Position numbers and translations under genes: made by a program | Shown here: one piece after another, positions 1 through 64,000 of the stretch | How the letters are laid out: each line of letters begins with the position of its first letter | Numbering within the stretch: position 1 is the first letter of the stretch | Assembly (NCBI GenBank): GCA_021234155.1 | Contig: JAJEKV010000003.1 | Span: forward strand, 27,883,166 to 27,947,165 | Source: Isoetes taiwanensis | Lineage: Eukaryota; Streptophyta; Lycopodiopsida; Isoetales; Isoetaceae | Length of the DNA: 64,000 nucleotides | Reading direction: 5' to 3' | The notes under the pieces: generated by a model | Told to the model about the DNA's origin: nothing | Databases searched by the model: none | The model's input: only the letters and a program-made list of their open reading frames with translations

Positions 1-768
1 ATATATTTCCTGGTTTATCATGTAAATTAGAACCTTGATCATTGGTGCAAGAGTGTCAATTTCATTGTTATGGACCAGGGCAAGTCGCACTTGCGGGCCT
101 TGGGACCAGGTGTTTGCTTTGGAAATGCCATCGGGTGGCCTGGGAATGTTCCAAAGTGCATCTACAGCCTAGGGGCGACGTATGGGGTTTTAAATGGTTA
201 AATTTTCGTATGTTAAAGTGGCATTTTAAATGAATTATAACGGGCCTTTTGGAAAACCACAACTATTGTTTTATGGGTATGAGGTGGTGTCCTGGGCAAG
301 ATGTTTAAAAGGAAAAATTGATCCCAGTAACGTCGCGTTGGAGCAGCTCGGTCGAATCTGATGGCCTTATAAATAAATAGGATTTGGTGACAATTTCTGT
401 GATCATAGTTTTGCCTCTGGAGCCAAGCAATTGGAGCATTCTGCTTTTTCTTGCTGCTTGATCTTCTACCTCTAGGGGTTTTAGACCATTTCCAATCGAT
501 TGGGAATCAATTCGGCTTGTTCCGAGCAACTCCATAATTTGGTGCTGCTTGTAAGGTCACTCCATTCTTGGAGCGTTCTTGACTTCTCTTTGAGCAATAC
601 TGCTGCTGCAGTATTGAGTTCTTGTGATAGAACTTCTGAAGCTGGGCTTCAGGCTGATCCTGGGGATCAGTAGCAGTTGTGCGTGGAGAGTTGTGGGAAC
701 TCATTGTTGAGGGGAGCTCTGGGAGTTCTAGGTAGCTCAATCGGACCTATTCTCTGTAGGCTGTGACA
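1..768 (+). repeat. Ty3/Gypsy 5' LTR, 3' portion
   Basis: This stretch ends in CA at 767-768 and is followed after three bases by a primer-binding site, which is the usual layout for the 3' boundary of a 5' LTR. The left boundary lies before the window or is not recognisable. A TATA-like box is at 369-377. Part of it (about 88-330) is a diverged relative of 28,690-29,050 read on the opposite strand; both share the GGTGGCCTG and GAATGTTCCAA words and a TTTCGTATG word in the same order. No gene is seen in it. The LTR end is well supported; its full length is unknown. Confidence 0.65.
369..377 (+). promoter_or_regulatory. TATA-like box in the Gypsy LTR
   Basis: TATAAATAA about 400 bases before the LTR end is a plausible core promoter for the element. 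It is inferred from the motif and its place in the LTR only. Confidence 0.4.
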
Positions 769-771
769 GTT

Positions 772-783
772 TGGTATCATAGC
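772..783 (+). other. Primer-binding site (initiator Met tRNA type)
   Basis: TGGTATCATAGC lies three bases after the LTR end. It matches the common plant retrotransposon PBS TGGTATCAGAGC, complementary to the 3' end of initiator methionine tRNA, at 11 of 12 positions. It fixes the element's orientation as plus. Confidence 0.7.
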
Positions 784-796
784 ACAGTTGAGAGCC

Positions 797-1980
797 ATGG
801 CTGATCCAACACAGGGTTTGGCGCAGCCAATTGATGGGTTACCGACTATAGCTTTGACTGATGTCATAGTACCTGCGCTCCGAGACATCTATTTGGAAGA
901 CTTGCCTATGTTCGATTTTGAAACGATGTTGCAGGCACAACCCAGTGTAGGATTGTCAGCTCCTTCCATAACTGATGTTAGTATGCAGCCTCTTATTGGT
1001 ACCGGACAGCCTGGGGGTAATCTAGTTCCACAGACAGGCTTGGCAGCTAGAGGGGCGAGTACCGTTGTCAGTGGAGTAGGCTCTGGGAGCAGTACTCCAA
1101 CAGCACCATTGATGGTGACTGCGACAACAGTTACTACTGTGCCAGGGGGTTCTCAAGAAGAGAATCCTTAATTGCTAAAACCCTGGACAATATGCAGAGA
1201 TAGATGAATCGAAGATTCTAAAGCGCTGCCCGGGAGCAACGCCTTAAAAAATAGGAGTGCTGCAAATAATTCCACAACCCAAATGGTACGAGCTACCACA
1301 AGGGGCCGGGTAGCTGCGAATGCACCACTTGTGGTTGGTCGCTCTATGACGGATACAGTAAACCGTTGTGAGTGAACCTTCCGAGGAGACCTTGAACGGG
1401 CTCTCGAAAGAGGAAATCAAAGCTCTGGAAAAGATGAAGTTGCCAGAGTTTGATGGAATGGGAACGCCAGAGGATGCGATGCTCTGGTTGGGTCGCATGA
1501 AATTATAGTATACGGCTACTAAGAAAGGCGATACTGCAAAAGTGTTGCGCGTCTCTCTTAAGTTAGAAGGTGTTGCCGCTTCATGGTGGGCTATTCACAC
1601 CGATAGCGGAAAGACCTTTCGGTCTTGGACAAACTTTTGTAAATAATTCAAAGATAGTATGCGTCTCATTTTGATAGTCGCCATGCACTAATATCACTCA
1701 GGGAGTCGGTGCAAACTGGAACTTTACAGGAGTACATTAGCAAGCTCCGTGGGTTGTTTGCGAGACATCCCTTGGTCATGAGGAACTTCAGAAGACCAAA
1801 AAGAGTTTCGATTGGAAGTCAAAACGAGCTGAAAATTCTGCAGAATCATCTCCTAAGAAGAGGAAATGGAATCAGTCAAATAAAAAGGCTGCAAGGCAGT
1901 CTAAAGATTCCAGTCAGAAAAAGGAAGCTATAAGGTGTTATAATTGCCGGGGCATGGGTCATTATGTGAGAGAATGTCCT
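797..1980 (+). pseudogene. Ty3/Gypsy gag, broken
   Basis: The likely start is the ATG at 797, 13 bases after the PBS, giving MADPTQGLAQ. The first frame stops at 1171. Capsid-like sequence resumes around 1,420-1,680 with a PEFDGMGTPEDAMLWLGRM segment and a GVAASWW segment, matching the retrotransposon gag pattern (F-G, A-x-x-WL, L-x-G-x-A-x-x-WW). It is interrupted by stops at about 1,506 and 1,642. A zinc knuckle follows at 1,936-1,977. The protein would have formed the virus-like particle and bound element RNA; with at least three breaks it cannot be made as one chain. Confidence 0.8.
1936..1977 (+). other. Gag CCHC zinc knuckle
   Basis: The frame reads CYNCRGMGHYVREC, an exact CX2CX4HX4C knuckle. 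It marks the C-terminal nucleocapsid part of the Gypsy gag and is intact although the surrounding gag is broken. Confidence 0.85.
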
Positions 1981-2040
1981 AAGCTGCAAAAGTCAAAGAA
2001 GACGATAACCGCAACGGTCAAAACACCAACGGAGGGTGAA

Positions 2041-2560
2041 ATCATGAAGACGTTGTCAGCTATTGCAAGGGAAGAGAGCATGGTAAATGTTTCTTCTAAA
2101 GTTTTCTTTTGTAAAGTTATTCATGTTCTAGGTAGAATCAAGGGAAGGGATGTGGTTGTTCTTATTGATTCTGCGAGCACTGGCAATTTCTTGTCTGCAG
2201 ACTTAGCAAGGGAGCTAGGCCTGTAGCTGACAAAGGTGACTCCGTACGTGGTTGAAAGAGAGGCGGGCTTCAAGTTCAGCATGGAGATCAATAAGCGCAG
2301 AATGTAAACTTAATACTTCAAGATAGAAGTTCACCTAGATCAGTATAGTTCAGAATTGATGCCGATTTGATCAATTTGAAACGTTATGATGTCATTTTAG
2401 GGATAAAGTGGCTTCAAACTGCACGTCTGCTCATTGACTGTGCATCCCATATGTTAACTTTTGAGTTAGAAGACACTAAGTCTGTTAGTATACAAGGATC
2501 ACCTTATGTGGGATCTGGAAAATTTTTATCGGCCACTCAGGCCAAAACTGTGTATAATAA
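2041..2560 (+). pseudogene. Ty3/Gypsy retropepsin domain, broken
   Basis: The frame 1954-2226 reads VVVLIDSASTGNFLS. The aligned family motif is LIDSG(A/S)T, so the glycine after Asp-Ser is alanine here. The frame then stops at 2226. The second half resumes at 2367 with YDVILGIKWL, the usual Y-D-(V/I)-ILG-x-x-WL motif near the end of Gypsy proteases. The domain would have cut the gag-pol polyprotein. The stop, the frame break and the altered active-site glycine indicate loss of function. Confidence 0.75.
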
Positions 2561-2619
2561 TCAAGTTTTCGGAATATATGTATATGATGATGATATATGC
2601 GTAAAAACTTGTAATTCAC

Positions 2620-3465
2620 TTGCAACCGGGTGGAAGCTCCCAGCTTCATCCTCAGTTACTTGATCTTTTAGAAAGATACAAGGATGTGTTTCCCGAGGAG
2701 TTGCCCATAGGACCACCTCCGTCAAGGGGAGTGGAGCATGAGATTAACCTTGAGCCTAGAACTAAACCAATTGCAAGAGCGCCTTACCGCTTAAGTCCTC
2801 TTGAGTTAGAGAAAGTTAAAAAGCAAGTTAAAGAATTGCTTGAAAAGGGGTTTATCCAGCCAAGCAAATCTCCTTTTGTGGCTTCAGTGCTGCTACTTAA
2901 GAAAAAAGATGAGACTATGCGCATGTGCATAGATTATCGCGGGCTTAACAAAGCCACAATTAAGGATAGATATCCTTTACCACGGATTGATGATATCTTA
3001 GATCATTTGGGCAGTGCAACTTGGTTTATCAAGATTGATTTGAGAAGTGGATATCATCAAATCAACATCCGTGATGAACCAGAAACTGCTTGTCGAACTC
3101 ATCAAGGTCATTATGAGTTCATAATCATGCCGTTTGGTCTCACCAATGTGCCAGCTACATTCACGAGGTTGATGACTAAGTATTTGCTGATTACTTAGAC
3201 AAATCAGTTGAAGTATTCTTGGATGATATACTTGTTTACTCGAACTCATTGGAAGAACACTTTCAGCATCTAGAGCAAGTGCTTAAAGTGTTGTGATCCA
3301 ATAAGTTGTATGCCAAAATCTCTAAATGTGATTTTCTCAAGCAAAGAGTTGCTTATTTGGGTCACATCTTATCGAGGGAGGGAGTGTCTCCAGACCCTAG
3401 CAAGGTACGAGCGGTCCAGGAATGGATTCAACCTAAGAATGTTCATGACTTGAGAAGTTTTCTTG
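2620..3465 (+). pseudogene. Ty3/Gypsy reverse transcriptase, broken and truncated
   Basis: The frame to 3198 contains the classical opening ([21 protein letters not shown]), [33 protein letters not shown] and [14 protein letters not shown] frame change near 3,198 leads to VFLDDILVYSNSLEEH, the catalytic box with F-L-D-D in place of the usual Y-x-D-D, then a stop near 3,296. AYLGHILSREGVSPDP follows to about 3,462. Immediately after that the reading changes to Copia integrase, so RNase H and Gypsy integrase are absent. The RT family assignment is certain; the gene is dead. Confidence 0.9.
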
Positions 3466-3639
3466 TCACCTCTGCTCAATTCAAGTGTTTTTGTGAAGAG
3501 CATGGTATAGCTTGTGAGCCTATCATCACTGATTCCCCTCAGCAAAATGGTATTGTTGAGTATCAAGAATGTGCGATAATCAATGTTGTTCGATGTATGC
3601 TTATTCATGCTGGCTTGGATAAGTCATTTTGGGCAAAAA
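3466..3639 (+). pseudogene. Ty1/Copia integrase fragment
   Basis: The frame reads FKCFCEEHGIACEPI then DSPQQNGIVEYQE and LDKSFWAKT. These match the Copia integrase core (FKxFCxxxGI, PQQNGVAER, FWAEA). Glu-Tyr replaces the usual Glu-Arg after the Val, and the preceding catalytic Asp residues are missing because the domain starts abruptly at the junction with Gypsy RT. It is fused in frame to the Gypsy C-terminus, giving a chimeric reading frame of about 168 codons (3,306-3,812). Confidence 0.8.
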
Positions 3640-4015
3640 CTGGATATCCAGCTCCAGAAAAAACATACACAGTTTTCGTCCCAGTGAGCCCTCGAAAATT
3701 CACAACCGCCCCAGAACCAGATGCAGGCTCTGATACCATGTTGAATTTACTAGTTTTACTAAGAAAACACAAAAGAAAGGAATGCATCACAATACAAAGA
3801 CATGTTTATTGAATGATGTGTGTTACAATATATAGGACACAAAAAGGTCCACACATGGAAAAAGGTGAAAGCTATAAGGAGCTCTCGTCGCCTTTTTATA
3901 AAGGCACGCTGCCCTAATATAGGGACGCTGCATCTGGTTCTGGAGCGGTTGTGAATTTTCGAGGGCTCACTGGGATAAAAAACTTTGTATGTTTTTTCTG
4001 GAGCTGGATATCCAG
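3640..4015. repeat. Head-to-head inverted repeat of Copia 5' end
   Basis: The arms 3,640-3,726 and 3,928-4,015 are about 87 bases long and reverse complements with only a few differences. The outer ends carry CTGGATATCCAG. Both arms encode the start of a Copia gag (FSGAGYP), one on each strand. The plus-strand arm continues into the gag at 4,016. The minus-strand arm stops at GYP and runs into the integrase fragment. The spacer holds a minus-strand PBS and LTR end. This is a rearranged Copia 5' end, not a conventional MITE. Confidence 0.75.
3726..3738 (-). other. Copia primer-binding site on the minus strand
   Basis: The reverse complement is TGGTATCAGAGCC, an exact 13-base match to the plant initiator-Met PBS. 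The minus-strand sequence before it (3,740 to about 3,835) resembles a Copia LTR end, with a TATATA run and CAATAAA. This shows that the left arm is the 5' end of a minus-strand Copia copy. Confidence 0.75.
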
Positions 4016-4790
4016 CCTGGAAGATTAAGATGGAGCTCGTCCTGCAAAGCGAAAAGCTTTTTGGAATTGTGATTGGAAATAATCTTCCTCCGGTGCAGTC
4101 GGTTGATGCAATTACCGGTAATCTTGTTCAGAACGGTGTTGCATACGATGCTTGGGTTAAGGATGTAGATGATTGGCATGACAAAGATCAAACAGCTCAA
4201 GCATTGATTCTCTATGCACTCAAAGAATCTATTTTAATGGATGCTAAGGATTTTGTTACTTCTAGTGAAGTATGGAAGTATTTGGAAAAAACTTATATGA
4301 AAAACTATGCATGAAGTGCTTAGTCTCCGCAAGGATCTTACATCATTGCAGTATCGTATGAATGATTCGTTTGACGAACATGTGGATAAATTTAAAGTGC
4401 TTCTAGAAGCATTGTCCGCAGCTAGTGCTAGTGTTCCGCATGATCAACATGTTGTTTATTTTTTGGAATCCATGCCAGAAGAGCTTCAGACTCTTACGAT
4501 AGTTCTAGCCAACAAAAAATCTATGACCTTAGATCGGGCTTGTGAATCTTTAAAAGATGGAGTACGAAAATTACAAAGGCAATCTATGCAAGACGATCAA
4601 GCTTTAATTGTTGCTAGTAATAAACGAGATCGAGAAGATGAAAAGGCGGCCTTTGTTACTGATACAAAGGCTAGTCGTAGTCGCAGTAGAAGCTGGCGTC
4701 GTGGTGGTGATACGCAGCAATTGGCTAGACTTGAGCAACATAAGTCAGAAACATTGCAAAAAGACGAATCATGTTGAAAGTGAATGTTAT
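4016..4790 (+). pseudogene. Ty1/Copia gag, frameshifted
   Basis: The first frame (3,985-4,314) gives WKIKMELVLQSEKLFGIV and DAWVKDVDDWHDKDQTAQA, then SSEVWKYLEKTY. The overlapping second frame (4,307-4,777) continues with LRKDLTSLQYRMNDSFDEH and MPEELQTL. This is the UBN2/retrotran_gag_2 pattern of Copia gag. A third frame carries CKKTNHVESEC, a knuckle of the CX2CX4HX4C type that has lost its first cysteine spacing, at about 4,755-4,790. The product would be the particle protein. Two frame changes break it. Confidence 0.85.
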
Positions 4791-4904
4791 TATAAACGCT
4801 TTGTTAATGAGCATAAATCTTTACTCCGGGCAATCCGAGATGGGCCTCATATTTCAGATGAACATGCAAATGTTGCATGTGATGAAGCTTCTGAAGCCAG
4901 TTTT

Positions 4905-5345
4905 TCTACAGGAGTTGTTGTTTCCATGATTATTGATTCTGGTGCAACACACAGCACATGACTTTTCATAGGCATTGGTTGAAGAATTATCGCTCGCTTC
5001 AACTTAGGAAACTTGTATTTCTTGGTGATAACACGACTCATGTGGTCAAAGGCATTGGAGATATTCATGTTAATACTTCCAGTGGTGTGCAAGTCTTGTG
5101 TGGTATCTTACATGTGCCTGGTTTACGCCGGAACCTTATTTCCGTGTCTAGGCTTGTTGATCTTGGTCTATCCATACAGTTTGATAGACGATTATGTAGC
5201 TTCATTCAAGATGGATGTGTGCTTGGAGTTGCCCAGAGACAAGGTCGATTGTACGAGCTTAAATTGACCGATGATTTTGTGAATCTTATGACTGCCAGTG
5301 GAGATGAATCAAGTACACTGTGGCATTGTCCGCAGGGTTTGATGC
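4905..5345 (+). pseudogene. Ty1/Copia protease and pre-integrase region, broken
   Basis: IIDSGATHS at about 4,930-4,957 is the canonical Copia protease active site, followed at once by a stop. The next frame (4,958-5,353) continues with LGDNTTHVVKGIGDI, LHVPGLRRNLISVS and GRLYELKL, ending at LWH. These are the rest of the protease and the GAG pre-integrase domain, which normally ends LWHxRLGH. The element is cut off there. No Copia RT or RNase H follows. Confidence 0.8.
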
Positions 5346-5349
5346 GGCA

Positions 5350-6725
5350 TTAGGTGATCCTCTTGGTGGATGTCAGGTATGGGTTATGTTTATAGAATTG
5401 AAAACTCAAAGTTCTGTATGTGACTAGTAATTGTCATTTTGCTTGGCAATCTTTTTCTGCCATAAGAAATAAAGGATGGTGAGCCTGCTGATGTGCCAGG
5501 TTAGAACTTATCCAAATATTCTGATGCCCCTTGTATATTTATTTTGGTGTCAGTGCAAATTTAGTAACCACGGATATTTAAGAAGTATGTAAAACACGAA
5601 GTCCGTCGTATTGAAGGTCTGGCTTAGCTTATAGTCCCCGTGCTGTGACCATCTTTCACAAGTATATATAGAGACTTGATTTTTGTGCAGTGAAGCAATT
5701 CCTGTATCAAGGAGTTGGAATCAATCTTACACTTCCAAGCTCAAGGGTCTTGCTTGTATCCATATAAGCCATTTTGAGGAGGTGTCCTTTATTTTGCTTG
5801 CATCAATACTAACCCTGCTGCATGAACACCTCTTCTAGGTCACTTTCAAAAGAAAGAGAAGCTATTACAGCCAAGACTGTTTTTATAATAGTCATTTTGG
5901 CCATTGGAGGAAACCCCCTTGTATTATGTTGTTGGGCAATAGCAATTCTTAAATATCGAAGCCCTCGTGCATCGTGATGTCTTGATCTAGATGGCTTTTA
6001 TCCCCTTGCATCCCAGAACCTTTTTTTGTCTTTGGCATGTCAGAGTTCCCAGGAATGGTTTTTCAGATTTTAATGGGGTACTCAGATTATGGTTTGTGGG
6101 AGCCACTGGAGGAAATTTGCACACCATCTAGGATTGTGCACTCGGTCTTTTACATTCTTGGACGCCGAAGTCTACAGCTGTTCGGGATGGGAATGGGTGA
6201 TCAAGAGGATGCTTGACTTTTTCTTTCTTCTCACGCAGTTGCACTAGCATCTAGATCATTCAGCAGGGACTTTTTTTAGCTGTCAGCATGCTTGGTCAGT
6301 TTGTCCTTGGGGTTGTGCCACCACACAGAATCTCTCTTCTTGGGAATGTGCATATAGGTCACCTCTCTGATCATGTTCAGACATTTTCTCTCCATCGAGA
6401 ATGGCCATATCCTGCAGGGTGTTGCTGTTGGCATTGCAAGATCTTTAGCCTGCGTGACGACACTTGAAAGATTGACATTGGTAAATTCTTATCGGGATGA
6501 GATATCATGCTTAATGTGGATAAAGGTTTGATCTTTTTCACTTTGTGTAGTCTTCATTCACAGTGATCTAAAGCTGGAAATGCCTAAGCATTTGCCATTT
6601 GTGCTCCATGACATAATGTTTTGGTCATGGGGCCAGAAGCATCTTAGATCAAACTCCTCCTTATGTTTAGCATGTTGAGGATCCGAAGATGCATGATTCA
6701 CAAGTTGAAGTGGTGGAGAAGACTG
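5350..6725. other. No gene recognised
   Basis: About 1.4 kb with short, interrupted frames on both strands. I see no domain, RNA gene, clear repeat or transposon end. It is AT-moderate and may be decayed transposon or intergenic DNA. Confidence 0.5.
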
Positions 6726-7416
6726 CATAGATCTAGATTCTATTAATATTCCTCTAGATTCTCAAAGATTCTATGTAGATTCTCCTAGATTCTCTAAGAT
6801 CCTATCAAGGTTCCCCTATATTCTCAAATATTCTATAAAGATTCTCTAGGTTTCCATAAATTCTCTCGAGATTCCCATAGATTTCAAAGATTGTCCCAAG
6901 ATTCATCTAGATTCCCCACAATTCTATGTAGATTCCCTTAGATTCTATGAAGATTTTCGTGGGTACTCAAAGATTCCATCAACTAGATTCTTAAAGATTC
7001 CATCAGGAATTCCCTAGATTCTGAAATATTCTCTCAAGATTCACATAGATTCCCTAAGATTCTATGTCTTGAGATTCCCTAAATTCCCAAAGACTATTCC
7101 AAGATTCCTCTAGATTCCCCAAGATTCTATGTAGATTCTCTTAGCTTCCTGAGATCGTATGAGGATTCCCCTAGATTCTTGAAGATTCTCCCAAGAATCC
7201 CATAGATTTTGCAAAATTCTATATAGATTCTCCTAGATTCTCTAAAATCCTACAAAGATTCCCCTAGATTTCCAAAGATCCTAATGAGATTCCCTTAGAT
7301 TCCCTAAGGTTCTATTGAGATTCCTCTAAATTCCTAAAGGTCCCATGAAGATTCCCATAGATCCCCTTAAATTACATAGATTTCGTAAAATCCTAAGATT
7401 CTAAGAAGATTCTTAA
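6726..7416. repeat. Degenerate AGATTC minisatellite
   Basis: About 690 bases of imperfect tandem repeats built from words such as AGATTCCCCTAGATTC, CAAAGATTCTAT and GTAGATTC, with a unit of roughly 28-36 bases. GATTC recurs many dozen times, almost always on the plus strand. No frame is maintained. It ends where GGGCCCC-containing unique sequence begins. Confidence 0.8.
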
Positions 7417-7424
7417 AATCCGAT

Positions 7425-7672
7425 CAAGTGGGCCCCAACTACGATGGAACGGTGCCAAAGCACCACTCATTGGAAAGTCCTCGATCAGAAGAATCCAAAG
7501 GCGTGGGCCCCACCTTCATCCAACCCCTCTACCGCAAGTTATGTGTCTTTGAAGACGATTTAGAAAAAAATAAGCTTCTTGGAAAATCCACTCATAAATG
7601 TTTTGTACCTTACTTTTTATTAATGAAAGTGCCACCTCATCTCTTTAAAAAAAAAAATTTAAAAATTAATAT
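7425..7672 (+). mobile_element. Possible retroposon 3' end with A-rich tail
   Basis: The sequence ends in an A-rich run (about 7,647-7,672) after TTATTAATGAAAGTGCC, resembling the 3' end of a polyadenylated retroposon. An 84-codon frame spans it but matches nothing I know. No flanking duplication was found, so this is weak. Confidence 0.25.
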
Positions 7673-7844
7673 AAACGCTTAATGGCTAGGATTTATTCTC
7701 GCCTTTTGATCTAATGGTTAGAATTTGCTACACCAAATCCACTTTTTGGCACCTTCTTGACAAAATTCAAGGTCTAGGATTTCTCCTTCCCTTTTCATCT
7801 GACGGCTTATACGCATGGTGCATGTTCACCTACAAGAGGGCTGC

Positions 7845-8046
7845 TTAGGGTGGATCGATGTGGCACTGTCTCAGCCATCGATCTCAGATCTGGATGGCCC
7901 AGACAACGACACCTCAAATACTGGACCACTAGATAAGGAGGGAGCTTAAATGGTGGTTCAATTCGGGCCGTCAATCTCAGATCTGGACGGCCTAGACATC
8001 GCCACCTCAAAATATTGGAACACTGGATACAAGGGGGATGCTTATA
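7845..8046 (+). repeat. Two-copy direct repeat, about 100 bp
   Basis: Two adjacent imperfect copies share TCTCAGATCTGGAYGGCC and a CCACCTCAAA word followed by a TGGA(A/C)CACT word. Copy 1 is about 7,877-7,945 with its left part; copy 2 is about 7,969-8,046. This looks like an old local duplication. Confidence 0.65.
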
Positions 8047-8084
8047 TAATTGGTGGCCTCAAAGGAGGATGCTACTGGTTCAGA

Positions 8085-8222
8085 TGTAGCACCTACATCT
8101 ATGAGATATATTTTCCCTCTTTTTGGTTTGCCTTTTTCTATCTTAAGTGATCGGCACACCAAGTTTACAGGTCATTTTTGGAGGGATCAAATGACGATCT
8201 CTTTGAAAAAGACATATTGCAG
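8085..8222 (+). pseudogene. Ty3/Gypsy integrase fragment
   Basis: The plus frame reads FPLFGLPFSILSDRHTKFTG then HFWRDQ. This matches the Gypsy integrase core (GLPxxIxSDRDxxFxxxFWxxL) around the second catalytic Asp, here SDRH instead of SDRD. Only about 45 codons remain. It is a stranded fragment with no neighbouring element domains. Confidence 0.8.
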
Positions 8223-8404
8223 CAAATTATAGCTTTTGAAGGGACTTGCCATCATAAAATATGACAACCAAACCACAAAGGACTTGCCACCAAACCACAA
8301 GGAGAGGACATATTGCAAGTTTAAAATGTATAATAATGGTTTAGAATACAACTACATATATACACAAGTTATTTAGCACGTCGCATTTTCCTATGGCGCA
8401 AGTT

Positions 8405-8612
8405 GGGTAGTGGTCGTGTGGTGTGTGTAGTGTAGTGCATGTGGTCATGGTAGTGTAATATGTATAGTCTAGTGTAGTGTATATGTAGTGGTGTGGTGTG
8501 TTGTGTGTGTAGTGTAGTGTATGTGTAGTGTGTAGTGTATGTCTTAGTGTTTGTAGAGTATATGTAGTATGGTGTGTAGTGTGTGTAGTGTATATGTAGT
8601 GTGTATATTCTA
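8405..8612. repeat. GTGTAGT-rich low-complexity tract
   Basis: About 200 bases of GTGTAGTGTA-type microsatellite with irregular units. Long frames on either strand here (for example a Tyr/Thr/His-rich minus frame) are by-products of the repeat. Confidence 0.85.
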
Positions 8613-8940
8613 GGACTTTCTAAAAGATTATAAAAATACCGGAACAATCTAGAACGTCCTAGAATCTTCTAGAACTTTCTAGAACATCCTAGTTCCTACC
8701 TGCACATGTTCCAGAACATTATGGAGCAATTAGAGTTTAAACTTTTATTTTGTGCCTAAGATGTTTGACCATGAGGATCTAGAAAACTGGCATTAAACTA
8801 AAAACTCCATCCTCGTATGAAAGGCCCTTTTATATGCTGAGAAAGGAGACTTTTTTGCGCACAAATGCATATGGGATATTTTGTGCATACTCTAAGTGCA
8901 CCACGTATATTCTAGAACATTCTAGAACCTACTAGATCTC
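8606..8940. repeat. TTCTAGAAC-type degenerate repeats
   Basis: The clusters at 8,606-8,690 and 8,908-8,935 contain repeated TTCTAGAAC and TCTAGAAC words, a short palindromic unit (TTCTAGAA). About 220 bases of plain AT-rich sequence lie between. The function is unknown. Confidence 0.5.
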
Positions 8941-9229
8941 TATACACTTCCTTTTGCTCTATCTCATGCGTAGTTGTGTTGCATTTTTAGGCCTGAGAAC
9001 TTTTGGAAACTTTTTATGCTTGATATGAGTGCATATCAGAAATTTAGATTATTATATATGTATGCAGCGCTTTTTACTCAACATGAGGCATGTCCTTTGA
9101 TTTTTTCTCTATATACTAGAAGCACTTTGTTGTAAAGTCTGCATTTATTGATTCATGGGGCCTAAGAATTGTACGGTCAAACAAGGAGAGTACTATGTAG
9201 TTGCATTATAGACTTGATTATACATTTTG

Positions 9230-9437
9230 AATGTACAATATTTCCCCTCCCTGTGGTTTGATGGCAAGTCCTTTGTGGTTTGGTTGCCATGTTTTATGGC
9301 GTAAGAAAATACTCTCTATCTACCTACTACCAAAAGTTCTTATTTTTCCTCCTCATCTAAGGATTGCCTTCATTGATGGCAACACCATGCACTCTTCATA
9401 CTAGTGCATCAGTTAATAACTCTAAGTAATAAATGAG
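9230..9437 (-). repeat. 3' flank of a protease-family copy
   Basis: The sequence shares long words with 38,600-38,850 and 14,390-14,460, such as TTTGTGGTTTGGTTGCCAT, the TCTATCTACCTA run and ACTAGTGCATCAGTT. In the intact locus this lies just downstream of the minus-strand aspartic protease. Here it is interrupted by the LINE at 9,438. Confidence 0.75.
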
Positions 9438-11408
9438 CACCCACAGCATCCAGGCCAATTCTTAGGACGACCCACCTTGTCCGGCCAATTCTGGGGCCGA
9501 TCATGTGTCGATTCGGTATTTGCCAAGCTTGTTGGTGGCATTCTCGGCGGCGATTGACCCGGCTGGCGAGGCGGATGTGCGAGCCCTCGCATAGCGGGCT
9601 TTAGACCCAGCCACTCAGCGATTGACCATATCTTTACTGCTGCGGGCCGATTGAAGCGGCCCGGAACCATCGGCCGGGGACTTGTATTCTTTGCTTTGTG
9701 GACTTGAAAGGCTTTTGATCTGGTACCGGGGAAAAGCTATGGGCTAGGCTGCGTCAAGTGGGGCTGCCATTTGCACGTGCAAATGCCATATACAGGCTGT
9801 ATGAGAGTTGTTTTGGCGGGGATCACGGTAAAGCGGGACCAAGCATTCACCCGGTAGTATCGGGGTCCGGCAGGTTGCCCCCTCTCACCAACACTTTTTG
9901 GCCTCTACATTGATCGGTTAGAGCCCCGGCTTATCGAAAGCATGGGGGGATGGCATACGGCTTTTGCACTGTGTCATCCGCCCACTCATCTATGCAGACG
10001 ATGTTGGCCTTCCCGCCCACACCCGAAGCTATGCGGGACTCATCCGGATGCCCTAGACACATTCTCGGGGCCTCTGAGACATGCGCGTGAATCGGCCAAG
10101 ACCGTGGTGGTTCTCATATCCTCTTCACGCCACCCCACGCCTCCCGCACTCACATATCGGGATACCGTGGAGGTCACGCCCACCTACAAGTACCTAGGGG
10201 TGGAGTTCCCCTCCCCGCCTCGTTGGGGGCGCCTATCCGGCTATGGGTGTGATAGGCCGGAAAGCGCTTTATGCCATGAACAATGATCACCCCAGTGAGC
10301 TCTAATGATTGGGGCCACCAAATCACATCATTTTTTTCGCAACCGGTGAGCCCGCCCTTCAGACGGGATTCGAGGTTTGGGGCCCGCCGTCTCTTTGGCG
10401 ACTGGAATGACTTGGAGCGAAAGTGCGAAGGCATTTTTGGCCGCAGGCACGCGGGGTGAAACCCGGTCCCCTATCGATTCTCTGCCAGGAAATTAGATTC
10501 TTGCGCTAGGCGGCAGCCCTTGATAGACACATCGTCTATTTTCGAAAAGTGGTTACTATGGGTGATGCTCGGCTCCCGCGACCTGCTTACTTCTGGTAAC
10601 GGGGCCCGCAGCGGCTTGATGGCGGCCCATTGAAGGGGTAAGAGAGATCGATGGTTCGCCCGGATGGAGCGTGCGGGAGCGCAATCGCGTCGCGGTGGAC
10701 GCAGAGGCCGATCGTGGCGACTGGCGGGAGTACACGGATGCTTGCTTCCTTGGCAAGCCTCGGGACCCCGGCTCTAGAGCAGGTCAAAGCGGTCCATTAC
10801 AAGGAGCACATCAACACCGTGTTAGCCCGGGGCCCACGGCTCTACCTGCGTTCCCCGGTGCTTGAAAAGCTAGCGGACTCATTGCCTCCATTCGCACGGG
10901 TGCCCACCATCTTCGCATCGAGGCAGGCGGTGGATTGGGGAGCCCCGCCGGGCGTGCTCTGTCGGTCTTTGTCAAATGGGTGCCATTGAGGATGAGTCTC
11001 ACACTTTCGAGTTGCCCAGTTTCGGTCCGATCCGGGCGGATCACGCCCCTTAAATGCAGGCGGACTTGCCCCTACATTTGTTGATGAACACACCGTTGGT
11101 ACGTGCCCTGGGGTCGTACATTCAGGAGATACTGGACCTGCGAGCTCACCTTTGCCCCCGCCTGGTTGCCCGCTGCTTAGGCACTACGGGTGCGGTGCAT
11201 GAGTGTATATATTTGTGTGTTTTTGCATTTTATATATTAGAACAGTTTGTCAGCAGGCTGATTGCTGCCACGGTTTTTCCCTCGAAAACCCTTCGGGGCG
11301 AGGGTTTTTTAATTCGGGTAGTAATCCGCTTGCTGCGTTTTTGTATTGGGTCCCATAGACCGATTGGTCTCCGTGGACGATAAAAATATCTTCCTTCCTT
11401 CCTTCCTT
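9438..11408 (+). mobile_element. GC-rich LINE with reverse transcriptase, decayed
   Basis: GC content is visibly much higher than on either side. Translations in changing frames give GFRPSHSAIDHIFTA, then KAFDLVP after a one-base insertion. A GVRQ(G)CPLSPTLFG-type block with one base lost follows (9,865-9,925), then YADDV at 9,991-10,005, the RT catalytic motif. KTVVVLIS and PTYKYLGVEF come after the RT, and an EDESHT segment lies near 10,990. The 3' end has a conserved hairpin and a (TTCC)n tail at 11,392-11,407. The element splits a protease-family copy whose sequence resumes at 11,409. At least four frame breaks make it inactive. Confidence 0.85.
11279..11304 (+). other. Conserved 3' stem-loop of the LINE
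   Basis: The outer stem is CCCTCG (11,279-11,284) with CGAGGG (11,299-11,304). After AAAA, the inner stem is CCC/GGG around a TTCG loop. The second LINE end at 15,954-15,979 has the same fold with paired changes. It is probably the RNA structure recognised by the element's RT; this role is inferred. Confidence 0.6.
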
Positions 11409-11825
11409 TAAAAGCTATAGTTTGCTACAATCTGTCCTTCTAAAAGAGATCTCCATTGTCTTAGCATCATGTGAAATAAAATAATCTTGTTGCATTATGC
11501 TTCCGATGATCCCAACACCATATGCATAACTGGGCCGTATCAATAAACACATTTGGGAATCGTCGCCGAAGCTCACATAATTCTCTTATGGAAGGTGCCA
11601 TGAATCCCCTTGAAATTGGAGATTAAAAGATGGCACTGCATATTTGAAAATCAAAGCAAACATTAGTAGCGCCATTATCTATTAAAGCTAGATGTGGCAA
11701 AGCATCAATAAATGCATCTTTTATAGCAAGAAACACTAGATACATGGCCAACGGAGTGCTTGAGTCAAATATGGTACCTGCTGAGTTGAGATCTATAGAA
11801 CAATTCTGATTGTTGCTAGAAAAGT
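11409..11825 (-). pseudogene. Nepenthesin-type protease, C-terminal fragment
   Basis: The minus strand gives FLAIKDAFIDALPHLALID, the same segment as in the better copy at 38,864, followed by frame-shifted remains of the C-terminal part to the final Cys region. No active-site Asp remains. It is the portion of the family copy lying downstream of the LINE insertion; the two pieces (9,230-9,437 and this) are one interrupted copy. Confidence 0.75.
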
Positions 11826-12026
11826 ATGAGAAATGTGGCCAAAATATTCTTTATATACTATATAATGTTTTTTGTAGGAAAAAAGGTGTGTTGTGCGTCT
11901 TGCGAGTCAAGAAAGTTCCTACTTGCTCAAACATACATTTATGGGAACCACATGGTATATGTATATTATGTCAATCACCTGAATGAAACAAAGAGTCTTT
12001 TGACTTTTGCATTCCGGTGTTTATAG

Positions 12027-12491
12027 TGAGGTTTTTGCAATCTGTCTTTCTTAAAGAGAGCCTCATTGTCTTAGCATCATGTAAAATAAAGAAATTTTGT
12101 TACATTATGCTTTCGATGATCCCAACATATTCATAACTGGGCCTTATCAATAAGCACATTTGGGAATCATCTTCTTAGCTCACATAATTCTCTTGTGAAA
12201 GGTGTCCTGAAACTCCTTGAAAGGATGAAAAAAAGGGCATAAGACATAAGGGTAACAAGAGAGCACAAATAAATGACGAACACAATGGTTTTTTTTTTTT
12301 TTTCATACAAACATACAAATACACATCTCATTGACAAAGCAAATGGCTTGCTAAATATTGAGAACATTGCAAAATATCCTCAACCTCACTATAAACACCG
12401 GATTGCTCTTTCTGGAGTTTGGTGATTGTACCAGTATATCATGGTAGAATGAACGTAGTTGCATTAAAATAATGAATGACTTTATAAGATA
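12027..12491 (-). pseudogene. Protease C-terminal fragment plus downstream sequence
   Basis: This is homologous to 38,009-38,440. The left part encodes the extreme C-terminus of the protease on the minus strand with shifts. The rest is shared non-coding sequence (AACAAGAGA, CATACAAATACAC, ATATCATGGTAGAATGAA). It ends at 12,491, exactly where a Helitron is inserted, and continues at 14,223. The 200 bases before it (11,826-12,026) show no recognisable gene. Confidence 0.7.
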
Positions 12492-12502
12492 CTAGTAATG
12501 GT

Positions 12503-12519
12503 GCCCAGCGTTGCTGGGC
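12503..12519 (-). other. Helitron 3' terminal hairpin
   Basis: GCCCAGC, loop GTT, GCTGGGC: a perfect 7-bp stem located 7 bases from the terminal CTAG. The element at 37,915-38,008 has the same stem position, spacer length and end, so both belong to one family. Confidence 0.9.
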
Positions 12520-12559
12520 ATAAGTTGAGAGCCTGTAAATGCTTTGGGATGCAATGAGA

Positions 12560-14092
12560 AAAGCCCTATCCCTTTCCCTTTTCCTTTTGCTCTATCCCGC
12601 ATTTCATTTTTTCTTATTTTCTCTACTTTTTCTTTTCTTTTCCTTTTTTTTTTCTCGTCTTTCTCACATGTTTCCTTGTTTTCCCATCCCTTTCCTTCCC
12701 CCTTCCCTGTTCCCGATAACCTTTTTCCCTTCCCTTTTGCTCCTTTCTCCACCTTTTCCCTCTTCTCTTTTTTCTTTGTCCTTTTCCCTTCCCCTTTCTC
12801 TTTTTTTATGCCTTCTCTTTTCCCCACTTTTTCTCAACCTTTTACTCTTTCGCCCTTTTCCATGCCTAATTTTCCTTCTCTTTTCCTCCTTTTACCACTC
12901 TTTTCCTCCTTTTTTTGTGTGCCCTTTTCCCTTCCATTTTTCTTTTCTCCCTCCCGTTTTGAATGCCCTTTTTACCTTCCCTTTTTCTATCTCCTCACCC
13001 TTTCCCTCTTTCCCTTTTCCATGTTCCCTTTTTCTCTTCCCATTTTCCATTTTCCTCATTTCCTTTTTCCCCTACCTCTCTCTCTTTCCCCCCTTTTCCA
13101 TTCTTTTTTCTTTTCTATTTCCCTTTTCCCATGCCTTTTTTCCCACCCTTTTCTTCTTTCTATTTTTCTCGTGCTTCCTTTTCCTCCTTTTCCCACCCTT
13201 TCCCTCTTCCGTGCAATTTTCCTTTCTTTCAACCCTTCCTTTTTCTTTTCTCTTTTCCTTTCCTCATGTCCTTTTTCCCTTTCCCTCCCTTCCATCACTC
13301 CCCTGCTTCCCTTTCCCTTTTTTCCCATTTCCTTTTCTTGATGGATTTTTTTCTTTCCGTTTTCCTCCTTTGCCGATCCTTTTCCTGTGCACTTTTTCCC
13401 TTCCTTTCCTTTTCCTTTTCCCCTTTTCCATGCCTTTTGCACATTGTTTTATTCTCTTATTTCCTATACCCATTTTCCTCTTTTCCCCACCCTTTCTCTC
13501 TTGCCCCTTTTCTTTTTCCTTTCTTCTTTTTTCCCTTTCTTCACCATTTTCCTCTTCCCTTTTCTCTCATGCCCTCCCCCCCTTCCCTTTTCTCGTTTCC
13601 CTCTTTCTTTTTCGTTGTGACCTTTACCTAGGTTCCCTTTCCCCCTTTTCCCTTTCATTTTTCTTTCTTCTCACTTTCCCTTTTTCTATGCCCCTTTTCT
13701 TTTCCCCTCTCCCCATCCTTTTCTTGTCCCCCCTTGTCCCTTCCCTTTTCCTCATTTTTCCAACCTTTCACTCTTCTTTTTCATGCTTTTTTTCTCCTTC
13801 GTTTTCTCCTTTTTTCAACGTTTTCCTCTTTTCTTTTTTTTTTTCATGCCCTTTCCATTTACCTTTTCCACTTTATCTCTTCCTTAAAATATACTTCCTT
13901 CCTTCCTTCCTTCCTTCCCTCGTGCCCTTTTCCCAGGTTCCCTTTCCCTTTTTCATTTTCCATGCCTTTTTCTCTTCTCTTATCCCCACCCTTTTCCTTT
14001 TACCCTTTTCCCTTTTCCCCATGCCTTTTTTCCCTTCACATACTTCCCTTTTCCTTTTCCCCCTTTTCATTTACCCTTTCCCCTTAAGAGAC
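12560..14092. repeat. 1.5-kb polypyrimidine minisatellite
   Basis: The plus strand is almost entirely T and C, with CCCTTTTCC, TTTTTCC and CTTCC units. It is punctuated every 55-110 bases by CATGCC or a close variant (for example 12,807, 12,858, 13,128, 13,426, 13,568, 13,684, 13,844, 13,957, 14,018). A pure CTTC run is at about 13,893-13,918. The 518-codon plus frame of Phe/Ser/Pro/Leu is a by-product of the composition. It makes up nearly the whole Helitron interior. Confidence 0.9.
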
Positions 14093-14222
14093 TAAGCATG
14101 ACCAATCACAGTGTTGGTAAGTCGTGCAATAAATCTAGGCCTTCGGATGCATCTAGATGATCTCGGCCATTCAAATTAGGGCTCGATGCATACGGTATAA
14201 CATTATAATTATAATATAAAGA

Positions 14223-14474
14223 TTTTCTTATGACAATATACTCAAACATTGCCATACTTTAAAGGCTCTGGCTCTTTTTATGACAAAAAATGTCTTTAAA
14301 TATGGAGCGGGGGTATCTAGTTGCATTTTAAACGTTTAGCATGCATATGGGTAGTTGCATTTTAGACTTGATTATACATTTTGATTGCACAATATGTTCG
14401 TGGTTTGGTGGCAAGTCATCTGTAGTTTGGTTGCCATGTTTTATGACGGAAAAAAATATTATCCATCTATATAT
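14223..14474 (-). repeat. Protease-locus 3' flank, continued after the Helitron
   Basis: Continues the host sequence of 38,446-38,690: ATACTCAAACATT, AAAGGCTCTG and TTTGGTTGCCATGTTTTATG. It ends where the SINE cluster was inserted; host sequence returns at about 15,640 with CCATCTAGGGATTGCC. Confidence 0.75.
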
Positions 14475-14587
14475 GTAGCAAAACAACAGGGGGTTCCAGG
14501 GGAATTTGATATGGATGTAAAAATAACAATTCTTGAAACCATAGATCATATATGCTTAAAATAATTGACTAAATTGCTATAAAAAAA

Positions 14588-14912
14588 CATAGATTCAAGA
14601 TAAAAATTAATCACATTAGCTCACTGGGTACATTGGTTAAAGTAGTCTTATTAGGACATTGAGTTAATTTGGTAGAGGTTCGAACCCCTGTATTTCATAT
14701 TCTAAAATCTTAGGCAAAGCCGTATAGAGGTTCGATATTCCCACAAAACCTTAGGCGAAATCGTATTTCACATTTCAAACTCATAGACGCCTCCAATCAT
14801 AAATGACTATAAGTGAAACGAGAGGTGCCCAGAGACCCCAACATACGATCTGGGTCGTAGGATCGACGAATCCGACAACTGTGGTAGTCCAGGCTGCACC
14901 TCGTTTATTGTT
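14588..14912 (+). mobile_element. tRNA-like SINE, unit 1
   Basis: An A-box-like TAGCTCACTGGG (14,617-14,628) and a B-box-like GGTTCGAACCC (14,677-14,687) are the two halves of a tRNA-type internal RNA polymerase III promoter. They stand about 60 bases apart, wider than in an ordinary tRNA. The body ends with GTGGTAGTCCAGG and CTGCACCTC. No tRNA cloverleaf or coding frame is kept. Confidence 0.65.
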
Positions 14913-14922
14913 ATAAAAAAAA

Positions 14923-15217
14923 CATAGATTCAAGATAAAAATTAATCACATTAGCTCATTGGGTACATTGGTTAAAGTAGTCTTATTAGGACATTGAGTT
15001 AATTTGGTAGAGGTTCGAGCCGTCGTATTTCATATTCTAAAATCTTAGGCAAAGTCGTATAGAGGTTCGATATTCCCTCAAAATCTTAGGCGAAATCGTA
15101 TTTCATATTTCAAAATCATAGGCGCCTCTAATGATAAATGACTATAAGCAAAACGAGAGGTGCCCAGAGGTCGTAGGATTGACGAATCCGACGACTGTGG
15201 TAGTCCAGGATGCACCT
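14923..15217 (+). mobile_element. tRNA-like SINE, unit 2
   Basis: Near copy of unit 1. The A-box region reads TAGCTCATTGGG. The B-box is weakened to GGTTCGAGCCG. A segment near the 3' end around the ACATACGATCTGGG word is missing. Confidence 0.65.
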
Positions 15218-15343
15218 CATTTAGAATATGTAGCAAAATAACAGGGGGTTTCAGGGGGATTTGATATGGATGTCAAAATAACAATTCTTGAAACCATAGA
15301 CTATATATGCTTAAAATAATTGAATAGGTTGTTATAGAAAAAA

Positions 15344-15632
15344 ACATAGATTCAAGATAAAAATTGATCACATTAGCTAACTGGGTACATTGGTTAAAGT
15401 AGTTTTATTAGGACATTGAGTTATTTTGTAGAGGTTCGAACCTCCGTATTTCATATTCTAAAATCTTAGGCAAAACCGTATAGAGGTTCGATATTCTCTC
15501 AAAACCTTAGGCAAAATCGTATTTCACATTTCGAAATCGAAGGCGCCTCCAATCATAAATGACTATAAGCGAAACGAGGGGTGCCCAGAGGTCCCAACAT
15601 ACGATCTGGGTCATAGGATCGACGAATCCGAT
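15344..15632 (+). mobile_element. tRNA-like SINE, unit 3
   Basis: Third copy, with GGTTCGAACCT as B-box. It is truncated at CGACGAATCCGAT, immediately before host sequence resumes. Confidence 0.65.
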
Positions 15633-15707
15633 CCCTCCCCATCTAGGGATTGCCTTCATTGCCTTCAGTATAACAAGCACTTGTTAAAGAATGGCAACAT
15701 AGTGCCT

Positions 15708-16083
15708 GTTGCCAGTTACAGGTTATTGAAGATGAAAGCCATACTCTTCTGAGTTGCCCTGCTTTTGAGATAGTCCGGAATCATTTTTCGACCTTAGCAT
15801 TCCATTCCACGCTTCCACAACTTCTCAGCGCACCATCTGTGCATGACTTGGCATTATACATACTTGAGGTTCTAGATAAACGTCTGCAATTACTGAGCCC
15901 TCAGTAGTCATTATCTAAGCTTGTCTAGTATCATCATTACTGCAAAGGTTTTTTCCTTGAAAACCTTTCGAGGCAGGGGTTTTTTAATCCTAGTAGTAAT
16001 GATTGTACTAGCCCATTGTATGGGTCCCATGACCTATTGGTCTTCGTGGACGTTAAAAAAACTATTCTATTCTATTCTATTCA
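15708..16083 (+). mobile_element. 5'-truncated LINE, same family as 9,438-11,408
   Basis: Only the last about 370 bases are present. The frame gives ESHTLLSCPAFEIVRNHF then LYILEVLDKRLQLL, ending in a stop. The matching part of the first LINE is EDESHTF...IRADHAP. The 3' end shares GGTTTTTTAAT, TGGGTCCCAT and GTGGACG words with the first copy and ends in a (TATTC)n tail at about 16,059-16,082. It interrupts the protease 3' flank between the ATAGTGC word and CATACTAGTGCA. Confidence 0.85.
15954..15979 (+). other. Conserved 3' stem-loop, second LINE copy
   Basis: TCCTTG (15,954-15,959) pairs with CAGGGG (15,974-15,979) using two wobbles. The inner stem CCT/AGG encloses TTCG. Compared with 11,279-11,304, two base pairs have changed from C-G to T-A on both sides. 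Confidence 0.6.
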
Positions 16084-16897
16084 TACTAGTGCATGAGTTC
16101 ATGACTCTAAGTAACAAATGGCGTAGTTTGATCCCTTCAAAATCTATAATTCGCTGCAACCTGTCTTTGTAAAAGAGATCGTCATTTTCTTAGCATAATG
16201 TGAAACGAGATGATTTTGTTGCATTATGCTTCCGATGGCCCCAACACCATAATAACCATGGCTTATCAATAAGCACATTTGGGAATCATCGTCGAATCTC
16301 ACATAATTCTCTTGTGGAAAGTGCCATGAAGCCCCTTGAAATTGGAGACTAAGGGATGGCACCTTCACGTTAGGCATATTTGAAATATCAAAGCAAACAT
16401 TATTGACGCCATTATCTACTAAAGCTAGGTGTGGCAAAGAGCAAGAAACACTGGATAGTTGAACATGGCCAGCGGAGTGCCTGAGTCAAGTACAATGCCT
16501 ACCGAGTTGAGATCCACAGAAGTATTGCATTTTGAAATCATGTATTGCCGACAATTACATTTTCAAGGTGGACATGGTATAAGCCATCTAGATTGTCAGG
16601 AATCGGAGTGGAATGACTTCAAGATGGGAAAGTGCCTCCAAGAAACAAATGGCCATCTATATCTTCAGAATAATGTGGGATGCAGTACAAGAACTTTTGA
16701 TCAAGGGAATAGACTTGCGAGAGGAGAGAACCATGTTTGAGATTTAACCCAAATAGGCCATCACCAAAATCTCTTATGACATTATGTGCGCAACCCATAG
16801 TTATGTTGGAAGTCAAAGTTCGATGTGAGGAGACAAGGGTTATGGAGTCTCTGACATATTCTCCAATATCCCCACTCTTATCTGCATATCAATCGTC
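16084..16897 (-). pseudogene. Nepenthesin-type aspartic protease, C-terminal half
   Basis: Minus frames 16,816-16,619 and 16,437-16,144 align with the copy at 38,864-40,203: HYSEDIDGHLFLGGTFPS, NMPNVKVPSLSLQFQG, and the ending TKTGC. Around 16,490 the second active site reads IVLDSGTP, intact. The N-terminal half, including the first DTGS, is absent. The copy ends abruptly at about 16,897 in the YADxSG segment, where a different dispersed repeat begins. Several frame changes make it non-functional. Confidence 0.8.
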
Positions 16898-17300
16898 ATA
16901 CCATCTGCTTCTAAATGGGATATAGAATGTCATCTTTGTGTGGACCATATCTTCACAGGAACTTATGCGGCAGATATCTTTGCGGGTGAATTAGAACCAT
17001 AGATTATATAGGCATTGACTTGAAGAAGTATGATCTAAATTAGATGCATTTAAAACAGAGTATTATGCAAGATGTTTTAGGTTGCTAGAAGGAAATATTC
17101 TCTAGATTCGTAGGTCAAGGGCAGGTTATTTGGTGTACAAGTATTTTTGAACTATTGGTTTTAGTTTTTTTTTTTTCCTTTTTCTTTTTTGCTTATGTGT
17201 TCTTAACGTCTGACCTGTTGCAACCATTGAACTTACCTATTGTTCATTGTACGTAGACTTTCACAAGTTCTCTGAAGTTAGGCTGCAAAAAGGATGGATT
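16898..17300 (+). repeat. Dispersed repeat Y
   Basis: Homologous to 41,910-42,430 and 59,165-59,705 in the same orientation and to 29,080-29,420 inverted. Shared words include GACCATATCTTCAC, GGCAGATATCTTTGCGGGTG, ATTCTCTA, and a T-rich tract followed by TTGCAACCATTGAACTTAC. The pyrimidine tract before a CAG-like end resembles a 3' splice region, so this may be an intron/exon piece of a gene family. I cannot name it. Confidence 0.6.
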
Positions 17301-19800
17301 GAGGAACAAAGAGTTGTATTAGCAGTTTTTCGAAGTAAGACAGCATAAACAATCGCGGGAGAAATAATTCTTCGAATGCCTTATAAACCTAAACATTATT
17401 GAATCTTGCTTCAACTTCCTCCCTCCTCCTATGGTTTGACGACTAGTTTAAGCAAGCAGATATATCCAACTATTTCCTTTGTAATACTGATAACACGAAA
17501 CACTATTGCCTTTGTAATACTAATAACAAGAAACACAGTGCATCAATGATACTTTTTTATTTATGAAAATGTGGCCGCAAAATGTCGTACATGTCTTTGT
17601 ACCATTCAATTCAAACGTTGCATCTTTTTTTAAGTTTATGGCTAAAGCATGCATTATTTTTTCTGGAACCCTAGATAATGGCACAATTCATAGGATATAC
17701 CCTCTCCACACATCCTGTTCGCCCATCTGAAGTCTTTCTGGGGTCAAACTGGCTCCTGTTGACCCAATTTTAAAAGGGGCGCCTGAAGACCACACACCAT
17801 GGATTAAGATAGTATACTAGCATCTGTACAGTACAGTGTCATACTAATACAATACAGTACTGCACAATTCGGCTTCAGTGCCAACCTGCACAATGCTTGT
17901 TATGAACTCCTCTGCAGTGAAGACTTGTTCGTACGCCTGAGGATCAGGACGAGATGCATCAATTTTGGAGCTTATTAAGGAGGGGTTCAAGCTTAAGATG
18001 GGATGGCCCATCTCCGTGCAGATTCTAATTGAACTGCACAACTTTGCCTACTCCATAGACACATTGAAACATTTGTGTGGTAATTTAAGTCTGAGTTTGA
18101 GTTTGAGTTTGCATTTGCTATTATTACAGCGTGCTTCATATGCGAGACTCCAATCATAATTTCAATTATAACCTTATAAAGGGCCTTCCTATTGCATACG
18201 CATTGAAAACATGAAGTTATTATCTAGAAGCAATCTAACAGCTGAATCTCTCATGCAACAGTTGTCTTTTGCTGATTTGAATGATAGCAAGCACTTTTGG
18301 TTGCTCGAATGATGTCTCCTATCTGTATAACTCTCTTGCCTGCCTATATAGGATTTATACATTAGTCTTGTCAAGGGGAATTGCATGACTGCATGCAAAT
18401 ATATCAAGTTCATTCACCACGGTCTCCTTAAAGCATTTCGGATCCGAATAGCTCATTCACAACAGCAGCAATTATATGCGAAGTTGCTAAACACTCCAAG
18501 TTTGCAGCATATGGCGTTTCCAATTTGGCTGCAGTTCTTTTGATGGTCATTTCGAATTTTTTATAATTATAAACTATTTTGTATCTTATTTACACTTTAA
18601 GGCCATGGATTATGTTAAAGGAGATGGTAAGTCTTATTTCCGTATAACTAATGGATGTCTTCTAATTTGATTACCTTTTTCATCTCTAGTTGGATATGTG
18701 CAGGAAGTATGTTAATTGATAGCAATTCTGACAAGGAAAAGGTATATATCTTCATTTCTAATTAAATATCACATTGCATAAAACTATTTGCTGCTTTACT
18801 GCCCAACATTTGTTTCTAAATCTAATATACAATTTGTTTCACAGTCTTATAGATATTTGTATTCGTGATTAATAGGGAGAATGCAGTGGAGGGAAAAAGG
18901 ATGGTTCTGAAGGTACCTCTTGTGATCCAGGAGATAAAGATAACTTTGCCAATACATAAGATAAGAAAATTATATTATTCAGATTTGTTATGTCTTTGAG
19001 AATTACTCTTGTTTTTTAGTATTGTATTTGACCTTTTCCATAGGCACACACTCAATTGTAGAAATCTTCTTATTATGAATAAGAATATTCAACTTCTTCA
19101 ACATAGAGTAATTTGAAATCAAAATCAGTGTAAAGAAATGTTATCTTTCTATTACAAATAATATAAAGGGTTGCAATGGTTCACACTATAACCAAACTAA
19201 TTTGTGGAATGATTATTTTCTTGTCATAAAACCTATTGGTTCTTTTGTTGTTGGGTCTGACAATTTCTTTGACAAAAGGCATGACGCAATATTTGGAATA
19301 GCTTAGTCACAAGATTTGTAGTCGATGTGATATATATGCCATGGTCGCCATTAGTTCCTCACAACTTTGATGGGTTTTTGCGCCTATATGGACAACTATT
19401 TATTGCAATTGAGTCAATATATTGTTGGAACAATTGATAATATTTTAATGTTACATGTTCATAGTGCCCTTAAAACTATTGATGCTATATTGACACTAAC
19501 TTTTGACAATGATGTTGCAATTTCGTCCAAAAGGTGTTGGCAATGATGTTGCAATTTCGTTAAAAAGGTGCCTTTGTGTCAGGAGTTGTGACAACTGAGT
19601 GTGCCACAATCTTGGCATAACACTTGACGCCCGAGCATCAAGTTTGTGGCAAATGTCTATTTGCGTAGAAGACATATTGGGCAACATTAAAGGATTGAGG
19701 TGCACCAAAGAAGCTAAAATCTCAGAAAGAGCACCCTCGTGAGCCATTTTGTGTGCATCATGCACACTTATTCTGGGAGAATCTACAATATATTATTTTC
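17301..19800. other. No gene recognised
   Basis: AT-rich sequence with a short TGAGTT microsatellite near 18,088-18,112. Short plus-strand stretches near 18,600-18,950 are followed by GTAAGT or GTATAT and could be small exons (SGGKKDGSEG at about 18,890), but no family is recognisable and this is speculative. The rest shows nothing. Confidence 0.4.
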
Positions 19801-19949
19801 CAATTCCACCATGTACTGGTAAAAGCACCAGAAGCACGTTTTGGGCTGCGACTGGATCTTGTCATCTCCACCAAGAGAGGGGGGCCGAAGTTTCAGAGCT
19901 GAATAGTCTTTCCCAGCAGGCCAATCTCTGAAAAGATTAAGCACCACTA

Positions 19950-20225
19950 GATAGAGTCTCAAAGAGCTTTCCAACAAGTCCAAACACGCCCAAAATTGCC
20001 ACCAGATGCAGAAGTTATGGCCAAAAGAGAACTGCAGCAAAACCCTAGCACTGCCAAAAGAGGGCCGAAACTGTCAGGCAGATTCTGTCCACCAAAATAA
20101 AAGAAACATCATACAAAGCATACACTGACAAAAGGGTCGTTTGACGAGACGATCTTTCCAACGAGCCCAAGAACACCTAAATTGGACACCGAAATCCCGA
20201 GTTATGAGCAAAAGAGCGGGGCTGA
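19950..20225. repeat. Two diverged tandem copies, about 188-bp period
   Basis: Copies around 19,955-20,030 and 20,140-20,220 share CTTTCCAACRAG, CCCAA and the GAGTTATG(A/G)(G/C)CAAAAGAG-type word. It may be part of a retrotransposon leader; not identified further. Confidence 0.4.
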
Positions 20226-20234
20226 AACCCTAAG

Positions 20235-21135
20235 TGCCATCATGAGCATCTCCCAACCTCCCGTGTCGTATCTACACAAACTGGTGTATCCGCAAGACAA
20301 GTGGTACATCCAACACAAGTTGGAGATTCCTCAGGGCAGGAGGAGTTTTTCCATTTTCTACCACGGCAACCTGCGACCTCTTCTTCCACCCCCCGAGCTG
20401 CATCGACCTCACCTTGGAGATCATCTGACATAGTGGCTCGAGTTATAGGTGTGCGATTCTCTGAGTGGCTTGCAAGGGCTTGGCGACTCCCGCCACCTCA
20501 ACTCATGTCTCAAAGGCCATTGTCACCATGATGGATAATAACAGGAAAGCAGTTATGTCCTATCTCCAGCAATTGCAAGCCAAGCAATACTCCATGTCTT
20601 TTATGAGGTTCAGGAGTGCAGGGCAACTTTTGAGCATTTTGGGGCTCCAAGGCAAAAGATCAATATTGCTTTCTTTTGATCCTTTCCAGCTAAGCCAGAT
20701 GCCTTACGTGCCCCCTTCTGGTTTGCTATTAAAGATTTTCCTCTAGAGCTACATGATTTCAAGTTTATTTCTGCCATTGCTAATGAGATTGGACTCCATT
20801 TGCACACTCCATAATCAAATGGCATCACCAAGATTTGCGTTGCAAGGCCCATTCATCGTGATTTGCCTCAAACAATTGTTGTCTAGAGCAGGCCCATGTT
20901 CTTTCTGTTTAAGCTGCCTTTGTTGAATTGTCCTAAGCTATCTCTCATGTTTCCTGAAGCCCCTCTCTTTGCTCGATATCGCAGGGTTCACCAACAGGAT
21001 CCTCCATCTGCTCCTCTGGCACTCCATGCTCCTAGATCATCTCCCACCTCAATGGATATCTCTCACATCCCTGCGCCTGTGACTGCCCCCCCTTCTCTTC
21101 CAGTTGCAGCTCCTCCACCTCAGTCTCTGGATCAC
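20235..21135 (+). pseudogene. LINE ORF1-like relic
   Basis: About 20,715-20,890 gives FWFAIKDFPLELHDFKFIS then IANEIGLHLHTP and a KICVARP segment. This resembles the DUF4283-type RNA-binding region (W-x-x-L-P-L-x) of plant LINE ORF1 proteins. The upstream frame MMDNNRKAVMSYLQQLQA and the downstream Pro/Ser-rich stretch (MFFLFKLPLL onward, 20,896-21,186) would fit the remainder. Frames are interrupted by several stops. The family call is moderate only; no LINE RT follows. Confidence 0.4.
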
Positions 21136-21138
21136 CAA

Positions 21139-21855
21139 ATGTTGAGACTGGCCTTGTTAATATGTATAACAAATGCAAGAGTTTAGAAGATGCATGCAGA
21201 GTATCTGATAATAAGTGAGCAAAATTTGGTTTCATGGAATATCATTATTTCTGCATGTGTTCAGCATGGATGTGGCAAAGATTCTCTTGAATTATTTTCA
21301 CAACTCCAAGAAAGTGGCCTGAAACCAAATAAATTCATCCGAGCAAGTATTCTGCATGTGCTACTCCAACTCTTATAGATCAGGGTAAGGTAATGCATGC
21401 CCATATCATTGGCAGTGGTTATGAAACAGAGCTTGTTGTCAAAACTCTCTTTTAACAATGTATGTGTGGAGGCTTGAGGATGCTGATAAAATATTTCGAA
21501 AGATGCCGGAAAGGGATGATGTGTTATGGAATGCCATAATTACAGCAAATGCACAACATGGAAATGGAAACTTGGCTGTTGAACTCTACCAGTAGATGCA
21601 AAAGGAGGGCATTAAACCAAATGAGTTTACTTTTGTTAGTGTCATAGATGCATGTGCATCTTTGGCAGCTATAGAAGAATGAGAATGAGAAGAGGGGATG
21701 GAGGTCCATGCTCAGATACTTGACACTGAATTACATGCAAGTATTCTAATTGGAAATGCAACTTTTATGGAAGTGTGGGAATGTGGAAGATGCTGAGGAG
21801 GTTTTTAACGAAATGCCGAAGCAGAATATTATTGCATGGGCTGTAATGATAGTAC
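21139..21855 (+). pseudogene. PLS-type PPR protein relic
   Basis: Successive pentatricopeptide motifs are readable across frame breaks: LVNMYNKCKSLEDACRV, NLVSWNIIISACVQHG, LKPNKF, GKVMHAHIIGSGYETEL, GLEDADKIFRKMPERD, LWNAIITANAQHGNGN, GIKPNEFTFVSVIDACASLA, VHAQILDTELHASILIGNA. This pattern belongs to plant organellar RNA-processing PPR proteins. In-frame stops (for example near 21,208, 21,376, 21,593 and 21,679) and the missing start and C-terminal domain show it is dead. It lies convergent to the transporter relic on the other strand. Confidence 0.85.
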
Positions 21856-21980
21856 ATTAGCTGCAATTTAACTATCTAAAATAAATTACGAGTCAATACC
21901 AAACTAGACTTCAAATTAGATTGGGAAAGCTTGTTTACCTGTTGTAGAAGGTTACGAAATGATTTATGTAGGAATTACGT

Positions 21981-23411
21981 AGGAGACCATGCATACTCCG
22001 GTGGCCCCTGTAACTGTTAGAACGGTACCTGAGTTGTTTGGCCAAATTGCTGCAATTATGGTACAAAATGCTAGAATGGCAACTGTCGCACTGAGCTGGC
22101 GTGCAAGCTTGTTTTTCTCCTTGTTACCAGGAATCGTGCCGCATTGGGAATTCCATGGTAGGACAGCCCATAGCAAGGTACACTGCACTAATCATCTTTC
22201 ATGAAGAAAACTTGGGTTGGCACTAATCTGATGAATGAATATAGACATATACATGACATTGAGAGATTGAGAATTCCTTGGGGAAGTCCAACCCCAAGCC
22301 AAGTATTCTCAAGAATGTTGCTTTCAGTGGACTTCCCATAATATGCTGCACCAAAGAAGCCTGCAACTCCATATATAAAATATGCTGTACCTGTATTATG
22401 GAGAATACTTAGAATACATCTAAATTCAGAGATCCTCTTAATAAGCACAACCAATCATATTAAGCAGGCTATGCAGCAGGGTTGCAAAGAAAAGACTCTT
22501 ACTGATTGCATTACCTAACTACAAAACTATATCATCGACCATCTGTTGGCAATTGCCACCATCATTTGCTTCTCACTCAATCATTCAATTTCTACAGTTA
22601 TTACCAGCTGGGATGTAGCACATGCAGATCAGATTTGCATGCTTGCGTCATAACGCCAGAGAGAGTTTTAAGTCTACATTGTTTGGCTATTGTTAGGAGT
22701 ATTAGAAAACAACTATGGCTCCGTACCTTCTATAATTTGCAGCACTAGCTGGTAGATCTGATGGTCAAATTACACTACAGGTTGCATGGACTATTCCCTA
22801 TAAACAGGACAAGAGTTTTGAGCTCATCCACTATCAGTCTCCAATGTAATTGTGTCTTCATTTCAGCTCCCATTCTAATTGCAAACCTACATGTTTTATT
22901 GCTTATAATTTATGTCAATGGGAAACCATGTCAAATGCACTGTCTTTGGTTGATAGTAAATGGGAACCTCATGTCTACTTACTCCATTATATGATAAAAA
23001 TGTACAGAACTACCTAAGCCTGATAAATTTGGCGGCATGATGCAAATTTCTTACCAACAGGGATAGGTTCAATACTGTATATGTTACGTAATACGTATTT
23101 TTCGTTTGATACGGCACAAATTTGACGTTTAATACGTCCAAAATACGTCCAAAAAAATTCCCGGCGGCGAGTATAAAATACGAAAAATACCTATTTTTCC
23201 CAAAAATACGTATTTTTGGACTTTATACGTCTGAAAAAATAATTTCATACGTACAGAACCTATCCCTGCTTACCAAGAATTACAGAACGTACTGAATACA
23301 TGGTTATGTTCACCCCAAGTTTCCCAGGGGGCATCTCTGAAAGAAAGGGCATCATCATTGGTTGTGCATAGAATGCAAATCCAAATATTGACACTGCTTG
23401 TGCAATAGAAC
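21981..23411 (-). pseudogene. AAAP/SLC38-type amino-acid transporter, partial multi-exon
   Basis: Three minus-strand exon-like segments in order. A, 23,411-23,293: SIAQAVSIFGFAFYAQ and MPFLSEMPPGKLGVNI, bounded by TGTAG and GTACGT. B, 22,390-22,253: YFIYGVAGFFGAAYYGK, NILENTWLGVGLP and LNLSMS, bounded by ATACAG and GTATAT. C, about 22,180-21,981: LARQLSATVAILAFCTI, then LTVTGATGVCMVSYVIP. These fit membrane segments of the amino-acid/auxin permease family (a P-x-x-x-EM motif in A, a G-x-x-xYG-x-x-x-xxNILxN motif in B). Splice signals look good, so it may have been a working gene. N-terminal and C-terminal exons are not seen. A hAT MITE occupies the A-B intron. Confidence 0.6.
23058..23268. 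mobile_element. hAT-type MITE, 211 bp
   Basis: The terminal inverted repeats CAGGGATAGGTTC / GAACCTATCCCTG are flanked by an exact 8-base duplication CTTACCAA (23,050-23,057 and 23,269-23,276). An 8-bp target duplication and CAGGG ends are typical of the hAT superfamily. The interior is rich in ATACGT and AAATACG words on both strands and has no coding frame. It sits inside an intron of the transporter relic. Confidence 0.9.
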
Positions 23412-23419
23412 CTACATAC

Positions 23420-24348
23420 AAATTCAAAAGGATTAAACGCTGCTTTGCTTATAATCTATCCCTTCATAAACATCAGCTACTTGGTTCTTCTCAGAGTTAA
23501 AGAAGTAGAAGATGCAACATTTATCCTACTATATGTATGATTAGGTTTTTCTATCACTCTCCCACCACGTCAGCAATAGGTATTTTTTCCCCCCTAAACG
23601 TGGGTATCCTCCGCCCCTCCGCCGTTGTGATTTAAAGGCCCCAGCGTTGAAATAATCCGGTGTAATAATCCAGGTAATTATGTAGGATTCTTTTGTTCAG
23701 TTTAATTTACGGCTACAAACAATGACAGAAGATTTTGCAAGCCTTCAAAACTCAGGGTGGAATTGAACGGCGCCTTAACGAGACCAAATCCAACCTCGGC
23801 TGTGTAGATTGCTACAGAATATAGAAGAATCCTGCACAAAGATCAATTCCAACCTCGGCTCTCTAGATTATTACCACATCGTTTAAAGCTGAAGATTTTG
23901 TGCCGAGTTTGAGCTTAAGAATGCTAAAATGCACGAAGAAATTTAATGTGCAGAGTTGCTACTGCTAAATCAGAGCTCTGATTGGACTCGGCGTGGCTCT
24001 GAAGAGCAAATCAATAATTTCTTCGCAGAAACACAGCGGCACAACCCCTCCTTTCTTCGATCCTTTCCAAATCCGACCCTCCGGACTTCCTTCTGAATGC
24101 AAAATAGAAAACCCCTTTCTTTCTCAAGATCCCTAATCCGGCTTCTACTTCTCAAACGCCAGCTATGACGTCAAGGAAAATGGATCTGCATTCTTGTTTT
24201 TCATCCAATCAGAGACTGCCGTGTGGCGATCATTCTAACCGAGAATGAATTCACGCTCTCCATTCTTGCTGCAACCTGCTGTATCCAGTATCTTCGTGAT
24301 TGCTGCACCGTTTTTTTTTTCCTTGACGTCGTGGAAGATCAAGAAGTC
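23420..24348. other. No gene recognised (upstream of the transporter relic)
   Basis: This stretch could hold the transporter's first exons or promoter on the minus strand, but no membrane segment or start is convincing. An 11-base T run lies at about 24,310-24,320. Confidence 0.35.
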
Positions 24349-24457
24349 GATGATTCTTGGCCTGGCAGGGGAGCTGGCCACCGCCAGCAGCCAGTCGCGC
24401 CTACCCGGCGCTCCTGGCTGCTGGCGGTGGCCAGCCCCTGCCAGGCCAAGAATCATC
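24349..24457. other. Long GC-rich hairpin
   Basis: Left arm 24,349-24,394 and right arm 24,414-24,457 pair over 44 bases without a mismatch; the only defect is a 2-base AG bulge in the left arm. The loop is 19 bases. It is far more GC-rich than its surroundings. It may be a small fold-back transposon or a small-RNA precursor; I did not recognise a known plant miRNA in it. Confidence 0.7.
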
Positions 24458-24559
24458 TCCTTCTCGCTCTTCCACATAACGTCTCCAAACGCCATAAAAT
24501 GGAGTTGATTGCATAATATTTCTGCTAAGCTAACACGGAAAAAGAGCCTTCAAGTTTTG

Positions 24560-24830
24560 AGAAACTGGCAGATTCCTTGAGCTTCAACATTCTGTGTTTC
24601 AACCTCCTCCTCTTCCACAATATCTGCTTGGCTACCTGCTTCAAATCCTACGCAACTAATTTACAGTTGAAGCTCTGGTCTAAAATGCAAGGAAACCAAA
24701 TAATCAGGACCCCGCTGCGTATGCCTTCCAGAATCGAATTCCAACCGCAATGCAATAAAAATGCCTCGACTGCTGTATTACAAAGGATAAAAATGGCCCG
24801 ACTGCTGAGATATGCCCTGTTCTGCTGATT
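24560..24830 (-). pseudogene. UDP-glycosyltransferase PSPG-box fragment
   Basis: The minus strand gives AVEAFLLHCGWNSILEGIRS then FPCILDQSFNCKLV. This is the plant secondary product glycosyltransferase box: HCGWNS binds the UDP-sugar and the closing D-Q motif contacts the sugar. The first half of the box (W-x-P-Q) is missing and the frame stops a few codons before it. Acidic sequence (ADIVEEEEVETQ) follows in another frame. Full UGTs are about 450-500 residues; only about 60 remain. Confidence 0.7.
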
Positions 24831-24849
24831 CTTCTCTGTAGAATTCACC

Positions 24850-25870
24850 CTTTCGTTAAACTCGATTTAGAAACGTCAGTTTAGACTTTAATTCCATTAC
24901 CACAGCTAAACTTAAAATCTAACCCTATGTTTTTACCAAATTTCTCCATCCTTGAAACTTTGGACCCATAATCAAATGCAAAATCTGCCATCATAAAGCA
25001 ATCTTCGTCTCGTTCTCATCTTAAGCACTCTACACGAGTGGAATATCCATAGCATAAAACATTGGACTCTCTATGCTACCAACCAAGGAACTTAGTTTTT
25101 GTATGAGGAACTTCAACAATTGACTCAGCCGGGCCATACCCAATCTTCCTCCATAACTAAGGCCTAGATTCCACTATCTCGGTAGTAGTTGAAGGGATAA
25201 ATCAAAAGGCCACACGTGAGCAATGTTATTGTTGCTGTAGATGGAGTCCCAAACCATAAATTTTAGTGATTGAAAACCTTGCTCAGGTGATGGACGAAAA
25301 TTTGCCATCCAGAAAAGAATGAAAAAAACTAATCACTGCAAGTATTCATCTAAAGTTCAACCTATATTAAATGTCATGCTCGAAGCATTTGAAAATCCAT
25401 TTCCTCGAACTTTTAAGCCTGAAACTCATGCAACGCATCTATTGTTCATGCAGATATGTCGTATCTAAGTGGAGTTCAGATCATCTAGACAGCTTCTAAA
25501 GCTTATATGAGGCGCACAGAGCGCCGGCTTCGCCGGCGCCAAATTCTTGTATAAATATGCTGTTCTATTTTCCATCGTCATTCTTTAGATTACCCGACTT
25601 GTCTAATATCGTCCTGAAATATCGTTATTCTGTCTATATCATCTCTTTGAACAATTGAATTTAATAACTCGGTTGTCTCTGTCATCTCGGAGTTACTGGT
25701 CTCACGGCTTGCTTGTCAACTAGTTATACGATCCTTCAACGTTCTAATATTATCCTATGTATTCATTATGTATGTTGAATGGGAATGTTCATATCTGGTT
25801 GAATTGAATCTTACTTTAAAACTTAGACAACGGGTTGTCTGAATTCAATTGACAAGCTGATATCAAGTAT
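24850..25870. other. No gene recognised
   Basis: AT-rich, with frames shorter than 50 codons. The only notable structure is the hairpin at 25,521-25,539. Confidence 0.4.
25521..25539. other. GC palindrome hairpin
   Basis: GCGCCGGC, loop TTC, GCCGGCGC: a perfect 8-bp stem in AT-rich surroundings, followed 10 bases on by TTG. It resembles a Helitron-type terminal hairpin but lacks a following CTRR, so no element is called. Confidence 0.5.
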
Positions 25871-25872
25871 AG

Positions 25873-26277
25873 TTGCCATTTGAGATAGTATTAACATTTA
25901 CGTCCCAGATTCTTACTGATAGTACCTGCATGGACAGATCGCTAATGCCATTTACTAAGCATACTTTGGTGACTCAAATTCTGTCAAGCTTAAAGCTTCC
26001 TTGTATTCTGCTAGATGATTTTTACCAAGGTAATAAGTTTCAGCCATCCAAAGTATTCACGTTGGTGGCCATGCATGCCAATAATGCCACCATCCACAAA
26101 CACATGTATTTCCTAAACCAGATCTCTCAAGACACCAATGCAACTTCTTCCTCCAGTCAACCAGTCAACTTCACCCACTCAAATGAGAGCAGTACATCAC
26201 TATCTAGTGTGAGTAACAAAGACAAAAATGAATGTGTTTGCCACATTCTACAACTCCAATTCCAAGCCCCTTGTTGA
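25873..26277 (+). other. Unrecognised 134-codon frame
   Basis: Open from 25,873 with a first Met and a Ser/Asn-rich C-terminal half (SSSSQ, NESSTSLSSVS). It lies about 60 bases before a PPR scrap on the same strand and could be part of the same decayed gene. No domain seen; it may be chance. Confidence 0.2.
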
Positions 26278-26334
26278 CCATGCAGCAGTAAAATAGAATT
26301 CTTGACAATGCCACTTTAATGGGTCTTCTTTTTT

Positions 26335-26580
26335 GCAGGGGTAGGTCATGCAGCATTTCCTGAAGGAAAGCAGATTTATGCTCAAATAAAGGACATAGGT
26401 TTACATTTAGATGCAAGAATAGGGACCGCCCTTGTCAAATGCATGCAAACTCTAAAACTCTTCAAGATGCAAATTGTTTTCCACAGAAATGCAAGGTATG
26501 TAATGGCGACAGGGTATGATTCATGCATCATGTCTCCTGGGGAAAATGGAGCAAGAAGCTGTGTATGGGAACCATGAAAA
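26335..26580 (+). pseudogene. PPR fragment
   Basis: The frame reads GKQIYAQIKDIGLHLDARIG then TALVKC, an L-type and S-type PPR pair (G-K-x-IHA-x-I ... IGTALV-x-MY). After that the motif decays (MQIVFHRNARYVMAT). About 75 codons remain with no start or C-terminal domain. Confidence 0.65.
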
Positions 26581-26912
26581 GCCTGAAATAATTTCCCTAA
26601 GAACAATGTAGTTCCATGATTTTAGCAAGATTTTGTCGTCAACCGTCAACCGCAACCAGCCTAACTTGCATAGAATATGCTATGCCATGGAAATGTAAAC
26701 TATGAGCCAGGTTGTGGTTCAAAGTCATATAGGACCTGGCTCTAGCTCTGATGCAGTTTAAAAACTTATAAACAAAACTCAATATACTCAAATGATGTTG
26801 GAAACAAATAGAGGGTGTTTTGGTTCTGTTAGTGCAAGCACTTGCTTTGTTTACCATAATCTTCAAGGTACAAAATAGTAGACAGCATCCAATAAGGAGG
26901 ATTCAAATATAG

Positions 26913-27138
26913 AGGATGATAAAGAAGAAATATATTAGTCCAAGCTAAATCTAGTGCATTGCAAACCAAGCTCAAAAACTGCTAGGCTAATGCAAATAAT
27001 TAGCTAATGAGAAACAATGCTTTGACTTTGCTTGTGCAAATACCTGCTTTGTTGTTCTAGCTTTCAAAATATAGGGAATTCAGTGAAAGGGGTTTGGATT
27101 TAATAGCATTATTTGCTGACAAGCACAATAGATGATGC
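26913..27138 (+). repeat. 226-bp sequence repeated at the window end
   Basis: I see no difference from 63,775-64,000 over the whole 226 bases, and the match is cut only by the window edge. The two are 36,862 bases apart. No gene is encoded. It marks the start of another large duplicated block. Confidence 0.9.
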
Positions 27139-27149
27139 TTTGGTTATGT

Positions 27150-27590
27150 CGTATATGTGCTTTGATTAGCATTGAGAATATTAAAGATCACGCCAAAATA
27201 TGCAAGGACGGGAAATCCATTGTATGGATTCGGAGATTGTGTGAACACCATAAAGATTCTAAGGAACACCGAGCTGGCATCCATTGAAGGGCCTGGAGTT
27301 CTGCATTCCTTATTGCCCACAGATGGTCCAAACATACGGCCGCTATTAAGCGCGATCTGTGACCAACCCATATACGTCAACCTGCTAGTTGTTATTATCG
27401 GGGTCAAAGGATATGTGATGTTCCCTTGTCGCAGATGGGTGCAGCGAAAAGGATGTTGCAGAATTCAAGTTCTGGCCTGAACAGGCACATGTGTTTGAGA
27501 AGCTCAAACACTTGTTTCTTTTAGGGCGTAAGCCCGTTGTCTTATTCCCTGAAGGCCAGTACATTCTGTGGCCAGACTAGTTTAACATCT
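27150..27590 (+). pseudogene. Unrecognised coding-like relic
   Basis: A protein-like plus frame (27,172-27,480) runs through IKILRNTELASIEGPGVLHS and LLPTDGPNIRPLLSAICDQP. A neighbouring frame continues with FWPEQAHVFEKLKHLFLLG and KPVVLFPEGQ to a stop near 27,580. Composition and continuity across one shift suggest a real former exon. I do not recognise the family. Confidence 0.35.
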
Positions 27591-27854
27591 GCAGAGGCTA
27601 CAATGGCATTCAAGTTTGTAGAGGACGTAGTATCAAGCTGGTTTCGCATAAAGTCATGATATCAAGTATTCTATTATTTTGGAGTAGCAATTTTGATTGA
27701 TTGTGAAAACATGACTTTGAAGTATGATTTAAGCAACTTCACCATCGGGCCATGGAGGGTAACCCTCCGTGCGCAGCACCTTGTTTTGTTTGGTTTGGAG
27801 AATAAGAGTCTTGAGGTGTTTCAGCAAACTAACGAACTTCCTTTAACATGTGTT

Positions 27855-28115
27855 GCCTTTCTGCCAGATGCAAGATCAGGAAGTTATGATGTGATTATAG
27901 TTGACTCTTCAGATCCTATTAGTATGTTAGTGAAAACATGGATGTTCTAGCATTATGCATACTAGATAATAAGTTGATGTTGTGTGTCTTACAAAAATTT
28001 GTAAATTGCACCAGGTCCAGTACAACAATTTTTTGAGATGCCTTTTTTCCAATCAATGGCAAAAGCTTTGTGCCTAGGAGTATGGTTTGATCTCGAGACA
28101 AACTCTAAGCTCTTT
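27855..28115 (+). pseudogene. Spermidine synthase fragment with intron
   Basis: The first part gives SGSYDVIIVDSSDPI, the D-x-x-DSSDP motif that binds putrescine/decarboxylated AdoMet in spermidine synthases. After an apparent GT-AG intron (27,922-28,014, 93 bases) the frame continues PVQQFFEMPFFQSMAKAL, as in plant SPDS (GPAQxLFExPFFQSxAxAL). The following GGVVCTQ motif is replaced by LGVWFDLE and the frame decays. The enzyme makes spermidine from putrescine; this is a two-exon scrap of about 75 codons. Confidence 0.75.
27922..28014 (+). other. Retained intron in the spermidine synthase relic
   Basis: It begins GTATGT and ends TTGCACCAG, separating DPI from PVQQ with the phase preserved. 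Its presence shows the relic came from genomic DNA rather than from a reverse-transcribed mRNA. Confidence 0.6.
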
Positions 28116-28689
28116 CTAATGTATGCTAGAAGCTGCATTTTCTCTGTAGGTTTCTGAATTTGAGATTTAAGTTCTGGTTCTTTGTAGCCTGACAATGAAA
28201 TCCACATATGTTGCATTGCCACCAACTATTCCTTTTCGCAAATAGCATGCATAAACTACAATGAGATTTGGGCACTCTGTTCATTCCGGAAATCATATGT
28301 ATTCAAAGCATTTAATTATCTATATATAATGAAGCAAAGATACATCCTCCAAAACGACTAAAACACTATGAGTTTTGGCTACTTATGTTGATCCTCCTCC
28401 CTGCCCTCTGCATTCATTCTCTCCTATCAGGGCTTCAAGTGTCAGATTGTAATCTGATCTGTTGCCAAACATGGCATGTAGACTGTCGAGCTCTTTCGCC
28501 GAGTGCTGGGTTCTATCTAGCAATAATAGAACATGTGCTTCTCTTTTCTGTTGGAACAGATGGTAGTTTGCATCGAAATGGGCCTTAAGATCATTGCCTA
28601 TCCATAGATCTATGGTTCTTCAAGGCTGATAAAACTGGCCAAGAAACATCAAAGGATTCAAAGTTTGCTTCATGCCATAGCAAAAAAAG
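28115..28689. other. No gene recognised
   Basis: Decayed sequence, possibly the tail of the spermidine synthase relic (a STYVALP-like word near 28,200). Nothing else is supported. Confidence 0.35.
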
Positions 28690-29050
28690 ACTTATGGGCC
28701 TTTATCCCAGCTCAAACCGAGCTATCTATGCTGAGATCGAACCCTTCTAATAGGATCCAGCTGACCTGATACGGGCCGCGATCTGCTTCAGCCAATTTCC
28801 CTTTAAAACATTAGGTCCAATCGGGTGCTGCCACCTCAGCCCCCTAAACCAAATGGTAAAGCGTTTCTATGAAGGCCCCTTTAATATTTGTTAAAATGTT
28901 CATCTAGCATACGAAACTTTTGCCATTTAAAAATAACCCAACAACGCCCCTAAGCGGTAACGGCCGCTTGGAACATTCTCAGGCCACCCAGTGGCACTTC
29001 CAAGGCCAACTCACAACTACTGCTCCTAGGCGGTCTCCCAGCTCTTGAAA
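28690..29050 (-). repeat. Inverted, diverged Gypsy LTR relative
   Basis: The reverse complement shares ordered words with 88-330 of the window start: GGTGGCCTG then GAATGTTCCAA, TAGGGGCG, TTTCGTATG, and GCTGAGGTGG followed by a TTTAAA..GGAAA run. No internal element domains flank it, so it is probably a solo or truncated LTR. Confidence 0.55.
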
Positions 29051-29079
29051 AAACTGTAATAGAAAAACTGCTAATGCAT

Positions 29080-29420
29080 GTCTTCATTCCTCAATCAATT
29101 TTTTTTGCAAAAACCTGCTAACTCCTACGTGCAATGAGCAACATGCAAGTTCAATGGTCGCAACAGGTCAAAGATAAAGAAATCATGAAGCAGAAAAAAC
29201 TAAAACCAACAGCTCAAAAATATTTATATACCAAATGGCTTGCCCTTGATCTGCAAGTCTAGAGAATATTCTTAGTCCCCTATATTACACCATCGAACAT
29301 GGATTTAAGTGCATCTAGCTTAGATCATACTTCTTCAACATGACCTATGGTTCTAATTCACCCCCAAAAATATTTGCCACATGAAGTTCCTGTAAAGATA
29401 TAGTCCACACATGGAATCTA
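29080..29420 (-). repeat. Dispersed repeat Y, inverted copy
   Basis: The reverse complement matches 16,920-17,260: GTGTGGACTATATCT, GAATTAGAACCATAGG, GAAGAAGTATGATCTAAG, then a T-rich tract and CAACCATTGAACTTGCA. Confidence 0.6.
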
Positions 29421-29816
29421 CTTACGCATGCCAATTCTCACATGGGCAACTATATGTCTCACTATCCAGGTGCATATCAAAGAGTGGCATCAAAATGTAT
29501 ATACAAAGCACAAGCAAGCAAGGCAACTTGACCGGAAATGAAAAAACTTACACAGTTAGCACCGTGTACAAGGAGGTGCCCCAAGACGAGAGTGCATATT
29601 TCTAAGAGTAAGTGCTATTTAGGAATGTATAAATAAATGTCAAGGTTCACTCATTTAACAATTTTAATTGTTGATTTAGCAAGCACTTGATGACTACACA
29701 AATTATATCTTGATCTTCTGATAAAAACCCCATTTAACAAGTGAAGACAAAAAGACGTTCGACTCAGACCATTGAACAGGAAGTTTTTTTTTTTGGGGGG
29801 GGGTGGGCGTAGACGA

Positions 29817-30185
29817 GAAGAACATTCAAAGAAGAAAAAAAAAAAACATTTGTAGTTTACTGCATAAACGTCTCCAACTCACTTCATTTTGCCAGAACCG
29901 CATCAATATCACTATAGGTAACAGCTGTGCTTGGAGCTTTAGTGTGGATAATTATCATATTAAAAATTACAATACAACTTGCAAAATGTCTTGCTCAATT
30001 TTGTGCTGCCAAAAGCACTATCAAGATCATTTCGTAAAAGCATGTAACAGTACTCCAATGATTGAATTGGAAAGGGCCCCGGGGTATCAAAGAAGAAAAA
30101 AGAAAACATTTGCAGTTTACTGCATAAACGTCTCCAACTCACTTCATTTCGCCACAACCACATCAATATCACTACAGATAACAGA
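29817..30185. repeat. Direct repeat, about 97 bp, 260-bp spacing
   Basis: Copies at about 29,826-29,923 and 30,086-30,184 share CATTTGYAGTTTACTGCAT and CTCCAACTCACTTCATTT, then CATCAATATCACTA. No gene is seen. Confidence 0.75.
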
Positions 30186-30565
30186 TTAGTGCATTTTGAT
30201 CCGTTCAAAAGCTATAATCTGTTGCAATCTATCTTTGTAAAAGAGATCATCATCATTTTAGCATCATGTGAAATAAGATGACTTTGTTGCATTATGCTTT
30301 TGATGACCCCAACACCATATGCTTAAGTCGGCCTTAACAAGCACTTGTTTTATGCATGGCAACACCATGCACTTCATACTAGTGCATCAGTTCATAACTC
30401 TGAGTAACAAACGAGTGCATTTTGATCCCTTCAAAAGCTATAGTTTGGTACAATCTGTCTTTGTAAAGAGATCGTCATCGTCTTAGCATCATGTGAAATA
30501 AGATGATTTTGTTGCACTATGCTTATGGTGACCTAAACACACATAACTGGGCCTTTGAAGCCCCT
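30186..30565 (-). pseudogene. Two tandem protease C-terminal scraps
   Basis: Both 30,190-30,330 and 30,412-30,565 match the extreme C-terminus and 3' flank of the protease family (GCATCATGTGAAATAAGATGA, GTTGCA(T/C)TATGCTT). Each is under 160 bases and includes no catalytic residue. They are minus-strand like all other copies in the window. Confidence 0.7.
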
Positions 30566-30764
30566 TGAAATTGGAACTTCAAATTGCCATGAATTCTCAG
30601 GACCACTTAGTAATACATATACCAACTTTTACTTTTGAAACTGCCATTTGCCCCTTTTCTGCCTTAGGGGGACGATTTACATGCAATAGTCATGCAGACT
30701 GGGGTTTTTGAGGTTTTTCTAGTGAGATCCTTGCAAGTGAACGGGTGTGGATCTGGTTCATCTT

Positions 30765-31158
30765 TGTTTACTTTGTATCGGAGAGTGCAAGCTAGAGAGT
30801 TATTTCCTGGGGAGAATTTAGGACAGGAAAAGAGCAAGTTCAGTTATTGGTTGAGCTCTTGCAGAATGATAACTGAGTCTGTGTGCAATGAACAACATGT
30901 AAGTTCAATGGTGGCCTATTAATTTCAATGAAGAAGTCACCTTCTAAATATTCAATTTTGTAAGGCTTGTCCATATAACATCTGGATGCAGTTGCAGCAA
31001 AAAAATGAATGACTTTACAAGATAATTTTTTATGACTTCTCATGTTTGTTGCAAGTGGGTACAATGACTTGAACATCTTGAGGATGTCTGCTTTGTATCA
31101 AAGAGTGCAAGCTAGAGAGCTATTTCCTAGGGAGAATTTAGCACAGGAAAAGAATGAT
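30765..31158. repeat. Direct repeat, about 322-bp spacing
   Basis: The segments at about 30,771-30,838 and 31,093-31,155 share TTTGTATC, GAGTGCAAGCTAGAGAG, TATTTCCT, GGGAGAATTTAG and ACAGGAAAAGA. The second copy is slightly shorter. No family is recognised. Confidence 0.7.
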
Positions 31159-31454
31159 ACTTGAGCGGGTTTTTGGGAATTGGAAGAATAAATGGAGGAA
31201 TTTTCTGGATGACATTGAGTCAGAGCATGTAACGCAGATCTCAAGTGCCATCTTTGCATTTACTTGTATTCACAACTTTCTTCTGAATTAGCTTGATCAA
31301 TGATTCAATTCAACAAATTGAAGGAGAAGCTATATCAAGTGCTAGTCCAAGACATGTGCACGGGAGGCCACTATCTAAGTCTTTGGAATGAGTTATATAT
31401 GTATCTAAACTCATTAGAGTGATTGGAAGAAACAATGTGCAACTATCTTGAAAG

Positions 31455-31875
31455 ATGTTTGCTAGAACTGTCCATGAGGTAAGCATGGTTGATGGTGAAC
31501 TCTTTGATAAGCTTGACTATGTTGGAAGAAAAATAAGATCTTGTACCAAACCATTTGGGGGCATACAACTTGTTGTCACAGGAGACTTTTTCCAGCTTCC
31601 ACCTGTGCACCCTGAAAAGGAAGCAAAATATTTTGCATTTAATTCTGATTGCTGGGAAGATTACAGAGTTCGGAAGTGCCCTTGCTCCTTCTAGTCATGA
31701 CTGGCCTTCTTCATATATGCCAGGGCATGACCCTTGACAGAGTAGAAACCGATCTTTCAAGGGCTTTTGAGTATGGTATGGTTTATGCTGCACTTTCTAG
31801 AGTGAGAAACCTTAAAGGTTTGATGCTCCTAGGTTTTGAGCCATCAAAATTAAGGTGCATTCAAAAGTTATATCA
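31455..31875 (+). pseudogene. PIF1-like DNA helicase relic with internal deletion
   Basis: The frame 31,455-31,694 gives [17 protein letters not shown] and [18 protein letters not shown], the Walker B and following motifs of PIF1 5'-3' DNA helicases. A second frame (31,649-31,984) gives CQGMTLDRVETDLSRAFEYG and VYAALSRVRNLKGLMLLGF, the C-terminal motif VI region. In intact PIF1 these blocks are about 150-200 residues apart; here they nearly touch. Walker A is missing. The wording (QGMTLDRVE) is closer to cellular PIF1 than to Helitron helicase. It is not functional. Confidence 0.8.
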
Positions 31876-31984
31876 TTCTATCAGAAGTTGTATCACTATC
31901 ATTCTATCAACTGAAAGTTGTATTCATCATATTGAAAAGCGTGAGAGGTCTACAAACTTGTTGATATGGTGTTTTAGAATGTAA

Positions 31985-33870
31985 AATCTGTAGCTAACTT
32001 GATGCTTTTAACTAAAGTGTCTGATACGGTGTTAATCTGGAAATGCACTTGATCACAGAACTTGGCAGCCAAGAATTCCTACTATACTAAGGTTTCCTTG
32101 TTTAGCAAGTAATATGAAGTGAAATTGTTAAATTCAGAAAAGACCAAGAATTGAGATGTATTCCCAAGCTAAGATTGTATGCTAAATGATCAAGGTAAGA
32201 GTGCCTAATGTAAACTTAAAACTTCACGAAGTTTCACAAAGACCTGTAATATTTTTAAGTATATCATTCTTATCTACAATTTGTCGAAAGCAAAATCCAT
32301 AGCCCAGTTACAAAATCCAGTTAGGGAGAAAATGGAGCTTACATCGTGGAGGAAAAATAACCAAAAGACTTGATTGCCCTGGTTGCAGAGACATGTCTGT
32401 CAGACATACAAATCGGGCAAGGTGATGCCGATGGAACATTTTTGTCCTGACACAGTATTTCTGGTATTTCCATTTGCTTGTAATAGCATAGGGATGTCCA
32501 ACCACCAAATTGTGGCGATATAACAATTGACCAGAAGATGTATGAATACCCCTGTAAGCATGGGTATCTTGCAAATCAAACTTTCTAGAAATATGGCTCC
32601 ATAATAGGGCCTCTATCGTTTTGTTTCCTATTAAATACACAAAGTTTTAACTACTATAATGCAATTTGGAATGATGCCAACCCAGAATCAAGGATCTAGC
32701 ACAATTCTAATTTCCACCACATTATTGACATCAAGACATGCTAAAAAAACCTCACCCTTCTAAGAAATCTCAGTAAAAATGATTTGATAAATGAACTTAC
32801 CTTGCCCAACATTATGCTGCAGACTCCTCTCTGGAGAACTTGCAGAACCAACAACAGAGGCATAATAACGACACTGTACAACATGCTTTGTACACTTCAA
32901 CAATGCCAGACGACTGGTTGAAAGCTTAAGCAACAGTTTTGAATTTCTTGAAGATTGACAAAAGGAGCATCAGTCTCAGACCCTTTTCTGATATCTAAAA
33001 TGTGTGTACGATCCTCACTTTGCAAACTTGCTGCCAATTTTAATTTACCTGATACACTAGAAAGTTGCAGATCCACATTCCCTAACAATAATGACAAGTA
33101 TTCAAAAACACATATTCCTTAGACTATGCCAAACGGGTGGTCCATACCACTATCTTTATTTGAGCTCCTAATTGTCATCAGACTTACAGAATCTGATCAT
33201 GAAGTTCATTAAGAAAATGCATCATTCCAAAATCAATGAAACCAATGTCAATTTTGTCCATTAAAAACAAATGAACAACATAAACTCACAAAGAGATAAA
33301 CAAAACTTTGGACACTCCGTTTCCTTAGTAGGTTTCGCATTCCTTATTAGTAAAATCACAGGCCATGGCTTACCTGTTCAGGCATGTTCAATCAACATGG
33401 TTTTGATATCAAGTTTGTATGATTCATTATGGAAATAAAGCAACAATCTAGTTTTTGCATTTCTTCTCTTCATCTAAATTCCGTGTACTGACTTGGGGTC
33501 CCTGCTCAACTAATGATGTGAAACTTGAGATGTAAATTGCTTCTCATGCCAGCAATGGCAGAGCTAGGGCTATAGTGAAAAGTCAAGTGTCAGAATTCTC
33601 TATTTCTGATACAATATATTTCTCTATTTTCTGGTATTTCTATTTCATAGTGGTCATGTTTAATATTTGACTAGCTCCATTTTGTCTAGATGCTTTTTCC
33701 TCTCCGAGCCCATGCATCTTTATTGTTTTCGTTATTTTGCTAACACCATGAGCCGCAGGTCTATCACATGATGATGATACAACAAATAAACTGAAATAGG
33801 AAAAATGATAATTCTTTGAATGATTGTTTGCATTAAAATCGCTTTTATTGTTGTCCACCTTAAAACATAT
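31985..33870. other. No gene clearly recognised
   Basis: Minus frames at 32,308-32,640 (110 codons) and 32,897-33,097 could be C-terminal remains of the GEN1/SEND1-like gene that ends near 33,880, since that protein's tail is poorly conserved. No motif supports it. Confidence 0.3.
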
Positions 33871-33879
33871 AGAGGTCCG

Positions 33880-34840
33880 GAATAATAAACTTTAATGCGT
33901 TGAATAGAATGTGGATCATAACGACCAAGAATAGAGCCTGTGAAAGAACTATGTTCTGCCATTTCCCTCAGACACCAAATTGACAGTAGAGGAAGTGACT
34001 TCCTAAAGCCCAGTGAAGATGGTAAGAAAGAAATTCCTCCAAGGCTACCATTTCTCGTAGCTTCCACTTGATGCATAACACCGCCTTTACGTGGCCATAA
34101 AGGAATCCTTATGAGGGAAAACTTAGCTCCTAGCAATCTTCTTTACTTATTAAATGACAATTTGTAGAACATGTGGCATGTAGGTTCTCAAATTTTACGT
34201 TTAAACATTTTTCACAAGTGCACCAAACCTTTAGTTTCTTTACGCAACCTCCTTGGATGCAATTGTCATCAATGCCACAAACATGGCACCCCCGCCTTTC
34301 GAATATCGGGATGTCTACAATTAGAACAATGATAATTTCTTCTTTCAAAGCCAGTTGTCTTTGTCATGCGATTCGGTGCTCTTACTCTGGTTTTGAATCT
34401 CATCTTTTCCAAGAGCTCATGAGACTAGGATGTGGCACCACATTGAGTAAAATAACTACCGATCTGTAATAAAAATTCGAATATTGAATTCCCAACCTTT
34501 GTATAATTTGATTTTTGGATACATAAGGATAAGATCGACCGCATTAGCACAACCAATTCTGTGTACACCTTGCTGATGAATTCCACGTTGTAATTCATTT
34601 CGAATCGCTTGATAACGTGCTTTGCACCATAAAGAAGGCAACCACCATCAAGAGTGACACATGCATCAACAATCCCTTGCTGGTTTAGCTCGCACATAAT
34701 GCTTCCGCCCCCTTTGCTTGTAATATCTTGGCATGCCACCATCAAGAGTGACACATGCATCAACAATCCCTTTGCTGGTTTAGCTCGCACATAATGCTTC
34801 ACGCCTCCCCCTTTGCTTGTAATCTTGGCATGCCAAGTAG
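33880..34840 (-). pseudogene. GEN1/SEND1-type XPG-family nuclease relic
   Basis: Read on the minus strand from the right: CELNQQGIVDACVTLDGG then CLLYGAKHVIK (34,720-34,558), the XPG I-region. The usual D-x-D is D-G-G, so one metal-binding Asp is lost. After a frame change, RGIHQQGV.RIGCANA follows, the helix-hairpin-helix. Further on a Cys-rich part (CHVCGIDDNCIQGGC, WCTCEKC; 34,300-34,180) and LLSIWCLREMAE, HSIQRIKVYYSG (about 34,020-33,880) match the zinc-like and chromodomain regions of plant Holliday-junction resolvases. It resolves four-way DNA junctions when intact. The first exon (XPG-N) is absent. Confidence 0.75.
34649..34840 (-). repeat. 92-bp tandem duplication in the nuclease relic
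   Basis: ATCAAGAGTGACACATGCAT through TTGGCATGCC occurs twice in succession here and again twice in copy 2 (51,910-52,100). The duplication therefore predates the large one. It repeats part of the XPG I-region. Confidence 0.85.
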
Positions 34841-34869
34841 CTCGAAGCTCCTAGAAACAATAGAATTCA

Positions 34870-36050
34870 ATCCATTAAGTTTCTAACAAGAGGACATGTG
34901 GATGCCCAAGTCTTGCATGATCCCGAGGAAAAAAAAAAAAAAAGAAAAGGTCTTTTGCATCATACAAGGAACTTGCACAAACAAGAAGATCGGTCGGACA
35001 TTCATAATGTTCAAGAATTGCGTTTATGCCTAAACTTCGCTCATGGAATAAGATAAGAGATGCCCTCATCTATAACATTCACACCGCACATAGCAGGCCA
35101 ACATAGCATGCACATAGTAGACCAACATATGTGATAGCTCGGTTTTTGAGCCATGTATTGCATCTCCTCAGAAAAGCCCGAATGCATTTTTATCTCCTTT
35201 GGTATCGTGACCCAAAATTAGAGAATTCCATACAACTCGATTCAATGTTGGCAATCGTTCAAAGATCTTTAATATTACCACACTTGAAGCGGCACCAATA
35301 AAAAACATCCCAATTCAAGCCACTTCTTATAGTAAACGTGTGTATGTGTTTGCCCCAAGCTGGAGCTCTCTTACTTCCACAAACCGTCCGGAAGGCTTGC
35401 ATATGTAACTCTACCTTGTTGCATCTTATTAAAAACATTGATTGCCTCCTTGGCGGTCCATAAACAAACATCTAACTGTTGTCATTCATTCGGATCTCAC
35501 CGTAATTTTCTTGGACTACTATAGCTCTACTTTGAATCAATCAAGAGCAAATCCGGATAGAAAATATTCACTGCGCGAAGCGCCAAGACCTACAAGGAAA
35601 ATCTTGTGGAGTTCATATTGTTTGATCCAATATATCAAAACCGCTTGAATCAAGCTTTCTGAGAATCGTGCACACGCCAACACTCCGCTTGCTAGGAATT
35701 GCATCCCGGAATGTGGAATGAGAATGCAAATACCTAAATGCATTCCATGTATTAGGTATTATAAGCGCACATTTGGACGGTGCTCATTGAAAATGGATTA
35801 AAAAATGCTCTTCCATCGACTGTTTTAATAAGTGCGGTCGACCACCGCTTCTTGTAAAAAGCATCAAGGCAAGCAAGACTACCAAGAGGAAATCGGCTTC
35901 CCCACTGACCATCTCGTCGTCCGTTACACCACCCTCGGTGAGTATGTAGTATCGAAGCAACATGTTCATGTTTTTGGTAGGAGTTTGGTACAAGTGTGTT
36001 TTATATATGAGTATTTCCGTAGCATTTTCGTATGAAAAAGATTTGGTAGC
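34870..36050 (-). pseudogene. PPR protein relic, copy 1
   Basis: Minus-strand segments in N-to-C order: NVFNKMQQGRVTYASL, then GKHIHTFTIRSGLNWDVF (35,390-35,290), CGNIKDA, and LEHYECPTDLLVCASSLYDA (35,010-34,945), which matches the LEHYxCMVDLLGRAGxL block near the end of PLS-type PPR proteins. Many stops and shifts separate them. It stands in the same orientation as the nuclease relic and immediately before it. The upstream part to 36,050 is poorly preserved. Confidence 0.7.
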
Positions 36051-36425
36051 TAACTGGTAGCATAGGTGTGTGTTTTGTGTGTTGTTGTGTATATAAGAAA
36101 CGAACAAAATTTTATGTGCATGCTTCTTACGCCATGAAAAAATAGTTTCTCAATAGTTCTTTTGCTTTTCCGCTATGCCAACGGATCATTGGGTTGAAGG
36201 AAGACAGAACTACTTGGAGCCTTCTCCGTAGTAAATTTGAAAGCAAATGCGGTTGGAGGTATTATTGTTATCGTTATATTTAAGTTAATATAATATAATA
36301 AAATTGCCTATTATTGACTCCTCCTTCTTCAAATGCGGTAAAGACATGTTCTTTGGATCTCACATGTCCCATAAGTAATTGCGATGTGTAAGGCCCATGC
36401 AATATTTAACAACACCCGGGGCTCC

Positions 36426-36688
36426 TCTGGAGGTGCTGGGGGTCGGGGGGGCCTGGCCTCCCGGGAGGGGCTGGGGGTACAGGGGGTCCTGGAGGCGGCC
36501 CTGGAGGCCCTGGTGGCCCGGGAGGCATTGGAGTCAACCCACCTGATATTAGTCGACTCGTAAATGCTTGCCCTCCCATGCCGCACCATGCTCACAATGG
36601 TGCACCTGGGAGCCCAGGGTCAAGTGGTTCTCCTGGGCAAGATGGTGGACCTTGCGAAGTTGGAGGAGCAGGCGGCCCTGGGGGCTAA
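36426..36688 (+). pseudogene. Gly/Pro-rich reading frame, copy 1
   Basis: A continuous plus frame gives GGPGGGPGGPGGPGGIGV, then NPPDISRLVNACPPM, HNGAPGSPGSSGSPGQDGGP and a stop at 36,686-36,688. It has no start codon of its own and could be a 3' exon. The G-x-P composition recalls low-complexity RNA-binding or cell-wall proteins, but no family is identified. Copy 2 (53,740-54,000) carries an extra base before the stop, breaking the end. Confidence 0.35.
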
Positions 36689-37914
36689 ACCTTAGGTTGA
36701 GAGCTGAAATAAGTGCTGGTTGTTATGCCAGTCTAAAATCGTTGAAGCTTTTGCTGTAGAAGATGTCAGATTTTAAAAAACTATCAATAAGTTTGAGTAT
36801 GGAAATTTAAACTTTGAAAGCTCAGCAGTTTATGACAGCAAAAAATAGTAAACGCAAAAATAGAAAACGCTATGGTGGTCTATTTATGTAGTAGAGATTT
36901 TAGTTTCAGTTTTTATGACATGTTGTCAAATAGTTCCTCTGGAGATTTTACCAATATGTCCTCCTCTCTTCCAACTTCATAAGTCATTGTGTGACATCTT
37001 CCCAATGCAACTCTGGCTCAAGAATTGACCAAAGTTTTTGTAGAACACATTAAAGTGCTTGGCTCTATTTTTGCGTAGTATACAACATAACATATGGTTG
37101 ACGTCTAATTGTTGGTTATATGACATGAGATTTGCATGGAGAAGCATGTATCCATGTTGGAGCAGATCAAGGTAGATGAATATGTGAAATTGAAGCACAA
37201 AGTAAAATGAAAGCATACTTGGCTGTACATCTACTTAGGTCTTTCAAATAGACATTGGTAGAGCAAGATGATAATCCAACATTATTTCCAAAAAATCATA
37301 TACCAAATATCCTCCACAAACTTTCCCAACATCAAGCAATTAGCGATGCACATTAAAATGCTAAATATATTGTGGTATTATAGCTCAGATGCTAAATATA
37401 TTAATATCATGAATGATATTAATCAAATATATACACCCAATAACACAATTCTAAAAAAAAAATATTCTTGGATTTGAAGACTTTGTTATGGTTGGTAATG
37501 GTTTCTTTTTTAACATTTCCATGTGTTAGAGCTGCATTAGAGAGTAGCCAAAATCACAAAGAGAAGTAGTGAAAAGTAGAGGTGCATTAGAGAGTAGCCA
37601 AAATAGTTGACAAAGAAATAGAAGTAGTGAAAAGTAGCTCATTTACAAGTAGGATAGTTTTGTACGTTACCAAGTTAGCTTGAAGCTAGTATGTGCAATG
37701 ATTTAGCAACATCTATCTGATATTCCAATGACTACAAAAACGTGTTTGTATATTAGCTTGGGAGTTCATTTGCAATAATGTATTTTATGTGCAACGATTT
37801 GGCACCGTCTATTTGATATTCCAATGACTACTTACATTAGCTTGGGAGTTCATTTGCAATAATGGAAAATATATTTTGTATGGTTTTTTTTTAAACGTTG
37901 ATTAACCTTTGAAA

Positions 37915-38008
37915 TCTTTTATTATAATATAATAAAACGCTACACAAGTTGGAGAAAACATTTGCAGGCTCCCAAGCTATGCCTAGCATTGCTGGGCACC
38001 GTTACTAG
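37915..38008 (+). mobile_element. Very short Helitron-like element
   Basis: It starts TCTTTTATTATAATATAAT after A, and ends with a GCCTAGC/GCTGGGC hairpin (37,981-37,997), ACCGTTA and CTAG before T. The 3' 45 bases match those of the 12,492-14,222 Helitron (CATTTRCAGGCTC, then the hairpin at the same spacing). If both ends belong together the element is only 94 bp. No empty site was found for this insertion. Confidence 0.6.
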
Positions 38009-38440
38009 TTTTATAAGAGATCCTCATTGTCTTCACATCATGTAAAATAAAGAAGTTTTGTTGTATTATGCTTCCGATGATCCCAACACCATATTCATAA
38101 ATGGGCCCTATCAATAAGCACATTTGGGAATCATCGTCTTAGCTCACATAATTCTCTTGTGAAGATCCTTGAAATTGGACAATAAAGAATGAAGAAAAGG
38201 GGCATAAGATACAAGGCTAACAAGAGAACACAAATAGATGAAGAAGACAATGGCTTTTTTCAAACAAACATACAAATACACGTCACATTGACAACGCAAA
38301 TGGCCTGTTAAATATTGAGGATATTACAAAATATCCTAAATTTCACTATAAACACTGGATAGCTCTTTCTGGACTTGTACCAGATCAATATATCATGGTA
38401 GAATGAATGTAGCTGCATTAAAATAATGAATGACTTTACA
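38009..38440 (-). pseudogene. Protease C-terminal fragment and flank, copy 1
   Basis: Homologous to 12,027-12,491. The left 170 bases are the decayed protease C-terminus. The remainder is the shared downstream sequence leading into the intact locus's 3' flank. Confidence 0.7.
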
Positions 38441-38860
38441 AGATATTTTCTTATGACAATATACTCAAACATTCTCATACTTTAAAGGCTCTGACTTTCT
38501 TTATGACCAAAAAACCTCTTTCAATTTGGAGTGTGGGTATCTAGGTGCATTCTGAACATTTAGTATACATATATGTAGTTGCATTCTATACTTGATTATA
38601 CATTTCGATTGTACAATATGTCCCTTCCGTGGCTTGGTGGCAAGTCATCTGTGGTTTGGTTGCCATATTTTATGACGGAAAAAAATATTATCTATCTACC
38701 TAACTACCAAAACTTCTTATTTTCCCTTCCCATCTAGGGATTGCCCTCATTGCCTTCAGATAACAAGCACCTGTTAAAGAAATGGCAACATAGTGCACTT
38801 CATACTAGTGCATCAGTTCATAACTCTAAGTAACAAATGAGCATAGTTTGATCCCTTCAA
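38441..38860 (-). repeat. Protease 3' flank, copy 1
   Basis: About 420 bases shared with 9,230-9,437, 14,223-14,474 and 55,700-56,118. This uninterrupted version includes the empty site of the Helitron and of the SINE cluster and second LINE found at 12-16 kb. Confidence 0.75.
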
Positions 38861-38863
38861 AAT

Positions 38864-40203
38864 CTATAACTTGCTGCAATCTGTCTTTGTAAAAGAGAGT
38901 GTCATTGTTTTAGCATCATGTGAAATGAGATGATTTTGTTGCATTATGCTTCCGATGACCCCAACACCATATGCATAACTAGGGCTTATCAATAAGCACA
39001 TTTGGGAATTGTCGTCGTCGAAGCTCACATAATTTTCTTGTGGAAGGTGCCATGAAGCCCCTTGAAATTGGAGACTAAAGGATGGCACCTTCACATTAGG
39101 CATATTTGAAATATCAAAGCAAACAGTATTGACGCCATTATCTATTAAAGGTAGGTGTGGCAAAGCATCAATAAATGCGTCTTTTATAGCAAGAAACACT
39201 GGATAGTTAAACATGGCCGGCGGAGTGCCTGAGTCAAATACGATACACTGAAAGTTGAGATCTATCAGTATTGCACCTTGAAATCACAAGTATTGCCAAC
39301 AGTTACACTTTCAAGGTGGACATGGTATAAGCCATCTAGATTGTCAAGAATCGGAGTGGAATGACTAGAAGATGGGAAAGTGTCTCCAAGGAACAAATGG
39401 CCATCTACATCTTCAGAATAATGTGGGATGCAATATGAGAACTTTCGATCAAGGGAATGAAGTTGCGAGAGGAGAGAACCATGTTTGAGATTTAACCCAA
39501 AGAGGCCATCATTAAAATCTCCTATGACGCTATGTGCGCAACCTATAGTTATGTTGGAAGTCAAAGTTCGATGTGAGGAGACAAGGGTTATGGAGTCCCT
39601 GACATATTCTCCAATATTCCCACTTTCATCTGCATACCAATAGTCATATACACACGAGTCATGATGACGACTATATTTCTTAGGATCATGAGGGCAAGAG
39701 GATCGCGTCAAAGATGCACATTCATGGGAATGGCAAGAGATGGAAGAAAAAGAAGTTGAATGAGAAGGATCGAGCATTGGGCCAGTACATTCCTTGCAAG
39801 GGCTACATTGTATCCAAACCAATTCACTCCCAGTATCCATGACTACTAGGTATTTTTTTGGTGGACTACCTACATACACCTCCATCATGTAATTTGCTCC
39901 AGATGCTCCAGAATATAGGGGATATAGGTTGCTTTTATATGGACCTTTTATTCTAGCCATGAGGGTTTCCCATCGCTCATTGCTTCTTATTGCTCCTCGA
40001 GCTAGCTTCTCAGGTATGGATAGACCTGCATCTACATGATGCAATTTTGTTCTATATACTTCTGCCTTTGCTACTTGTCCAATCACCCCGAGTATGAAGA
40101 AAATCCATAATAATACACTCACACAAGTGCTTGCCATGACATACAACATTCTCATGACCGCTATTGATATATATATGCCAACTCTTACTTTTAAAAATGC
40201 CAT
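38864..40203 (-). CDS. Nepenthesin-type aspartic protease (one frameshift)
   Basis: Predicted secreted or vacuolar A1B-family pepsin-like protease. The 312-codon first frame starts at 40,203; the Met at 40,137 (MASTCVSVLLWIFFILG) looks like the true signal-peptide start, with a TATATATA run just upstream. After a propeptide the mature part begins near MMEVYVGSPPKKY. The first active site is VMDTGSELVWIQC, with the Cys-rich nepenthesin insert (CSPCKECTG, SSCPHDPKKYSRHHDSC) after it, the flap YADESGNIGEYV and GLFGLNLKHGSLLSQL. The second active site, IVFDSGTP, lies at 39,215-39,240 in another frame, continuing NVKVPSFSLQFQG to TKTDC at 38,864. Total length (about 430 residues) is normal. One small indel near 39,240-39,265 breaks the frame, at a site where the two copies disagree beside CTG. 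It could be an intact gene misread, or a young pseudogene. There is no intron. Confidence 0.8.
40160..40180 (-). promoter_or_regulatory. TATA-like run before the protease start
   Basis: Minus-strand CATATATATATC lies about 30 bases upstream of the Met at 40,137. If used as a TATA box it would favour a downstream start. Weak evidence. Confidence 0.25.
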
Positions 40204-41905
40204 TGGCCCCTTTTCCCCTTAGCCTTTTACCTTTGGACACTCTGTTTCCTTATTAGGTTTCGCATTCGTCCTTCGTTGTTGGCATTCCGTTGCGTTGCGC
40301 CTTCAGGAATCAAGCTTGCTCGGTAAGCCCCAGAATCCTGTATGTTGTTGTATGCCGGAATGCCATGTTCAATTCCGGCAGTGGCTTACTGTTCAGGCAT
40401 GTTTGTTCAGGGATGTTCAGTCAGCATTGTGTTGATTTCAAGATTTTGTATGATTTAGTCCTTTGAGCCATGGAAATAAAGCAGGAATTTAGTTTTTTTC
40501 ATTTCTTCTCTTCATCTGAATTCCATCTCCTGACTTAGGGTCCCATTTCCATGCGAGCAATGGCGGGAGACTATCCAAATGATTAAATTTGAATGGCTAG
40601 AGCATGACATCAAACGTCAAGCCATTGAATTACAATGTTTGCAGAAGATGGCAGAATTGGCCACTTTGATTGTTCACCTTTGAACCAACCATTAGTTTTT
40701 GTTATGATGTTTAAGAACGAGATTAGGGTAATAATCTGTTGAACAATCTGGTGAGAATAAATAAAAACAGAATGACAGGAGCAATGCTTTTGGCCAATGT
40801 TGAGGACTTCCTCTGATGCCTGGATCATTAATAAATTCTCCAGCTTGAGCCTTGCGGCAATGGCCAGCCATTATAGCTAGCTTATCCTGTAACAGAAAAT
40901 GCTGATCTTACGTTTCAAGCTGTAACAAAAAAATGTTGTATCATGGTACCGATGGATACACAGGCATACAATGCAACAACAATACTGACATGGCAATTTT
41001 GAGCTTCAGAAGAAGAAGTAGAAGTTTAAGCATTGAACCATTTAAAACCTTGAGATCTTTGAATTTTATGCTCTGTTGAACTCTGCATAGGCATTGCAAA
41101 TTGCAGGCAGCAATCTGTTCCTGAAGCTCTTTCTTTACCATATTCAGAGCAACTAATAGATGCTCGTCCTAATTAAAGCAGATTTCCGGTTCCCATATAC
41201 AATTTGTTTGAAGGCATGGCAGAGCTGGCAACCCTCCATGCGTTAGCACCTTATTTTCTTACATGAAGTTTTTCAAGCTCATATAAGTTAGCTGCAGTAA
41301 AAATAGATTATTTTATTGCAAGCTCATCAATTAGCTGCAGGTAGAATAGTGTTTTGCTCCTTATTCTATATGTAATTTATAGGCTACAAACATCAGCATT
41401 CACACAGTCTATATGTGTACTAATATGGTAGCTCATTGTAACCGAATATTTATGATTCCATTATTTGATATTGCTTACTGCAATTAAGTGCAAATTCAAG
41501 GAAGCTTGCATTGATGCATCTTGCAGATGCGGGATCATGTGGATTCACATGCCAAAATAGGTGACATGGTAAACTGGTACAATTTTGTGTGGATGCCATG
41601 TTTATTTAGAACTAATTTTGTCTCATCAGGCTTGGCATACTACCACTAGATAAAGCATGAAGTGTAATGGGCTGAATTCTTTGTTGAGCACTGGCTCCAA
41701 GAACTCAAGTAGATAATTTTAGGAGTATTGCATGCATCTTTTATCCTATTCCATTTATAGTCCTATCGCATCTGAGATAATTTGGTTGTTGTGTGGATTG
41801 CTTTCAAAGCTCAAAGAGATACATTTTAATATGTTATATCAACGAGCCTTAGAAAATTGCATGTTCAGAAAGTGACTAATTCATTGAAATTAATAGGTGA
41901 ACAGA
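40204..41905. other. Upstream region of the protease, no gene recognised
   Basis: Duplicated almost unchanged at 57,459-59,160. Short minus frames (40,610-40,828; 40,941-41,141) are identical in the two copies but match no family. It would contain the protease promoter. Confidence 0.4.
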
Positions 41906-42430
41906 TATGCATCGTGCTTCTAAATGGGATATAGAATGTCATCTTTGTGCGGACCATATCTTCACAAGAACTTATGTGGCAGATATCTTTGCGGGTGCAT
42001 AGGTTATATAGGCATTGACTTGAGAAGTATGATCTAAGTTAGATGGATTTAAAACAAAGTATTATAAATTAGAACCATAGGTTATGTAGGCATTGACTTG
42101 AAGAAGTATGATATAAGTTAGATGCATTTTATTTAAAAGAGAGTATTATGCAAGATGTTTTGGGTTGCTGGAGGGAATATTCTCTACATCCGCAGGTCAA
42201 GGGCAGGTTATTTGGTGTATAAATTTTTTTGAACCATTGGTTTTAGGTTTTTTTCATTTTTTTCTTTTTTTCTTTTTTTCTTTTTCTTTTTTGCTTCATG
42301 TGTTCTTACTTAACGTCTGAGCTGTTGCAACCATTGAACTTACGTGTTGTTCATTGCCACAGAGACGTTAGCAAGTTCTCTGAAATTAGGTGGCAGAAAG
42401 GATGGATTGAGAAACGAAGTAAGGCGGCAT
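41906..42430 (+). repeat. Dispersed repeat Y, copy 1
   Basis: Matches 16,898-17,300, with an internal partial duplication of GATTTAAAAC / ATTAGAACCATAGG / GCATTGACTTGA words (42,005-42,110). It contains a T-rich tract at 42,240-42,290. Confidence 0.65.
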
Positions 42431-42529
42431 AAACAATGACGGGAATGCCTTGTAAACCTACACATTATTGAATCTTGCTTCAACTTCCTTCCCTTCTCCT
42501 ATGGTTTGACGGCTAGTCCTTTGGATTGG

Positions 42530-43610
42530 CAATTAGGAGGCCTTGTGTTTAAGTCTACATAGAGAGGACCTCATATAGGGGTTCTCATTAAAATCTACAT
42601 ATATAAACAAGCAGATATATCGAGCTATTGCCTTTGTAATACTGATAACTAACTGGAAACGTAGTGCATCAATGATACTTGTTTATTTATGAAAATGTGG
42701 CAACAAAATGCCATATATGTCTTTGTACCATTCAGTGAAAATGTTTAATGTTTAAAGTTTAAGCTTATTTATTAGGTTAGCCTACTTTTTTAGGTTTATT
42801 AGGTTAGCCTACATGCTTATTTATGGAAAATGTGGCCACAGAATATACTGCTCATGTCTTTGTACCATTCAAATGTTGCAATTTTTTTTAAGTTTATTAG
42901 CTTGGGCTATTCCAGTTAGTTAGTACCAGAAATTGGTAGGGTCAAGAGATATTCTTGAGTTGTGACTTGGGATTAACAACCTATAGAAACTACACTAAGG
43001 CCCGTAGAGCATGAGTGCCTTGGATAAGTTCCTCATAAAATGTTGCATTATAGACACGCAATATGGCGTTCTTGTAAGCAAAGTCTGTCTTGGACATATA
43101 GGGGACCTCATATAGGGGTTCTCATTAAAAGTTGCATATATAAACAAGCAGATATATCGAGCTATTGCCTTTGTAATACTGATAACTAACTGGAAACGTA
43201 GTGCATCAATGATGCTTGTTTATTTATGAAAATGTGGCAACAAAATATTGGATATGTCTTTGTACCATTCAGTGAAAATGTTTAATGTTTAAAGTTTAAG
43301 CTTATTTATTAGGTTAGCCTACTTTTTTAGGTTTATTAAGTTAGCCTAGATGCTTATTTATGGAAAATGTGGCCACAGAATATACTGCTCATATCTTTTT
43401 ACCATTCAAATGTTGCAATTTTTTTTAAGTTTATTAGCTTGGGCTATTCCAGTTAGTTAGTACCAGAAATTGGCAGGGTCAAGAGATATTCTTGAGTTGT
43501 GATTTGGGATTAACAACCTATAGAAACTACACGAAGGACCGTAGAGCATGAGTGCCTTGGATAAGTTCCTCATAAAATGTTGCATTATAGACATGCAATA
43601 TGGCGTTAGC
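42530..43610 (+). repeat. 537-bp tandem duplication, copy 1
   Basis: GCAGATATATCGAG occurs at 42,611 and 43,148, and the sequence between repeats nearly unchanged, including GAGCATGAGTGCCTTGG at 43,009 and 43,546. No gene is recognised in the unit apart from the start of the 43,548 frame. Confidence 0.9.
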
Positions 43611-43937
43611 CCACGCGGAGAAGAAGGAGTCTTCATGCTGATTGCCCTCTCAGGATTCAGAAGACACGCCCGGATACCCCCAAACATCGACCATGTCATT
43701 CTGGTCAAGAGGACAATAGTTTTAAGCATCTTTAACTTTGCGGTCCCATACATGCGACAGGGCAGGTTGGCCGTCGCCGCAGCCTACACATCGGACAGGA
43801 GGATCGAAGACTTGATGACAGCACTCCAAGGTGGCACGACCACCAACATCCTTAGAAACTTGGGGCAAATAGTTGGCACATTCCAAGTGAAGAAATTCTT
43901 GGAAGACAATCCAGCATACTTAAGATTCCAAGAATAG
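43548..43937 (+). CDS. Unrecognised 129-codon frame
   Basis: Starts MSALDKFLIKCCIIDMQYG inside the tandem repeat and continues into unique sequence ending NLGQIVGTFQVKKFLEDNP and a stop. It lies about 150 bases before the Gypsy gag on the same strand and may be the element's leader or a separate gene. In copy 2 the frame is broken by several small changes near GCTG/CAG sites. No domain recognised. Confidence 0.35.
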   Translation: MSALDKFLIKCCIIDMQYGVSPRGEEGVFMLIALSGFRRHARIPPNIDHVILVKRTIVLSIFNFAVPYMRQGRLAVAAAYTSDRRIEDLMTALQGGTTTNILRNLGQIVGTFQVKKFLEDNPAYLRFQE

Positions 43938-44079
43938 GATTAAAATTTCTAATTCTCTATCTCTATTTATTGAATGTAAAAATATCATATCTTATGAATA
44001 TAAGTGATGGTGTTATGTATGTTCTTTTGATATATTTTGTCCCCACAACTATATCATCAAACAAACCAATGTAATAACA

Positions 44080-45170
44080 ATTTCACCCAAGGAACCTATT
44101 CGAAGAGTTTGAGGCAGAAACCCCAGAAGAAGAAATATCGCAGATAAGGTCGGATATCCATGAAATAAGAGCCTTGCTGGAAGGAGCGGTAGCAATGGGA
44201 CCAGACCAGATTGTCCAAGTATCTGAAACACCGACCGGCAGAGCAGACAAAGCAAAGAAGAGAAGCTGGAGAAGGAGATCACCTAGCACCGATTCCTCCA
44301 ACTCTAGTTCCAACTCCGACTCCCAAGACCGAAAGCGGTGCGGTGGAAAGCCGGGGAAGTTGGAACAGTTCTCAGGGGACAACAGGTCTGGAATGGAAGC
44401 GGAGGCTTGGTTAGATGAAATGAGGGAGTATGGGAATGCTTATAGCATGAAGGATAAGGACAAGGGCAGGGTAGCAACAACCAACCTCAAGGGAGCAGCC
44501 AAAATTTGGTGGAAAGGCTATGCCAAACCCATGGGTTAAGCAGAGATAGCTGCAGATTTAAGAAGTTCTCCAAGGCATTTAAGCGTCACTACGTGCCGAG
44601 GGAACACAAGTGCCATATGATGCAACAGTTCTACAGGTTGGAGCAGGGCAATAAGACAGTCCAGAAGTACATCGAAGTGTTTATGAGGCCGAGGCTCTAT
44701 GTGCCAAAATTGAGTGAAAGACATGCAGTAGAGGGGTACATTGAAGGCTTGAACGAGGAGATCAGGAAGCTGGTGAGAGCAAACCAGAATAGTGTCAGAA
44801 GCAGAGTCGAAAGTAGTGAGCTTGCAAGGAACAGGACCTCAAGGGAGTGGGCTGAGGCAACAATACTATCAGGACAAGGGGAAGGCTATAGGAAGCTACA
44901 ACCCAAGAGCAACAAGCCTAGCAGCTACCAGACCGCAGTACAACGCAAACTATGGGAAGCAAGGCAATGCAAATTCCGGCACGCAGGATAAGAAGCAGGT
45001 CAGCTTCAAGGATAAGGAGCAAGGAGGTGGTTCAAACTACTCCAAAACAGTGAAGCAGTTCTTATAGTCCATCCCCAAGGAGAAGAGGCAGGAATGTATT
45101 GAAAAGCAGTTGTGCTTCAGGTGCTTCTAGCCAGGACATCAGACACATAGCTGCCCATTTGTGATGAATG
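44080..45170 (+). pseudogene. Ty3/Gypsy gag, second element
   Basis: The first frame (44,174-44,539) gives GKLEQFSGDN, AEAWLDEMREYGNAYSM and LKGAAKIWWKGYAKP, then a stop. An overlapping frame (44,506-44,991) gives FSKAFKRHYVPREHKCHM, FYRLEQGNKTVQKYIEVF and VEGYIEGLNEEIRKLV. This is the retrotransposon gag pattern. A Gln/Lys-rich linker and a zinc knuckle (45,112-45,154) follow. At least two breaks. Copy 2 contains only the first part. Confidence 0.85.
45112..45154 (+). other. Gag zinc knuckle with internal stop
   Basis: The codons give CFRCF, a stop at 45,127-45,129, then PGHQTHSC: spacing CX2CX4HX4C is retained but a TAG replaces the fifth-position residue. It is adjacent to CCAGG, so a misread base is possible. 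Confidence 0.75.
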
Positions 45171-45299
45171 CGACGTTAGCTGCTAAGAGGATGGGAGACA
45201 CCCCCGGAGATCGACGAAGAAGATGCTCACGACTACATCCAGGCGAGTGCCACATCTTTGCTAATATTGACTCCGAGAATGCTGAGAGTCAGTACTAAG

Positions 45300-46081
45300 T
45301 CATTCGACGATTGGAAAGATCCGGGCCAAGTCTTTCATAGTGTTTATAGATACAGGTAGTACCCACAATTTTGCTTCGCTAAGGATGGTAGAGATGTTGA
45401 AGCTGAAGCCTCTGAAGTCCAAGCCTAGACCAGTTGTGTTGGCAAGTGGGGCAATCCGATACACAGCAGGGAAGAGGATCAACTTCGACATAGACTTGCC
45501 AAGTATCAATGTTGGAATGGGAGCAGAAGTGATGAACATCGGCAAGTACGACTTGATCATAGGCATGGAATACCTTGGACCGGCTGGAGCCATGATTGAT
45601 TGTGGGAGGCGAAAAGTGACCTTAACGACGCCAGAGGGCAAGGTCATTGAGATAACAGGTAAAGAAGTCACCCCAATCATGCAATGCATGTCTAGTAAGA
45701 AGCTACTTAGATGCATAAGGAAGGAGCAAGTGGCCTATGTCTTTAAACTCAAAGTTGACGAGCAAGAGGCAGAGGAAGACAAAGAGGCCAAAGCGTTGAG
45801 CAAGCTCCCAAAGCCCATAGCCAAGTTGGTAAAGGAATTCCATGATTTGTTCCCAGATGAGATCAAGCAACTTCCACCTTACAGAGGAGTCGAGTGTGAA
45901 ATAGCACTTGAGCCAGGAACGAAGCCAACAAGTAAGGCGCCCTACAGAATATCACCTCAGGAGTTGACAGAATTGAAGAAGCAATTGCAGGAGTTGCTAG
46001 ACCTAGGGTTTGTAAGACCTAGTGTCTCCCCAATTGGAGCGCCAATACTCTTCGTCAAGAAGAAGGATGGAAGTCTCAGAA
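45300..46081 (+). pseudogene. Ty3/Gypsy protease and start of RT, interrupted
   Basis: The open frame gives MFIDTGSTHNFAS (intact D-T-G-S active site), then IGKYDLIIGMEYLG, the second protease motif. After a linker come LPPYRGVECEIALEPGTKP, APYRISPQELTELKKQL and ILFVKKKDGSLR. The next residues in the family, MCIDYR, are displaced: a CACTA-like element begins at 46,082. Apart from this insertion the domain looks undamaged. Confidence 0.9.
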
Positions 46082-47619
46082 CACAAGGCCCCCAAATTTG
46101 AACCATTATGATTTTTGTTTAATAGTTTATTAGTGAAAACCAAATCCATAAATTAGTACATGTTAGTGGGTTCAAAAGTTTACAAACCATGTCTAGTTAT
46201 CTTATGTAGTTCATCAACATATTTTTCTAAAATGATAAGACAACATTATTTTATGACATGGTATCGAAACATGATAATTTTAATTGATCTCTGTGAGAAC
46301 TTAAACTATATGATATGTACTACTGTTTAGTATGTTAAGTTTATTAGACTGGTTTTTTATCGTATCTATTTTCTTCAATACATTGACATGATAATTTTAA
46401 GCGCATATTTCTTATGATGCTTTATGATACACAACGTGGTATGATCTTGGTTTAAAAATGCTAATAACTTTTTTTACCCTATTTTTCTCCATGATACTAA
46501 AACATAATTATCTCAATTAGATTTTCTAACAACTTAAAATGTCTAATACGAAGTGATTTATTTACTTGGTTTATATTTTTTTCCACAATATTGTTGCATT
46601 GTCTGAATATGCTAGTTTAGACATGTATAATATTCTCATAGTCTATGCCTATGGTTTCCCCACATGGCACCATGGTTTTTCATTGTGGCTTATCTTCGGT
46701 TTCATTGTGGTGGCTAATAATATTATATGAATGAGAATTGGACTATGCAACAATCATATCAAGAATAGAATAGACTTTTATCGTCCATGGAGAACAATTA
46801 TCATATTAAGAACAATAATGAAACATGATTACAAGTTTTTGAATAGTGTAGACAAAGTATAGACGTAGAAGCACTTGGGAGGTCCTCATGGAAACAAATG
46901 TTCGGACAATTAACATGGAAACAAATGTTCTCTTGGCAACAAATGTTCCTGCTTCTTCAAGGTCTTTTTTTCTAACTGTTTCCTCAAGTTATGCAAAATA
47001 GAAGGGTTACGAACTGAAACACTATTTTATTTCCAACCAGAAGCAGCTTACAAGGTATTAAATAAAAAGCGAAAATAGACTAGCGCCAAGTAAAGTACGA
47101 TGATCGCCTGGTATTCAAGCAACTAAACAAGCTCTACCTTGATGCAACAAGTTCTCAAACGCAGAAGAAAAATACTTGCCATGTATCCCTCAATATTTCT
47201 TTTGAAGCCTACTCTTGCAAATGCAATAACTGAACATGCCATGTTTGTGATGCAACGAAGAAAAGAATGGTTCTGGCAAATAATGAACCATGTTACGACT
47301 CAGTAACTTCTCTGCAATAACCAATGTTACCTCCAAATAACACTGGTTGGACAAGACAGTTATAAGTAGTCTAATATGGTTCACAAATATAAGATGCAGA
47401 TTCATTGACTCTAGCAAGAGAAGGTAGATCTGCCAAATCTCTATCATAATCAATTGACAAAGAAAAGAAGGATATGTACAACAAGTTGAAGTTGTAAGCA
47501 GAGAAATGCTAAGAAAAAAGTGGCTAAGACAACTTTTGGAATAAAGGAAAAACTTGGAAGCACCATTGGCCAGATTTATATTGAGCTAATCTGAGATAAC
47601 ACAAAGCATGCACCACAAA
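46079..47619 (+). mobile_element. CACTA-like transposon, left part
   Basis: The terminus CACAAGGCCCCCAAATTTG begins at 46,082 after GAA (46,079-46,081). The opposite terminus appears inverted at 49,431 as CACAAGGCGCCAAAAAATG beside TTC, the complement of GAA. A CAC start with a 3-bp target duplication suggests the CACTA/EnSpm group. The interior is AT-rich with no transposase recognised. The right limit (47,619) is where antisense Gypsy integrase begins. Confidence 0.6.
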
Positions 47620-49427
47620 CTTGTTGTGCTCATAGAGAGCTTCGTCTGAATGGTGGTAAACAAATTCTGCCAGAATGCACCCATAAATTTTGAATCTCTA
47701 TCCGAGATTATTCCCCTCGGCATCCCGTGGAGTCTAAAGATCTCTTTGGTGAACAATACGGCAGTATCCAATGCCGTGTCTGTGGTCCTACACGGCACAA
47801 AATGTGCCATCTTTGACAACTTATCCACCACCACCATTAATGCATCTTTGCCTCTTATAGTTCTCGATTGTCCTATAATGAAATCCATACTTATGACTTC
47901 CCATTTTGCATTTGGCACAGGCAATGGCTCTAAAGCTCCTGGAATTCGGAGTTGCTCCGCTTTTGTTTGCTGGCATAGCTGACACTCACGAATGTACCTG
48001 GCTATTTGCTTCTTCATGCCGGCCCAGAAGTAGCTGCTTCTGATCTTAAAATAGGTCTTCATGAACCGTGCCTGCCCAGCTATGGGACTATTGTGTGTAT
48101 CGTGGAGTATCAACTTCCTGACTCCCGAAGATTCTGTTACACACAATTTATTCTTGTGATATAGTAGGGGTACCTTCCTCTTATAATGCTTGAAGGTTTC
48201 CCTTTCCTTATCTATTCTTGCCTCTTTAGAAAGGCTTGCCCACACTTCCTTGGAGTCTCGGTCTAGAGGCAACGTCTCTTCTATCTTCTTGCCAAACTCA
48301 CTGGTGAGCGTTGATATGGCATTGCTGTGAACTCTTGTTGTCAAGGGGTGCCTTGAGAGCGCGTCTGCAACCACATTGAGCTTGCCTGGCTTGTACACGA
48401 TGACAAAGTCGTACTCCTCCAGGAACTCCATCCATCTCCTTTGCCTCAAGTTGAGATGTGGTTGGGTGAAGACATATTGTAGACTCTGATGGTCCGTATC
48501 CAACTGGAACCTCCTTCCCAATAAATAATGCCTCCATATTCTCAATGTTGTCACCACTGCTAGCAAATCCTGATCATGGGTTGGGTGGCGCACTTTGGCG
48601 TCGTTCATCTTCCTTGAATCATATGCTACCACTCTCCCTTCCTGCATCAAGACCCCTCCTGTTGCGATCTTGCTGGCATCTGTTGCCACCAACTTATCTT
48701 TCTCTGGATCTGGCAGGATAAGACTGGCGCGGTCGTTAAAGCTTCCTTTAACGTCTCAAATGCTGCATGGACCTTCCTTTGCCAATGACCCGCCTAATCT
48801 TTTATCTTTTCTGCTTTGGTGAGGTCCGTCAATGGGGCTGCCACTTTTGCAAAGTTCTTGACGAACTTCCTATAATACCCTGCTAAGCCGAGGAAGCTCC
48901 TCACTTCATGGATGTTCTTTGGTGCCGGCCAATCAATTACTGCTTCAATCTTTGCAAGGTCGGTGGAGATCCCTTCTGCTGTGATTACATGCCTCAAGTA
49001 TTCTACCCTTTTTGTCGTGAAGTGACACTTGGATAGCTTCGCATAAAGCTGATGCCTCCTCAACTTTTCAAGTACCTTTCTCAAGTGTTGGGCATGCTCC
49101 TCTAGGGATTTGTTGTAGACTAGAATGTCATCAAAGAAAACTATGATGAATGCATCTAGGAACTCGCGGAAAACATCATTCATGAGCCTCATGAAGGTTG
49201 CTGGAGCATTGGACAATCCAAACGGCATCACTGTGAACTCATAATTGCCATATCTCGTCCTAAATGCAGTCTTATGGATGTCCTCTTCCTTGATTCTGAT
49301 CTGGGCCTCAAATCTATCTTGGAGAAAACCTTTGCTCCCTGCAATTGATCCTTCAAATCATCTGATCGAGGTAGAGCATATTTGTTCTTCATGGTGTGCT
49401 TGTTCAATTGACGATAGTCAATGCACA
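47620..49427 (-). pseudogene. Ty3/Gypsy RT, RNase H and integrase, inverted
   Basis: The minus strand resumes exactly where 46,081 left off: [20 protein letters not shown], then after a shift [29 protein letters not shown] (F for the usual Y), and [17 protein letters not shown]. RNase H follows with MVATDASKIATGGVLMQ and LDTDHQSLQYVF. Integrase has its HHCC finger (CQLCQQTK), MDFIIGQSRTIRGKDALMVV and ISDRDSKFMGAFWQNLF, ending at KLSMSTTS. The third catalytic Glu and the C-terminal part are missing. One large frame (48,692-47,586, 368 codons) is still open. Confidence 0.9.
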
Positions 49428-49430
49428 TTC

Positions 49431-51203
49431 CACAAGGCGCCAAAAAATGAACTTGCATAAAAAATCAACATGGAAACTAGTATATATGTGGTTTTTTCTA
49501 TAACAACCCACAATGTCAACAAAAACCATGTGTCATTCATGGTTTTGCAAAACCATTGGTAGTTCATATCATATTTTTTGTACTATTCTAAATTGTACAC
49601 GAGTTTCTAAAAATCATCATTAGTTTGTAAGATGGTTTTTAATCGTACATTGATTCTCCAAAATCATTGCTATTTCATATCATGTTTAATTACCATGAAT
49701 TCTACATCGTATAGTGGTTTTCCGAAATCATTATTGGTTTGGAAGATGTATTTTAAACATATCTTGATTTTGCAAGACCATTGCTAGTTCATATCATATT
49801 CAATTATATGCATTCTAGAATTTACAATGATTTCTCTAAATCATCATTAATTTATGGGATGCTTTGTACTTATACTTTTTTCAGTATTACAGTTTTGGAT
49901 GTTTTCACATGCTAGGTGTATTTATACTATCGAGCTTTTCTTGTAGTTCAAAAATCATGTTGGATTTCACGAAGATGCTACGAATTTTTGATGTGATTAA
50001 TCATTGTGCTTGAAGATGCAAAACTTCTAAAGTAGGAAGCACACGTTGTAGTGCTTCATAAAAATAAATTAACGTTATCAATAGATTTTAGTAAAAAAAA
50101 TGATGTGTCACTAGTGACATAGATTTAAATCAAATTCTTGCCTGGCAATGTGAAAAACCTGATAATGAATTTGGTGTTTAACTCTTCACCTCATAGCAAT
50201 GTAGGAAACCTTATAACGAATGCAAATTGTTATTTTGAATGTTGTGAGAAATTTTGTAATGAATAGCGGTGAACCATGGAAGGTACCTAGATCATCTGCA
50301 CACTTGCTAGCTGACAACACTTCTTGTGCGACGCTAATTTCAATTTAGAATGTTTGTTGTGGGAATTCCATCAACAACAAATGGGATCTTTGTGTTTGGC
50401 ACATTTAATATGCTTCAAGTAACCGTCTCTGATAACGGGCACACTAGAACTGCCTTGACATAGACAATACAACATTTGCAAATAATCCCATCTTCATCTT
50501 GTAGCTGATTTGCAAGGACTTTGCTTTGGTCCTGCCTCGGTTCATTGTGATATCTATATCGCTATCTGCTCAATATAACACTTTTTGGATTACCTCTTGT
50601 ACAAACAACATACTTGCACAAGTGTGGCAGAAGTTGATCTCCCGTTCATGCTAAGCCAATTCCTAATCCCAAAAAAGTCTATGGTATATCAAATGCATTA
50701 GGGAATTGCATATCAATCAAAAAGTACAATGGAGAATTACCTTACCATTTGTGAATCTGTTCTCTTCACCTAAGAATAGCCTGGACATAAAAAAAATGAT
50801 CTATGAGGCAAGCTTCACAGTGCCTCTCACAAGCTCATAAGTATTAATTTATGTGCATATAAACTATAAACTTCAATCTTAGATGATTCTGTTTGAAGAC
50901 CTACTATAATATGTACACAACAATTACCAGGTCTAGAGTGGAAGGCTTAGATGGCAATGGTAAAATATATCGTCCTTTACCTGTTTGGGGTTTACATTAA
51001 CCTAGACAGTGTAAATCCTCATTTGAGGCTTTTCTAGGACCTAGATTTTGCAACTTTAAAATAGAATATGGAGTTGGGACGTATCTAAGCCACTTACAAA
51101 GAAGACTGGGTTCATTCCATTGCCTGCAGAATGTTAGAAGAAAAATTAGAATGAGAATCTCGCTGGATCCCTCTATCAAAATCTCCTAATCATATTGTCA
51201 TGT
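49431..51203 (-). mobile_element. CACTA-like transposon, right part (inverted)
   Basis: This begins with the second terminus of the element at 46,082 and contains a subterminal tandem repeat at 49,545-49,870. AT-rich with no recognised frame. Its right limit is not visible; the fold-back element at 51,204 is taken as the limit. Confidence 0.5.
49545..49870. repeat. About 115-bp subterminal tandem repeat
   Basis: Three diverged copies: TTGSTAKTTCATATCAT at 49,553, 49,667 and 49,782, and AAATCATYATTRRTTT at 49,610, 49,726 and 49,838. Repeats just inside the ends are usual in CACTA elements, where transposase binds. Confidence 0.7.
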
Positions 51204-51704
51204 CACATAACAACCAACACATAACAACCATTGACATTAACAAAAACACATAACTACCATTGACATTAATTAACACAACCATTGGGTCCAACACATTTAA
51301 ATTAAAATCCCCCTTAAACCCTCTTTGGTTTGGGTGCATATTCACACGGGGGGTTGACTCCGGGCAACGAGAGCTGGTGGATAGGCATATTCGCCCCTTA
51401 TTCCTTAATCTACACCGTACGTAAAGTTCCTCGTTTGTGGGGTATGCAAGTACAAAATTTGCTATACTGTATAACAAGATTCGCAAAATACTATAAGATT
51501 TCAAGAGGAATACGTGCAAAATACAATTACGAGGGCTCTCGCTGCCCTACGTCACACCCCGTGTGAATATGCACCCAAACCAAAGAAGGTTTAAGGGGGA
51601 TTTTAATTTAAATGTGTTGGACCCAATGGTTGTGTTAATTAATGTCAATGGTAGTTATGTGTTTTTGTTAATGTCAATGGTTGTTATGTGTTGGTTGTTA
51701 TGTG
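51204..51704. mobile_element. Fold-back element with 148-bp arms
   Basis: Arms 51,204-51,351 and 51,557-51,704 are reverse complements with a single mismatch. The spacer is 205 bases. The arm tips begin CACATAACAACCAACACATA, a short internal repeat. No flanking duplication and no coding capacity; opposite-strand frames of similar sequence arise from the two arms. Confidence 0.85.
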
Positions 51705-51765
51705 TTGGGGGATTTAATTTTTATATGCTAGATGTTAATGGTTTGTGTTGCAAAAAAAATTTTTT

Positions 51766-51780
51766 GGCCCCTTCGGGGCC
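51766..51780. other. GGCCCC palindrome hairpin
   Basis: GGCCCC, loop TTC, GGGGCC, preceded by A and T runs. It lies about 20 bases before the left edge of duplication copy 2, so it may mark the breakpoint. Confidence 0.6.
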
Positions 51781-51802
51781 TTAGGGACGCCCGAACCGAA
51801 TC

Positions 51803-52110
51803 GCATTAGCACAACCAATTCCAGGTACACCTTGCTGATGAATTCCACGTTGTAATTCATTTCGAACTGCTTGATAACGTGCTTTGCACCATAAAGAAGG
51901 CAACCACCATCAAGAGTGACACATGCATCAACAATCCCTTGCTGGTTTAGCTCTGCACATAATGCTTCCGCCTCCCCCTTTGCTTGTAATACTGGCATGC
52001 CACCATCAAGAGTGACACATGCATCAACAATCCCTTCTTTGGTTTAGCTCTCGCACATAATGCTTCGCCTCCCCTTTGCTTGTAATAATCTTGGCATGCC
52101 AAGTAGCTCG
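51803..52110 (-). pseudogene. GEN1/SEND1-type nuclease I-region fragment, copy 2
   Basis: The minus strand gives MPVLQAKGEAEALCAELNQQ, GIVDACVTLDGGCLLYGAKH and VIKQFEMN. This version is cleaner than copy 1 and keeps GEAEA, the first acidic pair of the XPG I-region; the later D-G-G is shared. The downstream exons present in copy 1 are absent because the duplication starts here. Confidence 0.8.
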
Positions 52111-52129
52111 TAAGCTCCTAGAAACAATA

Positions 52130-53300
52130 GAATTCAATCCATTAAGTTTCTAACAAGAGGACATGTGGATGCCCTGGCATCGCGCATGATCCCGAAATAA
52201 AGAAAAAAAAGAAAAGGTCTTTTGCATCATACAAGGAACCCGCACAAACAAGAAGATCGGTCGGACATTCATAATGTTCAAGAAATTTTGCGTTTATGCC
52301 TAAACTTCGCTCATGGAATAAGATAAGAGATGCCCTCATCTATAACATTCACACTTTGCACATAGCGGGCCAACATAGCATGCACATAGCGGACCAACAT
52401 ATGTGATAGCTCGGGTTTCGGCCATCAGTATTGCATCTCCTCTAAAGCCCTGAATGCATTTTTATCTCCTTTGGTATCCGCGTGACCCAAAATTAGAGAA
52501 TTCCATACAACTCGATTCAATGTTGGCAATCGTCAAAGCATCTTTAATATTACCACACTTGAGCAGCACCAATAAAAACATCCCAATTCAAGCCACTTCT
52601 TATAGTAAAGCGTGTGTATGTGTTTGCCCCAATTTGGAGCTCTCTTACTTCCACAAACCGTCGAGGAAGGCTTGCATATGTAACTCTACCTTGTTGCATC
52701 TTATTAAAACATTGATTTGCCTCTTTGATGGTCCATAAAACAAACATCTAAGCTGTTGTCATTCATTACGGATCTCCTTTGTAATTTTCTTGGACTACTA
52801 TAGCTCTACTTCGAATCGAAGAGCAAATCCGGATAGAAAATACTCACCGCTTGAGCGCCAAGACCTACAAGGAAAATCTTGTGGAGTTCATATTGTTTGA
52901 TCCAATATATCAAAACCGCTTGAACTCTGAGAATCGTGCACACGTCAACACTCTGCTTGCTAGGAATTGCATCCGAATGTGGAATGAGAATGCAAATACC
53001 TAAATGCATTCCATGTATTAGGTATTATAAGCGGAACATTTGGACGGTGCTCATTGAAAATGGATTCAAAAATGCTTCCCCGACTGTTTTAATAAGTGCG
53101 GTGGGACCACGCTTCTTGTAAAAAGCATCAAGGCGAGGCAAGACTACCAAGAGGAAATCGGCTTCCCACTTTCGCGACCATCTCGGCCGTCCGTTACACC
53201 CTCAATCTCGACAAAATAATTGTCCTAACGGAGGTGCAAAGGTACCCTCAGTAGTATGTAGTATCGAAGCAACATGTTCATGTTTTTGGTAGGAGTTTGG
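52130..53300 (-). pseudogene. PPR protein relic, copy 2
   Basis: Same relic as 34,870-36,050. It keeps CFNKMQQGRVTYASLP, FTIRSGLNWDVFIGAA and LEHYECPTDLLVCAGSLYDA. The segment FIGAA is better here than in copy 1 (FYWCR), another sign that one copy contains misread bases. Confidence 0.7.
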
Positions 53301-53739
53301 TACAAGTGTGTTTTATATATGAGTATTTCCGTAGCATTTTCGTATGAAAAAAAGATTTGGTAGCTAAGCGGTAGCATAGGTGTGTGTTTTGTGTGTTGTT
53401 GTGTATATAAGAAACGAACAAAAATTTTATGTGCATGCTTCTTACGCCATGAAAAATAGTTTCTCAATAGTTCTTTTTGCTTCTTACGCTATGCCAACGG
53501 ATCATTGGGTTGAAGGAAGCGAGGAACTACTTGGAGCCTTCTCCAGGTAGCTGAAGCAAATGCAGCTGGAGGTATTATTGTTATCGTTATATTTAAGTTA
53601 ATATAATATAATAAAAATTGCCTATTATTGACTCCTCCTTCTTCAAATGCAGGTAAAGACATGTTGCTGGATCTCACATGTCCGCAAGTAATTGCGATGT
53701 GTAAGGCCCATGCAATATTTAACAACACCCGGGGCTCCT

Positions 53740-54000
53740 CTGGAGGTCTTTGGGGGTCGGGGCCCTGGCCTCGGGGGGGGGTGGGGGGCTGAGGGGTCCC
53801 GGGGCGGCCTGGAGGCCCTGGTGGCCCGGGAGGCATTGGAGTCAACCCACTTGATATCAGTCGACTCGTAAATGCTTGCCCTCCCATGCCGCACCATGCT
53901 CACAATGGTGCACCTGGGAGCCCAGGGTCAAGTGGTTCTCCTGGGCAAGATGGTGGACCTTGCGAAGTTGGAGGAGCAGGCGGCTCCTGGGGGCTAAACC
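53740..54000 (+). pseudogene. Gly/Pro-rich reading frame, copy 2
   Basis: Counterpart of 36,426-36,688 with GAPGSPGSSGSPGQDGGP retained. An added base near 53,983 changes the last codons, and the G-rich part at 53,770-53,800 differs in run lengths. Confidence 0.35.
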
Positions 54001-55167
54001 TTAGGTTGAGAGCTGAAATAAGTGCTGGTTGTTATGCCAGTCTAAAATCGTTGAAGCTTTTGCTGTAGAAGATGTCAGATTTTAAAAAACTATCAATAAG
54101 TTTATGGAAATTTAAACTTTGAAAGCTCAGCAGTTTATGACGGCAAAAAATAGTAAACGCAAAAATAGAAAACGCTATGGTGGTCTCAAATAGTTCCTCT
54201 GGAGATTTTACCAATATGTCCTCCTCTCTTCCAACTTCATAAGTCATTGTGTGACATCTTCCCAATGCAACTCTGGCTCAAGAATTGACCAAAGTTTTTG
54301 TAGAACACATTAAAGTGCTTGGCTCTATTTTTGCGTAGTATACAACATAACATATGGTTGACGTCTAATTGTTGGTTATATGACATGAGATTTGCATGGA
54401 GAAGCATGTATCCATGTTGGAGCAGATCAAGGTAGATGAATATGTGAATTGAAGCACAAAGTAAAATGAAAGCATACTTGGTCTTTCAAATAGACATTGG
54501 TAGAGCAAGATGATAATCCAACATTATTTCCAAAAAATCATATACCAAATATCCTCCACAAACTTTCCCAACATCAAGCAATTAGCGATGCACACTAAAA
54601 TGCTAAATATATTGTGGTATTATAGCTCAGATGCTACATATATTAATATCATGAATGATATTAATCAAATATATACACCCAATAACACAATTCTAAAAAA
54701 AAAATATTCTTGGATTTGAAGACTTTGTTATGGTTGGTAATGGTTTCTTTTTTAACATTTCCATGTGTTAGAGCTGCATTAGAGAGTAGCCAAAATCACA
54801 AAGAGAAGTAGTGAAAAGTAGAGGTGCATTAGAGAGTAGCCAAAATAGTTGACAAAGAAATAGAAGTAGTGAAAAGTAGCTCATTTACAAGTAGGATAGT
54901 TTTGTACGTTACCAAGTTAGCTTGAAGCTAGTATGTGCAATGATTTAGCAACATCTATCTGATATTCCAATGACTACAAAAACGTGTTTGTATATTAGCT
55001 TGGGAGTTCATTTGCAATAATGTATTTTATGTGCAACGATTTGGCAACGTCTATTTGATATTCCAATGACTACGAAAACATGTTTTACATTAGCTTGGGA
55101 GTTCATTTGCAATAATGGAAAATATATTTTGTATGGTTTTTTTTTAAACGTTGATTAACCTTTGAAA

Positions 55168-55265
55168 TCTTTTTTATTATAATATAATAAAACGCTACAC
55201 AAGTTGGAGAAAACATTTGCGGGCTCCCAAGCTATGCCTAGCATTCTTTGAGCACCAATTACTAG
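55168..55265 (+). mobile_element. Very short Helitron-like element, copy 2
   Basis: Counterpart of 37,915-38,008. The terminal hairpin is spoiled: GCTGGGC is written as CTTTGAGC. The CTAG end before T is kept. Confidence 0.5.
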
Positions 55266-56118
55266 TTTTATAAGAGATCCTCATTGTCTTCACATCATGT
55301 AAAATAAAGAAGTTTTGTTGTATTATGCTTCCGATGATCCCAACACCATATTCATAAATGGGCCCTATCAATAAGCACATTTGGGAATCATCGTCTTAGC
55401 TCACATAATTCTCTTGTGAAGATCCTTGAAATTGGAGAATAAAGAATGAAGAAAAGGGGCATAAGATACAAGGCTAACAAGAGAACACAAATAGATGAAG
55501 AAGACAATGGCTTTTTTCAAACAAACATACAAATACACGTCACATTGACAACGCAAATGGCCTGTTAAATATTGAGGATATTACAAAATATCCTAAATTT
55601 CACTATAAACACTGGATAGCTCTTTCTGGACTTGTACCAGATCAATATATCATGGTAGAATGAATGTAGCTGCATTAAAATAATGAATGACTTTACAAGA
55701 TATTTTCTTATGACAATATACTCAAACATTCTCATACTTTAAAGGCTCTGACTTTCTTTATGACCAAAAAACCTCTTTCAATTTGGAGTGTGGGTATCTA
55801 GGTGCATTCTGAACATTTAGTATACATATATGTAGTTGCATTCTATACTTGATTATACATTTCGATTGTACAATATGTCCCTTCCGTGGCTTGGTGGCAA
55901 GTCATCTGTGGTTTGGTTGCCATATTTTATGACGGAAAAAAATATTATCTATCTACCTAACTACCAAAACTTCTTATTTTCCCTTCCCATCTAGGGATTG
56001 CCCTCATTGCCTTCAGCATAACAAGCACCTGTTAAAGAAATGGCAACATAGTGCACTTCATACTAGTGCATCAGTTCATAACTCTAAGTAACAAATGAGC
56101 ATAGTTTGATCCCTTCAA
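55266..56118 (-). pseudogene. Protease C-terminal fragment and 3' flank, copy 2
   Basis: Counterpart of 38,009-38,860, almost unchanged, including the unoccupied Helitron site at about 55,695-55,715. Confidence 0.75.
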
Positions 56119-56121
56119 AAT

Positions 56122-57458
56122 CTATAACTTGCTGCAATCTGTCTTTGTAAAAGAGAGTGTCATTGTTTTAGCATCATGTGAAATGAGATGATTTTGTTGC
56201 ATTATGCTTCCGATGACCCCAACACCATATGCATAACTAGGGCTTATCAATAAGCACATTTGGGAATTGTCGTCGTCGAAGCTCACATAATTTTCTTGTG
56301 GAAGGTGCCATGAAGCCCCTTGAAATTGGAGACTAAAGGATGGCACCTTCACATTAGGCATATTTGAAATATCAAAGCAAACAGTATTGACGCCATTATC
56401 TATTAAAGGTAGGTGTGGCAAAGCATCAATAAATGCGTCTTTTATAGCAAGAAACACTGGATAGTTAAACATGGCGGGAGTGCACGAGTCAAATCACGGT
56501 ATTTTCTTGAGTTGAGATCTATCAGTATTGCACCTTGAAATCACAAGTATTGCCAGCAGTTACACTTTCAAGGTGGACATGGTATAAGCCATCTAGATTG
56601 TCAAGAATCGGAGTGGAATGACTAGAAGATGGGAAAGTGTCTCCAAGGAACAAATGGCCATCTACATCTTGAGAATAATGTGGGATGCAATATGAGAACT
56701 TTCGATCAAGGGAATGAAGTTGCGAGAGGAGAGAACCATGTTTGAGATTTAACCCAAAGAGGCCATCATTAAAATCTCCTATGACGCTATGTGCGCAACC
56801 TATAGTTATGTTGGAAGTCAAAGTTCGATGTGAGGAGACAAAGGGTTATGGAGTCCACGACATATTCTCCAATATTCCCACTTTCATCGCATACCAATAG
56901 TCATATACACACGAGTCATGATGACGACTATATTTCTTAGGATCATGAGGGCAAGAGGATCGCGTCAAAGATGCACATTCATGGGAATGGCAAGAGATGG
57001 AAAAAAAAAGAAGTTGAATGAGAAGGATCGAGCATTGGGCGATTACATTCCTTGCAAGGGCTACATTGTATCCAAACCAATTCCTCCAGTATCCATGACT
57101 ACTAGGTATTTTTTGGTGGACTACCTACATACACCTCCATCATGTAATTTGCTCCAGATGCTCCGAATATAGGGGATATAGGTTGCTTTTATATGGACCT
57201 TTTATTCTAGCCATGAGGGTTTCCCATCGCTCATTGCTTCTTATTGCTCCTCGAGCTAGCTTCTCAGGTATGGATAGACCTGCATCTACATGATGCAATT
57301 TTTGTTCTATATACTTCTGCCTTTGCTACTTGTCCAATCACCCCGAGTATGAAGAAAATCCATAATAATACACTCACACAAGTGCTTGCCATGACATACA
57401 ACATTCTCATGACCGCTATTGATATATATATGCCAACTCTTACTTTTAAAAATGCCAT
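56122..57458 (-). pseudogene. Nepenthesin-type aspartic protease, copy 2
   Basis: Same gene as 38,864-40,203 with more breaks. The start frame (57,458-57,264) ends early because of an extra T near 57,300. GCGAT-type changes near 56,890 and 57,038 disturb the middle. Around 56,490-56,515 the second active site is garbled. Frames 56,821-56,522 and 56,472-56,122 are otherwise the same as copy 1, including NMPNVKVPSFSLQFQG. Nearly all breaks lie at homopolymers or CTG/CAG sites. Confidence 0.75.
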
Positions 57459-59160
57459 TGGCCCCTTTTCCCCTTAGCCTTTTACCTTTGGACACTCTGT
57501 TTCCTTATTAGGTTTCGCATTCGTCCTTCGTTGTTGGCATTCCGTTGCGTTGCGCCTTCAGGAATCAAGCTTGCTCGGTAAGCCCCAGAATCCTGTATGT
57601 TGTTGTATGCCGGAATGCCATGTTCAATTCCGGCAGTGGCTTACTGTTCAGGCATGTTTGTTCAGGGATGTTCAGTCAGCATTGTGTTGATTTCAAGATT
57701 TTGTATGATTTAGTCCTTTGAGCCATGGAAATAAAGCAGGAATTTAGTTTTTTCATTTCTTCTCTTCATCTGAATTCCATCTCCTGACTTAGGGTCCCAT
57801 TTCCATGCGAGCAATGGCGGGAGACTATCCCAAATGATTAAATTTGAATGGCTAGAGCATGACATCAAACGTCAAGCCATTGAATTACAATGTTTGCAGA
57901 AGATGGCAGAATTGGCCACTTTGATTGTTCACCTTTGAACCAACCATTAGTTTTTGTTATGATGTTTAAGAACGAGATTAGGGTAATAATCTGTTGAACA
58001 ATCTGGTGAGAATAAATAAAAACAGAATGACAGGAGCAATGCTTTTGGCCAATGTTGAGGACTTCCTCTGATGCCTGGATCATTAATAAATTCTCCAGCT
58101 TGAGCCTTGCGGCAATGGCCAGCCATTATAGCTAGCTTATCCTGTAACAGAAAATGCTGATCTTACGTTTCAAGCTGTAACAAAAAAATGTTGTATCATG
58201 GTACCGATGGATACACAGGCATACAATGCAACAACAATACTGACATGGCAATTTTGAGCTTCAGAAGAAGAAGTAGAAGTTTAAGCATTGAACCATTTAA
58301 AACCTTGAGATCTTTGAATTTTATGCTCTGTTGAACTCTGCATAGGCATTGCAAATTGCAGGCAGCAATCTGTTCCTGAAGCTCTTTCTTTACCATATTC
58401 AGAGCAACTAATAGATGCTCGTCCTAATTAAAAGCAGATTTCCGGTTCCCATATACAATTTGTTTGAAGGCATGGCAGAGCTGGCAACCCTCCATGCGTT
58501 AGCACCTTATTTTCTTACATGAAGTTTTTCAAGCTCATATAAGTTAGCTGCAGTAAAATAGATTATTTTATTGCAAGCTCATCAATTAGCTGCAGGTAGA
58601 ATAGTGTTTTGCTCCTTATTCTATATGTAATTTATAGGCTACAAACATCAGCATTCACACAGTCTATATGTGTACTAATATGGTAGCTCATTGTAACCGA
58701 ATATTTATGATTCCATTATTTGATATTGCTTACTGCAATTAAGTGCAAATTCAAGGAAGCTTGCATTGATGCATCTTGCAGATGCGGGATCATGTGGATT
58801 CACATGCCAAAATAGGTGACATGGTAAACTGGTACAATTTTGTGTGGATGCCATGTTTATTTAGAACTAATTTTGTCTCATCAGGCTTGGCATACTACCA
58901 CTAGATAAAGCATGAAGTGTAATGGGCTGAATTCTTTGTTGAGCACTGGCTCCAAGAACTCAAGTAGATAATTTTAGGAGTATTGCATGCATCTTTTATC
59001 CTATTCCATTTATAGTCCTATCGCATCTGAGATAATTTGGTTGTTGTGTGGATTGCTTTCAAAGCTCAAAGAGATACATTTTAATATGTTATATCAACGA
59101 GCCTTAGAAAATTGCATGTTCAGAAAGTGACTAATTCATTGAAATTAATAGGTGAACAGA
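57459..59160. other. Upstream region of protease copy 2, no gene recognised
   Basis: Counterpart of 40,204-41,905 with only isolated single-base indels. Confidence 0.4.
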
Positions 59161-59705
59161 TATGCATCGTGCTTCTAAATGGGATATAGAATGTCATCTT
59201 TGTGCGGACCATATCTTCACAAGAACTTATGTGGCAGATATCTTTGCGGGTGAATTAGAACCATAGGTTATATAGGCATTGACTTGAGAAGTATGATCTA
59301 AGTTAGATGGATTTAAAACAAAGTATTATAAATTAGAACCATAGGTTATGTAGGCATTGACTTGAAGAAGTATGATATAAGTTAGATGCATTTTATTTAA
59401 AAGAGAGTATTATGCAAGATGTTTTGGGTTGCTGGAGGGAATATTCTCTACATCCGCAGGTCAAGGGCAGGTTATTTGGTGTATAAATTTTTTTGAACCA
59501 TTGGTTTTAGGTTTTTTTCATTTTTTTCTTTTTTTCTTTTTTTCTTTTTCTTTTTTGCTTCATGTGTTCTTACTTAACGTCTGAGCTGTTGCAACCATTG
59601 AACTTACGTGTTGTTCATTGCCACAGAGACGTTAGCAAGTTCTCTGAAATTAGGTGGCAGAAAGGATGGATTGAGAAACGAAGTAAGGCGGCATAAACAA
59701 TGACG
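59161..59705 (+). repeat. Dispersed repeat Y, copy 2
   Basis: Counterpart of 41,906-42,430; here GGTGAATTAGAACCATAGG is retained where copy 1 has a shorter GGTGCATAGG. Confidence 0.65.
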
Positions 59706-59799
59706 GGAATGCCTTGTAAACCTACACATTATTGAATCTTGCTTCAACTTCCTTCCCTTCTCCTATGGTTTGACGGCTAGTCCTTTGGATTGGCAATTA

Positions 59800-60900
59800 G
59801 GAGGCCTTGTGTTTAAGTCTGTCTTGGACATAGAGAGGACCTCATATAGGGGTTCTCATTAAAATCTACATATATAAACAAGCAGATATATCGAGCTATT
59901 GCCTTTGTAATACTGATAACTAACTGCTATTGCCTTTGTAATACTGATAACTAACTGGAAACGTAGTGCATCAATGATACTTGTTTATTTATGAAAATGT
60001 GGCAACAAAATGCCATATATGTCTTTGTACCATTCAGTGAAAATGTTTAATGTTTAAAGTTTAAGCTTATTTATTAGGTTAGCCTACTTTTTTAGGTTTA
60101 TTAGGTTAGCCTACATGCTTATTTATGGAAAATGTGGCCAAAGAATATACTGCTCATGTCTTTGTACCATTCAAATGTTGCAATTTTTTTAAGTTTATTA
60201 GCTTGGGCTATTCCAGTTAGTTAGTACCAGAAATTGGTAGGGTCAAGAGATATTCTTGAGTTGTGACTTGGGATTAACAACCTATAGAAACTACACTAAG
60301 GCCCGTAGAGCATGAGTGCCTTGGATAAGTTCCTCATAAAATGTTGCATTATAGACACGCAATATGGCGTTCTTGTAAGCAAAGTCTGTCTTGGACATAT
60401 AGGGGACCTCATATAGGGTTCTCATTAAAAGTTGCATATATAAACAAGCAGATATATCGAGCTATTGCCTTTGTAATACTGATAACTAACTGGAAACGTA
60501 GTGCATCAATGATGCTTGTTTATTTATGAAAATGTGGCAACAAAATGTTGGATATGTCTTTGTACCATTCAGTGAAAATGTTTAATGTTTAAAGTTTAAG
60601 CTTATTTATTAGGTTAGCCTACTTTTTTAGGTTTATTAAGTTAGCCTAGATGCTTATTTATGGAAAATGTGGCCACAGAATATACTGCTCATATCTTTTT
60701 ACCATTCAAATGTTGCAATTTTTTTTAAGTTTATTAGCTTGGGCTATTCCAGTTAGTTAGTACCAGAAATTGGCAGGGTCAAGAGATATTCTTGAGTTGT
60801 GATTTGGGATTAACAACCTATAGAAACTACACGAAGGCCCGTAGAGCATGAGTGCCTTGGATAAGTTCCTCATAAAATGTTGCATTATAGACATGCAATA
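59800..60900 (+). repeat. 537-bp tandem duplication, copy 2
   Basis: GCAGATATATCGAG recurs at 59,882 and 60,448. The first unit has an additional duplication of about 30 bases (CTATTGCCTTTGTAATACTG, 59,897-59,955) that is absent from copy 1. Confidence 0.9.
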
Positions 60901-61235
60901 TGGCATTAGCCCACGCGGAGAAGAAGGAGTCTTCATCTTTGATTGCCCCCTCGGGATTGAGAAGAAGACACTTGGGATACCCCAAACATCGACCATGTCA
61001 TCTGGTCAAGAGGACAATAGTTTTAAGCATCTTTAACTGCGGTCCCATACATGCGGCGAGGCGGGTTGGCGTCATGCGCCCTACACATCGGACAGGAGGA
61101 TCGAAGACTTGATGACAGCACTCCAAGGTGGCACGGCCACCAACATCCTTAGAAACTTGGGGCAAATAGTTGGCACATCCCAAGTGAAGAAATTCTTGGA
61201 AGACAATCCAGCATACTTAAGATTCCAAGAATAGG
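60848..61235 (+). pseudogene. Unrecognised frame, copy 2, broken
   Basis: Counterpart of 43,548-43,937. The frame now stops at 61,036 after small indels; the last part (NILRNLGQIVGT region) remains readable in another frame up to the LINE insertion. Confidence 0.35.
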
Positions 61236-62565
61236 TCTAAGTGTATAAAACCTAAGTCTGCTGGAGGTTTGGGCATGACTGATTTCCATTTGTAGAGTAA
61301 GGTTCTGATCTCAAAATTCATTTGGCGGCTTCTCGTAGGTAAGGATGATTCTCCTGGGTTACGGCTTATTGCACAAGCTCTTACCTACTGTATCCCTTTT
61401 GGTAAAGTCACACTCAAACCTGTTCTTCCATGGAGTTTATTTTATGAGTTGCGGCCTTATCATAATGCTTCTCCATTCTTAAAGGGATTGTTAGATTCAC
61501 GGCACATGATCAAAACTTTATTTCACATCAGTCCAAGCTGCTTGTATGCAGTTATTTGCATCTTGTTGGTGGATCCCTCACGGTAGACAATCAACCACTT
61601 TGCTTTCTGATGCACCCATTGACTCAAAGGCGTTGGAAAAGTCTTTGGAATCTTAACTATTGCAGCATGGTATGACTCATGCCGATTCTTCGACATGGGA
61701 GGCTTTTTGATTAAAGTTTCTATTGGGGCGATGGGATAGAGTTCTTTGGCAAAAAGTTGCTGATTTTCTCTGACCTATTACGCCACACCAAGAAGATATT
61801 TTGGTATGGGTTTGTCATGAAGAAATTAGGGAGTGCAAACTTGTGAACTCTATGTATCGGTTGTTGCTTGATCTTGATGTTCTTCCTCCGATCTAATAAG
61901 TGGTCTCTTCAACTTCCTCCTCTTCAATGGCGAGAAGGTGTGGTCTTGGGCATGGGACAAGCTACTTCATCCTAAAGTGGCGAGTTCTTTGGTGGCGATT
62001 CTTCATAGGTGTCTGCGGGTTAATGTGCTTGTCCATAAGTTTAACCCTAGAATATCAAATCGGTGTCCTGTATGCAAGCGTGGATCTCGAGACCATTGAG
62101 CATTGCTTTTTCATGTGTGAACACCTTAGGCAGGTATGGGATTTGGTTGTTTTTCCTTTTTTGGGGTTTCACTAACAAGTCAACAAGCTGCTTTTGGCAA
62201 TTTACCCAAGTACACGGACACGGGAGTTACAAGGCCGGGCTTTTCATCTAGCGGCGGGATGGTTGCTTTGGACTATCTGGAAAAGGCGAAGACCGGTAAT
62301 CTTCAAAGGTGCGGATGTGGCGGATAATCGTGTTCTCCAAGAAGCTCAAGGTTACATTGTAAAAGTCGTATCATTGTTCTTCACTTGCCCCTCGCAAAAG
62401 TGATTGATTTTGAGGAGTTGTTGGATGTGCACTCTTATGCTTAGGCAGGTTGCTTCACTCGGTGGGTCTCCGCTTATCCGCTGAGATTTTATTCCTGTCT
62501 CTGCATTTATACTTGTATTTGACTCTTTGATTGAATAAAGTCTGACGTCCTTCAACAAAAAAAAA
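61236..62565 (+). mobile_element. 5'-truncated L1-type LINE with poly(A) and target duplication
   Basis: The target duplication AAGATTCCAAGAATAGG lies at 61,219-61,235 and 62,566-62,582. The 3' end has AATAAA (62,534-62,539) and about 10 A. The coding remains are the C-terminal part of ORF2: KPKSAGGLGMTDFH, SKFIWRLL, then the zf-RVT region WAWDKLLHPKVASSLVAILH, RCPVCKRGS and EHCFFMCEHLRQVWDLVV in shifting frames. RT and endonuclease are missing. The uninterrupted site is in copy 1 at 43,922-43,938. Confidence 0.92.
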
Positions 62566-62699
62566 AAGATTCCAAGAATAGGATTAAAATTTCTAATTCT
62601 CTATCTCTATTTATTGAATGTAAAAATATCATATCTTATGAATATAAGTGATGGTGTTATGTATGTTCTTTTGATATATTTTGTCCCCACAACTATATC

Positions 62700-63191
62700 A
62701 TCAAACAAACCAATGTAATAACAATTTCACCCAAGGAACCTATTCGAAGAGTTTGAGGCAGAAACCCCAGAAGAAGAAATATCTTGAGATAAGGTCGCCG
62801 ATATCCATGAAATAAGAGCCTTCTTTGGAAGGAGCGGTAGCAATGGGACCAGATCAGATTGTCCAAGTATCACGAAACAAACCAAGCGGAGAGCGGACAA
62901 AGCGAAGAAGAGAAGCTGGAGAAGGAGATCACCTAGCACCGATTCCTCCAACTCTAGTTCCAACTCCGACTTGGCACTGAGCAGCGTGTGGAAAGCCAGG
63001 AAGTTGGAACAGTTCTCAGGGGACAACAGTTCTGGAATGGAAGCGGAGGCTTGGTTAGATGAAATGAGGGAGTATGGGAATGCTTATAGCATGAAGGATA
63101 AGGACAAGGGCAGGGTAGCAACAACCAACCTCAAGGGAGCAGCCAAAATTTGGTGGAAAGGCTATGCCAAACCCATGGGTTAAGCAGAGAT
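62700..63191 (+). pseudogene. Ty3/Gypsy gag start, copy 2
   Basis: Counterpart of 44,060-44,546: KLEQFSGDNSSGMEAEAWLD and LKGAAKIWWKGYAKP end in the same stop. The remaining gag, PR and RT of copy 1 are absent because the duplication ends at 63,191. Confidence 0.8.
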
Positions 63192-63774
63192 CCTCTATGG
63201 AATGATTTGAAACTTGACCTCCAAAGACGTTTTTGCATCACGAATCCAATGGAATAGACGGCATCAAATTCTGTATTGTAGTTTGTAAGATATTAGGCTT
63301 TTACGGTAAAATATCAGAAATAGTTTTTTGGCCTCTTGCGGTGAAAATACTCAATGGATTTACCTGAAACTTGGTGTCCTAGGACGTTTTTGTACTATGA
63401 ATCCATAGGAACTGACGGCAATCCATTTCGTCAAGTAGTTTATGAGATATTGGCTTCTACTCTATGGCAACCTTGATCGAATTTTTCATGATTGTGCTCA
63501 AAATATGCACAGGTAGTAGCTGCAATTTCATAAGGATTCTTAGTTTTGGATGCCGATTCCAATGAGCCATAGCTTGCTGTATTTGGTGAAGTAGATCAAA
63601 TGCCACAAATGGAGTGCCGCTGCTGTTACGAAGCATCGGGCTCATATCAAGAAATTTTAGCCGTTGATTGATTTTGACGGTCCTAATGGTCCAGGTCTTC
63701 TCATAGTGTCCATTTATTTACGTGCTTAATATGTGCTTCGCCAAAAATTGTACCCCACCAGCAATTTTGTACCC
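63192..63774. repeat. Non-coding sequence with a 158-bp diverged repeat
   Basis: Segments at about 63,209-63,300 and 63,367-63,455 share GAAACTTG, GACGTTTTTG, GAATCCA, GACGGCA and TAGTTT then GAGATATT/AAGATATT words. It may be a retrotransposon LTR or leader; no domain is seen. Confidence 0.45.
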
Positions 63775-64000
63775 AGGATGATAAAGAAGAAATATATTAG
63801 TCCAAGCTAAATCTAGTGCATTGCAAACCAAGCTCAAAAACTGCTAGGCTAATGCAAATAATTAGCTAATGAGAAACAATGCTTTGACTTTGCTTGTGCA
63901 AATACCTGCTTTGTTGTTCTAGCTTTCAAAATATAGGGAATTCAGTGAAAGGGGTTTGGATTTAATAGCATTATTTGCTGACAAGCACAATAGATGATGC
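63775..64000 (+). repeat. Repeat of 26,913-27,138, cut by the window end
   Basis: No difference from the upstream copy over 226 bases. Probably continues beyond the window. Confidence 0.9.

Follow-up and report, generated by a model that had tools for sequence, protein, structure and literature searches.

A non-autonomous Helitron with a purine-rich interior and a paralogous empty site in Isoetes taiwanensis

The window, i.e. the whole stretch of DNA that was analysed, comprises 64,000 nucleotides of the Isoetes taiwanensis contig JAJEKV010000003.1. Outside the purine core described below it contains ten long open reading frames, seven of which match retrotransposon-type or zinc-knuckle domains and one of which matches TAXi_N, while 3297-3812 and 44078-44539 match nothing. 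A large block is duplicated (34540-44547 and 51802-63191) in five main pieces, which are 92-98% identical; the two copies are separated by about 17.3 kb for most pieces and by 18.6 kb for the last one. The first copy of the block holds aspartic-protease frames (TAXi_N, TAXi_C) at 38864-40218, and TAXi domains are suggestive of a plant. Furthermore, copies of the aspartic-protease last exon with its downstream region are dispersed over the window at about 79-88% identity (Table 1). Two tandem arrays at 6735-7362 (AGATTC-type) and 8407-8605 (GTGTAGT-type) lie outside the Helitron ends that were found. A stretch of 226 bases at 26913-27138 recurs with 100% identity at 63775-64000, reaching the window end, and this pair is perhaps a recent retrotransposon copy. 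No tRNA gene was detected in the window by ARAGORN.

Table 1 Features discussed in the text, in window coordinates.
Feature	Position	Strand	Remarks
H1, complete non-autonomous Helitron	12492..14222	-	1731 bp, TC...CTAG, inserted A^T
H1 5' terminus	14191..14222	-	starts TCTTTATATTATAATTATAATG, A+T-rich
H1 5' region without repeats	14086..14222	-	137 bp
H1 core	12564..14085	-	1522 bp, decayed GGGAAAA-like repeats with interspersed GGCAYG
H1 3' terminal region common to H2	12492..12545	-	83.3% over 54
H1 3' hairpin	12502..12520	-	8-bp stem, AAC loop; stops 10 nt short of the 3' end
Empty site A^T, paralog 1	38445..38446	.	self-BLAST and joined-flank alignment
Empty site A^T, paralog 2	55702..55703	.	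in the duplicate of paralog 1, not independent
H2, second 3' end of the family of H1	37955..38008	+	TTACTAG, then T
H2 duplicate	55210..55265	+	right arm of hairpin altered
H2 as 94-bp miniature Helitron, candidate only	37915..38008	+	A, then TCTTTTATTATAATATAATAAAAC...CTAG, then T
Aspartic-protease last-exon/downstream copies	11405-11796, 12036-12222, 16080-16448, 30179-30545, 38009-38173, 38854-39265

Read on the minus strand from 14222 to 12492, the element H1 starts with TCTTTATATTATAATTATAATG and ends with TGCCCAGCAACGCTGGGCACCATTACTAG, thus exhibiting the canonical Helitron termini (5'-TC and 3'-CTRR) in the form TC...CTAG. Both termini coincide with breaks in a self-BLAST alignment of the window: the left flank, 12051-12491, aligns to 38011-38445 (83.9% over 448) and the right flank, 14222-14469, to 38445-38698 (87.0% over 254), and both flanks also align to adjoining pieces of 55268-55955. 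When the two flanks were joined by script and compared with the two paralogs, the alignment crossed the junction without a break, ...AAAA^TATC.... Both insertion points, 38445^38446 and 55702^55703, fall inside the unoccupied sequences that the original prediction had placed at 38,434-38,460 and 55,695-55,715; its minus-strand element with 5'-TC, CTAG and insertion between A and T was likewise recovered, each feature at an alignment break. The target is thus A^T without duplicated bases, as in canonical Helitrons (A^T or T^T), and it is seen empty in two duplicate copies. As the paralogs belong to a duplication of 98.4% identity (36926-42655 versus 54186-59926, self-BLAST) which holds both empty sites, and are identical across the 201 bases compared around them, the two represent one site seen twice. 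Since H1 starts with T and a T follows it, its ends could equally sit one base further, so that the placement at A^T is a convention. In line with canonical Helitrons, which lack terminal inverted repeats, no inverted pair of at least 16 bases is present in 12400-14300; shorter terminal inverted repeats were judged by eye only.

To the right of H1, comparison with the paralog (38698/38723) shows a second insertion, the segment 14471-15631. It holds a unit of some 260-400 bp in three copies, which are 91-94% identical. By eye, parts of it look like tRNA-type A and B boxes, and it is perhaps a SINE.

The 3' end of H1 carries a hairpin of 19 nt (8+3+8) located 10 nt from the end, within the canonical ranges of 16-20 nt and 10-15 nt, respectively. 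The hairpin that had been predicted therefore exists, with a stem of 8 instead of 7 bp and a loop of 3 nt. Folded as DNA it reaches a z of -3.88, and none of 200 shuffles was as stable; we presume that it acts as the transposition terminator. A scan for CTAG preceded by a hairpin (7-bp stem, at least 4 G/C) returned 2 places in the window, H1 included, versus 3 in 20 simulated windows. A possible Helitron end at 30382, which came from the hairpin scan, was rejected: a paralogous alignment (30335-30545 to 38761-38971) continues through this point, which relative to that copy therefore marks no insertion edge. Viral contigs contained no exact match to a 3' end pattern.

Relatives of this 3' end occur at two further places in the window, H2 and its duplicate, both on the plus strand and both with CTAG followed by T. 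In nhmmer searches, a model derived from these ends themselves gave E values of 5.9e-19 for the end at 38008 and 8.9e-17 for that at 55265; with H1 as the sole query, the values were 6.6e-08 and 0.002, respectively. The duplicate matches the H1 3' end with 76.8% over 56. Helitrons are assigned to one family by the right end if the terminal 30 bp there are about 80% identical or more. With 26 of these 30 positions identical, as counted by eye, H1 and H2 belong to the same right-end family. Upstream of the about 54 shared 3' bases the DNA of H1 and H2 is unrelated. On its right, H2 is flanked by an aspartic-protease exon fragment which starts just after the CTAG at 38008; this fragment, 38009-38173, aligns to 38886-39056 inside the frame with the TAXi_C domain. 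Because other window copies of this exon stretch continue through the same point, H2 seems to be bounded on its right by an insertion edge, at a different kind of place from that of H1. The hairpin of H2 includes a T-G pair and does not stand out from shuffled sequences, 67 of 200 of which were as stable (z -0.35). Between 37980-38008 and 55235-55265, four substitutions and two gap columns fall in or beside the right arm of this hairpin, and the flanks of the cluster are nearly identical between the duplicates (23 substitutions in 2749 columns overall); the cluster is not unique, as another with 11 substitutions is found at 39200-39299.

The left edge of H2 was not found, either by short-word BLAST with four paralogous left flanks or by ranking of TC sites, and the sequence left of H2 does not match the missing part of the host exon. 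BLAST and nhmmer searches of the window with the 5' part of H1 gave no H1-type 5' end for H2. The position 37915 ranks fourth of 7610 TC sites in its resemblance to the H1 5' end, with H1 itself first, and would make H2 a 94-bp miniature Helitron; against this start, nhmmer returns no match there and the left flank is unlike the host exon. More generally, the left terminal 30 bp of H1 have only weak candidates elsewhere among the 7610 TC sites and none by nhmmer, which found no relative of the 5' terminus (14191..14222) elsewhere in the 64-kb window. For the 137-bp 5' region, BLAST and nhmmer revealed no significant relative there. The second-ranking site, 11848, lies in 11797-12035, a stretch for which BLAST finds no counterpart elsewhere in the window. 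Against a second 5' end at this site, its TC is preceded by T, and inspection by eye of the sequence up to 12240 showed no CTAG behind it.

No second copy with both ends was found in the 64-kb window. The joint recurrence of the two ends elsewhere, by which the original prediction was to be checked, was thus not obtained within the window, in which the 3' end alone has convincing further occurrences. Its central claim, a Helitron with defined ends and an empty site in the same window, is supported by the alignments and further by the second 3' end. If H1 were instead another kind of insertion, or an assembly join, with TC and CTAG at its edges by chance, a missing second complete copy in the 64-kb window would be in line with that. 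Such a reading has to account for TC, CTAG, a hairpin at 10 nt, A^T and an unbroken empty site together with a related 3' end at another site, and we regard it as exceedingly improbable. The chance of a hairpin-CTAG end on one alignment break with TC at the other was judged to be very small. H1 is a non-autonomous Helitron.

As regards its coding content, the core contains an open frame of 518 aa (12539-14095, plus strand). No Pfam match was found in it, which speaks against a protein; the frame is probably open by composition, as a pyrimidine-rich strand holds few stop codons. A RepHel domain was absent from 11 of the 14 window frames of at least 150 aa, the three frames left out of the scan being other frames of the purine core, and likewise from the shorter frame 38864-39283.

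The core of H1 is the only purine or pyrimidine segment reported by a scan of the window. On the TC...CTAG strand its purine content amounts to 89.6% (A 52%, G 37%), and consequently the pyrimidine-rich interior described earlier holds for the plus strand, whereas the element's own strand is purine-rich. The minisatellite that had been proposed for this interior is only partly borne out. The total number of 33-base approximate self-matches (at least 26 of 33 bases) is 617 and exceeds all simulations, with maxima of 222, 368 and 495 for orders 1, 2 and 3 (60 simulations each). The Tandem Repeats Finder (TRF) results, in contrast, are no higher than the null, and no clean unit emerges: default TRF yields only scattered short arrays, whose summed score of 849 is within the simulated range (means 468, 654 and 908 for orders 1, 2 and 3), and permissive TRF gives a 14-base unit with 52% matches, whose score of 424 was reached by 19, 37 and 73 of 100 simulations of the respective orders. 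The largest 33-mer family has 6 copies, a size reached by simulations (maxima 6, 6 and 8), and the best 40-base self-match (34) was reached by one of 8 second-order simulations. The best lags, 14 and 7, have z values of 3.3 and 3.2, uncorrected for their choice among 199 lags.

Within the core, GGAAAAGGG occurs 13 times (mean 2.3, maximum 8 in 1000 second-order simulations) and CATGGAAAAGGG 3 times (mean 0.04, maximum 1 in the same number of simulations). GGCATG, found 7 times, is above first-order simulations (mean 0.29) and within second-order ones (mean 3.1, maximum 10). Furthermore, the core includes a (GAAG)n run of 28 bases. A G-quadruplex filling was considered and not adopted; four such motifs lie in H1, compared to 2.07 on average in core simulations, and 2 in the rest of the window. 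In our reading, the core is a strongly decayed purine repeat that lacks a defined unit.

No relative or donor of the purine core was found elsewhere in the 64-kb window. Together with its standing as the sole purine or pyrimidine segment in the scan and with the (GAAG)n run, which fits slippage, this would be consistent with a tract that is not cargo of the family and grew by slippage from a short purine seed in this copy of the same Helitron after insertion. The tract is long and much decayed and its growth hence old; the identity of 84-87% between flanks and paralogs sets only an upper bound on the insertion age. We consider this course of events possible, while leaning against it. Still a little less likely, in our view, is that the tract is host DNA which the same Helitron gained by read-through or template switching prior to insertion and which then became a passenger. 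According to the available text of the Helraiser report, flanking DNA is transduced by Helitrons that run past the terminator (PMC4778049), and H1 and H2 have only some 54 bases of the 3' end in common, the DNA upstream of which is unrelated; a donor locus, on the other hand, was not found in the window.

The reading that we prefer, and as a whole hold with high confidence, combines the Helitron identity with transposition as deduced below and with a captured or seeded purine repeat that has since decayed. In keeping with the established mechanism, a RepHel protein from an element elsewhere would have nicked a donor copy of H1 before the TC, and we infer that the nicking site lies after the flanking A. 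The purine-rich strand would then have been peeled off as single-stranded DNA and stopped by the 3' hairpin; after a cut behind CTAG, a circle would have been joined into the A^T site, the landing site apparently lying downstream of an aspartic-protease gene copy. The tract most likely began as a simple purine repeat that came to lie between the ends by capture or seeding, expanded through slippage or unequal exchange, and later decayed; it may stem from capture or from growth of a seed inside the element, before or after insertion.

For Helraiser, the accessible part of the published work reports single strands cleaved before TC and at the CTAG end as well as circular intermediates (PMC4778049). 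The model put forward by its authors runs from nicking and unwinding to a pause at the hairpin and joining, and hairpin removal led to more read-through (PMC4778049). The preference for A^T was strong and not absolute, with 46 of 1,751 insertions elsewhere (PMC4778049). By analogy, H1 possesses the cis features for transposition of the Helraiser type and may have moved that way. From the Helitron mechanism alone it would also follow that the tract is copied with each transposition; a second copy with the purine cargo of H1 was not found in the 64-kb window.

Helraiser and Helibat1 of bats resemble H1 in their TC/CTAG ends, preferred A^T insertion and a 19-bp palindrome 11 nt from the end, and differ in that Helraiser is an autonomous reconstructed element encoding RepHel, according to the same available text (PMC4778049). 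Similar in description is DHH_Mothra of rice, whose report in its available part lists 1,682 copies of non-autonomous Helitrons with a consensus of 1993 bp (PMC4683698). Like H1, Mothra is a non-autonomous plant element of about 2 kb with TC...CTAG and a hairpin near the 3' end, and its interior consists almost wholly of repeats, arranged in two direct-repeat blocks (about 80-900 and 950-1860) with six repeats per block, one block having 20% GC (PMC4683698). Unlike Mothra as described there, H1 is represented by one complete copy in 64 kb and holds purine-rich, decayed repeats with 41% GC. Cg_HINE of Crassostrea gigas likewise comprises non-autonomous rolling-circle elements with satellite-like repeats in the centre, but it belongs to the Helentron superfamily and to an animal, and the accessible text gives 13 array clusters in 11 dispersed elements (PMC7492417), compared to one element without a definable unit here. 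Xuan-Feng of wheat shares TC/CTAG and a small hairpin 11 nt from the 3' end and has a non-autonomous member of 2,513 bp, its family being defined by 30-bp ends; unlike H1, it is reported as active with potentially autonomous members, and repeat filling is not mentioned in the available part of that report (PMC13286980). Furthermore, a review names Helitrons as spreaders of satellite-like arrays, as far as its available text extends (PMC9659126). Judging from these partial texts, repeat-filled Helitrons are already known, and H1 differs from them in purine composition and decay. Among the literature matches listed, none described a purine-filled Helitron in its title or the beginning of its abstract, which is no proof of absence.

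The composition of the filling bears on the structure of the strand that would be transferred. As one base class cannot pair with itself, this strand is nearly structureless: folded as single-stranded DNA in 5 pieces of 300 bases, the core has a mean of -0.0069 kcal/mol per nt, compared to -0.098 kcal/mol per nt (sd 0.032) for 412 pieces of the rest of the window, none of which was weaker. Perfect 6-bp hairpins (loop 3-8) number 0 in the core versus an average of 3.3 per kb in 39 other stretches, at least one of which also lacks them. The complement of the core is no more structured than the transferred strand, with -0.0045 kcal/mol per nt. Selection acting on one strand to keep its structure low was therefore rejected; the low structure follows from base composition and carries no sign of selection. 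We nevertheless mention, as quite improbable, the proposal that the purine filling is not neutral and that low-structure filling is a convergent aid to the complete transposition of gene-less Helitrons, the filling being purine-rich in H1 and very A+T-rich in one Mothra block. In such a scheme, the filling being unstructured, the terminal hairpin would stand alone in H1 as a stable terminator-like structure. Otherwise H1 is ordinary as a mobile element and unusual in its composition, and it provides a clean case in which the Helitron ends, the target and the empty site are all defined within 64 kb.
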